Positions 1-64,000 of a stretch of 64,000 bases of DNA are shown here, piece by piece; within the stretch, counting starts at the first letter, position 1, and every line of letters begins with the position of its first letter. Source of the DNA: Leptolyngbya sp. FACHB-261 (GTDB lineage Bacteria > Cyanobacteriota > Cyanobacteriia > FACHB-261); assembly GCF_014696065.1 (NCBI RefSeq), contig NZ_JACJPL010000031.1:930001-994000 (forward strand). The letters run 5' to 3'. The notes beneath the pieces are model-generated. The model saw only the letters and a list, made by a program, of their open reading frames with translations, ran no database searches and was not told the DNA's origin. The position numbers and the translations under genes are program-made.

Positions 1-127
1 ATAGCTTCTGTCTAGTAAACTCCCAGTCCACTTGATTATCTGTTAGGACTGTTGCAGTAGCTGTCTGTCACACTTGTTAAGTTCTCAAGTGTTATTCTAA
101 AGCTGAAGTAGTATTAGTGTGCACAAC

Positions 128-1591
128 ATGCCAGAATGCAAAGTATTCTATTCATGGCAGTCAGACTTACCCAACTCTACTAATCGTGGCTTTATCGAAA
201 AAGCCCTTGAAAATGCGGTGAAATCAATTCGCAATGATGAGTCCATAGAAGTTGAACCAGTTGTAGATCGTGATACTACTGGTGTTCCTGGATCACCTGA
301 TATTGCAAGTACTATTTTTGCCAAAATCGAGCAAACTCACATCTTCGTGTGTGATATTTCGATTATTAATTCAGGAAGTCAATTCCGTCCAACACCAAAT
401 CCGAATGTTTTGATTGAACTGGGTTATGCTATCAAAACTCTTGGTCCGGAACGGATCGTCATGATTATGAATACAGCATTTGGCGTACCAGAACATCTTC
501 CATTCGACTTGCGAATGAGAAGAGTAATTACTTACAAAATACCCGAAGCACCTACAGAAAAAGCATCAGAACGCAGACAACTTGAGACGAAGTTGGTGGC
601 TGCATTGGACACTATCTTTACAGATCATAGATTGCAAACAGTTGGCAAAATCATTCAACCTATATCCATAGGTGAGCAAGCGAGAATAGCTGTTGAAAAT
701 ACCCAACCTAATCAGGAGGTTTTAACTCGTAAGTTCATGACCGACTTGGTGGAGCGGCTTGATTCTATCGCTCCAAGTTTGACGGAAGTGGTTTCCGACC
801 AAATGATCATAGATGCAATAGGGCAAACTATTGAACTTGGAGTAGAGTTTTCTCATCTTGCAGAAGCCATTGCATCAATGAGTGCGCTAAATGCTGCAAC
901 GGCTATGTATAGGGGGTTTGAAGAAGTTCTCAATCGTTACGGTACACCAACTGGATTTGCAGGCAGTTTTTATAAGCAGGCTTTTGACTTTTACAAGTTT
1001 GTAGGGCATGAGTTTTTTGTAATGTTTTTCTCATTTCTAATTCGCGAGGAGCAATGGGAGATTATTACAAAAATCTTAGATGAAGACTTATACGTTGAAA
1101 GACCTTACGATTATAGCAAGCCTGATAATGTACCATTTACCTATATATGCTCACCTCTCGACTCTCTAGAGAATCGAAGACAACGCCTTAATCTCAATAC
1201 AATATCTGTACATGCTGACCTACTTAACGAGCGTCATACTCAAGGAGATCTAGCTGAAGTTGTTCCCATGCAGCAATTCATAAACGCTGACTGTTTTCTA
1301 TTTCTGAGAGCAGAACTCCAGCCATACACAATTAGTGCCTTCTCTGGATGGGCCGCATGGAGTATTATCTACGTCAAACAACCACCACGGTATTTAATCG
1401 AGGCTTATCGAATTAAGAACGCCCAGAAACTTCTAGCCCCATTAAAAATGGATAATGTCGAGATGCTTAGAGATAGAATGATTGAGATTACTCCTAAATT
1501 AGACCAAGCATTTAGACAAAATGTTTCACTTTACTTTCGCAAGCATCCTCTAGGAGATTTCTCCCCTCAAGATATTGGAAGCCGACAATAG
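128..1591 (+). CDS. TIR-like nucleotide-binding domain protein
   Basis: The first ~150 residues look like a TIR/STIR-type nucleotide-binding fold: a YSWQSD motif after the first strand, a VDRDTTG segment, a hydrophobic strand FVCDIS, and NPNVLIELGYA, where the glutamate sits at the usual catalytic or binding position of TIR-like domains. The C-terminal ~330 residues are helical and not recognised. Related TIR-like domains act as NAD-degrading effectors in bacterial immunity, so a defence or signalling role is plausible but inferred. An in-frame GTG lies at 119; I chose ATG 128 because it puts the first strand directly after the start. The gene is AT-rich and stands alone, followed by an antitoxin-like gene. 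No partner sensor gene is visible inside the window. Confidence 0.7.
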   Translation: MPECKVFYSWQSDLPNSTNRGFIEKALENAVKSIRNDESIEVEPVVDRDTTGVPGSPDIASTIFAKIEQTHIFVCDISIINSGSQFRPTPNPNVLIELGYAIKTLGPERIVMIMNTAFGVPEHLPFDLRMRRVITYKIPEAPTEKASERRQLETKLVAALDTIFTDHRLQTVGKIIQPISIGEQARIAVENTQPNQEVLTRKFMTDLVERLDSIAPSLTEVVSDQMIIDAIGQTIELGVEFSHLAEAIASMSALNAATAMYRGFEEVLNRYGTPTGFAGSFYKQAFDFYKFVGHEFFVMFFSFLIREEQWEIITKILDEDLYVERPYDYSKPDNVPFTYICSPLDSLENRRQRLNLNTISVHADLLNERHTQGDLAEVVPMQQFINADCFLFLRAELQPYTISAFSGWAAWSIIYVKQPPRYLIEAYRIKNAQKLLAPLKMDNVEMLRDRMIEITPKLDQAFRQNVSLYFRKHPLGDFSPQDIGSRQ

Positions 1592-1752
1592 CAGAAGTTC
1601 TAAGTGGTACTAAGTAAGTAACAATAACCAGTCTGGAGGTAACGATAGCAAGTGTGAAAGTATGATGTCTAACAAATGCTCGCACCCGAAGAGAATACTT
1701 AATTCATGAACAGTATGACATGATTGCCGGTAAAGGCGATTGAGTAAGTTAC

Positions 1753-1968
1753 ATGACGACTTGTCAGGACATTCGCCGTCAAGTTGAAAATCTTAAACCC
1801 GATGAGCAACTGCGTTTGTTAGCGGGGTTAGCTGGAATAGTAAGCCGTCGCATGGCTCCAAAACCTAAATACAGCATCATGGAACTGGAAGGGTTAGGAA
1901 AAGAAATCTGGCAAGGCATTGATGCTCAGGAGTACGTTGATCAGGAACGAGATTCATGGAATGACTAA
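1753..1968 (+). CDS. Antitoxin-like small protein, partner toxin missing
   Basis: A 71-residue acidic, helical protein (LKPDEQLRLLAGLA near the N-terminus, ending QERDSWND) that resembles antitoxins found upstream of PIN-domain toxins in cyanobacteria. In such pairs the toxin ATG overlaps the antitoxin stop. Here an ATG does overlap the end, at 1961, but its frame closes after 12 codons at 1999, so the toxin is absent or reduced to a stub. Function is inferred from size, composition and layout only. Confidence 0.55.
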   Translation: MTTCQDIRRQVENLKPDEQLRLLAGLAGIVSRRMAPKPKYSIMELEGLGKEIWQGIDAQEYVDQERDSWND

Positions 1969-2016
1969 TCCAGTTACAAACTATCAACCGATTGTGTAAC
2001 AACACAGCTGAGGTTT

Positions 2017-2430
2017 ATGAAACCTATTAGGAATATTCTTCTCATTATCCTTAGCTCATCTATTCTTGCGCCCGTTATCGCGTCCCTACTGGATAGACCA
2101 TCCCTCAGATTGATCAGTCAGTGGCCCCAATCGACATCCGTAAATTACCAATCACCTGGACCTTATTATTTGTCTGTAGTTGAAAGTGATATAGATTGGC
2201 GGGGTTTTCCTATACACATCGAACGGAATCATTTCATCTATGTCGGTCTTGAGAGCGGTAGTCCAACATACGGACACTACATTGACTTCTCATTTCATCC
2301 CGGCTACGACGATGTTGAGACACATATCAAGAAATCTGTTGTTGAATGGTCAGATTCTGGCGTGACCTTCAAGGAGGCTTCAGGCCACATCCTATTCATT
2401 CCAAAAGCAATGTTCACCGGAGGCCGCTAA
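2017..2430 (+). CDS. Hypothetical membrane-anchored or exported protein
   Basis: A 137-residue protein with a hydrophobic N-terminal helix at about residues 5-24 after a Lys/Arg start, which would act as a signal or membrane anchor. The rest is a polar, aromatic-rich domain without a motif I recognise. It starts 48 bases after the antitoxin-like gene on the same strand. Function unknown. Confidence 0.5.
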   Translation: MKPIRNILLIILSSSILAPVIASLLDRPSLRLISQWPQSTSVNYQSPGPYYLSVVESDIDWRGFPIHIERNHFIYVGLESGSPTYGHYIDFSFHPGYDDVETHIKKSVVEWSDSGVTFKEASGHILFIPKAMFTGGR

Positions 2431-2692
2431 AAGTTAGCTTGCTTTGTTTCTGATTTTGCGCGTCGCGTTAGGTCTTTGGGTTTAAGTCGCTACAATACGA
2501 GCAAGGTCAAGCTGCCCAATTCCTGTAATAACTTCTATTGTTCTTAACCTCAAGCCCCTCATTGAACTGAGTGATGACCAGTTCTAGTAGCTCAAAAACT
2601 TATAATAAAAACAACCTCTGCCTAAGGAAAGATTTAGCTTGCCTTCAAATAAAGTAGAAATGGAATGCTAAATCTAATGGAGATCGTATCCT

Positions 2693-3142
2693 ATGAAACT
2701 AAATCGTTTTATGAAAGGGTTCGCGACTGCAGGACGTTGGCTGGCGACAACACTGTTATTTCTATCAGCGATCACCTTCGTTTGGCAGGGTGCGTTTTTC
2801 TCTGACACCGCGGCAATGGCTGCTCCCGCTACAAACCTAATCGCATCAGCAGATGCAGGCTCTCGGGCTCAAGGCAAAGCGAGTGAAGATGCTGGGCGGA
2901 CCAAAGGTTTCGTTCGAGATACTGCAGAACAAGTTAAGAAAACTGCCAACAAAAACGCTGAGCGGGTTGAAAAAGCATCGGATGATAAGGGTGGCTTCTT
3001 TGCGCGTAGAGCCAAGAGAGATAGAGATTTAATTGAGAAGAGAGCAAATGAAGATGCGGCTCGGACTCAAAAAGCAATAGATGCTAGCAAAAATGCTGTC
3101 GAACGCACTGTTGATGGCGTCAAGGATGCTCTAGGCAACTAG
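2693..3142 (+). CDS. Exported Lys/Ala/Glu-rich helical protein
   Basis: A 149-residue protein with a signal-like hydrophobic segment at residues ~14-35 and a likely cleavage site after AAMA. The mature part is charged and Ala/Lys/Glu/Asp-rich, with repeated KxA and ExA spacing typical of amphipathic LEA-like or apolipoprotein-like helices. A stress or envelope role can be guessed but is not shown. A perfect 48-bp palindrome followed by T residues closes the transcript just downstream, so it is probably a single-gene unit. Confidence 0.6.
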   Translation: MKLNRFMKGFATAGRWLATTLLFLSAITFVWQGAFFSDTAAMAAPATNLIASADAGSRAQGKASEDAGRTKGFVRDTAEQVKKTANKNAERVEKASDDKGGFFARRAKRDRDLIEKRANEDAARTQKAIDASKNAVERTVDGVKDALGN

Positions 3143-3151
3143 ACAGTAGGT

Positions 3152-3203
3152 AATAGCTTGAAAGCCAGACAATCTAGATTGTCTGGCTTTCAAGCTATTT
3201 TTG
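3152..3203 (+). terminator. Intrinsic terminator, 24-bp perfect stem
   Basis: Bases 3152-3199 are a perfect palindrome (two 24-base halves meeting at AATCTAGATT), followed by a short T run on the + strand. It lies 9 bases after the stop of the exported helical protein and 76 bases before the convergent TPR-like gene ends. It fits rho-independent termination of the + strand gene and could also act on the other strand. Confidence 0.85.
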
Positions 3204-3275
3204 CGGGCAGAAATCAGAACAACGTCAGCGAACACAGGGACTTTGGTGAGTTGTTAGGCTGCTCGCTTAGCTTGT

Positions 3276-4901
3276 CTACTGATCAGATTGAATAACTTGC
3301 AGCACCTCGTCCAAAATTTTCAAGGAGCGCTCCTGATCCGACTCTCCAAACCAAGATTGGAACCAATCGCTTAGCGCAGCAGCAAAACCCTGAAGTCCTC
3401 CCTCAGTCTTGGGCTGGACATACTGTTTGGCGATTCCTAGCAAGGCATAAGCCTTGTATTGTCGCTCGCTTATCGTCCGAGCAAGTTGAAGCCCCTGCTC
3501 AAACTGTCCCTGCTCAGCAAAACCACGAGCTAACTCTGGGAAAATCCATTGCATGTGTTGTGTTTCACCAGGCGGTGCTGGAATTGATTTCACCACTTGC
3601 AAGGCTCGGTCGGGTTGCCCTGACTCCACATAACCAGAGGCAATCTCCGGAAAAACACTCTTCACTTGCCATTTCTGGGCAAACTGTAGCGCCTGGTCAT
3701 ACTGCTTCTGCGCTAGATAATGCCTCGCGATCTCTGCCAGCGTATTGTTTCGGTGGCTTCTTACTTGGGTGGCGAGTTCTGTTGCCCGCTCCACCTCTCC
3801 AGCTTTGGCATAGCCAATCGCGATTCCGCTCAACGCACCTTCGCGTTCCTCCACCTCTTCGATGGCTTGAGCTATCTGCTGAGCTTGATCAAAATTGCCA
3901 ACTTTGGCATAGCTTCTTGCCACACTAACTAATCCCAAATCTCTAGCTTGCGGTTGCTTGATTGCCTGCGCTAGCACTCTAGCTTCAGCTAGTACCTCGG
4001 TTGCTTTAGTTTGCTCGCCCAGGACTGCATATTGCTCTGCAACTTCACTCAAGAGAGAGACTCTTGCACCAGGGTAAAGCTTAATCACCAAGGTCCGAAT
4101 TTGAGGCACCGTTTGATCTAGGATTTCGATGGCTCGACGCTGTTGCCCCGCCTCTGCAAACTGCTTGGCAATTCTGAATTTTTGACCGATTTGCAATGAC
4201 TCGGATTCACTCAATTCCCCACCTTCGACTGGCTGCTGAAGCGCTTGCTCCAACACAGGCAGCATCTGCCGTTTGAGTTCAGGCTGACTCAGCCGTTCAG
4301 CCATCCCAATTAAAATGAGGGTGCGATAGTCAGCGGGAACATTTTGGGCGAAGGTCAGTGCCTGTTGCACCTGCTGCTTGGCTGGCTTGATGGCACCATC
4401 TTCGGCACGATGATTGGCAATCTCTGCCAGGGTGATCGGATCGCCCATGCCAGTGGCGATTGCAGTGGCAATGTCTTCATGTCCAGCTTGGGAAAACTCT
4501 TTAGCACGATTGAGCAGCGACTCATCAGGTGAGGTGGCACTACGACTACAACCTGTCGCTGCTTGAGCGCGAGCAACCTGAATTGATTCTGCCAACAGTT
4601 GCTTGCCTTTAGCTTCTTGACCCGCTAGCCAGTACCCCCCGGCTACCCTAACTAACGAATTACCCTGGAAGCATTTCTCCGGCATGCCTCTAGTGAGTAG
4701 CAGCGCTTGATCTAAGACCTGGATCGCTCGGTCTGAGTCTGCAATTGCAGCGTATTGCCAGGCTGCCTCCGTATACATACGAACTTTGTCAGAATCGGTT
4801 GTTGTGGCAAGGGCTTGCTCAGCCTGTCCAGCCAACATTAGGAAGAGGGCTATGGCAAGGATAGGATTTCGAGTTCTTAAATCCATGTTTGTCTGACTCA
4901 C
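3276..4901 (-). CDS. Exported tetratricopeptide-like repeat protein
   Basis: A 541-residue protein with an N-terminal signal-like segment (hydrophobic stretch to about residue 32, ending near QALA) followed by about a dozen ~34-residue helical repeats such as AEQYAVLGEQTKATEVLAEA and GYAKAGEVERATELA. These are TPR/Sel1-like and suggest a protein-interaction scaffold in the periplasm or at the outer membrane. No enzymatic motif is seen. An in-frame ATG six codons in (4886) is an equally good start. Nearby genes do not indicate a partner. Confidence 0.7.
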   Translation of the reverse strand: MSQTNMDLRTRNPILAIALFLMLAGQAEQALATTTDSDKVRMYTEAAWQYAAIADSDRAIQVLDQALLLTRGMPEKCFQGNSLVRVAGGYWLAGQEAKGKQLLAESIQVARAQAATGCSRSATSPDESLLNRAKEFSQAGHEDIATAIATGMGDPITLAEIANHRAEDGAIKPAKQQVQQALTFAQNVPADYRTLILIGMAERLSQPELKRQMLPVLEQALQQPVEGGELSESESLQIGQKFRIAKQFAEAGQQRRAIEILDQTVPQIRTLVIKLYPGARVSLLSEVAEQYAVLGEQTKATEVLAEARVLAQAIKQPQARDLGLVSVARSYAKVGNFDQAQQIAQAIEEVEEREGALSGIAIGYAKAGEVERATELATQVRSHRNNTLAEIARHYLAQKQYDQALQFAQKWQVKSVFPEIASGYVESGQPDRALQVVKSIPAPPGETQHMQWIFPELARGFAEQGQFEQGLQLARTISERQYKAYALLGIAKQYVQPKTEGGLQGFAAALSDWFQSWFGESDQERSLKILDEVLQVIQSDQ

Positions 4902-5121
4902 TTAATTTGCGGTGCCTGATGTGATGGGTCAAGACGCACCTCTCCTCAGAAGACAGTTTTTGGAGTTGGCTTGAGCCAAGTTCCGGCAGAGCTTCATCCA
5001 AACTTTAAGAACCCAAAAAAATCAAACAGAGGTACCAAACCTGCTCTACCTCTCAATGAGGAAACACGATTAAGAGTTGATCAGCAAATGAAGCCAAGCC
5101 AGTTCAAAGATAGTTTATTCC

Positions 5122-5148
5122 AGCTAGTCTAGCTAGTCTAGCTAGTTC
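5122..5148. repeat. Three tandem 9-bp repeats at an AraC gene end
   Basis: The 9-mer AGCTAGTCT occurs at 5122 and 5131, and a one-base variant pair ends at 5148. The array overlaps the stop codon of the AraC-type gene (5138-5140). It is probably a slippage product. No function is evident. Confidence 0.6.
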
Positions 5149-6031
5149 GATAGGTTTTCGGGGCCACCCCCATATACTGTCGAAACCACTTGCCTAGATG
5201 ACTATGGCTACTAAACCCACAGAGTAGAGCAATGTCCATGATCGGCAGGTCTGTCGTTTTGAGTAACTGCTTGGCGCGTTCCACCCGTTGCTGAAGGACA
5301 TATTGGTAAGGAGATACTCCTGTTGATTGCTTAAAGAGCCGACTAAAATGAAACTGACTTAATCCCAGCACTTCAGCGAGACTAGAGAGTTGAATATCGT
5401 CTGCTAAGCAATCATTGATGTAGTCTGTAACTTGCAATAGCTGGCAATCACTTAATCCTCCAGCGTACAAAACAACGGATGATTGAACAGCATAATAATT
5501 TCTGAGCAAATTCACAGCTAACACGTTTGTTAGCGATTCGACATAGAGCCGTCCTGCGGGTCCCCCATCGTGGAGTTCACTCAACAACATCATGCCAATT
5601 TGTTCGATCTGAGGGTTTTTAGTTCTGAATTCTGGCAAGAGTGCTATGCGACTAGCGCCAATTTCAAGTGCATTTTGAGCAACTTGCTCTAGAAACTTAG
5701 ATGTAACGCGAATCCGTAAGTATCGATCATCTTGGTGCCATTGACTGAATAGGAGCACTCCCGCAGGAGCAATGGTTAAGTCGCCTCTGCTGAAAAGGCT
5801 GGTTTGACGGTGGTCGTCTAACACCTGCAACAAACGAGAAGGGCGACGGTTCAACGATAAGCAGAGGGTGTGTTCTGCTAGGCTCTGATATTGCTCTTGC
5901 CCCGGAGGTTGATGAAACTCTTCCACCACAAGGTTCTTCCAACCATAAACTTGACTGGAGACAAGCGGGGGCTGGAGTTTAGCCTCTGGCGATTGAACAG
6001 TCCGCATTGATGTTGTCACTGGTGATTGCAT
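5138..6031 (-). CDS. AraC-family transcriptional regulator
   Basis: A 297-residue regulator. The C-terminal ~100 residues hold two helix-turn-helix units: LSSLAEVLGLSQFHFSRLFK and IMDIALLCGFSSHSHLGKWF, followed by GVAPKTYR, the AraC/XylS signature. The N-terminal ~180 residues form a cupin-like sensor domain of unknown ligand. It is transcribed divergently from a MATE exporter, with 175 bases between them, so it most likely controls that exporter and itself. It is a paralogue of the regulator at 18846-19790, sharing the PQIxQIGxxLLxEL and YxGGLSxxxLxQVxxYI segments. Confidence 0.9.
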   Translation of the reverse strand: MQSPVTTSMRTVQSPEAKLQPPLVSSQVYGWKNLVVEEFHQPPGQEQYQSLAEHTLCLSLNRRPSRLLQVLDDHRQTSLFSRGDLTIAPAGVLLFSQWHQDDRYLRIRVTSKFLEQVAQNALEIGASRIALLPEFRTKNPQIEQIGMMLLSELHDGGPAGRLYVESLTNVLAVNLLRNYYAVQSSVVLYAGGLSDCQLLQVTDYINDCLADDIQLSSLAEVLGLSQFHFSRLFKQSTGVSPYQYVLQQRVERAKQLLKTTDLPIMDIALLCGFSSHSHLGKWFRQYMGVAPKTYRTS

Positions 6032-6206
6032 CGCAGAGACCTTTCTATCTGCCTTAGTTTAAGGGATTTTAGGATGGTAGCCGCTTAGAATTTAGAACCT
6101 ATCGCAAGATGCTGATAGTTGCGCAAGGTTTGAGTAGTCAGTCGGCATTCAAATTTCTTAGATTGTAAACCGTGAATCAGTATTATGGCGAAGAGGCACA
6201 GCAATC
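6032..6206. promoter_or_regulatory. Divergent AraC-MATE promoter region
   Basis: 175 non-coding bases between divergent start codons of an AraC-type regulator and a MATE transporter. Any operator and both promoters must lie here, but I cannot point to a convincing direct repeat. The call rests on layout. Confidence 0.4.
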
Positions 6207-7586
6207 GTGACTAAAAGGTTAGTTAAATCGAGCATTGAGATAGAGGGTCGTGAATTTCTAAAACTTGCCGTCCCCCTAGCCAGTGCTCAAGTCGCCCAAG
6301 CTGCTGTTGGCTTTGTAGACACGATTATGATGGGCCACTTAAACACGGAAAGTCTAGCAGCTGGCGGCTTAGCATCAGTATCCTTTCAGCTTGTCTTGAA
6401 CATAGCGAGCGGTATCGTGATGGCAGTCAGCCCACTGGTCGCAGAAGCTTATGGGGCAGGCCGAAAAAGGCAAATCGAGCAAATTGCGCGTCAAGGAATA
6501 TGGTTATCGGTGCTTCTCAGCATCCCTCTGATGTTGATAATTAGGCATTTAGATTCAGCATTACTTTTGCTTCAGCAACCTGCGCCAATCGTTGCCCTTG
6601 CAGATCAGTATCTCAACTTCATCCTGTGGGGAATCTTTCCAGCGCTGGGGTTTGCGATGTTGAGAGGCTATGTATCGGCTATCTCCCAAGCCCATGTTGT
6701 GACCGTGATTGTCGTGATCGGAACGCTGTTCAATGTGGCAGGCAATTATATTTTAGGATTCGGTAAGTTTGGCTTTCCACGCATGGAGTTAGCGGGGCTA
6801 GGATTAGCCAGTGGGCTAAGCTTCTGGTTAATGTTCCTGATTTTCCTGATCTACATTCTTAGGCATCCACAGTTAAAGGAATACCGCTTCTTGCAGAATC
6901 TGCATCGGCTGAGGCCTCAGCTTCTGCAGCGTTTAATGGTGATTGGAGTCGCAATCGCCGTTACTATTGCCTTGGAATATGGATTGTTCGCAGTTATCAC
7001 ATTTCTCATGGGCATCTTGGGAACCGAAGTCCTAGCGGCGCATCAGACGGTCTACCAAACGATGTACATCATTTTCATGGTTCCCTTGGGGATGTCTTAT
7101 GCAGTTACTGCCCGCGTCGGTCAGTGGTTCGGACAGCAAGATCTTAAAGGGGCAAGACGAGCTGGGTATGTCAGCATTGGCATTGCAGCAACATTCATGG
7201 TCCTGACAGCCATCGCTTTAATCGTATATCGTCAACAGGTGATTGGCCTCTACTTGGATATTGACAACCCAGAGAATGCTTATGTAATCAGATTAGCCGT
7301 GCCGATGCTGCTCATCTCCGCGTTAGCTCAACTCTTGGATGGGGTACAGCGGGTCGCAATGGGTGCATTATATGGACTTCAAGATACCCGCCTACCGATG
7401 TTTTTAAGTGGGCTCGCTTTCTGGGGTGTGGGATTGACTAGTGGCTACCTGCTGGGATTTCCCTTAGGGCTGGGAGGTGTTGGACTGTGGACAGGACAAT
7501 CAATTGGGGTAGCCGTCGCTGGCGTGATTTTCGTGTGGCGTTTTCATAGGCTAACTGCCCGAAGATGCTACCTTGGTTCCGAGTGA
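6207..7586 (+). CDS. MATE-family multidrug/sodium efflux transporter
   Basis: A 459-residue protein with about 12 hydrophobic segments in two homologous halves. The first half opens with LAVPLASAQVAQAAVGFVDTIMMGHL, split here as PLASAQVAQA then FVDTIMMG, the MATE signature region. Such proteins export cationic drugs or metabolites in exchange for Na+ or H+. The start is GTG 6207. The size is normal for NorM/MATE proteins. It is divergent from an AraC-type regulator, suggesting substrate-induced expression. Confidence 0.9.
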   Translation: MTKRLVKSSIEIEGREFLKLAVPLASAQVAQAAVGFVDTIMMGHLNTESLAAGGLASVSFQLVLNIASGIVMAVSPLVAEAYGAGRKRQIEQIARQGIWLSVLLSIPLMLIIRHLDSALLLLQQPAPIVALADQYLNFILWGIFPALGFAMLRGYVSAISQAHVVTVIVVIGTLFNVAGNYILGFGKFGFPRMELAGLGLASGLSFWLMFLIFLIYILRHPQLKEYRFLQNLHRLRPQLLQRLMVIGVAIAVTIALEYGLFAVITFLMGILGTEVLAAHQTVYQTMYIIFMVPLGMSYAVTARVGQWFGQQDLKGARRAGYVSIGIAATFMVLTAIALIVYRQQVIGLYLDIDNPENAYVIRLAVPMLLISALAQLLDGVQRVAMGALYGLQDTRLPMFLSGLAFWGVGLTSGYLLGFPLGLGGVGLWTGQSIGVAVAGVIFVWRFHRLTARRCYLGSE

Positions 7587-7642
7587 TGTTATCTTTCCTT
7601 AGTTGTTAGTTATTAAAAGACTCGTTAGACAAGATGTAGGTA

Positions 7643-8275
7643 ATGCTTAGAGAATACTGGGAAGAGACTTGGCAGAAACTACAGGCTCCTACGGTGTCTC
7701 AAGACGTTTTGGAAAAGTTGATTCGCGCCTATTCTTCACCCCATCGCTTCTACCACAACCTCACCCATATCGAAGATTGCTTCACCATATTCGAGCAAGC
7801 TAAATCTTTGGCTACCCACCCAGAAGAGATCGAGTTAGCAATTTGGTTTCATGACGCTGTTTATGACCCAAGAGGAAGCGCGAACGAGCAAAAAAGTGCT
7901 GAGTGGGCACAGTTTGTTATTAACCAATCCGGTCTCGGCAACGCTATTGTTGAAAGAGTCTCTCGCTTGATCTTAGCTACCCGTCACAATGCCAAACTAA
8001 AAGACAGAGATGCACAAATATTAATCGATGTAGACCTCTCAATCCTAGGCAGAGAAGAGGATACTTTCTGGCGATATGAAGAGAACATTAGGAAGGAGTA
8101 TGCTTGGGTTCCAGAAAGCCTCTTTAGGCAGAAGAGGGTAGAGATTTTACGCAGCTTCCTGAACCGGCAGCACATCTATCATCTTGATGAGTATAGAGAG
8201 AGGTTCGAGGCAAGAGCCCGCGCAAATTTAATGCAAGCAATAGCGAGGTTAGAGAACGTAACTAGAGCTGTATAA
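7643..8275 (+). CDS. HD-superfamily metal-dependent phosphohydrolase
   Basis: A 210-residue predicted phosphohydrolase. The metal-binding pattern is visible as YHNLTHIEDC, WFHDAVYDP and a later DVDLSILG aspartate, as in the family of stand-alone HD hydrolases with an H...HD...D arrangement. The substrate is unknown. It lies between the MATE gene and a GNAT gene on the same strand with short gaps, so it may share a transcript. Confidence 0.85.
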   Translation: MLREYWEETWQKLQAPTVSQDVLEKLIRAYSSPHRFYHNLTHIEDCFTIFEQAKSLATHPEEIELAIWFHDAVYDPRGSANEQKSAEWAQFVINQSGLGNAIVERVSRLILATRHNAKLKDRDAQILIDVDLSILGREEDTFWRYEENIRKEYAWVPESLFRQKRVEILRSFLNRQHIYHLDEYRERFEARARANLMQAIARLENVTRAV

Positions 8276-8371
8276 CAATGGCATATACCACCATGAGTGT
8301 TAAATCTGGTCGTCAGATATTCGTGTAAGTCGCTAATATTGAGGGTTAGATGCAGAAGAAACACTTTTACT

Positions 8372-8881
8372 ATGAAAATCCTGGAAACAAACCGGCTAAT
8401 TCTTCGCAAACTATCTATCGAAGACGCAGATTTTATGTTTGAGCTTGTGAACGAGCCCTCTTGGTTGCACTCCATTGGAGACAAAGGTGTGAAAACCCTT
8501 GATGATGCTCGTGACTATATCTTGAAAGGCCCGATTCACAGCTATAAGCAGTTTGGCTTCGGGCTATACCTAACTGAGTTGAAGCAGAGCAGAATTCCGA
8601 TTGGAATCTGTGGTCTGATTAAAAGGGAATCCTTGAAGGATGTAGATATCGGCTTTGCTTTTTTGCCAAGTTTTTGGGGTAATGGATATGCCTATGAGTC
8701 AGCCTCTGCTGTGATAGGACTCGCAAAAAATGCGCTGGTCCTAAATCGCATTGTGGGTGTAACTACATTGGACAATCACAGCTCAATCAAAGTTCTCGAA
8801 AAGCTAGGTTTAAGATTCGAACAAGTGATCAGGTTGTCTGAAAACAGTTCGGAAGTTAATTTGTTTGCACGCGACCTCTAA
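8372..8881 (+). CDS. GNAT-family N-acetyltransferase
   Basis: About 169 residues starting METNRL-like (MKILETNRLILRKL), typical of RimJ/RimL-type acetyltransferases. The acetyl-CoA region is FLPSFWGNGYAYESA, followed by the DNHSSIKVLEKLG segment. The frame is open upstream to 8297, but ATG 8372 places the conserved N-terminus correctly. The acceptor substrate is unknown. Confidence 0.88.
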   Translation: MKILETNRLILRKLSIEDADFMFELVNEPSWLHSIGDKGVKTLDDARDYILKGPIHSYKQFGFGLYLTELKQSRIPIGICGLIKRESLKDVDIGFAFLPSFWGNGYAYESASAVIGLAKNALVLNRIVGVTTLDNHSSIKVLEKLGLRFEQVIRLSENSSEVNLFARDL

Positions 8882-8970
8882 CAGGCTGAGCCGTCCATAT
8901 TCAGGATAAAGTTGTTAAGGCTATTGGTAGGACGAATTCTCTAGATCCTTGAAACCATAAAATCACAACT

Positions 8971-10101
8971 ATGAAACCACTACTCAACAGTCTCCAGTTC
9001 ACTCAAGACCTGCTCAGGTTTAATACGATGAATCCACCTGGGCAGGAAGACGAGTGCGTTCGTTTTATTGGCGGCTTGCTTGAGGATCTGGGGTTCAGCA
9101 CAAATTATTATGCCTATGCTGAAGGGCGCACCTCACTAGTAGCAAAGTTAAGAGGTGACAAAAGCTATTTACCGCTCTGCTTAACAGGCCACATTGACAC
9201 GGTTCCACTTGGCACATCCCAGTGGCAGAAAGAGCCCTTCAATGGCGAAACCGACGGTGATGTACTGTATGGGCGAGGGACATCCGATATGAAGTCAGGT
9301 GTTGCTGCGATGATCTTTGCTGCTAAGGAAATTGCAAGCGCATCTAGAGGTAATGCAAACTTGACGCTTATCTTTACAGCCGGTGAAGAAACTTGCTGTG
9401 CAGGCGCGTATCACCTCGCAGAGCAACCAGGTGCGTTGGGTGAAGCTGGGGCGATCGTGGTCGGTGAGCCAACGGCTAACTATCCGTTAATTGGGCACAA
9501 AGGTGCCGTTCGATTTGCCATTCGCACCTCAGGTGTTACAGCCCATGCTTCAACCCCAGAACTAGGTGACAACGCCATCTACAAGGCTGCGCGCGCTTCA
9601 CTGCAATTGGAGCAGTTCAATTTTGGAATTGCGCCACACTCGTTTCTAGGAGAACCCACCCTCAATGTTGGGACGATTTCAGGCGGGCAAAACATTAATT
9701 CTGTACCCGATCAAGCCATCATTGGTGTCGATATTCGGACGATTCCTGGTCTAGATCATCAAGATATCCGAGAGCAGTTACAGCAACTACTAGGCAGAGA
9801 GGTAGAGGTCAACATTATCAACGAAGCGACCAGCGTTGTATCAGACGTGAAGCACGATTGGATACAGCAAGTCTTTTCAATCACGAGAAGCGTTACAGGC
9901 CAGGAAGCAAGGGCGGCAGGTGCGACTTTTTTCTCTGATGCCTCTGTTTTTACGCCTGCCTATAATTTTTCACCTACTATTATTTTGGGGCCCGGCGAAC
10001 CCTCAATGGCACATAAGACAGATGAGTATTGCCACATTTCGAAATTGGAGCAATCTATCGAAATCTACGCCTTGATTGTAAGGCAGTGGTGTGGTGTGTA
10101 A
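8971..10101 (+). CDS. M20-family peptidase/deacylase (ArgE/DapE type)
   Basis: A 376-residue di-zinc amidohydrolase. It shows GHIDTVP, GRGTSDMKSG and AGEETCCAGA, the metal-ligand and catalytic-glutamate motifs of the ArgE/DapE/ACY1 family, plus HKGAVRF and the dimerisation domain (~residues 175-285). Members remove acyl groups from amino acids or split peptides. The exact substrate cannot be read from sequence, and arginine or lysine genes are not nearby. It sits in a run of same-strand small enzymes. Confidence 0.88.
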   Translation: MKPLLNSLQFTQDLLRFNTMNPPGQEDECVRFIGGLLEDLGFSTNYYAYAEGRTSLVAKLRGDKSYLPLCLTGHIDTVPLGTSQWQKEPFNGETDGDVLYGRGTSDMKSGVAAMIFAAKEIASASRGNANLTLIFTAGEETCCAGAYHLAEQPGALGEAGAIVVGEPTANYPLIGHKGAVRFAIRTSGVTAHASTPELGDNAIYKAARASLQLEQFNFGIAPHSFLGEPTLNVGTISGGQNINSVPDQAIIGVDIRTIPGLDHQDIREQLQQLLGREVEVNIINEATSVVSDVKHDWIQQVFSITRSVTGQEARAAGATFFSDASVFTPAYNFSPTIILGPGEPSMAHKTDEYCHISKLEQSIEIYALIVRQWCGV

Positions 10102-10132
10102 CGAAGCGCAAGATAGCAGCTAATTATTAATT

Positions 10133-10690
10133 ATGGAAATCGTCACCAAGAGATTTCTTCTACGAGACTTTACTCAGGAAGACGCCCCCTCATTTTTCGC
10201 ATACCATGCTGATCCCCGGTATGCCGAGTTCTGTGCGCCAGAAGAAGTAGAACTCAGCCATACCCGTGAGCTCCTTCACCTTTTCAGCGAGTGGGCAATC
10301 GAACGCCCCCGTCGCAATTATCAACTTGCCATTATTGATCGCCGGAACTCGCAGGAGTTAGTTGGCTGTGCTGGCCTACGCTGTGAGGGTTATGGTCCTG
10401 ACCAAGCAGAACTGGGCATCGAGCTAGCACCACAGTTCTGGGGACGTTATGCCTACGCAATTGAGGTTGCCAGCGCTTTAGTCGAGTTCGGGTTTCGCGA
10501 TTTGGGGTTAAATGAAATTCGAGGCATTTCTGTTAGTGCAAATTCGCGTGTAGCGCGTTTAGCACATCGCTATGGGTTTATCGCAATTGGTACCCGTCCT
10601 AGCCCCGACTGGATGTGCGCGCGAGGCTGGAGCCAGATCGAATGGCAGCTTACACGGGAGGCCTGGAAGTTACTGACTCAGACGCCGTAG
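10133..10690 (+). CDS. GNAT-family N-acetyltransferase (RimJ/RimL-like)
   Basis: A 185-residue acetyltransferase beginning with TKRFLLRDFTQEDA and carrying LAPQFWGRYAYAIEVASALV, the acetyl-CoA pyrophosphate-binding region, then SANSRVARLAHRYGF. It is of the ribosomal-protein-acetyltransferase-like type; the substrate is unknown. It follows the M20 gene by 31 bases and may be co-transcribed with it. Confidence 0.88.
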   Translation: MEIVTKRFLLRDFTQEDAPSFFAYHADPRYAEFCAPEEVELSHTRELLHLFSEWAIERPRRNYQLAIIDRRNSQELVGCAGLRCEGYGPDQAELGIELAPQFWGRYAYAIEVASALVEFGFRDLGLNEIRGISVSANSRVARLAHRYGFIAIGTRPSPDWMCARGWSQIEWQLTREAWKLLTQTP

Positions 10691-10872
10691 AGAAGATGCT
10701 GGCCACCGCCTACTCCAGATATCCTAAAGCCGAGTCCCGCAACGAGAGCAACAGCATAATAGAGAGCGCACTAATTAAAATTACAACGAAGTACAAAATT
10801 TTACTTGACTGTGGACTATACCCCACAGTTTAAGCTGCCTAAAGGCGAGATGAAATTGTCTAGAAGGCAACA

Positions 10873-11682
10873 ATGAGTAGAACGGTTCTAATTACAGGCG
10901 CTTCGAGTGGGATTGGCGAAGCAACAGCCCGGTATTTCCTTCAAAGAGGCTGGAACGTTGCCGCAACTATGCGATCACCGAAGAAAATAGTTGATTGGGC
11001 AGAAGGTCAACGAGTTATCTACCCATACCTTCATGTCACTAAGCCCGAGACGATTGAATCTGCGATCCATCAGACTTTGGAGCAGTTTGGCAAGATTGAT
11101 GTGCTAGTAAACAATGCTGGCTATGCATTAATGGGTCCAATCGAAGGTGTAACCCCTGAGCAATTCGAGCAGCAGTTTCAAACTAATGTCTTCGGGCTAG
11201 TTTCTACCATCCAGCAGATCCTTCCAGTTCTACGTCGTCAGGGCGAAGGTACGATTATTAATGTCGCCTCCATTGGAGGCCGCCTTGCCTTCCCACTTAT
11301 TTCTTCTTATCACGCAACAAAATGGGCAGTGGAAGGTTTATCTGAGGCTTTGCGCTATGAGCTACGCCGCTTCAATATTCGAATAAAGATTATTGAGCCT
11401 GGTGGTATCAGGACAAATTTCATCAATCGTGGAACAGTCTGGGCTCACCATCCTATTTATACAGATATGATTAATCAAGTAAAGCAATTCAGTGAAGGAG
11501 TCAATGATAGGCTACCAGGTCCTGAAGGGGTCGCCAAGGCAATTTACAAGGCTGCTAATGATCGTTCAGACAGGCTCCGTTATTCGCCTTATGGTGAAGC
11601 TTTTCTGCTCATGCATGCCATTCTTCCTGATGCACTCTGGCGGTTCTTAATCACGGCTGTGATGCTTGGGCAGAAGAAATAA
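10873..11682 (+). CDS. SDR-family NAD(P)-dependent oxidoreductase
   Basis: A 269-residue classical short-chain dehydrogenase. The cofactor motif is TGASSGIG, the NNAG motif is present (VNNAGYALMGP), and the catalytic Ser...YxxxK appears as IGGRL...YHATK. It is cytoplasmic, as there is no signal. The substrate is unknown; close relatives act on retinol- or steroid-like carbonyls. It is followed immediately by an AraC regulator whose frame overlaps it, suggesting a regulator-enzyme pair. Confidence 0.9.
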   Translation: MSRTVLITGASSGIGEATARYFLQRGWNVAATMRSPKKIVDWAEGQRVIYPYLHVTKPETIESAIHQTLEQFGKIDVLVNNAGYALMGPIEGVTPEQFEQQFQTNVFGLVSTIQQILPVLRRQGEGTIINVASIGGRLAFPLISSYHATKWAVEGLSEALRYELRRFNIRIKIIEPGGIRTNFINRGTVWAHHPIYTDMINQVKQFSEGVNDRLPGPEGVAKAIYKAANDRSDRLRYSPYGEAFLLMHAILPDALWRFLITAVMLGQKK

Positions 11683-11722
11683 ACCCCCTCTAAATTGCGT
11701 ACACAGTTATCGCCCTCAGCTT

Positions 11723-12586
11723 ATGACATCAAACCCAGCACAACACATCATTAAGGGCTGGCTGTTCGAAGATATCTTGCTAGAGTTTTACCGCTATGCA
11801 CCCTGCCCTGCCGAATGGTTACCGGAACACTGCCATGATGAATACCAGTTTTGCTTGAGCCTTGATTGTCCTGGCGAGTATTATTATCGAGGCACTCACT
11901 ACTGGGTGCCCACTGGAAGTCTGAGTGTGATATATCCTGGCGAGATGCACACAGGGCGCGATATAGAAGACCGTCAGACTCCTGCTACGTTTCGCATGTT
12001 GTATATCAATCCTGATACGGTCAGAGCAGCAGCTTTAGAGATTGCCGGTAATGGAACCAATTTACCTTTTTTCTCTGATCCCATTATTCTAAATGCCGAT
12101 CTCGCCCAGCATTTTTTAGATTTTCACAAAGCTTCACAAGGAGTTGCTTCGAGGCTTGAGCAGGATTCTCTGTTGTTAGCTCTGCTGGCACAACTCCTTA
12201 TAAATCATACGGACATCTCACTTAAGCAAAGACTTGCCGGAAGAGAGCGTCAAGCAATCCGGCGAGTTCGTGAGTATTTGCAAGAACACTATGGAGAAGA
12301 TGTCACTCTCAATCATCTAGCTCAAATTGCAGGCTTAAGCTCGTACTACCTGAGCCGAGTTTTCAAAGCGGAAGTTGGTATCTCGCTGAAACAGTATCAG
12401 ACTCAAGTGCGGATTAACCACGCTAAAACTCTGCTTTCTCAAGGGATTGCAATCCAGCAAGTTGCTATAGACACAGGTTTTGTTGATCAGAGTCATTTTA
12501 CCCATCAGTTCAAGCGTTTAGTTCAGACCACCCCAGGACAATATCGTCTACAAGATCGCAAAAATCTACAAGACAATCTAGATTGA
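11723..12586 (+). CDS. AraC-family transcriptional regulator
   Basis: About 287 residues. The N-terminal part is a cupin domain (PEHCHDEYQFCLSL and YPGEMHTG give the fold), and the C-terminus has two HTH units (LNHLAQIAGLSSYYLSRVFK and VAIDTGFVDQSHFTHQFKR) with TTPGQYR. The frame is open to 11666, overlapping the upstream SDR by 17 bases. I prefer ATG 11723, which removes the overlap. Of the AraC-HTH/cupin type, it is more distant from the other two AraC proteins here. It lies between two SDR genes it may control. Confidence 0.88.
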   Translation: MTSNPAQHIIKGWLFEDILLEFYRYAPCPAEWLPEHCHDEYQFCLSLDCPGEYYYRGTHYWVPTGSLSVIYPGEMHTGRDIEDRQTPATFRMLYINPDTVRAAALEIAGNGTNLPFFSDPIILNADLAQHFLDFHKASQGVASRLEQDSLLLALLAQLLINHTDISLKQRLAGRERQAIRRVREYLQEHYGEDVTLNHLAQIAGLSSYYLSRVFKAEVGISLKQYQTQVRINHAKTLLSQGIAIQQVAIDTGFVDQSHFTHQFKRLVQTTPGQYRLQDRKNLQDNLD

Positions 12587-12639
12587 GTCGGCTAGTCTTC
12601 TAAAGGGAAAGTCTGACGAAGCTCGGAACCCTTGAAAAG

Positions 12640-13587
12640 ATGCCAAAACAGTTTGAAAATTCAGATGTCAATGCAGCTAATGGCGAGCGAAAATCTGCGG
12701 AGGGGCTGACTCGGAGGCAACTAGTGGTCGGTGGAGCCGCTGTTGCTGGGCTGACAACAGCAATAGCATCTGGAACAGCTCAGGCAAATACACAGAAACC
12801 ACCTGGGCCTGCATCTACTATCAACCCGAATGGCAGATTTGCAGGCAAGGTTGTGCTGATTACAGGAGCCACATCAGGAATTGGTGAAGGAACTGCCTAC
12901 GCATTTGCTAGAGAAGGTGCAAAGGTCTTCTTTTGCGGTCGGCGTGAGAATTTAGGCCGTCAAGTTGAAGCCCGAATTAAGGGATTTGGGGGCGAGTCAA
13001 CTTACATGCAGGCTGATGTGAGACGCGAAGAAGATGTCAAAGCATTTGTAGATGGCTGTGTTCAGAAATATGGTCGTTTGGATATTGCATTTAATAATGC
13101 AGGTATTGTCAATCCAAACCTGGCCAAATTGCACGAACAATCAGCTGCAGATTTTCTTGATACATTGAACACGAACACAACCGGGGTATTTTACTCACTA
13201 AAACATGAAATCCCCCATATGCTCAGGCAGAGGGGAGGCTGTATTGTCAACACAGCCTCAGTCTCAGGGCACAGGGGTTTTACAGAAATTGGTCCCTATA
13301 GTGTTAGCAAACATGCTCTGCTTGGATTAACCAAAGTAGCATCTTTAGAATACGCCAAAGACAACATTCGGATTACGTCAATTTCACCCGGTGGCGTAGA
13401 TACACCGATGTTGCGCCGGGTACGGGAACAGCGCGGTATGTCTTTTGAAGAAGGATCAAAAGCAATCCCTATTGGACGCACAAACACTGTTGAAGAAATG
13501 GCACGGGCTGTAATGTTTCTGGCGTCCGATGATGCTACTGCATTTCATGGCTCCCTAGTTGATGTCACTAGCGGAATACTGGATTAG
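12640..13587 (+). CDS. Tat-exported SDR oxidoreductase
   Basis: A 315-residue short-chain dehydrogenase with an N-terminal twin-arginine signal: TRRQLVVGG followed by a hydrophobic stretch and SGTAQA, about residues 24-50. The SDR domain follows with TGATSGIGEG, FNNAGIVNP and catalytic YSVSK, ending in the VDVTSGILD tail usual in glucose-dehydrogenase-like SDRs. A Tat signal fits export of a protein folded with NAD(P) already bound. The substrate is unknown. A second, broken Tat-SDR lies at 19867. Confidence 0.9.
   Translation: MPKQFENSDVNAANGERKSAEGLTRRQLVVGGAAVAGLTTAIASGTAQANTQKPPGPASTINPNGRFAGKVVLITGATSGIGEGTAYAFAREGAKVFFCGRRENLGRQVEARIKGFGGESTYMQADVRREEDVKAFVDGCVQKYGRLDIAFNNAGIVNPNLAKLHEQSAADFLDTLNTNTTGVFYSLKHEIPHMLRQRGGCIVNTASVSGHRGFTEIGPYSVSKHALLGLTKVASLEYAKDNIRITSISPGGVDTPMLRRVREQRGMSFEEGSKAIPIGRTNTVEEMARAVMFLASDDATAFHGSLVDVTSGILD
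12739..12761. repeat. Short inverted repeat in Tat-signal coding DNA
   Basis: GCTGTTG (12739-12745) and CAACAGC (12755-12761) form a 7-bp stem with a 9-base loop inside the signal-peptide codons of the Tat-SDR. It is weak alone, but two much longer hairpins occupy the same place in neighbouring exported genes. Confidence 0.35.
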
Positions 13588-13657
13588 TCCCTACAGATGT
13601 AACAGCACAGAACCATCCAAGCTTTTGGAAAACCATTTTTGAAATATTACGGGCAGT

Positions 13658-15136
13658 ATGAAACTACACAGCGCTTTTACACGACGTGGAATTATCCTGT
13701 CTGGGATCTCACTTCTATCGCTCTTGAGTACGGTCTCGATGGGCCGTACTCAAGAGCGCGCAGCTCAACAGCCTGCTTTTGATGCGGATGCTGCGAAACA
13801 AGTTGTCAACAACGTGGCTTTACTTGCAGATCAGCGCAAATGGCAAGAACTCTCAAGGCTCTTCTCTACTAAAGTTGTCTTGGATTACGGATATCCTGAG
13901 CTTCTGACTTCCCAAGAGATCATCGGTCGGTGGCAGCCACTGCTCACCGCATTCGATAACACTCGCCATCAGATCTCGCAGACTCAAGTTAGAGAAAAAG
14001 ATGGCCGAATCTTGGCCATCTCACGCTTTTCTGCCACTCACACCTTGAAGGGAGTTTCTGGTGGTGATCAGTGGACATTAGAAGGTCGCTACGAATATGA
14101 GTTTGAAAACCAGAATGGCACTCTCAAGATCATGCGAATGCGTATGATCCCAGGGAGATCTTCTGGCAATATTGAAGTTCTCAACGAAGCGAAAAGACGA
14201 TCGGGCATCGCAGATCCAGTTCGTAACCACACTGTTGAACACGTAACCTTTAAAAGTGGTGGGGACACTCTAAAGGGTTGGCTCTATAAACCCAACAACC
14301 CAAAAACAAATGAAGTCATTATTGCCGCTGGATCTTGGACAACTGTTAAAGAGCAGATGCCAATGCTCTACGCAAGACGATTCGCTGAAGATGGGTTGAC
14401 AACTCTGATCTTTGATTTCCGTGGCTACGGTGAAAGCGAAGGGCAACCTCGTCACTATGAATCGCCCCAACGGAAAACAGATGACTTCAAATCTGCCATC
14501 TCCTACATCTCACAGCGACCTGAACTGAGAAGTGCGAAAATCACGGTGGTAGGCGTTTGCGCCAGTGCGGGCTACGCTGCCAAAGCTGCAGCCGAAGACA
14601 GGAGGGTTCAGAGGCTTGCCTTAGTGGCCCCTTGGTTACACACACCTGAGATCGCTCGAAGCTCCTATGTTGCTCGTCCTGGCATTAGCCCTAATGGCTA
14701 CGATGGACTGCTCAACGAAGGACAAGATGCCCGCAAAACCTATGAGCGCACGGGCGAGGTTAGGTTTATTGCAAGTGCGAGCACTGATGATGCACGTGCT
14801 GCAATGTACGTTCCCTCGCCTGGAATTTATGATTACTACTTCAACACCAGCCGAGGGTTACTTCCACAATGGGGCAATCGATTCGCCGTTCTATCTTGGC
14901 CTGAGTGGCTCACCTACAACTCACACACTTCAGCACCGCTCATTCGCATACCAACGGTCATTGTCCACTCCGAAAATGGCGCGATTCCTCAAGGTGCCAA
15001 GGGATTCATTAGTGCAATGACCAATAAGCCAGAAGTTCACTGGATTAGTGGCTCACAGCTTGATTTCTATGATAGCGAGGCCAAGATCCGCGAAGCGCTC
15101 TCATTAGTCACCGCTTTCATCAACTCCCAGCAGTGA
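13658..15136 (+). CDS. Exported alpha/beta hydrolase with N-terminal SnoaL-like domain
   Basis: A 492-residue protein. Residues 1-31 form a signal with paired arginines (TRRGIILSG), possibly Tat. Residues ~45-165 resemble a SnoaL/NTF2-like fold (LFSTKVVLDYGYP). Residues ~190-490 are an alpha/beta hydrolase with DFRGYGESEG and the nucleophile elbow VGVCASAGY, which implies cysteine rather than serine as nucleophile. At the usual histidine position the C-terminal segment reads SGSQLDFYD, so the triad may be non-canonical. The substrate is unknown. It follows the Tat-SDR by 70 bases on the same strand and is probably co-expressed with it. Confidence 0.8.
   Translation: MKLHSAFTRRGIILSGISLLSLLSTVSMGRTQERAAQQPAFDADAAKQVVNNVALLADQRKWQELSRLFSTKVVLDYGYPELLTSQEIIGRWQPLLTAFDNTRHQISQTQVREKDGRILAISRFSATHTLKGVSGGDQWTLEGRYEYEFENQNGTLKIMRMRMIPGRSSGNIEVLNEAKRRSGIADPVRNHTVEHVTFKSGGDTLKGWLYKPNNPKTNEVIIAAGSWTTVKEQMPMLYARRFAEDGLTTLIFDFRGYGESEGQPRHYESPQRKTDDFKSAISYISQRPELRSAKITVVGVCASAGYAAKAAAEDRRVQRLALVAPWLHTPEIARSSYVARPGISPNGYDGLLNEGQDARKTYERTGEVRFIASASTDDARAAMYVPSPGIYDYYFNTSRGLLPQWGNRFAVLSWPEWLTYNSHTSAPLIRIPTVIVHSENGAIPQGAKGFISAMTNKPEVHWISGSQLDFYDSEAKIREALSLVTAFINSQQ
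13719..13758. repeat. 15-bp perfect hairpin in signal-peptide coding DNA
   Basis: CGCTCTTGAGTACGG at 13719-13733 and its exact reverse complement at 13744-13758 flank a 10-base loop. The element falls in codons ~21-34 of the exported hydrolase, at the end of the signal peptide. It may be an mRNA structure or a quasi-palindrome corrected by template switching. Confidence 0.8.
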
Positions 15137-15703
15137 AAAGGTGGGGAAGCATCAGCCAAAACAATTTGGGTGGATAGACTTGTTTTTGACAGGTCTATCC
15201 AATCAAAAAAGAGTTTCAAAGAAGAACTGGAGCTTAATGATTTAGGCAGTTACAGGCTGAGGATTGTTCTGTTGGTTCTGTTGCAACATCGCAGAGTTGA
15301 TCTCAATGTTTCGGGACTGAGCAACACGCCAACCATAATCCATATCAGCCCGGAAGAAATGGCAGAGTTGCTGCATTTGGATGCTCGGCGGTGCTCCACC
15401 TAGCACCCCTGCAATCGTTTGCCGAAGGTTTGATCAAAGGATATTGCTGAGCTATCCCTGACCTGAGTTGCAAGTAGCACGCTTTTGAAAGCACTGCATA
15501 ACTCAGGCAAGTTCTACCTATTCAATCAATAGGATATGGCGAGTTCCGCTAGACAGTAGCAGTTATGCTATCGGCATTTAGTGTAGGTACGAGTTCGAGT
15601 AACTCGGCATCATTATTCAGGCTAGGGCATCAGCGCCCGTTGTTTAAATTACCCAACTCGCAATCATGCCGTTCGCGCGCAATAATCCACAAGGGGAGAC
15701 AAA
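15137..15703. other. 567-base region without an intact gene
   Basis: It holds the catalase-like tail remnant on the minus strand (15242-15433), and otherwise no frame that I can support. The rest is probably eroded sequence plus the promoter of the downstream homocysteine methyltransferase-like gene. Confidence 0.5.
15242..15433 (-). pseudogene. Catalase-like C-terminal remnant
   Basis: The minus strand encodes 63 residues between two stops, with no start codon. It reads like the catalase-related C-terminal domain: TIAGVLGGAPPSIQMQQL then HFFRADMDYGWRVAQ, matching the family pattern of an (N)I-x-G-x-L stretch, IQxRQL and HFYxADPDYGxRVA. Nothing resembling the catalase heme domain remains upstream, where the frame is closed by TGA at 15434-15436. 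I infer the decayed end of a catalase gene. The assignment is from motif memory and has not been tested by a search. Confidence 0.5.
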
Positions 15704-16693
15704 ATGGCACAATACAGAAACTGTTTACCGCAGCTATCGAGCGATCTGTTCCTCACCGATGGTGGCATTGAAACCACGCTTATTTTTCACGAAGGATTAG
15801 AGTTACCAGACTTCGCTGCTTTCGATTTGTTGAGGCATGAGGCAGGGCAGAAAGCACTTCAGAAGTACTTTCGGACCTACGCCATGCTTGCTAAAGACTA
15901 TCAAATTGGTTTCATTCTTGAAAGTGCAACTTGGCGTGCTAATCCAGATTGGGCTGCCAAACTTGGCTATTCCAGCGAAGCATTAGCTGATATAAATCGC
16001 AAGGCAATCGAATTGCTTCATGCTATCCGAGAGGAATACGAGACTGAAAACACCCGCATGGTGATCAGTGGCTGCATTGGGCCTCGGGGCGATGGCTACG
16101 ATCCTGCTGAGCTGATGATCGAGGCGGAAGCAGAACAGTATCACCTAAACCAGATTGCAACTTTTCGGGATGCCGATGCGGATATGGTGAGTGCGATCAC
16201 CATGACCTATGTTGAGGAAGCGATTGGCATTGCCCGTGCAGCTCAGTCACTTGGCATGCCTGTAGCTATCTCCTTTACGGTTGAAACAGATGGCAAGCTG
16301 CCAACGGGTCAAACATTAAAGGATGCTATCGAACAAACTGACAGAGACACGAATAGTGCGCCCGCTTACTACATGATCAACTGTGCCCATCCAACTCACT
16401 TTTCGAGTGTGTTGGTTGAGGAGGAACCGTGGTTAGAACGAATTCGCGGCATTCGAGCGAATGCATCCACCAAGAGCCATGCTGAGCTGAATGAGGCAGA
16501 GCAATTGGATGACGGCAACCCAGAGGAACTCGGTAACCAGTACCGTGAGCTAAAAAGCAGCTTGAAGAATTTAAACGTGCTTGGGGGTTGTTGCGGCACA
16601 GATCATCGCCATGTCGAAGCGATCTGCAAAGCCTACCTGCCTCTGTTATGGACTCATGTCTCGCGAGGGGGACAACTACAGACTATCTACTAG
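15704..16693 (+). CDS. Homocysteine S-methyltransferase family protein
   Basis: A 329-residue zinc-dependent methyltransferase-type TIM barrel. The N-terminal TDGGIETTL motif and the zinc ligands NCAHP and GGCCGTD are all present. Family members transfer methyl from S-methylmethionine or betaine-type donors to homocysteine; substrate choice cannot be read here. The start is ATG 15704 after a GGGGAG ribosome site. It lies in the accessory island, away from methionine genes. Confidence 0.88.
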   Translation: MAQYRNCLPQLSSDLFLTDGGIETTLIFHEGLELPDFAAFDLLRHEAGQKALQKYFRTYAMLAKDYQIGFILESATWRANPDWAAKLGYSSEALADINRKAIELLHAIREEYETENTRMVISGCIGPRGDGYDPAELMIEAEAEQYHLNQIATFRDADADMVSAITMTYVEEAIGIARAAQSLGMPVAISFTVETDGKLPTGQTLKDAIEQTDRDTNSAPAYYMINCAHPTHFSSVLVEEEPWLERIRGIRANASTKSHAELNEAEQLDDGNPEELGNQYRELKSSLKNLNVLGGCCGTDHRHVEAICKAYLPLLWTHVSRGGQLQTIY

Positions 16694-16940
16694 ACGTTAT
16701 AGAGGTGCCATAGCAGAGCTACACCCGACCGCCGAGTAATCTTTTGAGACTTACTTTTGAGACTTATTAGCCTAAGCCTTGTTAGGTTATCTGCGGCGGG
16801 TGGTGGCATCGAGTGTTTAGAAGCTTTTAGAGCGGCCTCAAAAGGGCAATTCTATCCAATACAGCTCAGCTTGGGTCCGACAACCTTAAGGTGTCTAAAG
16901 CCGATTTCTTCACTCGGTATTCCTAAGCTTCGGCACGCCC

Positions 16941-18119
16941 ATGCGCATAACTTTACTCAAAGACTTCTCAGCCTCTGCGGTTATCGCAGGTTTTGTCACT
17001 GTATTGGTTGGGTTTACCAGCTCAGCCGTCATTGTTTTTCAGGCAGCCCAGGCCCTCCAGGCCTCACCCGCTGAGATTGGCTCCTGGATGTGTGCGCTCG
17101 GCTTAGGCATGGGGCTAACCTCCATCACCTTATCCCTGCGTTACCGAGTTCCAGTTGTAACCGCTTGGTCCACACCAGGGGCAGCGATGCTAATTACCTC
17201 GGCGGCTGGAGTTCCGATGAGGGAAGCGATCGGAGCATTTCTAATCTCAGGAGTATTGATCACGCTTTGCGGTTTTACCGGCTGGTTTGAGCGCATCATT
17301 AACCGCATTCCAATATCTATTGCTTCGGGGATGCTGGCTGGCGTTCTGTTGCGATTCGGGCTGGATGTCTTTGTCGCCATGAAGACGCAGTTTGTGATGA
17401 CGTTCGCTATGTTCTGCGTGTACTTGCTTGCACGCCGCACTGTGCCGCGCTACGCAGTTATTGCCGCGTTGCTAGTGGGTATAGCCATTGCTGGAGGACA
17501 AGGGCTACTGCATGTTGAGGCCGTACGCCTGCAACTGGCAGAGCCGGTTTTGACGCTGCCACAGTTTTCGGTTAGTGCCTTAGTTAGCATGGCCTTACCG
17601 CTGTTTGTGGTCACAATGGCCTCACAGAACGTGCCTGGAGTCGCCGTAATTCGTGCATCCGGCTACTCAGTCCCGATCTCGCCGCTGATCGGCTGGACTG
17701 GGGCTGCAACTCTCGTGTTGGCACCTTTTGGCGCTTTCGCCTTGAATCTTGCAGCGATTACAGCCGCTATTTGCATGGGTCGAGAAGCCCACGAAGATCC
17801 AGCTAAGCGTTATGTGGCAGCAGTTGCCGCTGGCGTCTTCCACATCTTGATTGGGCTATTTGGTGCCACAGTCGGGGCAGTATTCACGGCATTCCCCAAG
17901 GAACTGGTGCTTGCGATCGCCGGGCTGGCACTGTTAGGCACAATCGGCAATGGGCTAGCAGCCGCGTTGGCAAAAGAGGGAGAGCGCGAGCCTGCACTGA
18001 TTACATTCCTGGTAACGGCATCTGGCACTACCTTATTCGGGATCGGCTCAGCGTTTTGGGGGTTGGTGGGTGGTGCGTTATCGCTTGCGGTATTGCAGGC
18101 AAGGCGCCGTTCTGGGTAG
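16941..18119 (+). CDS. benE: BenE-family benzoate/H+ symporter-like transporter
   Basis: A 392-residue membrane protein with about 12 hydrophobic segments. The N-terminal VLVGFTSSAVIVFQAAQA, the TAWSTPGAA loop and the MASQNVPGVAVIRASGY segment are characteristic of BenE transporters. Family members import benzoate-like aromatic acids. No benzoate dioxygenase genes lie in the window, so the substrate is uncertain. The ATG start is 247 bases after the previous gene, implying its own promoter. Confidence 0.85.
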   Translation: MRITLLKDFSASAVIAGFVTVLVGFTSSAVIVFQAAQALQASPAEIGSWMCALGLGMGLTSITLSLRYRVPVVTAWSTPGAAMLITSAAGVPMREAIGAFLISGVLITLCGFTGWFERIINRIPISIASGMLAGVLLRFGLDVFVAMKTQFVMTFAMFCVYLLARRTVPRYAVIAALLVGIAIAGGQGLLHVEAVRLQLAEPVLTLPQFSVSALVSMALPLFVVTMASQNVPGVAVIRASGYSVPISPLIGWTGAATLVLAPFGAFALNLAAITAAICMGREAHEDPAKRYVAAVAAGVFHILIGLFGATVGAVFTAFPKELVLAIAGLALLGTIGNGLAAALAKEGEREPALITFLVTASGTTLFGIGSAFWGLVGGALSLAVLQARRRSG

Positions 18120-18162
18120 TTGCCTTATGCTGCTCTAGAATGAACACCAGAACAGGTTCAAA

Positions 18163-18591
18163 ATGAGATCTTTTTGGCGTTGGTTCAGACTGTATAGCCT
18201 AGGGGCTTACTGGATTGTCCTATTGGGCTCAATGTACTTAAGTATCGTTAGTAACTCGCCTCCGTCACAAGAGATGAACCCACTATCGATCACAAATTTT
18301 GAGGGAGACCTGCACAGAACTATTGTTGCTTCCTTCGTTGAAATTGCTTTACTGCATTTGATCTTGCGCCCCTGGTCATTTGAGCGCCCTACCGGTAGAA
18401 CTGCATTGGCGCTGGTGTTACTGCTCATGTGGACAGGATTACTGCTTTACGCAACTACAAATACAAAACTGGTGAGCCAAGTTTCTCTCATTCACCTGCT
18501 CTGGCTAGTTGTTCTTAATGCCGGTCTATTGAGTGCTGCTGTATGGGGTATTGGACGTTATTTACACCGCTCACGCCAACGTTCACGCTAG
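18163..18591 (+). CDS. Hypothetical four-helix membrane protein
   Basis: A 142-residue protein with four predicted membrane segments (about residues 12-28, 50-67, 77-96 and 108-130) and a basic C-terminus (HRSRQRSR). There are no motifs I recognise. It is 43 bases after benE on the same strand, so possibly co-transcribed. Confidence 0.6.
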   Translation: MRSFWRWFRLYSLGAYWIVLLGSMYLSIVSNSPPSQEMNPLSITNFEGDLHRTIVASFVEIALLHLILRPWSFERPTGRTALALVLLLMWTGLLLYATTNTKLVSQVSLIHLLWLVVLNAGLLSAAVWGIGRYLHRSRQRSR

Positions 18592-18845
18592 AACCACGAG
18601 TTCGCCCCTCAGGAAAATCGTATCAAATTCAATTTGAATTGCTTCTGCAATAAAATCTAAAACGAAGATCAGGAAAGGCATTATTTCTTGAATCCCTGTA
18701 CCAATTCATATTCCTTATTCATCAACACGATGCTATTTGTGGAGTGATAGCACAGAAACAACAGTTGCTTACAGCTCTGTAGTAGGGTGATCACTCCAGG
18801 GGCACCACTGTATACTTCTCATGTAGCTTCTGCGAACTCAACCCG

Positions 18846-19790
18846 ATGCACCAGCGCCAGTTTAAGGATGATCCCCTCAAGCCAATTAGCCTATTGGATG
18901 AGTTACCGGATCAGCCCTTGCTTTCGAGCAAGTCAAAAAGCTGGAAAGGCATTGCGGTTGAATACTATCATCATCCTGCCAATAGTCTGGTTTCTCCTCC
19001 GCTTGCACACCATCTCATCACCTTGAACTGTGGAACACCGTATCGCTTAGTGCAGCAGTTGGACGGACAGGTTTATGAAGCCGAAGTTACCAGGGGAGAC
19101 ATGATCTTGACTCCTGCTAATCGCCCCACTGAATGGGCCTGGCACAATGAGGTTAATGTTTTACATTTGTGTCTTGAGCCAGCCTTAGTTGCCAAGGTAG
19201 CCCTAGAAGCAGTTGAGGTTGATTCGGTCCGCGTTGAAATTCTCAATCATTTTGCAGCGGCTGATCCTCAAATCCGACAAATCGGCCAATTGCTTCTTGC
19301 AGAATTAGAATCTAAAAAAGTGGGCAGTCGTCTTTATGCTGAGTCATTAGTCAATGCTCTAGTCGTTCACTTAATCAGAGAGTACAGCACCATTGAAAGA
19401 TCAGTTCAGCAGTACACAGGGGGCTTATCTGAGTCGAAATTAAAACAAGTCATTGCTTACATACAGGAACATCTAAATCAGGATTTGAGTTTGGAGGAAA
19501 TTGCGGCTGAAGTCAATTTGAGCGCATATCATTTCGCACGCTTATTCAAGCGATCAACCGGTTCAGCACCGCATCAGTATCAGATTCATTGTCGGGTTGA
19601 GCGTGCCAAGGAATTATTGCAGCAGGGCGAGATGGCCATCACCGATATTGCTACTCAGGTCGGTTTTTACGATCAAAGTCACCTTAGCCGCCACTTCAAG
19701 CGAATTGTGGGGGTTTCTCCTAAAGCGATGCAGCAGAGTAGCAAGAATGTCCTATGGATTAGCAAGAGTGTCCAAGACTGCACTGCCTGA
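18846..19790 (+). CDS. AraC-family transcriptional regulator
   Basis: A 314-residue regulator. The N-terminal half is a ligand domain, and the C-terminal half has LEEIAAEVNLSAYHFARLFK and ITDIATQVGFYDQSHLSRHF, then GVSPKAM, giving the two AraC HTH units. It is a paralogue of the regulator at 5138-6031. It stands directly upstream of the broken Tat-SDR and the run of exported proteins to 24 kb, all on the same strand, so it is the best candidate controller of that run. Confidence 0.9.
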   Translation: MHQRQFKDDPLKPISLLDELPDQPLLSSKSKSWKGIAVEYYHHPANSLVSPPLAHHLITLNCGTPYRLVQQLDGQVYEAEVTRGDMILTPANRPTEWAWHNEVNVLHLCLEPALVAKVALEAVEVDSVRVEILNHFAAADPQIRQIGQLLLAELESKKVGSRLYAESLVNALVVHLIREYSTIERSVQQYTGGLSESKLKQVIAYIQEHLNQDLSLEEIAAEVNLSAYHFARLFKRSTGSAPHQYQIHCRVERAKELLQQGEMAITDIATQVGFYDQSHLSRHFKRIVGVSPKAMQQSSKNVLWISKSVQDCTA

Positions 19791-19866
19791 GTCCTTCTAG
19801 AGTTGGAACAGATAACGAGAAGCGTCTAGCGCTTACTCCAACTGGATTTCAAAAGGAGTGGTTGGT

Positions 19867-20168
19867 ATGAACGCCGATAATGATAGAGGCTCTTCCCCAG
19901 CCAAAATCTTTTCGACTCGCCGCAAACTGATTGTGGGTGGGGCAACTGCTCTTGGCACTGTGGCAGCAGAAAGCATACTTTCTGCTGCCACAGTGCCGCA
20001 CAACAGCCGTCCACAAATCCGCAAGTGCTAGCTAAGGGAGACGGGGTTGCGGGCAAAGTTGACCTCATCAGTAGTGCAGCACGCGGCATTGGGCGAGTGC
20101 CGACTCTGAGACTGGCAGGCGAGGGCGCTGATATGGTGGCTAAGGCCACGGGCAATTATGAAATCTAG
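19867..20168 (+). pseudogene. Broken Tat-exported SDR gene
   Basis: The gene starts well (AAGGAG site at 19852, ATG 19867) with a twin-arginine signal, TRRKLIVGGATALG. It then hits TAG in frame after NSRPQIRKC. In the next frame the SDR fold continues as LAKGDGVAGKVDLI, SSAARGIGR and LAGEGADMVAKA, ending at 20168, so there is a frameshift near 20010. The remaining ~200 residues (NNAG, YxxxK) are missing: the frame runs directly into the start of the next gene at 20158, pointing to a deletion. The intact homologue type is seen at 12640. Confidence 0.8.
19954..19997. repeat. 20-bp perfect hairpin in Tat-signal coding DNA
   Basis: Bases 19954-19973 and 19978-19997 are exact reverse complements around the loop CATA. 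The hairpin lies in the signal-peptide region of the broken SDR and encodes a near-symmetric TVAAES/LSAATV segment. It is too long to be chance. Confidence 0.9.
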
Positions 20169-20865
20169 GCGACGCAAGTTTATTTACGGTGTTGCGACTG
20201 TCTTGATGGTTTCGATCCTTTTAGGAATTGCATCGCTCAACACTAGCTCACAAGTTGCGAGCGCTCAAAGCCAAAACGGCATAATTCAGAGTCAGATGAC
20301 TACACCAATTCGTGTTTGCTCTGCTGAAACCCTGAATCGAACTGCTACCCCAAACATGAACGCTAATGAGCGTTTGGCGCTACCCAGTGAGTTTCATCGC
20401 AAACTTCAGCCAATGATTGGAACATTTCGCGTCAGGCAAACTGCACGGTTTACAGCCAACGCAATGCCTGTTGAATTCACCGGAATTACGGCACGCCGCT
20501 ATTGGTTGGAGGATTGCACAACTCTCTTTGAAATCATGGAAGGTGCGGCTAATGAGCAACCATTCACACGGCTTGCTCTCTACACTTACCAACCTCTCGA
20601 TCAGGAATACCAACTGGCATCAATGGATACCCGCACTCCTGGTCTAATGAGCCTTCGCAACGTTGGGATTGAGGGCAACAATATTAGCTTTGGCATGACC
20701 TATACCTTCCCAGGTCTTACTTCAGACATTGATGGACGTTCTACCAAGTTGCGCCATGTTCTTCAGATTCAGAGCAACCGGCGACAGGTATTAAGTCAAT
20801 ATTTCCAATATCCGGCAGAAAACGAGTTTTTAGCAATTGAATATACTTACGAACGCATTCAATAG
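20158..20865 (+). CDS. Exported DUF1579-like protein
   Basis: A 235-residue protein with a basic start (KSRRRKF) and a hydrophobic signal segment to about residue 38. The mature part has the pattern MIGTFRVRQTARF, ITARRYWLEDCTTLFEIM, PFTRLALYTYQPLDQEY and MDTRTPG, resembling DUF1579 beta-barrel proteins, which often sit with VOC proteins. No catalytic residues are known for the family. The start overlaps the tail of the SDR pseudogene by 11 bases, and no strong ribosome site is visible. Confidence 0.65.
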   Translation: MKSRRRKFIYGVATVLMVSILLGIASLNTSSQVASAQSQNGIIQSQMTTPIRVCSAETLNRTATPNMNANERLALPSEFHRKLQPMIGTFRVRQTARFTANAMPVEFTGITARRYWLEDCTTLFEIMEGAANEQPFTRLALYTYQPLDQEYQLASMDTRTPGLMSLRNVGIEGNNISFGMTYTFPGLTSDIDGRSTKLRHVLQIQSNRRQVLSQYFQYPAENEFLAIEYTYERIQ

Positions 20866-20912
20866 CGGCTCTATTCGGTGAAGAAGCTTGAAATGGCAAA
20901 TCGATTACACAT

Positions 20913-21470
20913 ATGCGAAGATTTTTGAGAATTGCTTTGAGTACCTTTGCAGTTCTGGTTCTTGTGAACTTTTTGGCAATGCAGCCAAAGCAAACAGAAG
21001 TGCAAGCGCAGCCTACAACTTCAGATCTCACAGTGAATCAATCAACCGTTATGCCACTGGGCTCTCCAAGACCTCATCATGTGGCACTATCTGTTCCCAA
21101 CTTTGAAGAAACACTCCAATGGTATCAAGACAAACTCGGCTTCAAAGTCACTCTTAGACGTGATTTGACCCAGCTATCAACGCAGCAAGCATTTTTAGAA
21201 CTGAATGGATTTCGCCTTGAGATCTTCGCACGGCAAAACTCGGCCCGGGCACAGCCACCACCTGCAACAGTTCCCGATGATTTATTGGTACAGGGATACA
21301 AGCATATTGCTCTCGCAGTGGATGATTTGGATGCAGTTCCAGCAGAGCTCAAAAGGCGAGGTGTGAGATTCTTATGGGAGCCAACGGTAGATGAAGCGCT
21401 TCAGCTCAAGCTTTGCTTCATCAAAGACAACAATGGCAATTTGATCGAACTCGTCCAGGAACTTAATTAA
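20913..21470 (+). CDS. VOC/glyoxalase-family protein with export signal
   Basis: A 185-residue protein. Residues 1-32 are signal-like (MRRFLRIALS, then a hydrophobic run ending VQAQ). The VOC domain follows: PHHVALSVPNFEETLQWYQDKLGF, then GYKHIALAVDDLDAVPAELKRRG and DNNGNLIELVQ, the two beta-alpha-beta-beta-beta modules. Metal-ligand positions are H in PHHVAL, E in LEIFA, H in KHIALAV and E in LIELV. VOC enzymes include dioxygenases, lyases and isomerases; this one's reaction is unknown. Export is unusual for the family. Confidence 0.85.
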   Translation: MRRFLRIALSTFAVLVLVNFLAMQPKQTEVQAQPTTSDLTVNQSTVMPLGSPRPHHVALSVPNFEETLQWYQDKLGFKVTLRRDLTQLSTQQAFLELNGFRLEIFARQNSARAQPPPATVPDDLLVQGYKHIALAVDDLDAVPAELKRRGVRFLWEPTVDEALQLKLCFIKDNNGNLIELVQELN

Positions 21471-21488
21471 AAGTCGAGAGGAGTGTTT

Positions 21489-22079
21489 ATGAAACCTTTT
21501 ACACAGAACCATCCGTTTTTTAAGAGTGTCGCTGCCTCGGCTATTCTGTCTAGCTCACTCCTCGTCTTATTTCAAGCCACCCAATCCGCCAAGGCGCGAA
21601 CTTTTGAGAATTCAGCAAGCCCTCCTCACTCAACGATTAGTCAACATGCTGAAGCTGCTGCAAAAAACGGTCTAGATTCGCTGCAAATCTTCAACGTTGC
21701 GATTTCTGTCTCGGATATTGACGCATCTGTAAAGTGGTATGAGGATAATCTAGGTTTCCAGCTTCAGAACAGACGCCGTGTTTCTACAGGAATTGAGATT
21801 GCCTTAATTGAAAACAATGGATTCTTTATTGATCTAATTCATATTGCTGGCAGCGAAAACTTAGAGGGCAGCCCGAAAGAACCACCAGATCACCTTAAGG
21901 TACAAGGATTGAGAAATTTGGTCTTCTGGGTCGATGACCTGAAATCCGCAGATGCTCAGCTTAAGTCAAAAGGAGTTGAACTTATTTGGGAGAGTAGATA
22001 CATTCCTGAAGTTGGAACTTCTGTCACTAATTTCCGCGATAACAATGGCAACTTGATTGCAATCTGGGAGAGAAACTGA
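21489..22079 (+). CDS. VOC/glyoxalase-family protein with export signal
   Basis: About 196 residues. A GAGAGGAG ribosome site at 21476-21483 favours ATG 21489 over the in-frame GTG 21483. The N-terminus has a hydrophobic signal (SVAASAILSSSLLVLFQA) ending near AKA. The VOC domain shows NVAISVSDIDASVKWYEDNLGF, RNLVFWVDDLKSADAQLKSKG and DNNGNLIAIWE. Two usual metal-ligand positions differ: the second-module histidine is Asn/Leu-like (LRNLVFW) and the final glutamate is shifted, so metal binding may be altered. It is 18 bases after the previous VOC gene, in the same unit. Confidence 0.85.
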   Translation: MKPFTQNHPFFKSVAASAILSSSLLVLFQATQSAKARTFENSASPPHSTISQHAEAAAKNGLDSLQIFNVAISVSDIDASVKWYEDNLGFQLQNRRRVSTGIEIALIENNGFFIDLIHIAGSENLEGSPKEPPDHLKVQGLRNLVFWVDDLKSADAQLKSKGVELIWESRYIPEVGTSVTNFRDNNGNLIAIWERN

Positions 22080-22149
22080 ACATTCTCTCGGCAAGGTTGA
22101 TCATTGTTGATCACATTTTTTGCGCAAATTCTACTTCTTCTTAAACTCT

Positions 22150-23313
22150 ATGCAACCTTCAATTCGCAGAACGCTAACTGTTGTCATCCCTGCCGTTCTC
22201 CTGGTGAGCGCGACTGGACTCACTGCTGCACAAAACTCAACCCGACAAGAACCTGTGCGCCAGGTTACTCAAGCTACAGTCAGGTTACCTGAAAGACCTG
22301 TAACGAATGAAGTTGAGCTTGAAGTCGTTGCGACTCTGCCGATTCGTCCCTCGGCTGTTGTTAGAACACAGGATGGCAGAATCATTTGGACAGAGCATTT
22401 CGGTGCGCCGAACCCAAATAAAGTTCACGAATTGCTACCGGATGGCACTCTCCGCGACTATCCTGCTGGAGCAAAATATGAATCTCATTCCCTACGGCTA
22501 GACAGCAAAGGGGTTCTTTGGATGCTAGATATGGGTGGGAACGGTAGATTGCCAAAGTTAGTGGGATGGAATACAAACACCGAAACACTAGTGAAAGAAA
22601 TCTCCATTTCTCCACCAGCTTATGAGCCAAATTCTGCACTTCAAGACTTTGTGATTGACGAGAAAAACAATCAGGCCATTATTGCAGACACAGGTGGCGG
22701 CTTTGAGCCTCAACGGTTTAATCCTGCATTGGTGGTGGTTGACTTAAATAGTGGGCAGGCACGTCGCATCCTACAGGGACACCGCACTGTGCAGGCCGAG
22801 CCGCTCAACACTATCATTGAAGGGAAACCCTTGATGCTGACTATCGATAAGCAAGGCACACAAATCCCTTCCCGTTGGGGTGTGAATGGCATTGCCCTTG
22901 ATCCGGTTCAGGAGTGGCTTTACTACGCTCCCATGACAAGTACGAGCGTCTACCGTATTGCAACTCAGGATTTAGCAAATGCAAACCTCAGCGCAAGTGA
23001 ACTGGGTAGCCGAGTGCAAAGGTATGGTGACCGGAACATTGGTGATGGTTTAATGGTCGATACCGCCGGCAATGTCTACAACACAGATTTACAATACAAC
23101 GCGATTGGTGTTACCAACGATCAAGGCAACTATCGATTGATTCGTCGTGATGACAAACTATTGAACTTCAGCGAAGGCTTTGAACCTGCTGTAGATGGCT
23201 ATGTTTATGTAGCAACGAACCAAGCGCACAGAAGTGTCTTCTTTCAGCCTGTGGATAGCGGTGTTCCGCCTTATTACCTGCTCCGTTTTCGACCACTTGC
23301 ACCGGCCCGCTAA
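22150..23313 (+). CDS. Exported major royal jelly/yellow-family protein
   Basis: About 387 residues with an export signal (SIRRTLTVVIPAVLLVSATGLTAA). The remainder is a six-bladed propeller of the MRJP/yellow type: LRLDSKGVLWMLDMG, FVIDEKNNQAIIADTG, GIALDPVQEWLYYAPM and YGDRNIGDGLMVDTAGN. Bacterial members are often annotated as L-dopachrome tautomerase-related or SMP-30-like; activity is unproven. The frame is open to 22120, and ATG 22150 places the basic signal start best. It shares strand and context with the VOC genes. Confidence 0.82.
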   Translation: MQPSIRRTLTVVIPAVLLVSATGLTAAQNSTRQEPVRQVTQATVRLPERPVTNEVELEVVATLPIRPSAVVRTQDGRIIWTEHFGAPNPNKVHELLPDGTLRDYPAGAKYESHSLRLDSKGVLWMLDMGGNGRLPKLVGWNTNTETLVKEISISPPAYEPNSALQDFVIDEKNNQAIIADTGGGFEPQRFNPALVVVDLNSGQARRILQGHRTVQAEPLNTIIEGKPLMLTIDKQGTQIPSRWGVNGIALDPVQEWLYYAPMTSTSVYRIATQDLANANLSASELGSRVQRYGDRNIGDGLMVDTAGNVYNTDLQYNAIGVTNDQGNYRLIRRDDKLLNFSEGFEPAVDGYVYVATNQAHRSVFFQPVDSGVPPYYLLRFRPLAPAR

Positions 23314-23452
23314 ACGCTCCCGGTAGGATTGGCACCGTGCCTTTGTACTAATTTTGGGTTGATTAAACTGGCGAATTTTATGCGTGATTAGTTGCAATTG
23401 CGGCCTTGTAAGTGATGGCTTTGTAAGTGAATTTCCAGTTGGAGAACTAGCC

Positions 23453-23992
23453 GTGCTCAGAAAATTGTGGCCAGCCATCACTCTATCAGTTTTAATGATA
23501 GGTTTTTTGGCAATGTATAGCGCTGCTCAACAGACTCCTCGGCAGCCAGCTCAAAATGCTGCACCGTTAGCGCAGCGTCAGCTCCCACTGCAAATTCACC
23601 ACATGACCGTGTCGGTTGCAGATGTCAATACTGCATCGAAATGGTATTCAGAGAAGCTGGGTTTTAATGAAACCCAGCGGGTCGTCTTAGATAACGGCAA
23701 TGTCCAAATCGCTTGGATGGAAATACCAGGGTTCCGCATCGATCTGGCTCAAGTCAAGAGGTCAATCAGACCAGAGGAGCAAAATGTACTTCCTCCTCAA
23801 CACATGCTCTCGCAGGGCTGGCGACATTTAGCATTTGCAGTTGATGACGTCGATCAAGCCTATGAAATATTGAGGGCACGTGGTGTTGAATTTGTTAGTC
23901 CACCAGCAACCTACAATCCACCTGGTATTCGCATTGTCTATTTTAGGGATATAGATGGCAATATCTTAGAGTTATATAAAGATATCCAATGA
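23453..23992 (+). CDS. VOC/glyoxalase-family protein with export signal
   Basis: About 179 residues, GTG start at 23453 preceded by GGAGAA at 23441. The signal segment is KLWPAITLSVLMIGFLAM, ending near SAAQ. The VOC domain has IHHMTVSVADVNTASKWYSEKLGF, WRHLAFAVDDVDQAYEILRARG and DIDGNILELYK, with the H/E ligand positions all kept. It is the third exported VOC protein in 3 kb and closes the same-strand run. Confidence 0.85.
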   Translation: MLRKLWPAITLSVLMIGFLAMYSAAQQTPRQPAQNAAPLAQRQLPLQIHHMTVSVADVNTASKWYSEKLGFNETQRVVLDNGNVQIAWMEIPGFRIDLAQVKRSIRPEEQNVLPPQHMLSQGWRHLAFAVDDVDQAYEILRARGVEFVSPPATYNPPGIRIVYFRDIDGNILELYKDIQ

Positions 23993-24107
23993 CCAATCAT
24001 GGTCAATAGTAATAACTTACGACCGAATTTTGTATTAAGATGCTTGTCGGTCAACCACTACGTATAGTTGAATAAACTGTGAAATCTTCTCGGCTTAGAT
24101 AAGCGCC

Positions 24108-24603
24108 GTGAGATTAATTCCTGTTAATGAAGAAGTTTTACAAGTCATTGAAGAGGGAGGCGAGCACTTTAGCATTTATTTTCAAGCTGAGTTAGCAGAA
24201 AACTCAGACCTTGTGAGGGAAGTTGTACAGCAGACCCTAGCAATGACGACAGCCAGGACTCCAAACCTGCCTTGGCTGGGTTATCTTGCTATAGATGATA
24301 AAACTAAGGTTGTAGTTGGTACTTGTGCTTTTAAAGCTGCGCCAACTCCTGATGGCGTGGTCGAAATTGCTTATTTCACCTTTCCCCAGTTCGAGGGCCA
24401 GGGTTACGCAACAGCAATGGCAGAAAAGCTGATCGCGATTGGCGTAGAGTCAGCCGAAGTCCGTCACATAATTGCCCATACCTTACCCGAACGCAATGCA
24501 TCAGCCAGGATTCTGGCAAAAGTTCGGTATGCAGCTGGTAGGCGAAGTCGAGGATCCTGAAGATGGAAGGGTTTGGCAGTGGCAAGTAGAGAATGCTGTT
24601 TAA
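24108..24603 (+). pseudogene. GNAT acetyltransferase with C-terminal frameshift
   Basis: From GTG 24108 the frame encodes a GNAT protein (GYLAIDDKTKVVVGTCAFK, TFPQFEGQGYATAMAEKLIA, NASARILAKV). After AKV it runs out as RYAAGRRSRGS and stops at 24560. The neighbouring frame from 24529 continues the family's normal end, MQLVGEVEDPEDGRVWQW, to TAA 24603. One extra base near 24525 explains this. The protein may survive with a changed tail that lacks the last beta strands. It could also be a sequencing error. Confidence 0.8.
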
Positions 24604-24681
24604 CCTTGTGAGTCAACATACAATCAATAAGACTACAACCGCATTGTTTGGGATTGCGACTAAAGACTGGAACTGGTCAAG

Positions 24682-25020
24682 ATGCAAGATACTACCAAAA
24701 TTATTGACTTTCATGCTCATATCTACTTTGACCCTGCAAGCCGGGACGCAGCGGCCCGTATCCGCGAAGGATTAAGCACTAGGTTTGAAGTACAACTAGG
24801 GCGTTGGCATGACCGGCCCATCGGCCCTCATCCCAAAGCGATGTATCAAGTTGCATTTTCTCCAGAGCAATTCGGCAAGCTTGTTCCCTGGTTAATGCTC
24901 AATCGTGAGGGGCTAGATATTTTGGTTCACCCTGAAACAGGGGACGATGTGGGAGACCATACCGACCGCTCTTTGTGGTTAGGAGAGAAGCTAGAGCTTA
25001 ATGTCGAGTTTCTTCGGTAA
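24682..25020 (+). CDS. DOPA 4,5-dioxygenase-family protein
   Basis: A 112-residue single-domain protein with DFHAHIYFD, the WHDRPIGPHP loop and DILVHPETGDDVGDHT, the histidine-rich pattern of the DOPA 4,5-dioxygenase family (extradiol cleavage of catechols in fungal betalain-type and bacterial homologues). Size is normal. It is cytoplasmic. It lies beside the VOC/MRJP run, another hint of aromatic-compound chemistry, though the native substrate is unknown. Confidence 0.88.
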   Translation: MQDTTKIIDFHAHIYFDPASRDAAARIREGLSTRFEVQLGRWHDRPIGPHPKAMYQVAFSPEQFGKLVPWLMLNREGLDILVHPETGDDVGDHTDRSLWLGEKLELNVEFLR

Positions 25021-25496
25021 GCTTGAGCAGCTTATGGCTAGAATTTGGCAGATAGAACAACAACGGTAGAGATGCTCGTTTGATTGGAGCCACATTAGCC
25101 GAAGACCACGAGTTCTACAAATACAAAGATAATCTCACCGGGCTTATCCGCCAATTTGTGGAGCAACATCAGCACGAGTTTACAGCGCAGACTACTTAAT
25201 CCCCTAGTCTACTGGCTTAGCTATCCGGGTTGAATCGCAAGATGCAGGGGCAGTAAGTGACCCATCTTTATCTTTAGTAGGAATAGGGACAGGGTTAACG
25301 CATTCCTAACCTTGAGCCAAAGGTATGAGGAGAGAAAGCATTACCAAAACATAAGTCTTGAGGAGGACACTAAAGCTGTGTTCGACAGCGTACATTGAAG
25401 TTGTTCAATTTGTCTATGGATTGGTTGCTCGCAACGCTGTGTAGTCTGAGCTTAGAACCTTAAGTCCATTCGGTTTTAACAACTTAGGAGTTAGAT
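25021..25496. other. 476-base region with one gene fragment
   Basis: It contains a 48-codon stop-to-stop fragment at 25056-25199, then the leader of csbD. A strong GAGGAGG near 25361 is followed only by very short frames. I see no RNA gene. Confidence 0.4.
25056..25199 (+). pseudogene. Unidentified gene fragment
   Basis: An open stretch without a start codon encodes RDARLIGATLAEDHEFYKYK and ends in a glutamine-rich helix (QFVEQHQHEF) before TAA. Its composition looks like real protein, but the frame is closed by TAG immediately upstream. I do not recognise the family. Confidence 0.3.
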
Positions 25497-25688
25497 ATGA
25501 GCGCTGAAGATAGAGCTAAAGCGACTGGCAAGAACTTGGAAGGTAAGGTCCAGGAAGCCTGGGGTAAAGTAACAGGCGACCCAGAGGACCAACTGGAAGG
25601 TCAGGCAAAGCAGGGACAAGCCCAGGCTATGCATGCCAAAGAAAACATCAAAGAAAAAGCGAAAGAAATAGTCGACGAAGCTCTGTAA
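25497..25688 (+). CDS. CsbD-family stress protein
   Basis: A 63-residue hydrophilic protein: an SAEDRAKATGKNLEGKVQEA start, then GKVTGDPEDQLEGQAKQ, the CsbD signature, and a lysine/glutamate-rich helix. CsbD-like proteins are induced by general stress; the molecular role is unknown. There is a TTAGGAG site 8 bases before the ATG. Confidence 0.92.
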   Translation: MSAEDRAKATGKNLEGKVQEAWGKVTGDPEDQLEGQAKQGQAQAMHAKENIKEKAKEIVDEAL

Positions 25689-25751
25689 CTAAGAGCATCA
25701 CTAAGGGCATAAATAAGGGCTCCTTGTAGAGAGCAACCCCTTAGGCTGAGC

Positions 25752-25771
25752 CGGGTTAAGAGAATAACCCG
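25752..25771 (+). terminator. Small hairpin after csbD
   Basis: CGGGTTA (25752-25758) pairs with TAACCCG (25765-25771) across AGAGAA, 64 bases after the csbD stop. A second imperfect stem follows around 25792-25820. No clean T run follows the first, so termination is only likely. Confidence 0.45.
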
Positions 25772-25964
25772 ACCTTAATAAAAGCAAAAGCCTATCCTAG
25801 AATTGTTCCAGGATGGGTCTTTGCTAATTTAAATCGAACCTGCTCCAGACTTAAGGTTTTGCCACAGAATTACAGGAGAGGCGTGGACAATACTTGAAGT
25901 TCTATCACTAGATAGGAACTTATTAAGGCTTACTAGGCTAGCCCTATCTCTCAAAATCTCACCC

Positions 25965-26366
25965 TCAGTCTCTAACCTGGGCCATCATTGCAGCATCATC
26001 CCAATAGGAGGAAACCTGTTGAATCTTGCCGGTTTCGTGGATCTCAAACACGCTAATGCCCTCAGCAGTGCCTCGTTTCCCATTCTTTGCCCAGCCCTGC
26101 ATAGTCCATTTGACGGCTGCTCCATTTTCTACAATGAAGACCTGATCCTGGGATATCTGTAGTTTTTCAAAAAACATCGAGAGCAGTCCAAAAAACTTTC
26201 GAGCAGTTTCATGGACTTTATTAGGTGGCTTACCGACTGGATCGTAGATTAAGGCATCCTCTGTGAAACTCTCAATCCAAGCATCTGGGTTCATGGCTTG
26301 GAAGTTAGCGAAGTAGGCAGTGACTAAAGCTTGGATGGTTTCTGGTGACATTGAGTTATTCTGCAT
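25965..26366 (-). CDS. SnoaL-like/NTF2-fold protein
   Basis: A 133-residue single-domain protein: ALVTAYFANFQAMNPDAWIESFTEDALIYDPVG, broken here as AYFANFQAMN and ESFTEDALIYDPVG, is the start of the NTF2/SnoaL cone fold, and SVFEIHETGKIQQVSSYWD is its end. Members bind or isomerise small hydrophobic molecules; the substrate is not predictable. It is divergent from the phytochelatin synthase gene, with 144 bases between them. Confidence 0.82.
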   Translation of the reverse strand: MQNNSMSPETIQALVTAYFANFQAMNPDAWIESFTEDALIYDPVGKPPNKVHETARKFFGLLSMFFEKLQISQDQVFIVENGAAVKWTMQGWAKNGKRGTAEGISVFEIHETGKIQQVSSYWDDAAMMAQVRD

Positions 26367-26510
26367 GACGAAAGTGTAACAACCTGGGTCTAGAGCACTA
26401 ACTCCACCTCTATCAATGTAATGTATCGAAGGTTCACAGCTAGATGTTACTCGCTGTTATCTCGTAGCAATAGCGATAGAATGCAATTCGAATGACTGTT
26501 ATGAGAATTT

Positions 26511-27251
26511 ATGGAGCCCAAGGTATTCCAAGCGACCAGAGCCTTTCTGAGAACCCTCATTATAGGAATCAGTATCGCAGGTAGCAGTGCAATTGCCCAA
26601 ACGATTCCCCTGCCAGCAAATCTGATCGCCTTCAACTCAGAGCAGGGCGAGGAACTTCTATTGGAGAGTGAGGCTAAGGATGACTTCTGGAATCTCAGTA
26701 TGCAGTTTGTCACCCAAATCAACCAAGCTTACTGTGGGGTTGCCAGCATGGTGATGGTGCTGAATAGTTTAGGCATCCCAGCGCCCGCATCAGCTCAATA
26801 TGCTCCGTATCGCGTATTCACCCAAGAGAATTTTTTTGAAAACCAAGCGGCTCAGCAAGTGCTCAGTCCTAATGTCGTTGCACGCCAAGGCATAACTTTG
26901 GATGAACTGGGGCGATTGCTTGGCAGCTATTCGGTCCAGGCTCAGGTTTACCATAGTAGTGATACCAATCTGGCAGAGTTTCGCAGGCTGGTCGTAGCGA
27001 ATCTAAGCCAGCCTGGAAATTTCGTTCTGGTGAACTATCTGCGCGGCAAAATTGGGCAGGAACGAGGTGGACATATCTCACCACTGGCAGCCTATGACCA
27101 GGAGAGCGATCGTTTTCTGATTCTAGATGTGGCCCGTTATAAGTACCCGCCCGTTTGGGTAAAAGCAGAAGATTTATGGGAAGCGATGGCAACAACGGAT
27201 GCAACAGCCGGTAAAACCCGTGGGTTCGTTTTGGTTAGCCGTAATCCTTGA
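26511..27251 (+). CDS. Phytochelatin synthase-like peptidase
   Basis: A 246-residue protein with an N-terminal hydrophobic segment ending near AIAQ, probably a signal. The papain-like catalytic triad is visible: Cys in NQAYCGVASMV, His in GGHISPLAAYD and Asp in ILDVARYKYPPVWV. Length and lack of a Cys-rich C-terminus match the cyanobacterial short form, which mainly hydrolyses glutathione to gamma-Glu-Cys and has little polymerising activity. Export to the periplasm is inferred. A hairpin with a T run follows. Confidence 0.9.
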   Translation: MEPKVFQATRAFLRTLIIGISIAGSSAIAQTIPLPANLIAFNSEQGEELLLESEAKDDFWNLSMQFVTQINQAYCGVASMVMVLNSLGIPAPASAQYAPYRVFTQENFFENQAAQQVLSPNVVARQGITLDELGRLLGSYSVQAQVYHSSDTNLAEFRRLVVANLSQPGNFVLVNYLRGKIGQERGGHISPLAAYDQESDRFLILDVARYKYPPVWVKAEDLWEAMATTDATAGKTRGFVLVSRNP

Positions 27252-27395
27252 AAATGCCATCAAGACAATAACTAATACCCTCCATTAATTGGCTCAGTTT
27301 CATCTAGAATTCATGGCCATAGCCATCAACAAGAGCTGGTAGCTTTCTAGCATGTTCCCAGATCCAAAGCCCCGAGGAACACCCCTCATAGCAGC

Positions 27396-27438
27396 AGTCC
27401 TCAGTGAGCCTTGTAGGACTTCACTGAGGACTAGTTTT
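27396..27438 (+). terminator. Intrinsic terminator
   Basis: AGTCCTCAGTGA at 27396 and its exact complement at 27421-27432 form a 12-bp stem with a 13-base loop, followed by AGTTTTTG. It lies 145 bases after the phytochelatin synthase stop and would end that transcript. Confidence 0.75.
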
Positions 27439-27516
27439 TGAAGCAAGCTTCTATTGATTTAGATAGTGATTCAGGCAGGATAGCTCATGAAAACATGGCC
27501 CGTTCTGTTCTGTGCA

Positions 27517-28146
27517 TTATTGCCAACCTAGGGGCGGTTCAATCAATGTCTCCTCAGCCTCCCCGGCTCGATGACCGGGCTTGTCAACAATCTGAACGGT
27601 ACTGGCGTGAGGGCCTTGTTCGCCATCGTTAAAATCTGAAACAAAACGCACACCTGTGCCAACTTCTAAGCGATCAAAGTCATCATGAAGCACACTGTTG
27701 CGGTGGAAGTAGAACTCTTGACCATCTAAGCCTCGAATGAAGCCATAGCCTTGGTCGCGGAATAACCGCACCACGAGAGCAGTAGTTTCGTGTCCTTCAT
27801 GGGTTTGGGACTTACCACTTTCGTTCTGGCGCTGATTGAGTTTTTTAAGCTGGGTCTGAGCCGCACGAAAAGCATTGCGGATCACAGCATCCAGCGGATC
27901 GTACTGGTTGCCCTCACCCGGATTGCTTTCAGCCACAATTTCATGCCCAGGAGGGACCGTAATATCTAGGCGCACGCGGTAAGGAGACCCGCTACGCGGA
28001 CGGTCGTTAATCTTTTCGATGGCAATGTGGCAGCTGCTGATGTGATCGCAAACTTGCTCCAGTTTGCCAATTTTCTCGTGAACTAGCGAATCAATTGCAT
28101 CTGTTTTATCAATAAAACGGTAGGTAATTTCTGGTGGAATTTTCAT
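27517..28146 (-). CDS. Ribosome hibernation factor-like domain fused to cold-shock domain
   Basis: A 209-residue two-domain protein. Residues 1-105 resemble HPF/RaiA (IDSLVHEKIGKLEQVCDHI, CHIAIEKIN, YRVRLDITVPPGHEIV, and a helix of basic residues). Residues ~124-187 are a cold-shock fold with LFRDQGYGFIRG and EFYFHRNSVL, close to the RNP1 and RNP2 RNA-binding motifs. The start at 28146 has a GGAG site nearby. It probably binds ribosomes or rRNA in stress. It is distinct from the long HPF with its usual dimerising tail. Confidence 0.85.
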   Translation of the reverse strand: MKIPPEITYRFIDKTDAIDSLVHEKIGKLEQVCDHISSCHIAIEKINDRPRSGSPYRVRLDITVPPGHEIVAESNPGEGNQYDPLDAVIRNAFRAAQTQLKKLNQRQNESGKSQTHEGHETTALVVRLFRDQGYGFIRGLDGQEFYFHRNSVLHDDFDRLEVGTGVRFVSDFNDGEQGPHASTVQIVDKPGHRAGEAEETLIEPPLGWQ

Positions 28147-28214
28147 TTGTTATTCTCCGATTTCAAAACTTTAGAGCCTGTGAATATGCTGTCCTTTTGA
28201 CCTTGAGTGCTTCA

Positions 28215-29264
28215 TCACTCTTCTAACTGAGTTGCAGCAATCTCATTGTTCCGCTCAGCTGCTTGGTCACTCAAAGTAGTCAAGACAGAGGGGGATTGGC
28301 TGGAGTAGCTATCCTTACCTTGCAATCGGTCGCTGCCAATGCCGCCTATCCCAGGCAAGAGCCGATTGACCCAACTCAGTAACTCGGCAGTTACCCCGGG
28401 AAAGAGACCATGAAACTTGGCGCCCACCTGGGCAGGCAGCGACAGGATCACTTCTGCATCACCCCGCTTGCAGGCAGCAATAATCTGACGCGCTGCTTTC
28501 TCCGCGCCCATTGAGATCAGAGGCAGAGAATCGCTAATGCTGAACCAGGTGTACTCCGCCCGGTGCCGACCTTTAAAGAGGGCATTGTGAGGGCTACCGG
28601 TTCGCATCAGGCCAGGGCACACCGTCGTCACGGTCACGCCATGCTGCGCCAACTCGGCCCGCAGCCCCTCAGATAGACCAACCAGGGCAAACTTGCTGGC
28701 GCTGTAAGGCAACAGGTGAGGCACACTAACCTTGCCGCCAATCGAGGAGATGTTGACGATGCGGCCCGCTTGTTGCTCACGCATGTCTGGCAAGACGGCA
28801 TAGGTCGTATAGAGCGGTGCCCAGAAATGGATTTTCATGGCTTCCTCGTAATCATCGAGGGTCATGACTTCCATAGGGCCGACCTGAATGATGCCTGCGT
28901 TGTTAATCAGAACGTCAATGGGGCCGAAGTGCTCACGGACTGTGCGGACTAGTTGCTCTACCTGAACTTGATCGCTGACATCGCAAGGCACGGTCAAAAC
29001 GGACCCACCGTAGCGCTCCAAATCAAGCTGTGCTCGCTCCAACTCTTCCAGGTTGCGGGCGCAAATTGCTAGATGTGCGCCTTCACGGACTAACTGACGA
29101 GCCATCACCAGGCCCAGACCCCGGGAGCCGCCAGTCAGCAGCACAGTCTTGCCACTGAGGGTGTAGCTGCGTTCGCGCCACCAGCGCAGCGACCACTGAG
29201 CAGTGAGCAACAACCCTATACCAAGCGCAAGCAAAGCCAGCGAATTCTGCTGTATGTCCCCCAT
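28215..29264 (-). CDS. Membrane-anchored SDR oxidoreductase
   Basis: About 349 residues. A hydrophobic helix at residues ~8-22 (LALLALGIGLLLTAQW) anchors it. The SDR domain follows, with TGGSRGLG, INNAGIIQVGP and YSASKFALVG giving the cofactor and Tyr/Lys sites. The C-terminal ~60 residues are a low-complexity extension. An AGGAG site 9 bases upstream favours ATG 29264 over 29300. The substrate is unknown. It is co-oriented with the downstream HPF-like gene, 68 bases apart. Confidence 0.88.
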   Translation of the reverse strand: MGDIQQNSLALLALGIGLLLTAQWSLRWWRERSYTLSGKTVLLTGGSRGLGLVMARQLVREGAHLAICARNLEELERAQLDLERYGGSVLTVPCDVSDQVQVEQLVRTVREHFGPIDVLINNAGIIQVGPMEVMTLDDYEEAMKIHFWAPLYTTYAVLPDMREQQAGRIVNISSIGGKVSVPHLLPYSASKFALVGLSEGLRAELAQHGVTVTTVCPGLMRTGSPHNALFKGRHRAEYTWFSISDSLPLISMGAEKAARQIIAACKRGDAEVILSLPAQVGAKFHGLFPGVTAELLSWVNRLLPGIGGIGSDRLQGKDSYSSQSPSVLTTLSDQAAERNNEIAATQLEE

Positions 29265-29385
29265 TGACCAAAACTCCTGGCAGCTTTTGAGTGCAGGCAA
29301 ACAGGGCTAGCTTCAGCACCCACTTCCGACGAGGCGCAGCGACTAAACCCCGCAGCCAAGGCGCGTGGGCTATTGAATCTACGAC

Positions 29386-29904
29386 TTAATCTGCCACCGA
29401 GGTCAGGTTCAGTCTTTCGTGCTGACTGGGATCCTGAGGCTTGCCTGTCGTTAAAGCACTAATCAGGCTTACGGCATGGGCCACTGGGCTAGATGGGGAA
29501 TCCCAGTATTCTGCGGTTTCCACACTCACCTTGAGCAGACCCAAATCAGGCTCCTCTAGTCCTTTAGGAAACCAAGCTGTGAGTTGAGGTTGCCACAACT
29601 GCTCAAGCTTATTGCGGTCTCGCACTAGTTGAGCAGTGCCCGACATCGACACATATTGCTGCTTGTTAGGTGCAGAGAAGCTGACATTGACCTGATGATT
29701 CTGCTCAACTTCTACGACCTTGTGCGAACTGGCATAGGTGAAGAACCAGAGATCTCCATCAAACTCAACATGGCCATTGGTGGACATCGGACGGCTATGG
29801 AGCTTGCCTGTCTCATCCAGCGTGGTCAACATGCCGTATTCAATGTCTTTGATCATTTCACGCAACTTCTTTAAATGTTCGTTGCGCTCAGTGGAGTTAG
29901 CCAT
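29386..29904 (-). CDS. Pyridoxamine 5'-phosphate oxidase-like general stress protein
   Basis: A 172-residue split-barrel flavin-binding protein of the general stress protein 26 type: YGMLTTLDETGKLHSRPM, DLWFFTYASSHKVVEV and VNVSFSAPNKQQYVSMSGTA. It binds FMN or F420-like cofactors in relatives, but the reaction is unknown. It forms a likely stress-gene cluster with the SDR and hibernation-factor genes on the same strand. Confidence 0.88.
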   Translation of the reverse strand: MANSTERNEHLKKLREMIKDIEYGMLTTLDETGKLHSRPMSTNGHVEFDGDLWFFTYASSHKVVEVEQNHQVNVSFSAPNKQQYVSMSGTAQLVRDRNKLEQLWQPQLTAWFPKGLEEPDLGLLKVSVETAEYWDSPSSPVAHAVSLISALTTGKPQDPSQHERLNLTSVAD

Positions 29905-29985
29905 GCGTTGCTATTCCTTTGACTTATGACTTACTAATTGATTCAACTAATGCAATGAATGAACTCGAATGTACTGATGGGCATA

Positions 29986-30237
29986 TCAGAGTTGACCGAC
30001 TGTGTCAGGAGAAACAACCATACCTGGCTCCTGCTCTCGTTGACCATCGGGCGTCAAGTCTTGAAAGCTACCGATTTCAACCCCGATGTGATCACAAGCT
30101 TTCTTCAATTCACGTTCAAAGGTTTGAAGATCTTCGCCATAACCACAACGCTCCGCAGCGACCTGAATCCCTTTCTTGAAGTTGGCTCTAGCACAATCGA
30201 TTAGCTCTGAACCTTGTAGTGGTGCAATTGAGGCCAT
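29986..30237 (-). CDS. Conserved cyanobacterial small protein
   Basis: An 83-residue acidic protein, SELIDCARANFKKGIQVAAE then CGYGEDLQTFERELKKACDHIGV. It reads like a conserved cyanobacterial hypothetical of unknown role. A ribosome site (AGGAG) stands 8 bases before the ATG. It lies 81 bases upstream of the flavin-barrel gene in the same direction. Confidence 0.65.
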   Translation of the reverse strand: MASIAPLQGSELIDCARANFKKGIQVAAERCGYGEDLQTFERELKKACDHIGVEIGSFQDLTPDGQREQEPGMVVSPDTVGQL

Positions 30238-30545
30238 ATTGAGTAACTCCTGGTTGAACTACTTTTTGGGACCACCTTGCTTAAGTGGTTCTTGCTTCTA
30301 AAGCGAGGCTAAAAATCGAATAGTGCACTCGATTAGAACGAGATAAACCATTTATGTATGCTAAAAAAAACTGCTCAGAGCAACGTCTCTCTCTAGGTAG
30401 GTGAACAAGCTAGGCGAACAAATACTAGAGAGTTAAAGCACCGAGTCATCAGACATTATTCGTCTCAGGCTTTGAGCGGTCTTTCCATCGGCAGATGCAG
30501 CCTCTGCAAGTTTTTATCTGCAATGAAGCTCACTGAATTTAAAAG
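30238..30545. other. 308-base divergent intergenic region
   Basis: It separates divergent genes at 30237 (-) and 30546 (+). No coding frame, hairpin or repeat stands out. It must carry both promoters. Confidence 0.5.
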
Positions 30546-31244
30546 ATGATGTTAGCTACTACAGAGGTTCGCTGGTTTCAGCCAGGAAGGCTACCTGAGG
30601 CTGTCGAGCAGTGGTTTCAGCAGGGATTTCAGCAAGGTCTTCAGCAAGACGGCTCTGAAATGGCGTCAATCTTGCCATCAATTTCGGAGAGCCGCGAGGA
30701 CTTGTACTTATCCATGCCAGCCCTTCTAGGGCTTGATAATTTAGGGATAAAACTCAGGCAAAACAAATTAGAAGTGAAATGGCGAACCCGAGAGCTGGAG
30801 CCACTTTGTCTGAAGGACTGTCAAGGCAAGCTAGAGCAGTGGCTCAAATGGAGCCACGGGCAACCCGTGGTCACTCAATTTTTAACAAAAAGCTTCAATC
30901 AAACCCTGATCCAAATCCACAAAGTACGCACCGTACGACGCTATCAACTTCACACCGATCCAGTGCTGATTGAGATTCCAACCAATGAAACGGCTCAACC
31001 GGGCTGTAACGTTGAGCTGACAAAGTTAACAGTCAGAGGAGATATTTGGTGGAGCCTTGGCCTTGAAGCCTCTGGTCAGGATGTCAGTCATATTCAGCAT
31101 TTGCAAACGGTGCTTGAGCAGTCAATGCAGACCTATCCTGGTATCAAACTTCAACTACAGGATTCCTATGCCTACCCTGTTTGGTTGCAGAGGTTAGCAA
31201 CTGAGGAACAACTACAGAGCTATAGCAGATCCAGAACCCTGTAA
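30546..31244 (+). CDS. Conserved hypothetical protein, possibly CYTH-like
   Basis: A 232-residue cytoplasmic protein. A glutamine-rich repeat (WFQQGFQQGLQQ) at residues 23-35 is followed by alternating charged beta strands: LGIKLRQNKLEVKWRTREL and NVELTKLTVRGDIWWSLGLEA. The EVKWR and VELT patterns recall the acidic/basic tunnel of CYTH domains, but the N-terminal ExExK motif is not clear, so the family is uncertain. Confidence 0.55.
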   Translation: MMLATTEVRWFQPGRLPEAVEQWFQQGFQQGLQQDGSEMASILPSISESREDLYLSMPALLGLDNLGIKLRQNKLEVKWRTRELEPLCLKDCQGKLEQWLKWSHGQPVVTQFLTKSFNQTLIQIHKVRTVRRYQLHTDPVLIEIPTNETAQPGCNVELTKLTVRGDIWWSLGLEASGQDVSHIQHLQTVLEQSMQTYPGIKLQLQDSYAYPVWLQRLATEEQLQSYSRSRTL

Positions 31245-31413
31245 TTTTTGTGGCTCCTGAGGCTGCGGTCTGCAGTGGTTCCAGAAAAAGCAGTTCTAGA
31301 AAGAGCGGCTCCTAAGGGAGTTGTCCTGAGAGAGTCGTCACGGGCACATGCTGCAAACGGGCAAAGCCGCTACCCTAGCTAGACGATGCTAGGCCAGCCC
31401 TGGATGCCGGAAA

Positions 31414-32640
31414 ATGCCCGAGATTGACGACCAAACCCAACTAACCCAGTCTCCTCACTATGCGGAGTTGAGCCCATCAGCCAAAAGACAACGGCTTCAG
31501 GAATTGGCGTTGGTCTTTCTACGGCTAGGAACCATCGCCTTTGGCGGCCCCACTGCTCACATTGCCCTGATCGATGACGAGGTCGTCAAGCGTCGCCGAT
31601 GGCTCAGCAGTGAGAAGCTATTAGACCTGTTAGGCGTAACTAACCTCATCCCTGGACCTAACTCAACCGAGCTCGTCATTCACATCGGCTACGAGCGAGC
31701 AGGCTGGCGAGGTTTGCTAGTGGCTGGTTCGTGCTTCATTCTGCCTGCCATGTTGATGGTTTGGGCGCTGGCCGCAATCTATGCCCGTTACCAGACTGTG
31801 CCTACTGTGGGCTGGCTGCTGTACGGCATTAAGCCTGTGATCATCGCGGTGGTAATTCAGGCGCTCTGGACCTTGGGCAAAAAAGCCGTGAACAACCTCC
31901 CTACCGGCATTGCAGCTGTGGCTGTGACCGTAGCCTTCTGGTTTGGCCTCAACGAGATCCTGCTGCTATTGCTGGCTGGACTGGGCGTAATGCTAGTCAG
32001 TAACTGGCAGCACTTTAGGCAGGGCAATCAGATGGCTATCCTGTTGCCTAGCTCTGCCCTGCTCACCTTCAGCAGTGATTCACCTAGGGTTGCAACTTCA
32101 GCAGCGAGCCCAGCCTCTTGGCCGCAAGTCTTTTTGTTCTTCTTGAAAATCGGCTCGGTTCTATATGGCAGCGGCTACGTTCTGCTTGCCTTTCTTCAGC
32201 GCGAACTGGTGGAGCGGACACAGTGGCTCACGTCGCAACAGTTGCTCGATGCCGTGGCTATCGGGCAGTTCACGCCTGGGCCAGTCTTTACAACAGCGAC
32301 GTTTATTGGTTATCTACTGGCCGGTCATGCAGGTGCCGTTGCAGGCACGATCGGCATCTTTCTGCCCGCCTTCGTTTTGGTGGCAGTTGTCAACCCTTGG
32401 GTGCCTCGGATCCGCCGCTCTGCCTGGGCTTCTCGTTTTCTAGATGGCGTGAATGCTGCTTCGCTGGCACTAATGGCGGTTGTCACCTACCAGCTCGGCA
32501 AAGCTGCCCTAGTAGATTGGCTGACGGTATTGTTGGCACTGCTCGGCCTGGTGGCTATTTTCCGGTTCAAATTGAACTCTGCCTGGTTAGTGGCAGCGGG
32601 GGGCCTAGTTGGTCTGCTATCGCAGCTGTGGTTGTCCTAA
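31414..32640 (+). CDS. chrA: Chromate transporter (ChrA)
   Basis: A 408-residue CHR-family membrane protein with two homologous halves, each opening with the family motif: FLRLGTIAFGGPTAHIALI in the first and FLKIGSVLYGSGYVLLAFL in the second, plus NLIPGPNSTEL and GQFTPGPVFTTATFIGY. It exports chromate. About ten membrane segments. The start codon is ATG 31414. Convergent with the sensor kinase gene. Confidence 0.92.
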   Translation: MPEIDDQTQLTQSPHYAELSPSAKRQRLQELALVFLRLGTIAFGGPTAHIALIDDEVVKRRRWLSSEKLLDLLGVTNLIPGPNSTELVIHIGYERAGWRGLLVAGSCFILPAMLMVWALAAIYARYQTVPTVGWLLYGIKPVIIAVVIQALWTLGKKAVNNLPTGIAAVAVTVAFWFGLNEILLLLLAGLGVMLVSNWQHFRQGNQMAILLPSSALLTFSSDSPRVATSAASPASWPQVFLFFLKIGSVLYGSGYVLLAFLQRELVERTQWLTSQQLLDAVAIGQFTPGPVFTTATFIGYLLAGHAGAVAGTIGIFLPAFVLVAVVNPWVPRIRRSAWASRFLDGVNAASLALMAVVTYQLGKAALVDWLTVLLALLGLVAIFRFKLNSAWLVAAGGLVGLLSQLWLS

Positions 32641-32701
32641 TGAACCCGGTTTACACTCACCCGTTTACTAGGCAAGTTCGCTCCAGGACCATCTGAACCG
32701 A

Positions 32702-34717
32702 CTAACGCAGCGTCGCCCGCATCGGTGGCTGAGGCGTTGAGCCATTAGTCGGCAGATCCGAACCGTCTGCTGTCGGTAGCGTGAAGTGAAAAGCGCTACC
32801 CTGGTTGCGACCCGACGATTCGGCCCAGATGCATCCTCCCAAGCCCTGCACGATCTGACGACAAATCGCCAACCCCAAACCCGTGCCCCCGGCTGTCCGG
32901 CGCAACGCGCCTTCTTCCTGATAGAAACGGTCGAAAATAACCTCTAGGCGGTCTGGCTCGATGCCGCGTCCAGTATCCGAAACTGTCACCTCTAGCATGC
33001 GGCTGCCACTAGCCTGCGCTTCCAGATGCACCTCACCATCCCCATCGGTAAACTTGCAGGCGTTATCTAACAACTTGCTGAGCACTTCCACTAACCACTC
33101 GCCATCAGCGCGTACCAAAGGCAGATCATCAGAAACCTTACTGCTGATCCGAGGCAGCCGGTCCTCCCGACGCGAACGGATGCTGCTAAGAGCGAGATCC
33201 ACACATTCTGAAAGTGAGAGCGGCTCCATGTGCCAATTCACCCGTCCACTCTCTAAGCGTGAGAGGGTGAGGAAATCCTGGATCAGTTTGCGCATGCGAT
33301 CGGCATCGGTCAGAGCTGCATTCAGCAGTTCCTGGCGCATTGCAGAGACCATGTCTGGCTCACTAGCCAACGACTCCAAACAAACCTGGATCGTGGATAG
33401 GGGCGTGCGCAACTCGTGCCCAATGATGGCAATTAGATTACTGCGGGTCCGGTCGAGGGCTTCGAGCTGCCGGTTGAGGTCATCTAAATTGGCGTAGGAC
33501 TCTGCCTGGATTAGGGCAACGCCCACCTGAGTGGCGATCGAACTTACCAGTTCTATGTCTTCTTCGGTCCACAGATACGGCGCCGACTCATCGCAATCGT
33601 GCAGCTCAATCAATCCCAACAGCCGCCCTTGATAGTGAACCGGCACCGCCAACCAGGAGCGAATCTGAGCCGACTCCACCAGTGGCAGAATTTGAGCCAG
33701 ACGAGGATCGTGAAAGGCATCGACGGTATGCGAGGGTTCTTGGCGCGAGCTGGCTTCCCGTAGCAGAGGGTTACGCTGGAGCGGCCAGCGGTCAGACTGC
33801 ACAGGTACGATACCCTCGCGGCAGAACTGATGCCGAATATAGGCGCTCACATCGGTGTTCTTGCAGCGATAGAGCAGGCAGCGGTCAGCTTGCAGGGCTT
33901 CGCCTAGCTCTTGAACTGCCACTGCCAGGATTTCGTCAGTGTCTAGAGAGCGGCGAATCACACTGGTAATGCGGTTCACCAGGCGCTCTCGCCGTTCCTG
34001 GTCTTGAATCGAGCGGTAGGCTTTGAGTAGCTTGTACTGGCCAGCCTGCAAGTGCGTCATCAGTCGCTCGGCGAACGGCGCTGGGTCAACATTGCTGAAG
34101 CCAGTGAGCTCCACCGCTGAGGCAAGCCGAGCCTGAGCAGCTGTGATCTTTGGCTTTAGGGCTGGGCGATGGGTCAGCACCCGACCGAGTAGCAACCGTG
34201 CCGCTTCGCAGCTGACGCGGCGATCGAAAGACCAAATCCCCTCAAAGCGTCGCGCCTGATCCAGGGTCTGACCCAAAAGGGGTGGACTATTACCGTTGCC
34301 GGGGCTGCTAGGGTCGTTCTGATCCGACTCGTGGGTAACTTCACGGCAGATCAGGCAGATCGTGTACTGGTCGCTCACCACGATCAGATGCCACTCCTGA
34401 GCAAGACTGTCGTCGGGGGTGAAGGGCACAGTCTCGTAGTGATCAGAGCTGGCAGCGAAATTAGTTTCTGGTGCCGCCATGATATAGACCTGATCGGTCA
34501 GTTCGGCAATGCGCAGGTAGCGGCTGGCTTCTTGCCGATAGAAGCGCTCCTGTTGGAAGCAAGCAATGACCAAAGGTGCTGAGCCAGTCGTCTCGGCAAG
34601 CACCTGATCCTCGATCGCATGCGAGAGCGCCGTCAACGAAGACTTGAAATAGGTTTGAGGTCTCAGGTGGGGAAATGCCGCCTGCACCTCTTGCAACAGG
34701 GAAATCTGCTTGCTCAT
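32702..34717 (-). CDS. DICT-GAF hybrid sensor histidine kinase
   Basis: A 671-residue kinase with no membrane segment. Residues ~1-180 match the DICT sensory domain. Residues ~250-405 are a GAF domain. The HisKA box IIGHELRTPL has the phospho-accepting His at residue 434, followed by N (DNACKFTDG), G1 (DTGRGIEPDRL) and G2 (GGTGLGLAICRQI) boxes. All catalytic boxes are intact. It is an orphan, with no adjacent response regulator. DICT domains are linked in cyanobacteria to light or redox sensing, and the signal here is unknown. Confidence 0.93.
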   Translation of the reverse strand: MSKQISLLQEVQAAFPHLRPQTYFKSSLTALSHAIEDQVLAETTGSAPLVIACFQQERFYRQEASRYLRIAELTDQVYIMAAPETNFAASSDHYETVPFTPDDSLAQEWHLIVVSDQYTICLICREVTHESDQNDPSSPGNGNSPPLLGQTLDQARRFEGIWSFDRRVSCEAARLLLGRVLTHRPALKPKITAAQARLASAVELTGFSNVDPAPFAERLMTHLQAGQYKLLKAYRSIQDQERRERLVNRITSVIRRSLDTDEILAVAVQELGEALQADRCLLYRCKNTDVSAYIRHQFCREGIVPVQSDRWPLQRNPLLREASSRQEPSHTVDAFHDPRLAQILPLVESAQIRSWLAVPVHYQGRLLGLIELHDCDESAPYLWTEEDIELVSSIATQVGVALIQAESYANLDDLNRQLEALDRTRSNLIAIIGHELRTPLSTIQVCLESLASEPDMVSAMRQELLNAALTDADRMRKLIQDFLTLSRLESGRVNWHMEPLSLSECVDLALSSIRSRREDRLPRISSKVSDDLPLVRADGEWLVEVLSKLLDNACKFTDGDGEVHLEAQASGSRMLEVTVSDTGRGIEPDRLEVIFDRFYQEEGALRRTAGGTGLGLAICRQIVQGLGGCIWAESSGRNQGSAFHFTLPTADGSDLPTNGSTPQPPMRATLR

Positions 34718-34891
34718 CAGTGTCCGAACCCGCCCTGCCTTGAGCTTAGGTTAACCTGCTCCTTTTCGAGTCTAGGAGAAGATGTCAGGCTCCTAGCGCC
34801 CATTAACGGAATGATTGCGTAATCTCAGCTCTCTCCAGCAGACCACAGAGGCGAGGATAGACTGGAGGAACGGCTCAAAAGCGGGAGGAAC

Positions 34892-36385
34892 GTGCAGCCT
34901 GTGAGCAGTTCAGACAGCCTTAATCCTACCCACAACCCAGCTGAGGATGAGCTTGACAGTACCATCCTAAGTTTTGCGGACATTCAAGAGGAACTCAACT
35001 ACAAGCAAGCGCAAAAAGCACTACGCGAGATCGTTGACCAGTTAGACCTTAGCCCCAGCGAACGGGCAGGTTTAGAGCCTGAACTCGAAGATCTACAAGT
35101 TCTTCTAGAGAAGCTAGACCACCAGGTCGTGCACATTGTTGTGTTCGGGATGGTGGGTCGGGGCAAATCGTCATTACTGAATGCCCTGTTGGGCCGCAAT
35201 ATCTTCGAAACTGGCCCGATCCACGGAGTTACCCGCGAGAGCCATAGCGCCCAGTGGACGGTCAGTCGAGAGGCTTTGGGCAGTAGCGATCACGATATTT
35301 TGCGGGTTGCGCTCAGGGGGCTGGGAGATTCGCGCATTGAACTAATTGACACACCTGGCATTGACGAGGTGGATGGCGAGGCCCGCGAGGCTCTGGCTCA
35401 GGAGATCGCACAGCAGGCCGACCTAATCTTATTTATGGTGTCGGGGGACATCACCAAAGTCGAGTACGAAGCCCTCTCGCGCCTGCGACAGGCTAGCAAA
35501 CCGATTCTGCTGGTCTTCAACAAAATTGACCAGTATCCAGACGCTGACCGTGAGGCGATCTACCAGAAAATCCGCGATGACCGTGTTCGTGAGTTACTTT
35601 CGCCCAATGAGATCGTGATGGCCGCTGCCTCACCCCTCATTGCCAAAGCAGTGCGTCGGCCTGATGGCAGTTTGGGTGTGTCGCTGCTTCCTGGCCCGCC
35701 GGAGGTAAACGACCTCAAGCTCAAGATCTTGGAGATTCTGCATCGGGAGGGCAAGTCTTTAGTTGCGCTCAACACCATGCTGTTCGTGGACAACGTCAAC
35801 GACCACATTGTCCAGCGCAAGCTAGAGATCCGAGACGCTCGGGCTAACAAGCTGATCTGGAACGCAACCCTCACCAAAGCGGCGGCGATTGCGCTTAATC
35901 CGGTCACAGTGATGGATGTGATTGGCGGTGCTGTGGTAGATGTGGCCTTGATTCTGGGGCTCTCGAAGCTCTATGGCATCAACATGACCCAGCAGGGCGC
36001 GGTGGGTCTGCTACAAAAAATTGCGATCGGCATGGGGGGCATCAGCGCCAGCGAACTGCTTGCCAACCTAGGCATGAGTTCTTTGAAGGGGTTGCTGGGG
36101 CTGGCGGTGCCAGTTACCGGCGGGACCAGTCTGGCCGCTTATGCATCGGTGGCCCTCACTCAGGCTGGCGTGGCGGGGGTTTCTTCCTACGCGATTGGTA
36201 TGGTCGCCAAGGAATATTTAGCGAATGGTGCTTCTTGGGGACCCAGTGGCCCCAAAGCGGTGGTCACACGCATCCTAGAAAATCTGGATGAGGGCTCAAT
36301 TCTCAGCCGGATTAGAACTGAGCTTCAAGCCAAGATCGACTGGCGTCAGCGGGCAGTAGATAAAGCAGGCAAGCCAATCCCTTAA
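34892..36385 (+). CDS. Era/dynamin-like GTPase with DUF697-type membrane domain
   Basis: A 497-residue protein. The G domain spans residues ~85-245: GMVGRGKSSLLNALLG (Walker A), DTPGID (G3) and NKIDQ (G4). A long C-terminal part has two hydrophobic segments (ALNPVTVMDVIGGAVVDVAL and a later glycine-rich one), as in DUF697/YcjX-related GTPases. GTG start at 34892. It probably acts at the membrane. A 40-bp palindrome follows it. Confidence 0.88.
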   Translation: MQPVSSSDSLNPTHNPAEDELDSTILSFADIQEELNYKQAQKALREIVDQLDLSPSERAGLEPELEDLQVLLEKLDHQVVHIVVFGMVGRGKSSLLNALLGRNIFETGPIHGVTRESHSAQWTVSREALGSSDHDILRVALRGLGDSRIELIDTPGIDEVDGEAREALAQEIAQQADLILFMVSGDITKVEYEALSRLRQASKPILLVFNKIDQYPDADREAIYQKIRDDRVRELLSPNEIVMAAASPLIAKAVRRPDGSLGVSLLPGPPEVNDLKLKILEILHREGKSLVALNTMLFVDNVNDHIVQRKLEIRDARANKLIWNATLTKAAAIALNPVTVMDVIGGAVVDVALILGLSKLYGINMTQQGAVGLLQKIAIGMGGISASELLANLGMSSLKGLLGLAVPVTGGTSLAAYASVALTQAGVAGVSSYAIGMVAKEYLANGASWGPSGPKAVVTRILENLDEGSILSRIRTELQAKIDWRQRAVDKAGKPIP

Positions 36386-36429
36386 ATTACAAGCTCTGTT
36401 GAATTGCAGGCTCTGTAAAGAAACCCAAA

Positions 36430-36469
36430 GACTTAGCCCCAGCAGTGATATCACTGCTGGGGCTAAGTC
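36430..36469. terminator. Perfect 40-bp palindrome between GTPase gene and tRNA
   Basis: Bases 36430-36469 are an exact palindrome with 20-base halves centred on GATATC. It lies 45 bases after the GTPase stop and 17 bases from the mature tRNA 3' end on the other strand. With no clear T run, it acts as a bidirectional terminator by position. Confidence 0.7.
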
Positions 36470-36488
36470 TAATTAGAGCTTGGGTTGG

Positions 36489-36562
<74 letters not shown>

Positions 36563-36663
36563 TCGCTTCAACCTCAGGATTTATATCCTAGCGGGTCTTA
36601 CGAGATTATGCAACCCCACGCACCAGAAATCTGCAGACGTGGGATGGACCTAAGATAAGAAGT

Positions 36664-37041
36664 ATGGAAAAACAAGGTCAGCAAGCTTCTATGATCAACC
36701 TCACTCCTGCTGCGGCTCGTGAAGTTAAGCGCCTGAAGGCCCGTTTTGAGGACCCGGCAACTGGCTTACGCTTAGGCGTTCAGAATAGTGGCTGCTCTGG
36801 CATGTCCTACACCATGAACTTTGACAGCGAAGCTAGACCCGATGACGTGGTTTACGACTGCGAGGGTATCCGAGTCGTCGTCGATGCGGCTAGCTTGAGT
36901 CATATCAATGGACTGACGCTGGACTACAGCGAAGATTTGATGGGCGGCGGTTTCCGCTTCCACAATCCTCAAGCGACCCATAGCTGCGGGTGCGGCAGCT
37001 CCTTCTCGACAGCTCAAGAGGCCCAACCGCAACACGCTTAA
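36664..37041 (+). CDS. HesB/IscA/SufA-type iron-sulfur carrier
   Basis: A 125-residue A-type carrier. It has the three conserved cysteines: GVQNSGCSGMSY, and then SCGCG in THSCGCGSSF. Such proteins accept and deliver [2Fe-2S] or [4Fe-4S] clusters. ATG 36664 is given, but ATG 36691 (MINLTPAAA) aligns better with the usual N-terminus. It stands alone; the SUF operon is not in view. Confidence 0.92.
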   Translation: MEKQGQQASMINLTPAAAREVKRLKARFEDPATGLRLGVQNSGCSGMSYTMNFDSEARPDDVVYDCEGIRVVVDAASLSHINGLTLDYSEDLMGGGFRFHNPQATHSCGCGSSFSTAQEAQPQHA

Positions 37042-37246
37042 GTTCTCCCGTGCCTTGAGTACCCATCTGTGTGACCGAAGCCTGGGCGCTGTTGTGCCTG
37101 GGCTTTGTGCTTGCTAGCCTCTGTTGCTGGTTGGGTTGGTGGTCAGCAGCAACAAGTCTCAACTGACTTCTAGTAAAGCTCCCAGCCCCTGACAAACCAG
37201 CCCTACGGCCCTGTGTCAGAATAGGGTCTGTTCAGCGGACAGACCT

Positions 37247-38782
37247 GTGATTGAAGCCGAAGTCCACCAGCAACTCCGCGCCTTCCTACGTGAGCAGGGC
37301 GTGCCTACCTGGCCCCATCACCTGACGATGGCCCGGCTGGTGGCGCGTGCTTTTCGATTGGGTCGCAGTGCCCTAATGCAGGTAGGAGGCAGCGAACGTT
37401 ACCGCTTGAGCTATTTGGTGCCTGCCTTGATGTGGCCAGGGCCAGTGATCATTGTGGCGGCTGAGGCAACTCAGCAACGGCTCCTGCAAATCGAGATTCC
37501 TCGGTTGCAGCAAATCATGAGCTTGAACAAGCCTATTCGTACCGAGTCTGCTTGGCCTGAGGGCTTCTGTGGGCTGCTGTTTACAACCCCTCAGAATTGG
37601 TTAAAGAGCCATCTGAGTGGCCAGAGCGACTTCCCTGAGGGAGTGCCGGTTCTCATTGACAGCGCTGATGATCTAGAAGAGCTAGCCCGCGATGCCTTGA
37701 CCTCGGTGATTCAGCCAGGCCACTGGGATGCCTTGCTACTGGCTTGTCCCAGCCAAGCCGAGGACATCCGTTCGCTGCGTGTCAGCTTAACCCAGCAAAT
37801 TTTTCGCCACCCCGAAAGCCCCTACCACTGCCATCTGATTGACCAGCCAGAGCGCGAGAGTCTGAACCAACTGCTGAGCCTGCTGGAAGACTGTCCAGGC
37901 ACAGCGGGGATTGCGGCTTTACCAGAAGCTTGGCAGCAGTTCTGGCAGCTCTGGCAAGCCGAAGACAATCTAGCCTGGGCTCAGGTTTCGCGAACCCACG
38001 GTCAGTTCTCGCTGCACGCTAGCCCCATTGAAATTGGCTCGGTGCTTCAGGAGCGAGTTTGGTCAAAGCAACCCCTGGTGGTTGTAGGTGCAGCCTTGGA
38101 TGCTGACCCCAATGCGGTCACCTACCGGACACGGCTGGGCTTGGGAGACATGACCTGTTTGCAGTTCGGTCCAGCCCGGACTCACGAGCTGATTCAGCTC
38201 TATCTGCCAGATGGCTTGCCTATGCCCAACACGCCGCAATTCCAGGTGGCTCTGTTGCAAGAATTGCGCTATCTGATTAGCGAGAGCAGCAGCACGCAGG
38301 GCTTGGTGGTGGTAATTGTGGGCGATGTGCCCTTGAAAGCTCAAGTTGGCTCTGTTCTGGCTTCTGAGTTCGGCTCCCGGGTTCAAGTAGAGCGGACCTG
38401 CCTGGATGACAACGGCGTGTTGGTTACAGGCTGGAAATTCTGGAAAGAGCATCAACGGGTCCTGCCTGCACCGCAACTGCTGGCAATCGCAACCCTGCCG
38501 ATTCCCTCGCTCGAAGACCCTTTGGTGGCAGGACGGGTAGCGCACTACAAGCACCTGCGGCAGGACTGGTTCCGCCTATACCTCCTGCCGGAAGCCCTCA
38601 GCACCTTGCAACGGGCAGTTGTGCCTGTGCGGGAGCGCCAAGGCGTTGTGGCTATCCTCGATAACCGAGTTCTGCACCGAAGCTATGGTGGGCAGATCAT
38701 CAATGCTCTAAATCCAGCCGCTCGGATCAGCTATCTCGATCCAGGGCTGTTTGAGAGCGATAGCTGTCCTATCCTGGACTAG
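37247..38782 (+). CDS. Degenerate DinG-like helicase-fold protein
   Basis: A 511-residue protein. The C-terminus (PFPSLEDPLVAGRV-like, here PIPSLEDPLVAGRVAHYKHL, then LPEALSTLQRAVVPVRER and GVVAILDNRV) matches the DinG/XPD helicase C-domain. However, the Walker A site reads VGGSERYRLS instead of GxGKT (residues ~46-55), and the DEAH-equivalent segment reads IDSADDLEE. ATP hydrolysis is therefore doubtful. It may be a cyanobacterial helicase paralogue kept for structural or DNA-binding use. GTG start at 37247. A small DUF2839 gene follows 33 bases later. Confidence 0.75.
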   Translation: MIEAEVHQQLRAFLREQGVPTWPHHLTMARLVARAFRLGRSALMQVGGSERYRLSYLVPALMWPGPVIIVAAEATQQRLLQIEIPRLQQIMSLNKPIRTESAWPEGFCGLLFTTPQNWLKSHLSGQSDFPEGVPVLIDSADDLEELARDALTSVIQPGHWDALLLACPSQAEDIRSLRVSLTQQIFRHPESPYHCHLIDQPERESLNQLLSLLEDCPGTAGIAALPEAWQQFWQLWQAEDNLAWAQVSRTHGQFSLHASPIEIGSVLQERVWSKQPLVVVGAALDADPNAVTYRTRLGLGDMTCLQFGPARTHELIQLYLPDGLPMPNTPQFQVALLQELRYLISESSSTQGLVVVIVGDVPLKAQVGSVLASEFGSRVQVERTCLDDNGVLVTGWKFWKEHQRVLPAPQLLAIATLPIPSLEDPLVAGRVAHYKHLRQDWFRLYLLPEALSTLQRAVVPVRERQGVVAILDNRVLHRSYGGQIINALNPAARISYLDPGLFESDSCPILD

Positions 38783-38814
38783 TAAGGAAACAAACTTTAA
38801 GTCAGAGTATTCCG

Positions 38815-39030
38815 ATGGGCGAATCTAAGCGTCGCAAGGACAATCTGGGCGAGAAATACGGTCAACCGGAGCCAATCCTGCCCTGGCTAACCTTCATCAA
38901 CAAGCAACAGGCTGAGCAGTTCGTCAAGTGGAGCACCCAAGGCGCTTGGCTTGGCATCTTTGGCTTGGTCTTCCTGTGGGTAATGGTGCGTTTTATTGGT
39001 CCCTGGGCAGGCTGGTGGCAGGTCCAGTGA
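38815..39030 (+). CDS. DUF2839 small membrane protein
   Basis: A 71-residue protein starting MGESKRRKDNLGEKYGQ, then a single hydrophobic segment (LGIFGLVFLWVMVRFIGPWAG). The GESKRRK start is diagnostic for the cyanobacterial DUF2839 family. Function is unknown. It follows the DinG-like gene by 33 bases and is probably in its transcript. Confidence 0.88.
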   Translation: MGESKRRKDNLGEKYGQPEPILPWLTFINKQQAEQFVKWSTQGAWLGIFGLVFLWVMVRFIGPWAGWWQVQ

Positions 39031-39072
39031 TTAAGGCGTGATTGGGACAGATTGAGGCTGGGAAGGGGGAAG

Positions 39073-39759
39073 CTAAACCTCCCTTTCCCAAGCCAGGATA
39101 ATTAGAGCGTTGAGAATGGCGGCAGCAACAGGCGAGCCGCCTTTTCGACCTTCTACCTGGATTTGAGGCACAGAGCAGGCCGATAGAGCAGCCTTAGCTT
39201 CTAAAACTGAGACAAAGCCCACTGGGGCCCCAATTACCAAGGCAGGGCTGACGTTTGCCGCCTGGAGCTGCTGGCACAGGGCTAGTAGGGCAGTGGGAGC
39301 GTTGCCAATGACGAAAATACCTTGAGGATAGGTCGTCGCCCAATGCAATAATCCGGCTTCGGTGCGAGTCTGCTCAGGGGCTGGTGCCGGGACTTGCTCC
39401 AGACAGTTCAGCAGAGGATTGTCAAAAGTTTGCCGCAGCAGGTTACGTACCCCCTGCTGAACCATACCGACATCAACAATGACAGGAGCCCCCTGTTGCA
39501 GCGCCGCAATCCCTGACTCGATGGCGGTCTGTGAGAAGCGCACCAAGTGCTTGAATTCAAAATCAGCAGTGCTATGAATGACACGACGCACAACCGCATA
39601 CTGGTCGGGCGTCAGGCCATGTTCACCGAATTCACGATCGATCAGCGCAAAACTCTGAGCTGTGATCGGATGAGTAAGAGGATTGCTGGGGCTATCCAAC
39701 TGCTGCTCCAAGGAGACACCAGGATTTAGCCTAGCGGATCGCTTTGAGTTAGAAGCCAC
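39073..39759 (-). CDS. cobH: Precorrin-8X methylmutase (CobH/CbiC)
   Basis: A 228-residue enzyme that moves the C-11 methyl to C-12 in cobalamin synthesis. Visible family features are RRVIHSTADFEF, with the catalytic His, VDVGMVQQGV, VIGNAPTALL and IGAPVGFVSVLEAK, plus EGRKGGSPVAAAI. Length is normal, and ATG 39759 is the only sensible start. No other cob genes are adjacent, as is usual in cyanobacteria. Confidence 0.93.
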   Translation of the reverse strand: MASNSKRSARLNPGVSLEQQLDSPSNPLTHPITAQSFALIDREFGEHGLTPDQYAVVRRVIHSTADFEFKHLVRFSQTAIESGIAALQQGAPVIVDVGMVQQGVRNLLRQTFDNPLLNCLEQVPAPAPEQTRTEAGLLHWATTYPQGIFVIGNAPTALLALCQQLQAANVSPALVIGAPVGFVSVLEAKAALSACSVPQIQVEGRKGGSPVAAAILNALIILAWEREV

Positions 39760-39796
39760 CGGGGATAAGTATCCCCAGATTTCTGGAAAGCCCAGC

Positions 39797-39991
39797 TTAA
39801 GCTGGGGAGACCTTCATCGACTCCAGAGAGCCCTGAGTAAGGAAGATGTCCTTACCGCTCTCGTCTTTGAATCCCAGACGTACCATGCCTTCGGCAAGCG
39901 TGACCTCGCTAAAGGTAACAGTGTAGTTGCTAAGCTGGTCCTCGATTCGGTAAAGCTTACCCGGTTCAAGTTGAAGAGTGGTTTGTTGCAT
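39797..39991 (-). CDS. Small cyanobacterial protein
   Basis: A 64-residue protein, MQQTTLQLEPGKLYRIEDQL then VTFSEVTLAEGMVRLGFKDE, a beta-rich fold. An in-frame TTG at 40030 would add 13 residues; I prefer ATG 39991, preceded by GGAG. Family unknown. It is 37 bases upstream of cobH in the same direction. Confidence 0.6.
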   Translation of the reverse strand: MQQTTLQLEPGKLYRIEDQLSNYTVTFSEVTLAEGMVRLGFKDESGKDIFLTQGSLESMKVSPA

Positions 39992-40030
39992 CGCCTGTTG
40001 CTCCGATCCCTTGCCTAAACGGAATGCCAA

Positions 40031-40476
40031 CCTTTTACCTTTTATTAACTTGGCCTAGCTTTTCCAACTGCCCGAAGGCAGACCTTAAGTAAATAGGGCT
40101 ATTTGGATGGCTTGGAGTTGAGCTACCAGAGTTGAGCTACCGGAGTTGGGCTACCAGATTTGAGCTACTAGAGTTGAGCTGCTAATGCTCCTGGAACCAA
40201 GACCATTTGTAGTTTTGATGAAGACTACGGCCAGATGCTAGGCAAAAAAGGCCGGAACAGTGTAGATGCATTACAAATGCTTAACACTTCCACCCTACCC
40301 GTCAGTGATCTTACGAGTCTGAAGCTGACCTAGATTGTGCGAAGCCAGACGATGACCCAGATCACGCGTAGACCCAAAGTTGATCACAACTTGGAGCTGA
40401 GGATTATCACGGGCAAAAGCCTGTAATCAGCGGATGGTGGACTTATCCAAGACCGAAATTACTGCTGAGCGTAGTC
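40031..40476. other. 446-base intergenic region
   Basis: It holds a five-copy 14-bp tandem repeat (40116-40185) and a stop-to-stop minus-strand frame (40295-40426) that looks protein-like (VINFGSTRDLGHRLASHNLG) but has no start. Otherwise nothing is recognised. Confidence 0.45.
40116..40185. repeat. Five tandem copies of a 14-bp unit
   Basis: The unit AGTTGAGCTACCAG begins at 40116 and is repeated at 40130, 40144, 40158 and 40172, each later copy with 1-3 changes. It is non-coding. It may be a variable-number repeat. Confidence 0.85.
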
Positions 40477-40773
40477 ATGCCTCTCACGTCTTTTGCATCT
40501 CAGACACCCCTGCACCGCTTGCCAGCGGTCGTGCATGAGCAGCAACTTCAGTCTTTCAACTTCTATGGAGATGCCGGGATTCAGAAGGGCATTTGGCATG
40601 AGGGTGAGCTGTATGGCTTCGGACAGGAGTTCAATGCTCAATCCCGGCTCCAAGCTTACCAAGCAGCTTACGAGCTAGCTGAGCAGGGAGTGCCCGTGAT
40701 TATTACCATCTCTAAGGCTCGCTATACCGTTTGGACCAGCCTTCGCTTCCGGAGCGCTCAGCAGTCTGCTTAA
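40477..40773 (+). CDS. Small cyanobacterial protein, copy 1 of a paralogous pair
   Basis: A 98-residue protein with LPAVVHEQQLQSFNFY, HEGELYGFGQEF, QSRLQAYQAAYELAEQGVPV and ISKARYTVWTSLR. It shares well over half its residues with the product at 42728, and together they flank a Na/Pi cotransporter. It is cytoplasmic; no known motif. A conserved cyanobacterial family of unknown function. Confidence 0.75.
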   Translation: MPLTSFASQTPLHRLPAVVHEQQLQSFNFYGDAGIQKGIWHEGELYGFGQEFNAQSRLQAYQAAYELAEQGVPVIITISKARYTVWTSLRFRSAQQSA

Positions 40774-40817
40774 CACCTAATGCAGGCATTGGACTGGTTG
40801 CTCAAGTGCATTCACCA

Positions 40818-40866
40818 TTCCGCCTGAGGCAAGACAATAGAGCGCCTCAGGCGGAACTTGTTTTAG
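40818..40866. terminator. Bidirectional terminator
   Basis: TTCCGCCTGAGGC at 40818-40830 and its exact complement at 40844-40856 form a 13-bp stem with a 13-base loop, followed by CTTGTTTTAG. It lies between converging genes ending at 40773 and 40874. Confidence 0.8.
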
Positions 40867-40873
40867 TCTGGCC

Positions 40874-42115
40874 TTAGACGTTGACTGGCTGCCGCTCTGA
40901 TTGCTTAGCATCAGGAACTAGCTTTTCTAAGCTGCGAGCTATGAGCGGAATTAAGCCAATAAACAGCAACACACCTAGCACGTTGAAGATGATCTGAGCG
41001 TTAGCAATTTGCCGTCCAACACCAGCGCCCGAGGAAATAGACTCGACTAACTGAGCAAGTTGAGCCGCAAAGGCAATACCTATGGTGGCAGTAACCACAT
41101 TGAACACCAGATGAAACACACCCGTACGCAGAGCTGGGCGTCCTCGTCCAATCGTCGCTACCAACGTATCAGCGCAAGTGCCAATTTCTGCACCTAGCAT
41201 TAGGGCAATACCAGCAGGCAGTGAAATTAGGCCAGAGCCGGCTAATGTGACGATAATCGCGACAGTGGCCGAGGAAGATTGAATCAAAACGGTAAACAAG
41301 GCCCCTACTAGAGCACCCTGTAGTGGATGCTCGCCTAATGTTCTCATCCAATCAATGAAGGGCTGATAGGTCCTAAAGGGTTTCATTGCTTCGTCGATCG
41401 TATCGAGACCGAAGAAGATCAATCCCACACCCAACAGAATTAAACCAATGTTTTTTTGACGCTCTGTCCTACCGACAAAATGTAGAAGCAGGCCAATGAA
41501 GAGGGCGATAGGAGCATATTGATTGATCTCAAAAGCAATGATTTGAGCGCCCACGGTTGTACCGATATTGGAGCCCAAAACAACAGCGAGAGATTGGGCA
41601 AAGCCCAGCAGACCGGCACTCACCATAGCAATCACCATGATGATAGTGACTGAAGATGAATCTAAGACAGTGGTTGCAGCGGCACCCGTGAGCACACCTG
41701 CAAAGCGATTAGTGGTGAATTTATCAAGGAGCCGTTTGGGACGGTCTCCTGCAATAGTTTTGAGACCTTGGGCGAGACGAGTGACGCCATACAGAAATAG
41801 CACGAGACCAGCTAGTACGCCCATGACCATTTTGGTAGCGTCAATTTTTTCTGTATCTTCTTCGTCCCCAGTGGGAGCCTGAGCACTGTCTCCACCTTCT
41901 GCTTCTGCTTCTGCTTCTGCTTCTGGTGCTTGGGCATTGGGAGCTTGAGCTTCCGGCGTTTGGGCGTTGGCTTTCGCCAGAGATATTTCAAGCGAGACAG
42001 ATTCAGAAGCAGGAGAATGAAGGCTGAGTAGGGTCGGGGTAAAGGTTAACGCAAGCACTAAGAAGCCTAAGCTCAAGAGCCTAAATACTTTTCTCAAATT
42101 GTTTGAGGAAGCCAT
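40874..42115 (-). CDS. Na/Pi cotransporter family protein
   Basis: About 413 residues. A signal-like segment and an acidic low-complexity linker (PEAEAEAEAEGG) precede two homologous transport modules. The second holds the family motif QSSSATVAI, while the first reads LDSSSVTII, where QSSSA is expected. Eight or so membrane segments. GGAGA 7 bases upstream favours ATG 42115 over ATG 42202. Related proteins take up phosphate with sodium. The PhoU-like C-terminal domain of the longer forms is absent. Flanked by two paralogous small genes. Confidence 0.88.
   Translation of the reverse strand: MASSNNLRKVFRLLSLGFLVLALTFTPTLLSLHSPASESVSLEISLAKANAQTPEAQAPNAQAPEAEAEAEAEGGDSAQAPTGDEEDTEKIDATKMVMGVLAGLVLFLYGVTRLAQGLKTIAGDRPKRLLDKFTTNRFAGVLTGAAATTVLDSSSVTIIMVIAMVSAGLLGFAQSLAVVLGSNIGTTVGAQIIAFEINQYAPIALFIGLLLHFVGRTERQKNIGLILLGVGLIFFGLDTIDEAMKPFRTYQPFIDWMRTLGEHPLQGALVGALFTVLIQSSSATVAIIVTLAGSGLISLPAGIALMLGAEIGTCADTLVATIGRGRPALRTGVFHLVFNVVTATIGIAFAAQLAQLVESISSGAGVGRQIANAQIIFNVLGVLLFIGLIPLIARSLEKLVPDAKQSERQPVNV
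41897..41928. repeat. Hexanucleotide microsatellite inside coding sequence
   Basis: Read on the + strand, TTCTGC recurs about five times in a row, encoding alternating Glu-Ala in the linker of the Na/Pi protein. Each unit is six bases, so copy change would lengthen or shorten the linker without frameshift. Confidence 0.75.
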
Positions 42116-42727
42116 AAAAGTTTCTCCAAATGCCAAGTAGGGCCAGAATCCGCCCAGAATTTGCTGTACCAAAAACTTGTTCGAGGCTAGATATCTACTC
42201 ATGCCTCGCTAAGCGTCAAGCTTAAGTCAATGAAGGTTATACGAACTTAGACAACACTCAAACACCCAAACTATCGGGTTAACGCTCGACTTCCACCTAT
42301 CTCTTGAGGGTGAAATTACAAGAGGGCTTCCGATGATTATTAAGTCGTTAACAGGCGATTAAAATTATCTGCCTTAAGCAAACTGAAGATTAACAAAAGT
42401 GAGAATGGCAGTGAGTTGGGATTAGTCGTTTCACAAGATGAGGACCCAGTAGTCAAAACTGTTTTGCTACCTGATAAGCCATTAAAATTACCTAAGGTTC
42501 CCAAACTTTCCTTTCGATAAATGTGAAGCTGTTACGAGGCTGAACAGGCTTTCGTGATGGGCGTGGCAAGTGACGATTGGTCTATTTCGTGTGGGAGATG
42601 ACTCGAATTGCAGGGAGTGAGAGCCTTGATCTCAAGCGAGATTGAGCTTTGTGACGGGGGACAACCAGTCATCAGCCGAATATGAAGATCTCAAGAAGCT
42701 TTAGTTCCTTTTTTCACTGAGTTAGCT
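42116..42727. other. 612-base divergent intergenic region
   Basis: It lies between the start of the Na/Pi gene (-) and the second paralogous small gene (+). It contains neither a supported frame nor a strong hairpin. I looked for a Pho box of two CTTAACC-type repeats near the Na/Pi start and found only half-like matches. Confidence 0.4.
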
Positions 42728-43060
42728 ATGCCTCTCACTGCTTCTCCTTCTGAAGTCACGCTACATTCGCTTCCCGCCATCGTGCGTGAGCAGCAGCTTC
42801 AGCCGTTCAACTTCTACCTAGAGGGGGCTCTGCAAAAAGGTATCCGTCATGAGGGAGAGCTTTACGGATTAGCTCATGAATTTAGTCTGCAATCCAGGCT
42901 GCAAGCCTACCACCTAGCCTATGGATTGGCGGTGAAGGGAGTGCCTGTGATGATTACGATCTCTGAGACTCGATACGCGGTTTGGGTCAGCCTTCGCTCT
43001 CCCATCTATCAGAATCTCCAGGCTATTTTACAAAGGCAATCTGCTCAGCTTGCCGCTTAG
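42728..43060 (+). CDS. Small cyanobacterial protein, copy 2 of a paralogous pair
   Basis: A 110-residue protein aligned over its first ~90 residues with the product at 40477 (LPAIVREQQLQPFNFY, RHEGELYGLAHEF, GVPVMITISETRYAVW). It has a 15-residue longer tail (IYQNLQAILQRQSAQLAA). Function unknown. Its end overlaps a minus-strand small ORF by 38 bases. Confidence 0.75.
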   Translation: MPLTASPSEVTLHSLPAIVREQQLQPFNFYLEGALQKGIRHEGELYGLAHEFSLQSRLQAYHLAYGLAVKGVPVMITISETRYAVWVSLRSPIYQNLQAILQRQSAQLAA

Positions 43061-43283
43061 TCAGCACCAAATTATTGCTACTTATAGGTTCTCTTAAATG
43101 GGTTAATGGCAGCAGTAATTTAGTTAACAAAGCGGCACCTTCACGCCAGGTCCGCACGGTTTCTCGATCTTGGTGAGCGATTTCGCTACGCTCGGCTTGC
43201 CTAAGACAGAAGCGTGAGAGGGCAGCCGTCATGATGGAGATGCCATAAGGTTCTGTTAGCAGTGAGCGAGCTAACCATTCCAA
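43023..43283 (-). CDS. Small ORF downstream of the pentapeptide/TIR-like gene
   Basis: An 86-residue frame with protein-like composition: EWLARSLLTEPYGISIMTAA, then FCLRQAERSEIAHQDRETV. It starts with TTG 4 bases after the stop of the pentapeptide gene. The AGGAGG upstream is better spaced for a GTG/ATG in another frame that ends after 11 codons, so the gene may have lost its start by frameshift. Family unknown. It may be translationally coupled to the upstream gene. Confidence 0.4.
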   Translation of the reverse strand: MEWLARSLLTEPYGISIMTAALSRFCLRQAERSEIAHQDRETVRTWREGAALLTKLLLPLTHLREPISSNNLVLTKRQAEQIAFVK

Positions 43284-43287
43284 GCCA

Positions 43288-44400
43288 TCACCCGTAGACC
43301 TCCTGCCTTCGTCTCAATAGGTCGGTTGCTTTTGCCTCAGCAGGGGCAATGATTTTCTCTCGGAGCGAGGTTAGCAAATCATCCAAGTCTTGATAGCGGT
43401 GAATCTGAAGAACCCAGTGATATTTCCAAGTATCCTTAAACATGCTGTATTCACGGTCCGCCCCTTCTATTAATGGCTGAACCGGAATAGCAAATTTTTC
43501 AGTAAAAGACTCTAATTCTTTGGGGATGGAGCTAGGATCTGTAAGGTCAGCAATAACAAATTTAGCCATTGAAGCTAATGTGACAATAGTTTCTGTGTAA
43601 TCCCTGTTGTTTGGTCTATCAAAATCAAAGAGAATAGGGACGTAGTTATTGCCCCTACGCAACTCCTCTCGGATTGCGTCCAAAATCGCTTTTCTCTCTT
43701 GTTTAAAACGACCAAGTATTAAAACGACTTTGGAAGTCATAGTGTCAATGACGCTACGAATCTTTTTATTATTGAGAAGTAAATAGATAAACTGAGCAAC
43801 CTCAAGATCATCTACTGTGATAGTCGCTTCGTTGGGAGAAGTGATAATCAGATTCGACTGCTTTGCTCCCTTCAGATTCAAGTCCCAAGCGGATATTCCA
43901 TAAACTCTGCAACTCTCAAGATTTGTTTGCTCAAGGTTAGTTTCAACTAAATGAGCGCCTGTGAGATCTGCGTGGCTGAGATCTGCCAAAGTAAGGTCTG
44001 ACCGGCTAAGGTCCGCTTCTTGTAAGTTTGCGCCTGTAAGCAGGGCTCCAACAAGACTTGCTCCAGTGAGGGTTACTCCAGCAAGTTGGGCTTCAACTAG
44101 ATTTGCATTTTGGAGGTTTGCATAGGCAAGGCTAGCTCCAATAGAAAATGCCTTAGCAAGATTGGCTCCCCTCAGGTCTGCTTCACAAAGGGTTGTACCA
44201 CAAAGGTCTGCATAGCGAAGGCTTGCGAGGCTGAGATTCGCCCCTCCAAGATTAGCCTGTCTGAAGTTAGCCCCACTGAGATCCACACCCTGCAAGTCCG
44301 CCTTATAAAGATCAGGTTGTATGTGTTTTTCTAGTCTCCTCCAATTGTTCCAAGCGACTACTCCTTGCTTGAGCAGAGAAAGATGTTCTTCGTTAGCCAT
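43288..44400 (-). CDS. Pentapeptide-repeat protein with C-terminal TIR-like domain
   Basis: About 370 residues from ATG 44400 (a TTG start at 44448 would add 16). Residues ~31-165 are tandem A(D/N)LxX pentapeptides forming a right-handed quadrilateral helix. A linker (SPNEATITVDDLEVAQFIY) leads to a Rossmann/TIR-like region, residues ~224-345: SKVVLILGRF, RKAILDAIREELR, YVPILFDFDRPNN and KFVIADLTDPSSIP. The acidic DFDRP and DLTD sites resemble those of nucleotide-binding TIR-like folds. The pentapeptide part probably serves as a binding platform. The combination suggests a signalling or immune effector; this is inferred. Confidence 0.75.
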   Translation of the reverse strand: MANEEHLSLLKQGVVAWNNWRRLEKHIQPDLYKADLQGVDLSGANFRQANLGGANLSLASLRYADLCGTTLCEADLRGANLAKAFSIGASLAYANLQNANLVEAQLAGVTLTGASLVGALLTGANLQEADLSRSDLTLADLSHADLTGAHLVETNLEQTNLESCRVYGISAWDLNLKGAKQSNLIITSPNEATITVDDLEVAQFIYLLLNNKKIRSVIDTMTSKVVLILGRFKQERKAILDAIREELRRGNNYVPILFDFDRPNNRDYTETIVTLASMAKFVIADLTDPSSIPKELESFTEKFAIPVQPLIEGADREYSMFKDTWKYHWVLQIHRYQDLDDLLTSLREKIIAPAEAKATDLLRRRQEVYG

Positions 44401-44600
44401 ATAGCTGAGTAGAGAGAGAACTCCTTCAAAATACTCAGTTCCTAGCAAGTGTGATTTAAGGAGCCAAGCTCAATAGGATTCTCACCATTAACCCCTCAAG
44501 CTCTACTGCAAAAGTCACGCTCCTGTAACTTCGCTCCCAATTGCTCCTAGAGCAAATCTCCTACGCTAGGCACACATTAGGCACATATATAGAACTGTCG

Positions 44601-45590
44601 ATGAATTCGGTCCTACCATTGAGGAGACGCCTCCCTCCAGTGGTCATGCCAACCTTTCAAGCCCGTTTGGGCTCTCCTCTGCGCCGCGCCTCTCTCAGCA
44701 CCCTTCAGGTCAACCTTGGCAAGCGCTGCAACATGGCCTGTAGCCATTGTCATGTCGAAGCTGGCCCCAAGCGTACCGAGTCAATGGACTGCTCAACTGC
44801 CGAGGGCATTATTGAATTTCTAGCTGCCCATCCCAAGATTGGCACCTTAGACATCACAGGCGGTGCTCCAGAACTAAACCCACACTTTCGCTACTTAGTG
44901 CAGGCTGGCCGTGAATTGGGCCGTCACGTCATTGACCGCTGCAACCTAACGATTTTGCTGGAACCCGGCCACGAGGATCTAGCAGAATTTTTGCGCGATT
45001 ACCAAGTTGAAGTAGTTGCCTCCCTGCCCTGCTACCTCGAAGACAACGTTGACAAACAACGAGGCAACGGCGTCTTTCAAAACAGCATTCGTGCCCTACA
45101 ACAGCTCAACGGGTTGGGTTACGGCAGCCCTGACACCGGCTTAACCCTGAACCTGGTTTACAACCCAGTAGGTGCCCATCTGCCACCGCCCCAAGCCAAA
45201 CTAGAAGCCGACTACCAACGGGAACTCGCAGCTCGCTACGGCATTGTCTTCAACCAGCTATTTACGATCACCAATATCCCGATCAAGCGCTACGCTCACT
45301 TCCTAGAGATCACGGGTCAGAGCGAAGCCTATATGACCCTGTTGCGGCAAGCATTTAACCTCAGTACAGTCGAAGGGCTCATGTGCCGTCATCAAATCAG
45401 CGTTGATTGGCTAGGCAACGTCTACGACTGCGACTTCAATCAAATGCTGGAGCTAGGCGTTCCCGGTGAAGGACGCAAATTATGGGAACTGGGCGAACAA
45501 GACCTGCTAGGCCGTGGCATCGCCACGGGTGAGCACTGCTACGGCTGCACAGCAGGAGCCGGTTCTAGCTGTGGTGGCTCACTGACTTGA
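44601..45590 (+). CDS. arsS: Arsenosugar biosynthesis radical SAM protein (ArsS)
   Basis: About 329 residues. The radical-SAM cluster motif CNMACSHC (CxxxCxxC) appears near residue 43, and the C-terminus has a second Cys-rich region (CYGCTAGAGSSCGG), as in ArsS, which builds dimethylarsinoyl-5'-deoxyadenosine from SAM and dimethylarsenite in arsenosugar synthesis. The frame is open to 44541; I take ATG 44601. The usual arsM partner is not adjacent. Confidence 0.9.
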   Translation: MNSVLPLRRRLPPVVMPTFQARLGSPLRRASLSTLQVNLGKRCNMACSHCHVEAGPKRTESMDCSTAEGIIEFLAAHPKIGTLDITGGAPELNPHFRYLVQAGRELGRHVIDRCNLTILLEPGHEDLAEFLRDYQVEVVASLPCYLEDNVDKQRGNGVFQNSIRALQQLNGLGYGSPDTGLTLNLVYNPVGAHLPPPQAKLEADYQRELAARYGIVFNQLFTITNIPIKRYAHFLEITGQSEAYMTLLRQAFNLSTVEGLMCRHQISVDWLGNVYDCDFNQMLELGVPGEGRKLWELGEQDLLGRGIATGEHCYGCTAGAGSSCGGSLT

Positions 45591-45841
45591 GGTAAATTAG
45601 CCCTTAACTCACTTAGTCAGCCTAATCGAGTAAAACATTAGTCCAACTAGGCCCAGATCTCACTAGGTCAAACAGTTGCTATTGATAATACGCAAAACGG
45701 ATCTGAGCCATGCGAAATGCTCATAAGCTTGCTTGTGTCTCAAGAAAATTTTGGCTCAAGATGAGATCGGCCCTGACAATCTGGCCAATCTAGAAGCCAA
45801 GTTAACCGAAGCCTCAAGGCTCAAGCTGGCTGATTTTCAGC

Positions 45842-48496
45842 ATGATGTGGCATCTCCCCGTTCCGAACCGTTTGTGGCAACTGCTCCAGCCCAAACGTCT
45901 AGCGATCTTTGAAGCCTGCGTGATCGGTCTAGTCTCCGGTCTGGCAGGCTTCCTCCTCAAGCAACAGGTGGGATGGCTAGGGGGCTGGCGTGTGTACGCG
46001 GCTCACGTCCTGCCCCCCTGGCTGATTTTGCCAGCCATCGGGCTCTGCGGCGGTCTACTGGCTGGCTGGCTCGTAGAACGGTTGGCACCAGAAGCGGCGG
46101 GGAGCGGTATCCCTCAAGTCAAATCAGCCCTTGCCCGTTTGCCCGTATCGCTCGATTTACGAGTTGCGGTTGTCAAACTGGTCAGTACAACCCTGGTTTT
46201 GGGCTCTGGGCTGACCTTAGGCCGACAAGGTCCAACTGTGCAAATTGGGGCCGCGCTAGCCGCTCAGCTCAGCCGTTGGGTCCCCACGTCGCCAGACTAC
46301 CGACGCCAGCTGATTGCAGCGGGGACAGCAGCCGGTTTAGCAGCAGGCTTTAATGCCCCAATCGCGGGCGTTCTGTTCGTGATCGAAGAGCTGTTGCAGG
46401 ACGTATCGGGCCTGACTCTAGGGACAGCAATTCTGGCTTCGTTTGTCGGCGCTGTCGTCTCCCGGCTACTGGGGGGCAATGAGCTTTCCGTTGGCATGAA
46501 CGCCGATCAGATCAATTTTCTGCCCCAAGAGATTCCACTACTCCTGATCCTGGGAGTTTTAGCAGGCTTGCTCGGGGGCCTATTTTGCCAAGGCGTCTTC
46601 CTAAGCCTGACGTTCTATCGTCGGGTATTGCGCCTGGGACTACCCTGGCGAGTGGGCTTAGCGGGGTTAGCATCTGGATTGATCGTGGCGCTCCTGCCGG
46701 CCTCATTTCGGGACAACGCAGGGATGCAGGAGTTGTTGGTCACTGGAGAAGCCAGCTGGCAGGTGACCGCTGTAGCTCTGGTCATCCGCTTCGGCCTGAC
46801 CTTAATTGCCTGCGGCTCCGGCGCGCCGGGAGGCTTGTTTGCCCCCTCACTGGTTATGGGTTCCGCTTTGGGCTATCTAGTCGGCACAGGGGCTCAAAGT
46901 CTCCAGAACCTATCTCTTGTTTCTGGAGTTTCTTGGGGAGCTGATCTGGTCGGTTCCCCTACTGTTTACGCCCTTGCCGGTATGGGGGCTGTGTTTAGTG
47001 CGGTGGCCAGGGGGCCGATCACAGCAATCGTGATCGTCTTCGAGATGACAACCAATTTCAACCTGGTGCTGCCCTTGATGATCACCTCGGTGGTGGCCTA
47101 TCTCGTGTCCGAACAGGTTTTTCCAGGATCACTCTACACGCGCCTGCTGGAGTGGAATGGTATCAAATTAGATTCGGATGCACCCGCTGATGGCCTCTGG
47201 GCAAAGCTGACTGCCGAGGACATCATGCAGGGACGAGTCGAGACACTGGCTAGCGAGTTGAGCTTGGATGAGGTCGTACAGGCTTTTTCTCGCTCGCACC
47301 ACCGAGGCTTCCCAGTGCTGGACGAAGGCAAGCTTGTGGGGATTGTCACCCAAACTGACCTCGCAGTGATCAACCAGCGAGGCTTGGCCGGTGATCTGCC
47401 CCTACGGGAGATTATGACGTTGCAACCAGTGACAGTTCGGCCCAGCGATCCGCTGACTCAGGTGCTCTACCTGTTGGACCGTTACAAGCTCAGCCGTTTG
47501 CCCGTGACAGAGGGGCGCAAGCTAGTCGGCATCATCACTAGAGCTGACATCATTCGAGTGGAATCTGACCGGTTGAGCGGTGATCACAACCGCTTTGGCC
47601 CACAGCCAGAACCTTCTTACGTCGTGCATCAGACCCGCGCGCCAGCTCTGGGCCAAGGGCGGCTTTTGGTGCCTCTCGCCAACCCCCAAACTGCCTCAGC
47701 CCTGCTGCGACTGGCAGCAGCGATTGCCCGCGAGCGCCATTTCGAACTCGAATGCCTACAGGTCATTTTGGTGCCTCGGGACAATTCTCCATCTGAAACA
47801 TCGGTGCGGACAACCAGTAGCCGACGGCTACTAGATCGAGCAGTGCGTTTGGGCAAAGAGTTGAAAATTCCAGTTCACACCCAGGTTCGAGTAGCGCACG
47901 ATGTTGCGCAGGCCATTCTGGAAACTCTAAAAGAGCGTCACATTGACTTGGTGCTGATGGGTTGGGAGGGGAGCACACCGACGCCAGGCCGTATTTTCGG
48001 CAACGTCGTAGACACTGTAATCCGACAGGCCGCCTGCGAGGTTGTGTTGGTGAAGTTGTGCAGTCAGACAATCCCCAATCGCTGGTTGGTGCCTATGGCA
48101 GGTGGTCCCAATGCTCAACAAGCGGTGCAATTGCTGCCAGCCCTGGTCTCGCTCAGTAGTGCGCCTGAGATCCGTCTCTGTCAAGTGTTTGAGCCCTCTC
48201 AGCCTCGCCCAGACCAGAGCAATCTAGAGCGAGCGGCTCGGTTCCTCAGCCGTCGCCTAAGCCAACGGGGGCATGGGCGTGCAGTGCCCTGGAAGGTCAG
48301 CACCACACCAGTTCACGCCACCTCCGTCTCTCATGCAGTGCTTGATCTAGCCCGCCAAGACCAATGTGACGTGATTGTGCTAGGGGCTAGTCGGGAGGGC
48401 TTGCTGCAACAGGTGATTAAAGGCAACATCCCGGAAGCGATTGCCCGCAATAGCAAGCGGACAGTCATTCTGGTACGAGGAGCAGTAGGCTCCTAG
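45842..48496 (+). CDS. CLC chloride channel/antiporter with CBS and UspA domains
   Basis: An 884-residue protein. Residues ~20-435 are the CLC membrane domain with GSGIP (87-91), GRQGP (127-131) and NAPIAGVLFVIEE (171-183). The gating glutamate of the usual GREGP is Gln129, while the intracellular proton-path glutamate (E183) is kept. Residues ~450-570 hold two CBS domains (adenine nucleotide sensing). The last ~290 residues hold two UspA-like domains. Loss of the gate glutamate in characterised CLC transporters uncouples Cl- from H+ movement, so this may be a passive Cl- path. Its end was copied in a tandem duplication. Confidence 0.9.
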   Translation: MMWHLPVPNRLWQLLQPKRLAIFEACVIGLVSGLAGFLLKQQVGWLGGWRVYAAHVLPPWLILPAIGLCGGLLAGWLVERLAPEAAGSGIPQVKSALARLPVSLDLRVAVVKLVSTTLVLGSGLTLGRQGPTVQIGAALAAQLSRWVPTSPDYRRQLIAAGTAAGLAAGFNAPIAGVLFVIEELLQDVSGLTLGTAILASFVGAVVSRLLGGNELSVGMNADQINFLPQEIPLLLILGVLAGLLGGLFCQGVFLSLTFYRRVLRLGLPWRVGLAGLASGLIVALLPASFRDNAGMQELLVTGEASWQVTAVALVIRFGLTLIACGSGAPGGLFAPSLVMGSALGYLVGTGAQSLQNLSLVSGVSWGADLVGSPTVYALAGMGAVFSAVARGPITAIVIVFEMTTNFNLVLPLMITSVVAYLVSEQVFPGSLYTRLLEWNGIKLDSDAPADGLWAKLTAEDIMQGRVETLASELSLDEVVQAFSRSHHRGFPVLDEGKLVGIVTQTDLAVINQRGLAGDLPLREIMTLQPVTVRPSDPLTQVLYLLDRYKLSRLPVTEGRKLVGIITRADIIRVESDRLSGDHNRFGPQPEPSYVVHQTRAPALGQGRLLVPLANPQTASALLRLAAAIARERHFELECLQVILVPRDNSPSETSVRTTSSRRLLDRAVRLGKELKIPVHTQVRVAHDVAQAILETLKERHIDLVLMGWEGSTPTPGRIFGNVVDTVIRQAACEVVLVKLCSQTIPNRWLVPMAGGPNAQQAVQLLPALVSLSSAPEIRLCQVFEPSQPRPDQSNLERAARFLSRRLSQRGHGRAVPWKVSTTPVHATSVSHAVLDLARQDQCDVIVLGASREGLLQQVIKGNIPEAIARNSKRTVILVRGAVGS

Positions 48497-48861
48497 AAGC
48501 TGGTTTAAAGACTTTTACGAGAATTTAGGCAGGATATCCAGAACCTTAGAAGACATCTGGAAGCGACAGTCTTGAGGCACAGGAGGAAACAGCTAGGGGG
48601 CAGCCGTTGTCAGCAAGCCAGCCTGAGCACTGGCCCGGTGTGAAACTAGCTTGACCCCATACTCAGTTACGAGGAGCAGTAGGCTCCTAGAAGCTGGTTT
48701 AAAGACTTTTACGAGAATTTAGGCAGGATATCCAGAACCTTAGAAGACATCTGGAAGCGACAGTCTTGAGGCACAGGAGGAAACAGCTAGGGGGCAGCCG
48801 TTGTCAGCAAGCCAGCCTGAGCACTGGCCCGGTGTGAAACTAGCTTGACCCCATACTCAGT
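48474..48861. repeat. Perfect 194-bp tandem duplication
   Basis: Copy 1 is 48474-48667 and copy 2 is 48668-48861; I see no difference between them. Each copy spans the last 23 bases of the clc gene, the intergenic DNA and the last 75 bases of ppx. The true ppx end is in copy 2 and the true clc end in copy 1. Both genes keep their full ends. Confidence 0.95.
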
Positions 48862-50457
48862 CTCAAAAGCTTCCTTCTTAAAGTCCAGACTCCACAGTTC
48901 CAGATCGCAGGGGTCATCGGCCTGCGCTGGTTGTATGTACAGATGCAGGAGCCGTGCTTCGGCGTCATACTCCAGCCAAATACGCTCGACCGCGCCCAAC
49001 TGACGACGATCTAAAGCCACTGCCAAGCGTAGCAAGGCACTGGCCTGGTCTACAAAGCGGCGATGCTGCTTGTGAGTCAGGGTCAAGTAGCTCTCGTGTT
49101 TCTTCTTAGGCGTCCCCTTACGGTGGTAGCGAGCTAGGTTAGCGATAACTTCAATCTCGGCCTCGGTATAGCCCAGCAGCTCACCATGACGAATCAAGTA
49201 GTAGGAGTGCTTGTGGTGGGCTGAATGACTGATGTAGTGGCCACAATTGTGCAGAATTGCCGCAGCCTTCAGCAACTCTCGCCAGGGTAAGCCCTCAGTC
49301 GTTGGACTCCCCCAGTCATGCAGCACGCCGTTGAGTTGGTCAAACAAGGTCAACACTAAATCTGCTACGTGCTCGCTGTGGTCTACATTGACCTGATAGC
49401 GTTGGGCCATGCGTATGACACTGCGCTCCCGCACCGACTCCTGATAGCGCAAGTAGTCTGCAATTAGCCCGTGGGCCATCATCCAGTCCACCACTAGGCC
49501 CTCGCGCAAGGCCCGCTCGCAAACCACCACGCTGGAGGTCCCCAGCAGTAGCATCGCTTCGTGCAGGACTGTCGCACCAGCCAGGATAATTTCGGATCGC
49601 CGCTCTGATAAGCCAGGAAGGTTGCGTCGCTCCCGCAAGTTCAGTCGTTGCAGGCGCTCTAACACGCCCTCTAACTCGCTCAGGCTGAATTCATATCCAC
49701 TGAGCGGCAATGGCACTGTACCCAGCTTCTCGCGGGCTAAGAGCAGGGCTAGCGCCTGAATCGTGCCAGAAGTACCCACCATGCGGAGGCAGCCGGTTTC
49801 AGCGGGGGTGAGATGGGAGCGTAGATCCTCAGCCGGTCGCTCCAGCATGCCGCGCACATAAGCCCGCAAGCGCTCGTAGTCTTCAGAGCGGATTGGGTCG
49901 CTGTGTACAAACTGCTCATTGAGACGCACCGCCCCAACCTTGGTACTGCTCAAGAAGCGAGCCTCTCGCCCATCACCTAAAATCAGCTCGGTGGAGCCGC
50001 CGCCAATGTCGATAATCACATGGGGCAGATTGCCAAACTCTAGGCCAGAGAGAACACCGAGATAAATGCGTCGGGCTTCCTCTGGACCCGAAATCAGGTC
50101 AACCTCTATACCTAACTCCTGCTCGATCTGCTGCAAATACTGACGCCCGTTTGGCGCTTCCCGCACAGCACTCGTGGCCACAGCAATAATTTCACCCGCG
50201 CCTTGAGCTTGAGCAATACTCTGGCAACGGCGTAGGGCCTCAAGGCCCCTTGCCATAGCAACAGGGGTCAGACGGCCCGTCTGCTGCTCTCGTTCTCCCA
50301 GGCGAACAGTCTCTTTTTCACGCCCAATGATCGTAAAGGCAGGTAAGTCAGGCTGAATCCTAACCACAACCATGTGGATAGAATTCGTGCCAATATCGAT
50401 AGCCGCAAGAATTGGCGCGACCGGAAAAGGCGGGTAATTGGGCACGTTCACAGGCAT
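48787..50457 (-). CDS. ppx: Ppx/GppA exopolyphosphatase
   Basis: A 556-residue protein. The ASKHA-type N-terminal domain starts AAIDIGTNSIHMVVVRI, with EEARRIYLGV and the phosphate-binding IDIGGGSTELI motif. An HD-like C-terminal domain (LKAAAILHNCGHYISHSAHH, EVIANLARYHRKG) follows. It hydrolyses polyphosphate or pppGpp. Length matches cyanobacterial Ppx. Its last 75 bases lie in the tandem duplication. Confidence 0.93.
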   Translation of the reverse strand: MPVNVPNYPPFPVAPILAAIDIGTNSIHMVVVRIQPDLPAFTIIGREKETVRLGEREQQTGRLTPVAMARGLEALRRCQSIAQAQGAGEIIAVATSAVREAPNGRQYLQQIEQELGIEVDLISGPEEARRIYLGVLSGLEFGNLPHVIIDIGGGSTELILGDGREARFLSSTKVGAVRLNEQFVHSDPIRSEDYERLRAYVRGMLERPAEDLRSHLTPAETGCLRMVGTSGTIQALALLLAREKLGTVPLPLSGYEFSLSELEGVLERLQRLNLRERRNLPGLSERRSEIILAGATVLHEAMLLLGTSSVVVCERALREGLVVDWMMAHGLIADYLRYQESVRERSVIRMAQRYQVNVDHSEHVADLVLTLFDQLNGVLHDWGSPTTEGLPWRELLKAAAILHNCGHYISHSAHHKHSYYLIRHGELLGYTEAEIEVIANLARYHRKGTPKKKHESYLTLTHKQHRRFVDQASALLRLAVALDRRQLGAVERIWLEYDAEARLLHLYIQPAQADDPCDLELWSLDFKKEAFETEYGVKLVSHRASAQAGLLTTAAP

Positions 50458-50621
50458 GAAAAAAGCCGGAAACGCACTAGATTGTAGCTAACACTGCTAC
50501 ATATTCCCCTAATTTTTTTACTAAAAATTTGCCTTTCTAATCCGCTTGTCCGATGACAAATGTGCCGCAACAGCAATAATCTGAAACATGTCTTTACACT
50601 AAGCCGCCTGCTTAGGCCGTT

Positions 50622-51395
50622 ATGGGGCCGTTCCCGACTCCCGATCCCACCGAGGATCACCTCTTGGATCCTGATGTTTTGCTGCGGGAGAATCAGCGCC
50701 TACGCCGACAGGTGGAGGTGAGCAATCAGCTGATGGCGTTGCTCACTCACCAAATCAGCACGCCCCTGACCTCGCTGCAAGGTTGTTTAGATCTATTAAG
50801 CGAGCCAGATTTATCAGCAGCTCAACGCCAGGAATTTCTGGCTCTGTTGCGGCAGCAGATGCATCAGCTTCAGCGCCTGCTCACCGAAGTGTTGGCTTTG
50901 CACCAGCCGGACTCAGAATCCTTAGGCACTTGTCCCCAACCCCTCAGCGTCTGTGACGTGGTCTGTGACACTTTAGACCTCTTTCCCGGCGCCCCAATTC
51001 AAGCAACAGTAGATCCGGATTTGCCCTTGATTTTGGCCGATCACTGGCAGGTGCTTCAGGTTTTGACCAACCTGGTATCTAACGCCCTTAAGTATTCTCC
51101 TGAAGCCTCGCCCGTCTTGCTAGGCGCTGATTTATGTGCAGGCGGCCACCAGCTCAAGATTTGGGTGCGCGACTATGGCTTGGGTATTCCTGTGGCTGAT
51201 CAACCTTATCTGTTTCAGCACTTCTACCGGGTAGAGCATACAGACCGAACTCAAATTCGAGGCACTGGTCTAGGTCTAGCTCTGTGCAAGCTCTTGATAG
51301 AAAATCAGGGGGGAACGGTTGATTTTGAATCAACTCACGGTGAAGGCAGTTTGTTCTACTTCACCTTGCCCGTGTACTCCAGCGCTTCCCCTTGA
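50622..51395 (+). CDS. Small cytoplasmic sensor histidine kinase
   Basis: A 257-residue kinase with a short N-terminal coiled coil (LLRENQRLRRQVEVSNQLM) but no sensor or membrane domain. The His box reads LLTHQISTPLTS, with His43 followed by Gln instead of the usual Glu/Asp, which aids autophosphorylation and phosphatase activity. The N (NLVSNALKYSP), G1 (DYGLGIP) and G2 (GTGLGLALC) boxes are intact. It overlaps the next gene by one base (TGATG), so it is translationally coupled to the solanesyltransferase gene. Its partner regulator is unknown. Confidence 0.88.
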   Translation: MGPFPTPDPTEDHLLDPDVLLRENQRLRRQVEVSNQLMALLTHQISTPLTSLQGCLDLLSEPDLSAAQRQEFLALLRQQMHQLQRLLTEVLALHQPDSESLGTCPQPLSVCDVVCDTLDLFPGAPIQATVDPDLPLILADHWQVLQVLTNLVSNALKYSPEASPVLLGADLCAGGHQLKIWVRDYGLGIPVADQPYLFQHFYRVEHTDRTQIRGTGLGLALCKLLIENQGGTVDFESTHGEGSLFYFTLPVYSSASP

Positions 51396-52291
51396 TGAGC
51401 AGCACTACTTCTACGCCAATCTGGCAAGTTATCTTCCGCCTGCTGCGTTGGGATAAACCCGCAGGACGGCTCATTCTAATGCTGCCAGCTTTGTGGGCTG
51501 TGGTTCTCGCTGCCCACAGTTTGGGACAATGCGGTAGGCTGCCCCCGGTTTTGGTGGGGGTGGTAATTGTAGGCACTTTAGCAACCAGTGCTGCCGGTTG
51601 TGTGGTCAACGACTTGTGGGACCGCAACATCGATCCGCAAGTTGAGCGAACTCGTAACCGCCCACTTGCCTCTCGCGCCCTTTCGGTACGGGTGGGCTTA
51701 GTCGTGGCTGTCGTAGCTTTTCTATGTGCTTGGGGCCTAGCGGCCTATCTCCACCCGCTAAGCTACGCGCTGTGTGTGGCAGCTGTGCCGGTGATCGTGC
51801 TTTACCCGTTGGCAAAGCGCGTGTTTCCCATCCCACAACTGGTGCTTTCACTCGCTTGGGGCTTCGCGGTGTTGATTAGCTGGAGTGCAGTAACAGGCGC
51901 TTTAAGCCCAGCAGCTTGGCTCCTATGGGCCGCCACAGTGCTATGGACTCTAGGCTTTGACACCATCTACGCAATGGCCGACCGCGAGGATGACCGACGC
52001 ATTGGCGTCAAGTCCAGCGCCCTGTTCTTTGGTAAATTTGTGACTCAAGCAATCGGTGCATTTCTAGCTGGCACTGTGATTCTGCTGCTCTTAACCGGCA
52101 TAAACCTTGGTTTGAGCTGGCCCTTTTTTCTGACTACAGTTGTAGCCACAGGGCTTTGGATCTTGCAGTATCGGCAATTGCTGGGTCGCAATTTAAGTCG
52201 AGCCGATTATGGTCGACTGTTTGCGCAGAACGTTTGGATTGGCTTTCTGCTACTCGCAGGGATGGAAATAGGCGCGTTGCTGGCCTGCTAG
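51395..52291 (+). CDS. 4-hydroxybenzoate solanesyltransferase (UbiA family)
   Basis: About 298 residues with eight or nine membrane segments. The two aspartate-rich prenyl-diphosphate sites are visible: NDLWDRNIDPQVERTRNRP split as NDLWDRNIDPQ, and DTIYAMADREDDRRIGVKS split as YAMADREDDRRIG. This enzyme prenylates 4-hydroxybenzoate on the path to plastoquinone in cyanobacteria. ATG 51395 overlaps the kinase stop. Its stop codon and that of the convergent gene share one CTAG (52288-52291). Confidence 0.9.
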   Translation: MSSTTSTPIWQVIFRLLRWDKPAGRLILMLPALWAVVLAAHSLGQCGRLPPVLVGVVIVGTLATSAAGCVVNDLWDRNIDPQVERTRNRPLASRALSVRVGLVVAVVAFLCAWGLAAYLHPLSYALCVAAVPVIVLYPLAKRVFPIPQLVLSLAWGFAVLISWSAVTGALSPAAWLLWAATVLWTLGFDTIYAMADREDDRRIGVKSSALFFGKFVTQAIGAFLAGTVILLLLTGINLGLSWPFFLTTVVATGLWILQYRQLLGRNLSRADYGRLFAQNVWIGFLLLAGMEIGALLAC

Positions 52292-52641
52292 GGACTACCT
52301 TGCAGGCGGCGTAGGCGCAGCAAATGGGCGGTTGCCATCTCCTCGCGCTGGGTGCGTAGGGCACTCAACTCTCGCTGCTTGTTGCGAATCTGATCGTCCG
52401 TAGCTCTGGGATTATTCAATAGGGCTTGAAGCTCATCCTGGGCCTGCACGATGCGGCGATTGTGAGCGGCAACCCGCTGGTTGAACTGCTGCTGAAGTTG
52501 CTCGGCTGAGCTGGAATTAGCTCGGCTTTGGCTCTGAGCAAGGCTGGCTCCAGCCCAAACCAAACCTAGATTAGTGCTCAAAAGTCCCAACAATAACAGG
52601 CGCAGAAAAGCATGTTTAAGGCTTTTCAAAGAGGATGGCAT
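52288..52641 (-). CDS. Exported coiled-coil protein of the sigma-factor operon
   Basis: A ~117-residue protein. ATG 52641 gives a basic start and a signal (AFLRLLLLGLLSTNLGLVWAGA, broken here as FLRLLLLGLLSTN) ending near LAQ. The mature part is a coiled-coil of charged helices (FNQRVAAHNRRIVQAQDELQ, NKQRELSALRTQREEM), similar in size and style to CpxP/Spy-like periplasmic sensors, though no LTxxQ motif is seen. It overlaps the upstream anti-sigma gene by 26 bases, so it is part of that operon. Confidence 0.6.
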   Translation of the reverse strand: MPSSLKSLKHAFLRLLLLGLLSTNLGLVWAGASLAQSQSRANSSSAEQLQQQFNQRVAAHNRRIVQAQDELQALLNNPRATDDQIRNKQRELSALRTQREEMATAHLLRLRRLQGSP

Positions 52642-53158
52642 TAGCATTAACCGGGACACTTTTCTCAAACAGGTAAGATTTGGCATCTACCCCAACCGAC
52701 TGAGCTGGGGCTTTAGTAGAAGCACTAGGCGCCTCTTCCAAGATTGGCCGCTCTAAAGTAATAGCGACCATCTGAGGCGAAGTCATTTTCTGATTCTGAG
52801 TCGGCACAGAGGCCGTCTGCAACTGATGAGGCATGAGAGCGCTAGTCACTGCGCCCACCAAGGCAGCGGCAGCAACACTACCCCAGACCACATTTCGCCG
52901 TTGACCACGCCGGTCTAAACGGTTAAATACCTGTTGCGCCCGGACCTGAGTAGAGACTGGACTTGCCTCTGTCGGCATAGCCTGTATTCCAGTCCGTAGA
53001 CTCAATAACCGTTGATGTAAACGCTGAGTCTGAAGATCCTCAAGCAGCCAGTGTTCCACCTGCTGCCGCTCCTGAGCTGTCACTTCGCCATCTAGATAGG
53101 CGCTGAGTAGCTCAAAACGATCTCGATTCAGTTCGTTATGCTCCTGCTTAACACTCAT
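52616..53158 (-). CDS. Anti-sigma factor
   Basis: A 180-residue protein. The N-terminal ~65 residues (FELLSAYLDGEVTAQERQQV then HWLLEDLQTQRLHQRL) match the anti-sigma-binding helices of the ZAS/RseA-type family, without an obvious Zn-binding His-Cys-Cys. One membrane segment (VVWGSVAAAALVGAVTSAL) follows at residues ~95-113, then a periplasmic tail. It is 108 bases after the sigma gene and almost certainly controls it. A longer frame starting at 53218 exists but is less likely. Confidence 0.82.
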   Translation of the reverse strand: MSVKQEHNELNRDRFELLSAYLDGEVTAQERQQVEHWLLEDLQTQRLHQRLLSLRTGIQAMPTEASPVSTQVRAQQVFNRLDRRGQRRNVVWGSVAAAALVGAVTSALMPHQLQTASVPTQNQKMTSPQMVAITLERPILEEAPSASTKAPAQSVGVDAKSYLFEKSVPVNANAILFEKP

Positions 53159-53265
53159 TGCAATCACCACCGAAGGGTTGATCAGCCTGCGAGAGACGTC
53201 ACAGTTCTTTACACTCAACTCAGCACATTATTACCCAAGATTGGGGATGCCTGACGGCCCCAATC

Positions 53266-53943
53266 TTACTCGCCTTTAAGATAGGCCTGAAGTTGTGTTT
53301 GTAGACGCTGCCTAGCACGAGCAATTCTGGATTTGACAGTTCCTAGAGAGGCACCGGTAATCTCAGCAATCTCCTCGTAAGGAAGCCCTTCAATCTCCCG
53401 CAGAATAATCGTAGTTCTGAATACTTCAGGCAGATCGCGAATCGCAATTCGCAACTGCTCATAAAACTCTTGCGTCGTCAGGTGTTCTTCTGGACCTGGA
53501 TCCTCGGCAGGAAGTTCCCAACCCACCTCACCATCTCCCACTGATAGAGGGGCGTCGAGGGACAGGGGACTAGTACTACGCTTACGCTTGCGCAACTCAT
53601 CGTAGAAGAGGTTAGTGGCAATGCGAGAGAGCCAGCCCCGGAACTTCTCCGGTTCATTGAGCCGCTTAAGGTTCCGATAGACTCGAATCCAGACCTCCTG
53701 GGATAGGTCGGCTCGGTCTTGCCAATCAGGAGCAAGATGGTAGAGTAGACGGTCAACATGGGCCTCATGCCGCCGCATTAGCTCGGTAAAGGCAGCCCGA
53801 TCGGGTCGGAAGCCACGCTGACACCGCAGCACCAGTTCAGAAGTTGACAGTTTCTCGGCTTGCACAGATCCTCGCGAGGGAGTAGCCCCGGCTGGGAGAA
53901 CAGGTACAGGCCAAACTAGGGACAGGGTATCGCTCATGGGCAT
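53266..53943 (-). CDS. ECF-type RNA polymerase sigma factor, SigG-like
   Basis: A 225-residue sigma factor. Region 2 (AFTELMRRHEAHVDRLLYHL, DLSQEVWIRVYRNLKRL) and region 4 (LPEVFRTTIILREIEGLPYE then EIAEITGASLGTVKSRIARA) are complete. An N-terminal tail of ~35 residues precedes region 2, as in cyanobacterial SigG. The anti-sigma gene lies directly downstream, giving the usual regulatory pair that responds to envelope stress. ATG 53937 is an alternative start. Confidence 0.9.
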   Translation of the reverse strand: MPMSDTLSLVWPVPVLPAGATPSRGSVQAEKLSTSELVLRCQRGFRPDRAAFTELMRRHEAHVDRLLYHLAPDWQDRADLSQEVWIRVYRNLKRLNEPEKFRGWLSRIATNLFYDELRKRKRSTSPLSLDAPLSVGDGEVGWELPAEDPGPEEHLTTQEFYEQLRIAIRDLPEVFRTTIILREIEGLPYEEIAEITGASLGTVKSRIARARQRLQTQLQAYLKGE

Positions 53944-54020
53944 GGCATGGAGTCAAGTCCAGATCTTCCAGACGCTGTACCCATCTCCAGGTTCCCCATG
54001 CAGCCGCAGAAGCGCTTGAG

Positions 54021-54788
54021 CTAAGGAAGCCCCCAAGCGGAAGCACGCTGCTGTAGCCAGCCCTGAGTCCGAGCTTGTTCCAGAATCCGATTCACTCGAA
54101 CACGCAGCTCAGTCGAGGCAAGACCCTTGGGCATCGCCACACTTAGGGTTTCCGCTGACAGCAACGGGCCAACCTGGCGGTAAGCTGGATACTCCTGCAT
54201 CCAACCGCTCAACACACTCGCATCAGCAGCAAACACCACAGCCTGCCCTGCTTCTAAAGCTTCCAATGCAGCCTGATAAGAGTTCACCGCCACTAGCCTT
54301 GCCTGAGGTAACGTGGCCTGCAACGCTGCAATGGTACTGGATCCCTCCAGAACTGCAATCACCTGGTCGGTTAGATCTTCCAAGCGGGTCAAACTCGTCT
54401 GACGGGTAACCAGCATAGTGCCGTCCACGTAGTAGGGCGTGCTGAAATCAACCAGACGGGCCCGTGGCCCAGTTACACTCAGGCGGGCAATGACCAAATC
54501 AGCCTCACCAGACCACAGAGTTGGTAACCGCTCAAGATTACTGACAGGAAGCAGTTTGAGCCCCTGAGCGTTCCCTAGCAATTCTTGCGCCAAGTAGCGA
54601 GCCAAGTCGATTTCAAAACCAACTAGTTCGCCAGTGCTGACATCCTTGAAACCTAGAGGACGGAGATTATCCTTGACCGCAATCGTGAGTTGGTGTCGTT
54701 GCTGAATAGTGGCCCAATCAGCAGCAATGGCTGGCTGGCTCCAAGCCAGTACCAGCCATAACAGCACCATGCCCAACCTTAAAAGCAC
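54021..54788 (-). CDS. ABC-type amino-acid-like substrate-binding protein
   Basis: A 255-residue periplasmic protein: signal MLLRLGMVLLWLVLAWS ending near AIA, then the two-lobe type-2 binding fold (VGFEIDLARYLAQELLG, DLVIARLSVTGPRARLVDFS, GTMLVTRQ). The YYVDGTM segment and DFSTPYY are typical for polar amino-acid binding proteins. GTG 54788 overlaps the rplT stop by one base; ATG 54770 is an alternative start. No permease or ATPase for it is adjacent, since the UgpC-type ATPase nearby belongs to sugar systems. Confidence 0.85.
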   Translation of the reverse strand: MLLRLGMVLLWLVLAWSQPAIAADWATIQQRHQLTIAVKDNLRPLGFKDVSTGELVGFEIDLARYLAQELLGNAQGLKLLPVSNLERLPTLWSGEADLVIARLSVTGPRARLVDFSTPYYVDGTMLVTRQTSLTRLEDLTDQVIAVLEGSSTIAALQATLPQARLVAVNSYQAALEALEAGQAVVFAADASVLSGWMQEYPAYRQVGPLLSAETLSVAMPKGLASTELRVRVNRILEQARTQGWLQQRASAWGLP

Positions 54789-55135
54789 TAAGCTTTGGCC
54801 TTAGCCACGACTTCAGCAAAGGTGTCAGGGTCGAGAACCGCAAGCTGAGCTAACATCTTGCGGTTGATTTGAATGTCAGCCTTCTTGAGCGTGCCGATTA
54901 GAGCACTGTAGCTTAAGCCCTGCTGACGAGCAGCAGCGTTGATACGGATGATCCAAAGGCTCCGGAAATCCCGCTTCTTCTTGCGGCGGTCACGATAGGC
55001 ATTCCGCAACGCCTTCATCACCTGTTGGTTAGCGGTGCGGAACAACTTGGAATGGGAACCCCGGAAGCCCTTAGCCAGCTTCAGAATCTTTTTGCGCCGC
55101 TTACGAGCGACATTACCCCGTTTGACCCGTGTCAT
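54788..55135 (-). CDS. rplT: 50S ribosomal protein L20
   Basis: A 115-residue protein beginning [20 protein letters not shown] and containing [20 protein letters not shown] and [14 protein letters not shown], the L20 signature. It binds 23S rRNA early in assembly. It is 44 bases after rpmI in the usual rpmI-rplT order. infC, often upstream, is not seen. The downstream binding-protein gene overlaps its stop. Confidence 0.98.
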
Positions 55136-55179
55136 GGCTAATTAACCTAGTAGATTTTGAATGGTTCTGGACGTTGAAT

Positions 55180-55377
55180 TTAGAGGTAAGGCAGCATCAA
55201 GCGTACGTTCTCAGCATCACGCTCGTTGACCTCAGTCACACCGGTCAAACGGCTCTTACGCTTGGTAGTTTTGTGCTCTAGTAAGTGATTCTTGAAGGCT
55301 TTACGGCGGAGAAGTTTTCCACTGCCAGAGACACGAAAACGCTTGGCAGCCGCCCGACGGGTCTTGAGCTTGGGCAT
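55180..55377 (-). CDS. rpmI: 50S ribosomal protein L35
   Basis: A 65-residue protein, [20 protein letters not shown] then [20 protein letters not shown], the L35 signature. It starts the rpmI-rplT operon. Confidence 0.98.
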
Positions 55378-55443
55378 AGGAGGGCTTGGCTAGAATGTGG
55401 TTCAAACAAACACAGTCTCTTATCCTACAACTCCAGCGCCGTC

Positions 55444-56628
55444 CTACGCAACCAGAGCTAAGCCGCTATCCGGGTCGAATAGGTGAATATGTTCGGTTCT
55501 CAGGGCTAGGTAAATCTCCTCACCCAAAGCTACAGCCGCTTCAGGTGAAACGCGCGCCCGGATCGGGATTCGCTCCCCACCCAATACAGTGAGCAGATGG
55601 GTTTCACTGCCCAGAGCCTCAATCAAATCTACCCGTACAGGCAAGTTACGGGGAGCTGGAGGACTGAGACTAAGGTGCTCCGGGCGAATTCCTAGAGTTA
55701 GGCTATGCCCGTCATAGCGACTCAAAAGCGGCCCCCAGTTCTCAGGCAGGGTCAGGCGGAAACAAGGGTGCAACAGCAAAAGCGGCGCTTTAACCTGAAC
55801 TGGAATAAAGTTCATCGGCGGCGAGCCAATAAACTCTGCTACGAAGCGATTGGCAGGCTGGTTGTAAAGCTCGAGCGGACTGGCAACCTGCTGAACCTCA
55901 CCCCCATTCAGCACCGCCACACGGTCGCCCATCGTCATCGCTTCAGTCTGATCATGGGTGACATAGATCGTGGTTGTTCCCAACCGTCGTTGCAGTTGCA
56001 CGATCTGGGAGCGGGTTTCAGAACGTAACTTGGCATCAAGGTTAGACAGAGGCTCATCCATTAGAAAAACCTTGGGCTGGCGAGCCATCGCTCGCCCCAG
56101 AGCCACTCGCTGTTTTTGCCCACCCGATAGCTGCTTAGGCAAACGCTCCAGCAGGGCTTCAATCTGCAACATTTGAGCGACCATGCGTACCCGTTCGTTC
56201 ACCATTTCTTCCTGAGCCGATAGGTAACGTAACCCCTTAGGCAACGGACGGGTGGCGCTAACCAGCAGGTTTGAGACCCAGCTTGGTGAGGATGAGGATG
56301 AAGTGGGTGCGGGCAGAGTACGACGCAGGCCAAAGGCCAGGTTGTTGTACACACTCATGTGGGGGTAAAGCGCATAGCTCTGGAACACCATAGCGATGTC
56401 CCGCGCTTTAGGTGGCAGATCGTTGATCACCCGACCACTGATCCGAATATTGCCGGCGGTCACGCTTTCCAGACCAGCAATTAAACGCAGTAGCGTACTT
56501 TTGCCGCAACCAGAGGGTCCAACTAGTACTAGAAACTCGCCATCGGCAACTGTGAGATGGATACGCTTGAGGACGGTTGCCCCTGCCCCGAAGCTTTTAT
56601 AAAGGTTCTCTAGGACGACATCTGCCAT
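55444..56628 (-). CDS. ABC transporter ATP-binding protein, UgpC/MalK type
   Basis: A 394-residue ATPase: Walker A GPSGCGKSTLL, Q-loop FQSYALYPHM, signature LSGGQKQRVALGRAMAR, Walker B VFLMDEPLSNLD, then TOBE-type C-terminal domain (residues ~285-394). It energises uptake of sugars or glycerol 3-phosphate-like compounds. A serine-rich insert of ~35 residues (PAPTSSSSSPSW...) sits between the Q-loop and signature. No permease or binding protein is adjacent. Confidence 0.92.
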   Translation of the reverse strand: MADVVLENLYKSFGAGATVLKRIHLTVADGEFLVLVGPSGCGKSTLLRLIAGLESVTAGNIRISGRVINDLPPKARDIAMVFQSYALYPHMSVYNNLAFGLRRTLPAPTSSSSSPSWVSNLLVSATRPLPKGLRYLSAQEEMVNERVRMVAQMLQIEALLERLPKQLSGGQKQRVALGRAMARQPKVFLMDEPLSNLDAKLRSETRSQIVQLQRRLGTTTIYVTHDQTEAMTMGDRVAVLNGGEVQQVASPLELYNQPANRFVAEFIGSPPMNFIPVQVKAPLLLLHPCFRLTLPENWGPLLSRYDGHSLTLGIRPEHLSLSPPAPRNLPVRVDLIEALGSETHLLTVLGGERIPIRARVSPEAAVALGEEIYLALRTEHIHLFDPDSGLALVA

Positions 56629-56704
56629 CAGCCCGCCCCTCAGCGTGTTGTAGTCTCAGAAATCAGTAGTCTCAGAGATCATAGGAGATTTACAAACCTT
56701 GGCG

Positions 56705-57493
56705 ATGCTAACGCAACTGCTGCGCTGCCTGACTCTGTGCCTAATGCTGGTTTTGCTGATGCTTCCTGCTCAAGCAGCAGAGGATGGCTATCAAGTGCTG
56801 GACGAACTGGCAAACCAGGCCGAAGCCGCAACTGAGGCTGGTCGCTTTGCCCAAGCTGAGGGCTTCTGGACCCAAATTCTCGAACGCTTTCCTGACAACG
56901 CAGCAGCCTGGAGCAATCGGGGCAACGCTCGGGTTAGTCAGGGAAAACTCAACGAGGCGCTCGACGATTACAGCCAAGCGGTCGAATTAGCTCCCAACGT
57001 TCCTGACCCCTATCTCAATCGGGGTACAGCTTGGGAAGGACTGAGCGAATGGGACAAGGCTATCGCTGACTACGACCGGGTTTTGGAGCTGAACCCCAAC
57101 GACGCAGCGGGGTACAACAACCGGGGTAGCGCTAAGGCCGGTCGCGGGGATTGGCAACAGGCTTTGGCTGACTATCGTAAAGCCACTGAACTAGCGCCTG
57201 GCTTCGCCTTCGCTCGTGCCAACTACGCTTTAGCCCTTTACCAAACCGAGCAACCACTCCTAGCAGAACGAGAATGGCGCAACTTGGCTCGCCGCTATCC
57301 CAATTTTGCTGATGTGCGGGCGGCTTTAGCTGCTAGCTTATGGGTGAAAGGTCGACGCGGCGAGGCAGAAAGTTACTGGGTTGGCGCCGTAGGTCTGGAT
57401 CCCCGCTATAAGGATCTAGATTGGGTCAGTCAAACCCGTCGCTGGCCACCAACCTTAGTATCGGCCCTCCAGCGCTTCCTAGAGCTGGAATGA
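56705..57493 (+). CDS. Exported TPR protein
   Basis: About 262 residues. Signal segment LCLMLVLLMLPAQAAE, then consecutive TPR units (WSNRGNARVSQGKLNEALDD, YLNRGTAWEGLSEWDKAIAD, YNNRGSAKAGRGDWQQALAD) and a degenerate C-terminal pair. A protein-binding scaffold in the thylakoid lumen or periplasm is expected. ATG 56705 is chosen over TTG 56699. Confidence 0.85.
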   Translation: MLTQLLRCLTLCLMLVLLMLPAQAAEDGYQVLDELANQAEAATEAGRFAQAEGFWTQILERFPDNAAAWSNRGNARVSQGKLNEALDDYSQAVELAPNVPDPYLNRGTAWEGLSEWDKAIADYDRVLELNPNDAAGYNNRGSAKAGRGDWQQALADYRKATELAPGFAFARANYALALYQTEQPLLAEREWRNLARRYPNFADVRAALAASLWVKGRRGEAESYWVGAVGLDPRYKDLDWVSQTRRWPPTLVSALQRFLELE

Positions 57494-57592
57494 GCCGCGC
57501 TGAATGGGGCTACACATCGCGTAAACACACAGCGCGTAGATGTATGGATTATTTCTCTAGGCTGTCAGAAAACTTAACTACATTAAAGCCCC

Positions 57593-58297
57593 ATGTTGAT
57601 TCGGCTTTTTACTGACTTTGACGGTCCGATTATGGACATCTCAGAGCGCTACTACCAGGTTTATCTGTACTGCGTCGCTCAGACTAAACGGCAGGGGCAA
57701 CTTGTCACTACCCTCAGCAAAGCCGATTTCTGGGCGCTTAAACGCGACCGGGTGCCTGAGGTAGAAATTGCTCGTCGCTCAGGGTTTGACGAAGAGCAAG
57801 CGGCTGCCTTTGCTAAGCTACGCCGGGCCACTGTTCACACTGATGAGTATTTTCCCTACGACCAACTTGCACCAGGGGCAGTAGAGGCTCTGGAAATGCT
57901 CAAGGAATATGAGGTAGAGCTAGGTGTTATGACCATGCGTCACAGGCGCGAGTTGCTGCCTGTGTTAGAGCAATATGACTTGGGCCGCTTCTTTCCTGAA
58001 ACTCACATCTATTGTCTAGATGATGACTACGTCAAAACTGGCGATACTAATGACAAACCCCTGCTAATGGCTCGCACCTTAGCAGAGTTGCCAGTAGCAG
58101 AGACGGTTTGGATGGTCGGCGACACCGAGGCAGATCTGCTATCAGCCAAGAACCACAACATTCCAGTGATCGGGGTTCTCTCCGGCATCCGCAACCGGGA
58201 ACAGTTGGCAAAATACGAGCCGAACTACATCGTGCCGGATCTAGCCGCCGCCGTCGAAATCTTTCTGGAACACACGGGTCTGAAGGCAAAAAGCTAG
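57593..58297 (+). CDS. HAD-superfamily hydrolase
   Basis: A 234-residue phosphatase-type HAD: motif I DFDGPIMD, motif II GVMTMRHRRE (Thr at VMTMR), a Lys in the region DTNDKPLLMA, and motif IV MVGDTEADLLSAKNHNIPVI. The first Asp and the DxxxD pair are present, so activity is likely. The substrate is unknown; it is of the phosphoglycolate-phosphatase-like group. Its stop overlaps the convergent CPP1-like gene in a shared CTAG. Confidence 0.88.
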   Translation: MLIRLFTDFDGPIMDISERYYQVYLYCVAQTKRQGQLVTTLSKADFWALKRDRVPEVEIARRSGFDEEQAAAFAKLRRATVHTDEYFPYDQLAPGAVEALEMLKEYEVELGVMTMRHRRELLPVLEQYDLGRFFPETHIYCLDDDYVKTGDTNDKPLLMARTLAELPVAETVWMVGDTEADLLSAKNHNIPVIGVLSGIRNREQLAKYEPNYIVPDLAAAVEIFLEHTGLKAKS

Positions 58298-58890
58298 CGC
58301 AAAAAGCAAGCTATAAGCCACAGAACCAGGAATGTCAGACCAGAGAACACTAATTGATTAATCCCTGGGCTGAGCAAGCCCGCCACGAAGCCAGCAAGCA
58401 GGACTCCGCCCACGAGCGCTCCCAGCGTAAGTAACACGGCCCGTCCGAGCTTGCGCTCTTTGCGGTTGAGGAAATAGAGACTGGCAAGAACTCCTAAGGC
58501 AAGCGCAAAGGTAACCCGCAACGGGTCCAGGATGCCCCAGAGCCCAAGACCAGCAAAAACCGCAAACGATACTCCGATTTCCTTGGGAGGCGGAGTGTCA
58601 ACGAGCTGCTGAAACCAAGCGGGACCTCTAGGCGCAGGAGCCGTGACAACGCTGGGTGGAGGCTGTACTAAACGCTCTGGGTAGCGGATACGGTCAGGGA
58701 CCTTGATCTTGCCTTCTTGTCGCAGCCGCAGCCGATCCATGAGGATGGCGTCATAGGCAGCTTCAATGCTGGCCACTTGCTTCTCATCGCCCTCGAGCTG
58801 CTCGATTAGACGATCTCGAACTTCGCGAATTTCCTCGAAAGAGGCATCTTCTGACACCCCGAGACGCCGGTAAGGGCTCTGGTCGTTCAT
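58294..58890 (-). CDS. CPP1-like (DnaJ-like) membrane protein
   Basis: A 198-residue protein. The N-terminal ~60 residues resemble a J-domain without a clear HPD (YRRLGVSEDASFEEIREVRD), followed by a proline-rich linker and four membrane segments. This is the CPP1/DUF3353 layout; the plant relative stabilises protochlorophyllide oxidoreductase. A role in chlorophyll or membrane-protein maturation is inferred from family. Confidence 0.85.
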   Translation of the reverse strand: MNDQSPYRRLGVSEDASFEEIREVRDRLIEQLEGDEKQVASIEAAYDAILMDRLRLRQEGKIKVPDRIRYPERLVQPPPSVVTAPAPRGPAWFQQLVDTPPPKEIGVSFAVFAGLGLWGILDPLRVTFALALGVLASLYFLNRKERKLGRAVLLTLGALVGGVLLAGFVAGLLSPGINQLVFSGLTFLVLWLIACFLR

Positions 58891-59328
58891 CGGCCATCAG
58901 TTGATAAGTAGCTGCTGAATCTTCAGGCTAGCTTAGGGCTCCCCTTCTTCACAAGCAATTCGTGGCAGGATTCTCAATGAGTTCGTGCTTAATTGAGTCT
59001 TTACAAGAAAATACGGACTCTACACGAGCATTTAGTGCTAGATCTGGTAGGTAATCGGGTGGTCGATTCGGTTTGGTTTCGGTAAGCTGGGTTGTTAGGC
59101 TGGTTCAGATAGCCTAGCGACCTCAACTGACCTAAGTAATTAGCAAGGGTCCAGACTCAATGGACACAGTTAGCCTTACAGAAATCAACACATTGTAATG
59201 ATTTGTGTTGAGGTCTAACCTGATGCTCAAGGGCCTGGGTCGAATAGAGTGAACGGGGCGAAGCTGTCTGAAAGCGGTTTTTGATTCTTGTAGTCTGTCC
59301 CTACTGTTGCGATCTCGAGCATTAGCAT
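58891..59328. other. 438-base region upstream of a response regulator
   Basis: It lies between divergent genes at 58890 (-) and 59329 (+). It contains one 8-bp inverted repeat, TCAACACA at 59185 and TGTGTTGA at 59204, a candidate operator for the response-regulator gene. No coding frame is convincing. Confidence 0.4.
59185..59211. promoter_or_regulatory. Candidate operator (8-bp inverted repeat)
   Basis: TCAACACA and TGTGTTGA are separated by 11 bases, ~120 bases upstream of the response-regulator ATG. The arrangement is typical of a dimeric regulator site, but no protein can be assigned. Confidence 0.3.
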
Positions 59329-60075
59329 ATGGCCCAAGCCAAAATTCTCGTGGTAGATGATGAGGTGGCAACCCGAACCCTTGTCTGCCGCTATCTAACT
59401 AAGCAGGGATATCAGATGGAGTCCGCTGAGGATGGCAAGAGCGCCTTAGCGTCCTTCACCCAATTCAATCCAGATCTGGTGATTCTGGACGTGAACCTGC
59501 CAGATACCAGTGGCTACCGCCTGTGCCAGGAGATGCAGACCCAGACTCAGGTGTTTGTGCTGATGCTGACCAGTCGCACCGACGAAGCTGATAAAATTCA
59601 AGGCTTTTCTCAGGGAGCTGACGACTACATCACCAAGCCTTTCAGCCTGCGCGAACTAGGGGTGCGGGTGCAAGCCATTCTCAAGCGTCAACGCAGCGTG
59701 AGTGTCGCCGAGCAACAATGCTTGACCTTCAATGGTCTCAGCATCGACCCGGTAAGACGCGAAGTCACCCTCAATGAGTCCTTGGTGCCTCTGACTGCCT
59801 TGGAGTTTGATTTGTTACATCTGCTTGCCAGTCATCCGGAGCGAGTTTGGCGACGGGCAGAGCTGATCCAGGAGGTCTGGGACTATGAGTACGTCGGTGA
59901 CCAACGGGTTGTGGACGTCCACATCGGTCAGATTCGGAAGAAAATCGAGCTAGACACTAGCCAGCCAGCCTTGATCCAAACTGTGAGAGGCGTGGGTTAC
60001 AAGTTCAAAGCACCTGAAGCCTCAGGCAATGCTGATGCGGCTCCAGATGCCAAGTCAGAGGCTAGAGCTGGCTGA
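59329..60075 (+). CDS. OmpR/PhoB-family response regulator
   Basis: A 248-residue regulator. Receiver domain residues 4-118: acidic pair DD (10-11), phosphorylation Asp54 in VILDVNLP, Lys in ITKPF. The winged-helix domain is at ~140-230: LTALEFDLLHLLASHPERVW, VVDVHIGQIRKKIE and TVRGVGYKF. The 17-residue alanine-rich tail is unusual. No adjacent kinase. Its end overlaps the convergent DUF6464 gene by 14 bases. Confidence 0.93.
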   Translation: MAQAKILVVDDEVATRTLVCRYLTKQGYQMESAEDGKSALASFTQFNPDLVILDVNLPDTSGYRLCQEMQTQTQVFVLMLTSRTDEADKIQGFSQGADDYITKPFSLRELGVRVQAILKRQRSVSVAEQQCLTFNGLSIDPVRREVTLNESLVPLTALEFDLLHLLASHPERVWRRAELIQEVWDYEYVGDQRVVDVHIGQIRKKIELDTSQPALIQTVRGVGYKFKAPEASGNADAAPDAKSEARAG

Positions 60076-60430
60076 GGGCTTCCCGTTCAAAGTGACGACA
60101 GCCTGCACAGGGCCCTTGGGGGTTGACCGCACAGCGGATCAACTCCGATTGGGCGTTGAAGCGGCAATTGGCTTCTCCAAGCACCCAACGGTCCCCCACT
60201 AAGCTACGCTCTGTAGGGCGAGGGCTGAGCTTGACATAGAGTGAGATGCGGCTGAGGTGATAGCGTCCTAGCTTAAGCGCGTAGTGGTGACGGCGCTCTA
60301 GGACCATATAGGTTTTGTCCGCATACTCCACACAGGTTCCGGGTTGGGGCATCCAATCCAGTGCTACTGAACCTAGGAGGGTACGTGGATGACTGAGATA
60401 AAAGTGAGTGGGTAGCGATGAACTCTCCAC
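60062..60430 (-). CDS. DUF6464 cyanobacterial protein
   Basis: A 122-residue protein with PRTLLGSVALDWMPQPGTCV, RRHHYALKLGRYHLSRISLY and a C-terminal C(N)PQGPCAGCRHFE cysteine cluster, as in the DUF6464 family. It may bind a metal through the cysteines. Function unknown. Followed upstream by the M23 gene, transcribed the same way. Confidence 0.75.
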   Translation of the reverse strand: MESSSLPTHFYLSHPRTLLGSVALDWMPQPGTCVEYADKTYMVLERRHHYALKLGRYHLSRISLYVKLSPRPTERSLVGDRWVLGEANCRFNAQSELIRCAVNPQGPCAGCRHFEREALSQL

Positions 60431-60501
60431 AGGGCAGGCCCAGAGGTGTAATGGTGCTTACATATGTTACTGCACCTATCTCCTGAGCCTGCTGTAGGCG
60501 A

Positions 60502-61539
60502 TCAGCTCTGCCCCGCTCCAGCAGAGTTGACGGCGAGCTGCTGAACAAGTTGGCCCAGAGCCAGTTGTACCTGCTCTGTAATATCTACTGCCACACGGCC
60601 TGCAGCTGTATTTTGCCAAAGCTCAAAGTGCAGGTGGGGACCGGTACTTAATCCCGTAGAGCCAACTGCTCCGATTACCTGTCCCTGCTCAACCCACTCG
60701 CCAGGTTGCACAAATACTTGCGAGAGATGGCCGTAGCGGGTTTCGTTGCCATCAGAGTGGTTCAGAATGACCGCTAGACCGAGATTGCCTAGGAATTCAG
60801 CGATGGCAACGCGGCCCGCAAAAGCTGCCAGGACTGGAGTGCCCTCCGCTGCGCCCAAGTCAACGCCTCGATGGAACGTGACCTGGCCCGTGATCGGATG
60901 AACTCGCAGCCCAAAAGCAGAGGTCACTGCTGCCGGGGAGGGCAGTGGATAGAGCAAACCTAAGTCGCCATTACCGGGGTAGCGGCTTAGATACCCAGCA
61001 CGGCTGGCGAGAAAAGTGCGTAAAGAAGTTGGGTTCTTCGTGTTGCGGTTAATGATGTAGCTGGCCAAAGTCGCCAGGTCGGGCTCCTGAATCGGAGCAG
61101 ATTTGAGAGCGCGTCGCGACTGGGCTGCAGCCTGTCTGGTTGGTGCTGAGGTTGAAGGAAGAGCAGCGGTAGGAGTGGCAGGCGGCGTGGGACGCTGGCA
61201 GAGATTGCTCTGCAGCTTCGACAGAGTCTTGCCGCTAACCTGGGCCTGACAGCCCGTGCTGCGGTTTTCCATCACAACTGTGATCTGCTGCTCTGGTTCC
61301 TCCACAGGGGCTACTGGTGCAGAGGAAGCTTGGGGCGCTATCGTCTCAGGCTTAGCGACCGCCTCGGGTGTTTCGAAGACAACCTCTAATGGGGCGCTAG
61401 GCGCAGCCATTTCTACAGGAGCCGTGCTTGGTTCCATGCTTGTGGGCGAGGACTCAGCCCAAGCTGCACCAAGATCACAGACCGGACCAGCAACTAATGC
61501 CAGCCCCAATGCCTGTAGCAATAGGGAAAGACGACGCAT
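60502..61539 (-). CDS. Exported M23-family metallopeptidase
   Basis: A 345-residue peptidoglycan endopeptidase-like protein. Signal (LLLQALGLALVAGPV, ending near AWA), a proline/alanine/threonine-rich low-complexity stretch to about residue 150, then the LytM domain: HRGVDLGAAEGTPV, LAVILNHSDGNETRYGHLSQ and TGPHLHFELW, with zinc and catalytic histidines present. It cleaves peptidoglycan cross-links. It is 27 bases after birA in the same direction. Confidence 0.92.
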   Translation of the reverse strand: MRRLSLLLQALGLALVAGPVCDLGAAWAESSPTSMEPSTAPVEMAAPSAPLEVVFETPEAVAKPETIAPQASSAPVAPVEEPEQQITVVMENRSTGCQAQVSGKTLSKLQSNLCQRPTPPATPTAALPSTSAPTRQAAAQSRRALKSAPIQEPDLATLASYIINRNTKNPTSLRTFLASRAGYLSRYPGNGDLGLLYPLPSPAAVTSAFGLRVHPITGQVTFHRGVDLGAAEGTPVLAAFAGRVAIAEFLGNLGLAVILNHSDGNETRYGHLSQVFVQPGEWVEQGQVIGAVGSTGLSTGPHLHFELWQNTAAGRVAVDITEQVQLALGQLVQQLAVNSAGAGQS

Positions 61540-61566
61540 GCTTCAATATCCTCACGCAGAGAGTAG

Positions 61567-62367
61567 CTAACGGCCTTGATTAACTGACGGGGCAACGGCA
61601 GAATCAGGCTCACCTGACCCAGAGTAACCCAGCTGAATCGTACCTGGTTTGAGCTGGATTTCAAGAGGCCCTGCTCGGTCATCGCACTGTAAGCGCAAGT
61701 CACCCTCAGCTGTCACCCCCGTAATCGTGCCCTCACGACCGGCCCAGCGAATCCGGGCACCCAGGCTGCTCAAAAAGCCTAGATACTCAGGGACGATAGC
61801 GTCGATCTCGCCCTGGTCTAAATAGGTATAGCCCTGCTCAAGCCCCTTAAGAACTATTGCGGTCAGAGTTGAGAAGGCAAGCTCTGGAAATGCTTCTAGA
61901 TTGATACCTGTCTCCGGCACAGAATTACGCCAGTTGATACCGACGCCGATCACAGCTTGATGAATTAGGCCACGCTGGAGACGGGTTTCAGTCAAAATGC
62001 CACCGAGTTTCTGCCCTTCGAGAATTAGATCATTGGGCCATTTAAGCCGCACAGGAATGCCATAGTCGCTGAGTGCGGTGGCAAGACCCCAGGCAGCAGC
62101 TAGAGTCAGTTGCTGAGCCTGGGCGGCGCTAAGCGCTTGGGGCTGAACCAGTACAGACAGGTAGAGCCCTCCTGGCTGAGACTGCCAGGTTCGGCCCCAT
62201 TGTCCTCGTCCAGCATTCTGGGACTGAGCAATGACCGTGGTACCTGTAGTCGCACCCTGCAGAGCCAAATCCCAAGCCACCTGATTCGTAGAGTTGGTGT
62301 GCTCTAGACAGTGCAGGGGCCGACCAAAGCGACCCAGTGCTAACTCATGACCCAAATTTTCTAGCAA
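61567..62367 (-). CDS. birA: Biotin--acetyl-CoA-carboxylase ligase
   Basis: A 266-residue biotin protein ligase: STNQVAWDLA, biotin-AMP loop GRGQWGRTW, WPNDLILEGQKLGGILTET, GVGINWRN. It has no N-terminal HTH domain, so it is a non-regulatory type. It activates biotin and attaches it to the carboxyl carrier protein of acetyl-CoA carboxylase. Next to pgeF, which is divergent, and to the M23 gene. Confidence 0.93.
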   Translation of the reverse strand: MLENLGHELALGRFGRPLHCLEHTNSTNQVAWDLALQGATTGTTVIAQSQNAGRGQWGRTWQSQPGGLYLSVLVQPQALSAAQAQQLTLAAAWGLATALSDYGIPVRLKWPNDLILEGQKLGGILTETRLQRGLIHQAVIGVGINWRNSVPETGINLEAFPELAFSTLTAIVLKGLEQGYTYLDQGEIDAIVPEYLGFLSSLGARIRWAGREGTITGVTAEGDLRLQCDDRAGPLEIQLKPGTIQLGYSGSGEPDSAVAPSVNQGR

Positions 62368-62447
62368 CCGTTTCCCCCGGTTCTTAGGATCTTGCTTTAG
62401 GAAGCTACCACGTTAGGATAATCGACGTTGCCCGAAGGTTTTAACCG

Positions 62448-63179
62448 ATGCACACCTGGCACTGGCGCACCTGGCAAGATTTGCCTTACCTCACCTGTAG
62501 CCTCTTGGAGCCCTGGTCTCATGGGTTTCTGACCCGAGAATTTTGGCCTCGGCCTCTAATTGAGATCGCGCCCGTTCTGCATCCTGAGCTGAGGCCGCAC
62601 CGAGCTAAACAGGTCCACGGCAACTCCATTGTGGCTGTGGAAGACCTAGCTGAGGAGAGCGATGAGTTGTTGGAGGCAGATGGGGTGTTTGTTAGCGGTG
62701 GCCAATATTCAGTGTGGGTGTGTACAGCAGACTGCACCCCAGCCTTGATCGCTGATACGACTCGGGGCAGTTGTGCCGCGATCCATGCTGGCTGGCGAGG
62801 GACAGCCGCCAAAATTTTGCCAGAGGCTATCCGCCGCTTTCTCAATACAGGTTCCCGCCTTGAAGACTTACGGGTGGCGCTAGGACCGTCAATCTCAGGC
62901 GACATGTACCAGGTTTCAGAAGACGTAGCTTCTCAAGTTGCGCTAACAGTAGCTCAAGCAGACCTCGCGCTCCGACCCGACGCTGAGGCGGGCAAGATAC
63001 GCCTAGACATTCGTAAGGTTCAAGGCTTACAGCTTGCTCAACTGGGACTGCAAGCTGACCAAATTGCTATCGCTCCTCACTGCACCTACAGCGAGCCAGA
63101 ACGCTTTTTCTCCTACCGACGCGATAGCCGCAAGCAGGTGCAGTGGTCGGGAATTGTGAGTACTGAGCTTAGTAGCTGA
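62448..63179 (+). CDS. pgeF: Peptidoglycan editing factor PgeF (YfiH)
   Basis: A 243-residue copper-oxidase-fold protein: KQVHGN, VCTADCTPALIAD, HAGWRGTAAKILPEA, GPSISGDMYQV, and APHCTYSEPERFFSYRRD. The Cys/His metal site is complete. It removes misincorporated L-Ser from UDP-MurNAc precursors in E. coli and belongs with cell-wall and laccase-like proteins. It is divergent from birA by 80 bases, and its stop is 2 bases from the next gene's end. Confidence 0.93.
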   Translation: MHTWHWRTWQDLPYLTCSLLEPWSHGFLTREFWPRPLIEIAPVLHPELRPHRAKQVHGNSIVAVEDLAEESDELLEADGVFVSGGQYSVWVCTADCTPALIADTTRGSCAAIHAGWRGTAAKILPEAIRRFLNTGSRLEDLRVALGPSISGDMYQVSEDVASQVALTVAQADLALRPDAEAGKIRLDIRKVQGLQLAQLGLQADQIAIAPHCTYSEPERFFSYRRDSRKQVQWSGIVSTELSS

Positions 63180-63181
63180 GC

Positions 63182-63487
63182 TCAGCAGCGTAGGTTAGAG
63201 CGCCAACGCAGGGGCTCGTTGATGAGTTGATGCCAAATATGTCTAAGCGCCTTGGCAACTAGAATCTGCTCGCCTTGCGAAGGAAGTGGCTTATCAAATA
63301 GGCTGGCGAGTTGGCGGGCATCCTCAAGCGGAATTCCGAAACCGGCGAGTTGCAGTTGGTAAGACTGTTCTTGAACTGGGTTACGGCCTTGGGTCAGGAG
63401 CTGCAAGTATTCGGTATCGGTCATCTCCAAGTCCGTGATCTTGGCCTGCTCACGCTGAGGCTGTAGCCCGACATTGCTTTCCAACAT
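63182..63487 (-). CDS. Conserved hypothetical protein
   Basis: A 101-residue protein, DTEYLQLLTQGRNPVQEQSY, then PLEDARQLASLFDKPLPSQ. Hydrophilic, mostly helical, no motif recognised. It converges on pgeF with 2 bases between the stops. Confidence 0.6.
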   Translation of the reverse strand: MLESNVGLQPQREQAKITDLEMTDTEYLQLLTQGRNPVQEQSYQLQLAGFGIPLEDARQLASLFDKPLPSQGEQILVAKALRHIWHQLINEPLRWRSNLRC

Positions 63488-63791
63488 ACTGTCGCCTAAT
63501 TCAAGCTTCTGTTCGTGCAGCAGAGTTGCTGTGGGGGTCTCTCACGGCTCTGCTTAGATTAGGGTTCCCCCTGAAGAGAGATTTTACTCAAATACAGCCT
63601 AAGCAATATGGCTGATTTTGCCGAGTCAGAGCGCATCCAACTGTAGCTGGTTTAACCAAACGGAGGGTTGCTAGCCACTACCAATAAAAGAATTGCCGTG
63701 GCTAAGTGAATAGCCACGGCAATTCTTTTATTGGTAGTGGACCAACGAACCTAGCGTTCGCCAGTCATCAGTTCTGGGGAGGTTGGCTTAC
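63488..63791. other. 304-base region with long hairpin
   Basis: It lies between the start of the 63182 gene (-) and the end of the DUF4383 gene (-). The first part must be promoter for the former; the rest holds the terminator hairpin at 63675-63740. No gene is supported. Confidence 0.5.
63675..63740. terminator. Terminator hairpin with 30-bp perfect stem
   Basis: Bases 63675-63704 and 63711-63740 are exact reverse complements around the six-base loop AGTGAA. The central GCCGTGGC part is GC-rich and the arms contain TTTTATT/AATAAAA, so it terminates on either strand. It lies 52 bases downstream of the DUF4383 gene. Confidence 0.85.
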
Positions 63792-64000
63792 CTAGCTGGC
63801 AGCGGTGACTTCCCGTTCTGCTTCTGCTGCAGGCTCTATAAAGCCAAAGTAGAAGGCAACAAGCGCAGTGATTGCATTAAACCAGACGTTGTTCCCAAAG
63901 ATGGGCATCAAACCAAAGGTTGTATTGGTCACTGGGAACAGGCCCATCAAGGCAATCAAGATATAGGAAATGGCAAAGCCCTGGTTGAATACCCGAGAGC
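63792..64000 (-). CDS. DUF4383 family membrane protein, partial
   Basis: The last 69 codons of a gene that runs off the window's right edge. The peptide reads SRVFNQGFAISYILIALMGL, then TTFGLMPIFGNNVWFNAIT and ends EREVTAAS before TAG, matching the DUF4383 family of four-helix membrane proteins. Function unknown. Confidence 0.75.
   Translation of the reverse strand, partial: SRVFNQGFAISYILIALMGLFPVTNTTFGLMPIFGNNVWFNAITALVAFYFGFIEPAAEAEREVTAAS

Follow-up and report, generated by a model that had tools for sequence, protein, structure and literature searches.

Our analysis of a 64,000-nucleotide (nt) stretch of DNA from Leptolyngbya sp. FACHB-261 (hereafter, the window) shows that a 12-kb run of genes is organized as two groups of exported enzymes lying side by side, each headed by an AraC gene, together with unlinked neighbours, and not as a single island. 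The left group (11723-15136) comprises an AraC gene, a Tat-SDR and an exported SnoaL/alpha-beta-hydrolase fusion; the right group (18846-23992) comprises an AraC gene, a remnant Tat-SDR, DUF1579, three VOC genes (VOC1, VOC2 and VOC3) and MRJP. All the window genes described here lie on the + strand. A Pfam scan of the window ORFs recovered all of the gene content named in an initial annotation, in the same positions. That annotation had described one island of exported enzymes with AraC regulators, forming one pathway. The co-location is real and well supported by sequence, as are the export signals, and because co-location with AraC genes recurs in other genomes, as do the signals, the grouping withstood our search for scattered homologues or absent signals. 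The single 12-kb island is rejected because the conserved loci split in two and omit the BenE, DOPA-dioxygenase-like (DODA), GNAT and homocysteine S-methyltransferase (HSMT) genes. Tentatively, and with confidence falling somewhat short of an even chance, we read the two separately headed groups as AraC-regulated redox modules that would work outside the cytoplasm.

Export signals

Signal peptides were scored with a home-made score, not with a predictor such as SignalP, and by this score all seven enzyme genes that had been called exported carry a signal. Five consecutive genes at 20158-23992 pass. In the block as a whole the score is passed by 7 of 13 genes, compared with 9 of roughly 47 in the rest of the window (one-sided Fisher p ~0.02). 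Alignments show that the export signals recur in the proteins of relatives. The SDR family has a predicted Tat signal, with a twin-arginine, a hydrophobic stretch and an A-x-A-type site. The destination of both groups would be the periplasm or the thylakoid lumen, which these signals do not distinguish.

The left group and its recurrence

The left group is headed by AraC1 (11723..12586, with its ATG at 11723), a regulator with AraC_binding and HTH_18 domains in Pfam. In genome G065, an AraC1 orthologue (77% identical) lies 54 bp upstream of a Tat-SDR that is 85% identical to that of the window. The Tat-exported SDR, which we designate type A (12640..13587), was characterized with Pfam, alignments of 36 and 49 sequences and a structure model; its sequence features are TRRQLVVGGAAVAG...AQANTQ, GATSGIG, FCGRRE, NNAG and YxxSK. 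The classical SDR motifs GxxxGIG, NNAG, S and YxxxK are present both in the window protein and in the family alignment. The Tat signal and a post-cleavage segment, ANTQ-PPxP...NPxGRF, are conserved and the catalytic residues invariant in both alignments, although RR was a selection criterion for the 49-sequence set, where its invariance is circular. RR and the N-terminal extension occur in 48 of 52 strong Tat-SDR matches. The type A model (pLDDT 85.5) has as its closest solved structure 7djs, an isopiperitenol dehydrogenase and thus a cyclic-alcohol enzyme, with 42% identity over the core. The type A core therefore resembles 7djs and PRK06172-type classical SDRs, but the 7djs match spans the core only, excluding the Tat signal and the N-terminal arm, and the PRK06172 score is 257 bits against a cut-off of 336.

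The third gene encodes an exported SnoaL_4-alpha/beta hydrolase fusion (13658..15136; Pfam) with a Tat-like signal, FTRRGIIL. On a Deinococcus plasmid, SnoaL_4 and hydrolase are separate adjacent genes that follow a Tat-SDR, in a run that includes a TatA-family gene; in the window they form one fused ORF. Broken Tat-SDR copies occur both in the window and on this plasmid.

In the left group we see the local form of an arrangement that recurs in cyanobacteria: AraC / Tat-SDR / (exported SnoaL) / (hydrolase) / (aldo-keto reductase). A close Tat-SDR match (E <= 1e-60) is found in 40 of 388 cyanobacterial genomes; the sampled genomes are related, so the locus counts that follow are not independent events. 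Among the 39 loci read, AraC lies within four genes of the Tat-SDR in 34, and in 30 it immediately precedes the Tat-SDR on the same strand; an aldo/keto reductase (AKR) gene is present in 28 and a SnoaL gene in 16. AraC, AKR and SnoaL are all absent from 17 control loci (265 genes), which are MRJP loci and not random ones. Neighbours of the Tat-SDR module vary from locus to locus. Searching the open-access PMC literature for a Tat-SDR or AraC/SDR/AKR system in cyanobacteria returned nothing relevant, and as far as could be found there the arrangement was previously undescribed.

The right group

Less common is the right group, an AraC / VOC / MRJP / VOC / VOC cluster that formerly included a Tat-SDR, now a remnant. 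Its regulator, AraC2 (18846..19790; Pfam), has orthologues (71-73% identical) that head the same cluster in L004 (Phormidium tenue FACHB-886) and L029. The core order AraC-VOC2-MRJP-VOC3-VOC1 is kept in these two genomes, which represent two further genera of cyanobacteria, and nearly kept in the window, with 65-77% identity to the window for most members; the cluster is seen in three genomes only. Elsewhere in the FACHB-261 genome, at G000:C16, there is a paralogous exported VOC and MRJP together with two Tat-SDRs and AraC.

The exported DUF1579 protein (20158..20865; PF07617, signal score) was missing from the related loci that we read and is not a conserved member of the right group. All three VOC proteins were assigned by Pfam and are predicted to be exported. 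By alignment, the four metal ligands of a VOC metalloenzyme are present in VOC1 (20913..21470, a VOC/glyoxalase protein; H-E-H-E) and VOC3 (23384..23992; H-D-H-E), and lacking in VOC2 (21483..22079), in which these positions read N-D-N-A in all three genomes. The true start of VOC3 is probably nearer the signal (VLRKLWPAITLSV), where the aligned relatives start. A plasmid search with VOC1 gave no match.

The exported MRJP/yellow-family protein (22120..23313; PF03022, 73.9 bits against a cut-off of 19.8) is modelled as a six-bladed propeller (pLDDT 86.7). Its best fold matches are 2qe8 (Ava_4197, a cyanobacterial putative hydrolase), MRJP1, the Aedes dopachrome conversion enzyme and SMP-30 lactonases, with which it would share the propeller. 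The window MRJP differs from most cyanobacterial homologues (17 loci), which stand alone, in being exported and in having VOC genes as cluster partners. On three marine plasmids, homologues adjoin genes for a zinc-ADH or an NADPH:quinone reductase, together with LysR.

Type B SDRs and mycofactocin

The second Tat-SDR, noted earlier as broken, is indeed so: the remnant (19868..20158) retains a Tat signal and the start of the Rossmann fold (about 40 residues), is frame-broken and truncated, and runs straight into the DUF1579 gene. It is of a second, TIGR03971-like kind (type B; 42 bits with the type-B profile versus 21 with type-A). A 20-nt perfect inverted repeat lies within it at 19954-19997; as no second copy of this palindrome turns up in the genome with up to 3 mismatches allowed, we rejected it as an operator or mobile element, and it is likelier a mutational scar.

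SDRs of the TIGR03971 family (carveol dehydrogenase type) have a buried, non-exchangeable NAD and have been reported solely alongside mycofactocin genes (PMC5264612). The type B Tat-SDRs of relatives score at or near the TIGR03971 cut-off of 300 bits (311.6, 318.5, 300.8 and 289.8 bits, and 258 for a more distant one), the window's own copy being a remnant that is not fairly scorable. They match the family end to end, including a stretch absent from type A, which scores 174-179 bits, below the cut-off. Because type A is without this insertion, a locked cofactor like that of glucose-fructose oxidoreductase (GFOR) is no more than putative there. Unlike mycofactocin-coupled SDRs, type B has a Tat signal and adjoins a type A Tat-SDR and AraC, with no maturase detected: the mycofactocin maturase MftC (TIGR03962) exceeds its cut-off in 0 of 388 genomes, and in 0 of the 9 genomes carrying these SDRs or clusters. 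The type B copies thus appear to break the rule tying TIGR03971 SDRs to mycofactocin genes (PMC5264612).

Possible function

Nicotinamide dehydrogenases normally need a cytoplasmic NAD(P)H pool. Since no such free pool is expected outside the cytoplasm, an exported SDR would turn over with a locked cofactor. The most likely reading is that the two groups are envelope modules exporting SDRs with bound nicotinamide, which would act on carbonyl, quinone or cyclic-alcohol compounds. Each group opens with a gene for an AraC-type regulator, followed by exported enzymes in a co-directional run; this adjacency suggests AraC control of either group. Promoter and terminator scans returned fewer sites than in shuffles. 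A small-molecule effector would switch on the AraC protein, and the SDR would take up its nicotinamide cofactor while folding in the cytoplasm, then be exported ready-loaded by Tat. With the cofactor locked, it could oxidize one substrate while reducing another, as in GFOR, or alternatively a carrier outside it could take up the electrons. The SDR product may then, in an order of steps that is itself provisional, be rearranged or opened by the MRJP propeller, the hydrolase and the metal-VOC pair, so that the modules as a whole would deal with reactive carbonyls, quinones or cyclic alcohols in the envelope.

A precedent is GFOR, which Tat exports with its NADP already bound (PMC4628093; Halbig 1999 title cited in PMC7317946). 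Like glucose-fructose and aldose-aldose oxidoreductases (Zymomonas, Caulobacter), the window enzymes would be Tat-signalled nicotinamide oxidoreductases that must carry their own cofactor (PMC4628093; PMC7317946); unlike GFOR, which belongs to Gfo/Idh/MocA, they have the SDR fold, with SDR-type domains only in Pfam. A widespread AraC-linked arrangement that exports SDRs would offer a well-defined setting for studying dehydrogenase turnover outside the cytoplasm.

An unlikely account, although the best placed of the alternatives, is that these are ordinary accessory stress genes: lineage-specific SDR, AKR and VOC duplicates gathered round AraC, whose exported forms would each deal with toxic carbonyls on their own, with no concerted pathway. 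Gene content that differs between loci and the broken Tat-SDR copies would fit this, but the VOC/MRJP gene order largely shared by the right-group loci, the existence of the SnoaL-hydrolase fusion and the adjacent, co-directional AraC in 30 of 39 Tat-SDR loci argue against it. We regard as doubtful the fullest form of the redox reading, in which Tat-exported cyanobacterial SDRs with permanently bound nicotinamide, associated with AraC-type regulators, have their captive cofactor recharged by an envelope carrier (quinone, cytochrome or co-substrate), type B being mycofactocin-family SDRs without mycofactocin. More doubtful still is that the enzymes mature a natural product or pigment of cyanobacteria in the periplasm. 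The analogy is with the late scytonemin steps, where the exported cyanobacterial enzymes ScyD/E/F bring an aromatic compound to completion in the periplasm (PMC6282210). The window enzymes may likewise meet a small-molecule substrate there; an exported propeller, VOCs and an SDR would suit tailoring, and dopachrome conversion enzyme is among the fold matches of the MRJP. However, scyD/E/F were not recognized among the block's families in Pfam and NCBIfam scans of its genes, no core biosynthetic gene was recognized beside either group, and the varied neighbours of the Tat-SDR module fit detoxification or utilization better than fixed biosynthesis.

Neighbouring genes

Outside both groups lie genes for a homocysteine S-methyltransferase (15704-16693), a BenE transporter (16941-18119), a 142-aa membrane protein (18163-18591), a GNAT protein (24108-24560) and a DOPA_dioxygen protein (24682-25020). 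The first three are in none of the conserved loci read. BenE is on other contigs in every checked relative that has a copy, and DOPA_dioxygen has just one further occurrence among 10 genomes, where it and the cluster are on separate contigs; a linked BenE or ring-cleaving dioxygenase conserved with the exported genes was therefore not borne out, and the benzoate/DOPA reading loses its anchor. In NCBIfam, VOC1 and VOC3 fall far short of the cut-offs for catechol 2,3-dioxygenase and 4HPPD, and we rejected the VOCs as ring-cleaving dioxygenases. The originally proposed single periplasmic aromatic catabolic pathway (benzoate, DOPA or catechols), with uptake by BenE and ring opening by the DOPA-dioxygenase-like protein, draws on the presence of all the genes concerned within 12 kb and of ring-cleaving dioxygenases among VOC families, but is highly improbable given these unlinked genes, the low VOC1 and VOC3 scores and the missing VOC2 ligands. 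An aromatic or phenolic substrate for the exported enzymes is possible. The homocysteine methyltransferase, the 142-aa membrane protein and GNAT, which the initial annotation left unmentioned, are not exported enzymes of this kind.

Gene content and export signals

All genes that the initial annotation assigned to a single 12-kb island of exported enzymes are found in this stretch of the 6.95-Mb cyanobacterial genome (G000:C31:930001-994000). Most of them fall into a left group (11723-15136) of AraC1, a type A Tat-SDR (a short-chain dehydrogenase/reductase with a twin-arginine signal) and an exported hydrolase, and a right group (18846-23992) with the order AraC, remnant SDR, DUF1579, VOC1, VOC2, MRJP, VOC3. 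Genes for HSMT (homocysteine S-methyltransferase), BenE, a 142-aa membrane protein, GNAT and a DOPA-dioxygenase-like protein are scattered among or flank the exported-enzyme genes. The hydrolase domain, of the alpha/beta type, is present as described, but in the whole ORF it is fused to SnoaL_4. Co-location and export signals are well supported. The seven enzymes proposed to be exported, five of them consecutive, all pass a home-made signal score (positive n-region, hydrophobic stretch and A-x-A-like site). The pass rate is 7 of 13 genes in the block and 9 of about 47 in the rest of the window (p ~0.02, one-sided Fisher test), and the relatives' proteins carry the same kind of N-terminal signal.

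G+C content is 0.53 at 16001-18000, around HSMT/BenE, compared with 0.46-0.48 in the flanks, and may mark a separate origin of this insert. A phytochelatin-synthase domain protein (PF05023; 26511-27251) has a signal-peptide-like N-terminus.

A conserved Tat-SDR arrangement

The Tat-SDR, used as query against 388 genomes of the class, found matches at E <= 1e-60 in 40, and the best matches in all 40 begin at or before query residue 25, within the signal. We examined 39 neighbourhoods containing 48 Tat-SDRs, three of them elsewhere in G000. Within four genes of the Tat-SDR lie AraC at 34, AKR (aldo/keto reductase) at 28 and SnoaL at 16 of the 39 loci, and none of these families occurs among the 265 genes of 17 control loci, those of stand-alone MRJP genes. 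Fisher values for this excess are tiny, computed for related genomes with kinship ignored. AraC is immediately upstream on the same strand at 30 loci, with gaps of mostly 14-170 bp; in the nearest relative (G065), AraC (77%) is followed after 54 bp by an 85% identical SDR and then a hydrolase gene. The open-access literature searched yielded no paper describing the arrangement, an absence that is no proof of novelty.

Two Tat-SDR loci without AraC (L096 8089-11376; L097 10686-14376) have instead a response-regulator-like gene, adjoining a protein that by eye resembles thioredoxin/DsbA, which suggests the same enzyme under a different regulator.

Outside the cyanobacteria, Deinococcus aetherius plasmid pDAETH-1 (L130 5700-11300) has a similar gene run in a second phylum: a Tat-SDR relative (61%, frame-shifted in the plasmid record), separate SnoaL_4 and alpha/beta-hydrolase genes, a TatA/TatE-family gene and further SnoaL-like genes. 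The fused ORF of the window matches the plasmid's SnoaL_4 and hydrolase genes (32% over 150 aa; 38% over 299 aa). That genes adjacent but separate in one phylum are fused in another argues for a functional link.

Type B Tat-SDRs and a possible mechanism

Type A proteins retain GATSGIG, FCGRRE, NNAG and YxxSK, and a conserved post-cleavage segment, ANTQ-PPxP...NPxGRF (pLDDT ~81 in the model); their nearest solved structure is isopiperitenol dehydrogenase (42%). At some loci type A is paired with a second Tat-SDR, type B. Of four type B proteins scored against NCBIfam TIGR03971, three reach the 300-bit cut-off and one scores 290, with a more distant protein at 258; type B matches the profile end to end, and type A falls ~22 residues short. 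In TIGR03971 SDRs, which are reported solely alongside mycofactocin genes, NAD is buried by an insertion (PMC5264612). Type B relatives (E <= 1e-75) occur in 5 of the 388 genomes, and the maturase MftC was found above cut-off in none of the 388.

The second Tat-SDR of the window, annotated as broken, is indeed a short remnant that retains a Tat signal and a Rossmann-fold start, is interrupted by a frame break and leads directly into the DUF1579 start codon. Because it matches the type B profile better (42 bits versus 21 for type A), G000 probably once had a type B SDR in the right group and has since lost it. At 19954-19997, in the remnant's signal region, lies a perfect, in-frame inverted repeat (20 nt, 4-nt loop); it is single in the genome allowing up to 3 mismatches and is possibly a template-switch scar.

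We propose that the SDRs would be exported carrying their cofactor and turn over without free NAD(P)H, handling carbonyls, quinones or cyclic alcohols in the envelope, with AraC controlling the gene groups. The envisaged periplasmic pathway for aromatic or phenolic compounds loses its benzoate/DOPA link: among ten genomes checked, BenE occurs in five others and DOPA_dioxygen in one, never on the same contig as the clusters examined, and neither is in any conserved locus examined. That link therefore rests on chance neighbours.

The VOC-MRJP cluster and its relatives

Two genomes, Phormidium tenue FACHB-886 (L004) and G179 (L029), share the order AraC-VOC2-MRJP-VOC3-VOC1-(enoyl-CoA hydratase-like), with proteins mostly 65-77% identical; in P. 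tenue a Tat-SDR and two SnoaL genes adjoin AraC divergently. Metal ligands are kept in VOC1 and VOC3 and lost from VOC2 in all three genomes. The MRJP model resembles 2qe8, MRJP1, dopachrome conversion enzyme and SMP-30-type lactonases. Another contig of G000 (C16) carries an AraC-flanked run of two Tat-SDRs, exported VOC and MRJP proteins, two AKRs and hydrolases, and in G065 and G246 VOC3-like proteins adjoin a Tat-exported AKR. In contrast to these clustered copies, 17 MRJP homologues in cyanobacteria stand alone; on three marine plasmids, MRJP relatives lie near quinone-reductase or zinc-ADH genes.

In two genomes (L091 8147-9912; L092 9012-11681) a Tat-exported AKR has an exported VOC3-like neighbour and a LysR-type gene nearby. 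The window also contains a divergent AraC/MATE-transporter pair (5138-7586). Conservation may extend to the wider neighbourhood of the VOC-MRJP cluster, since a similar pair (L029 16233-18631; AraC 46%) lies 3.5 kb from that of G179.
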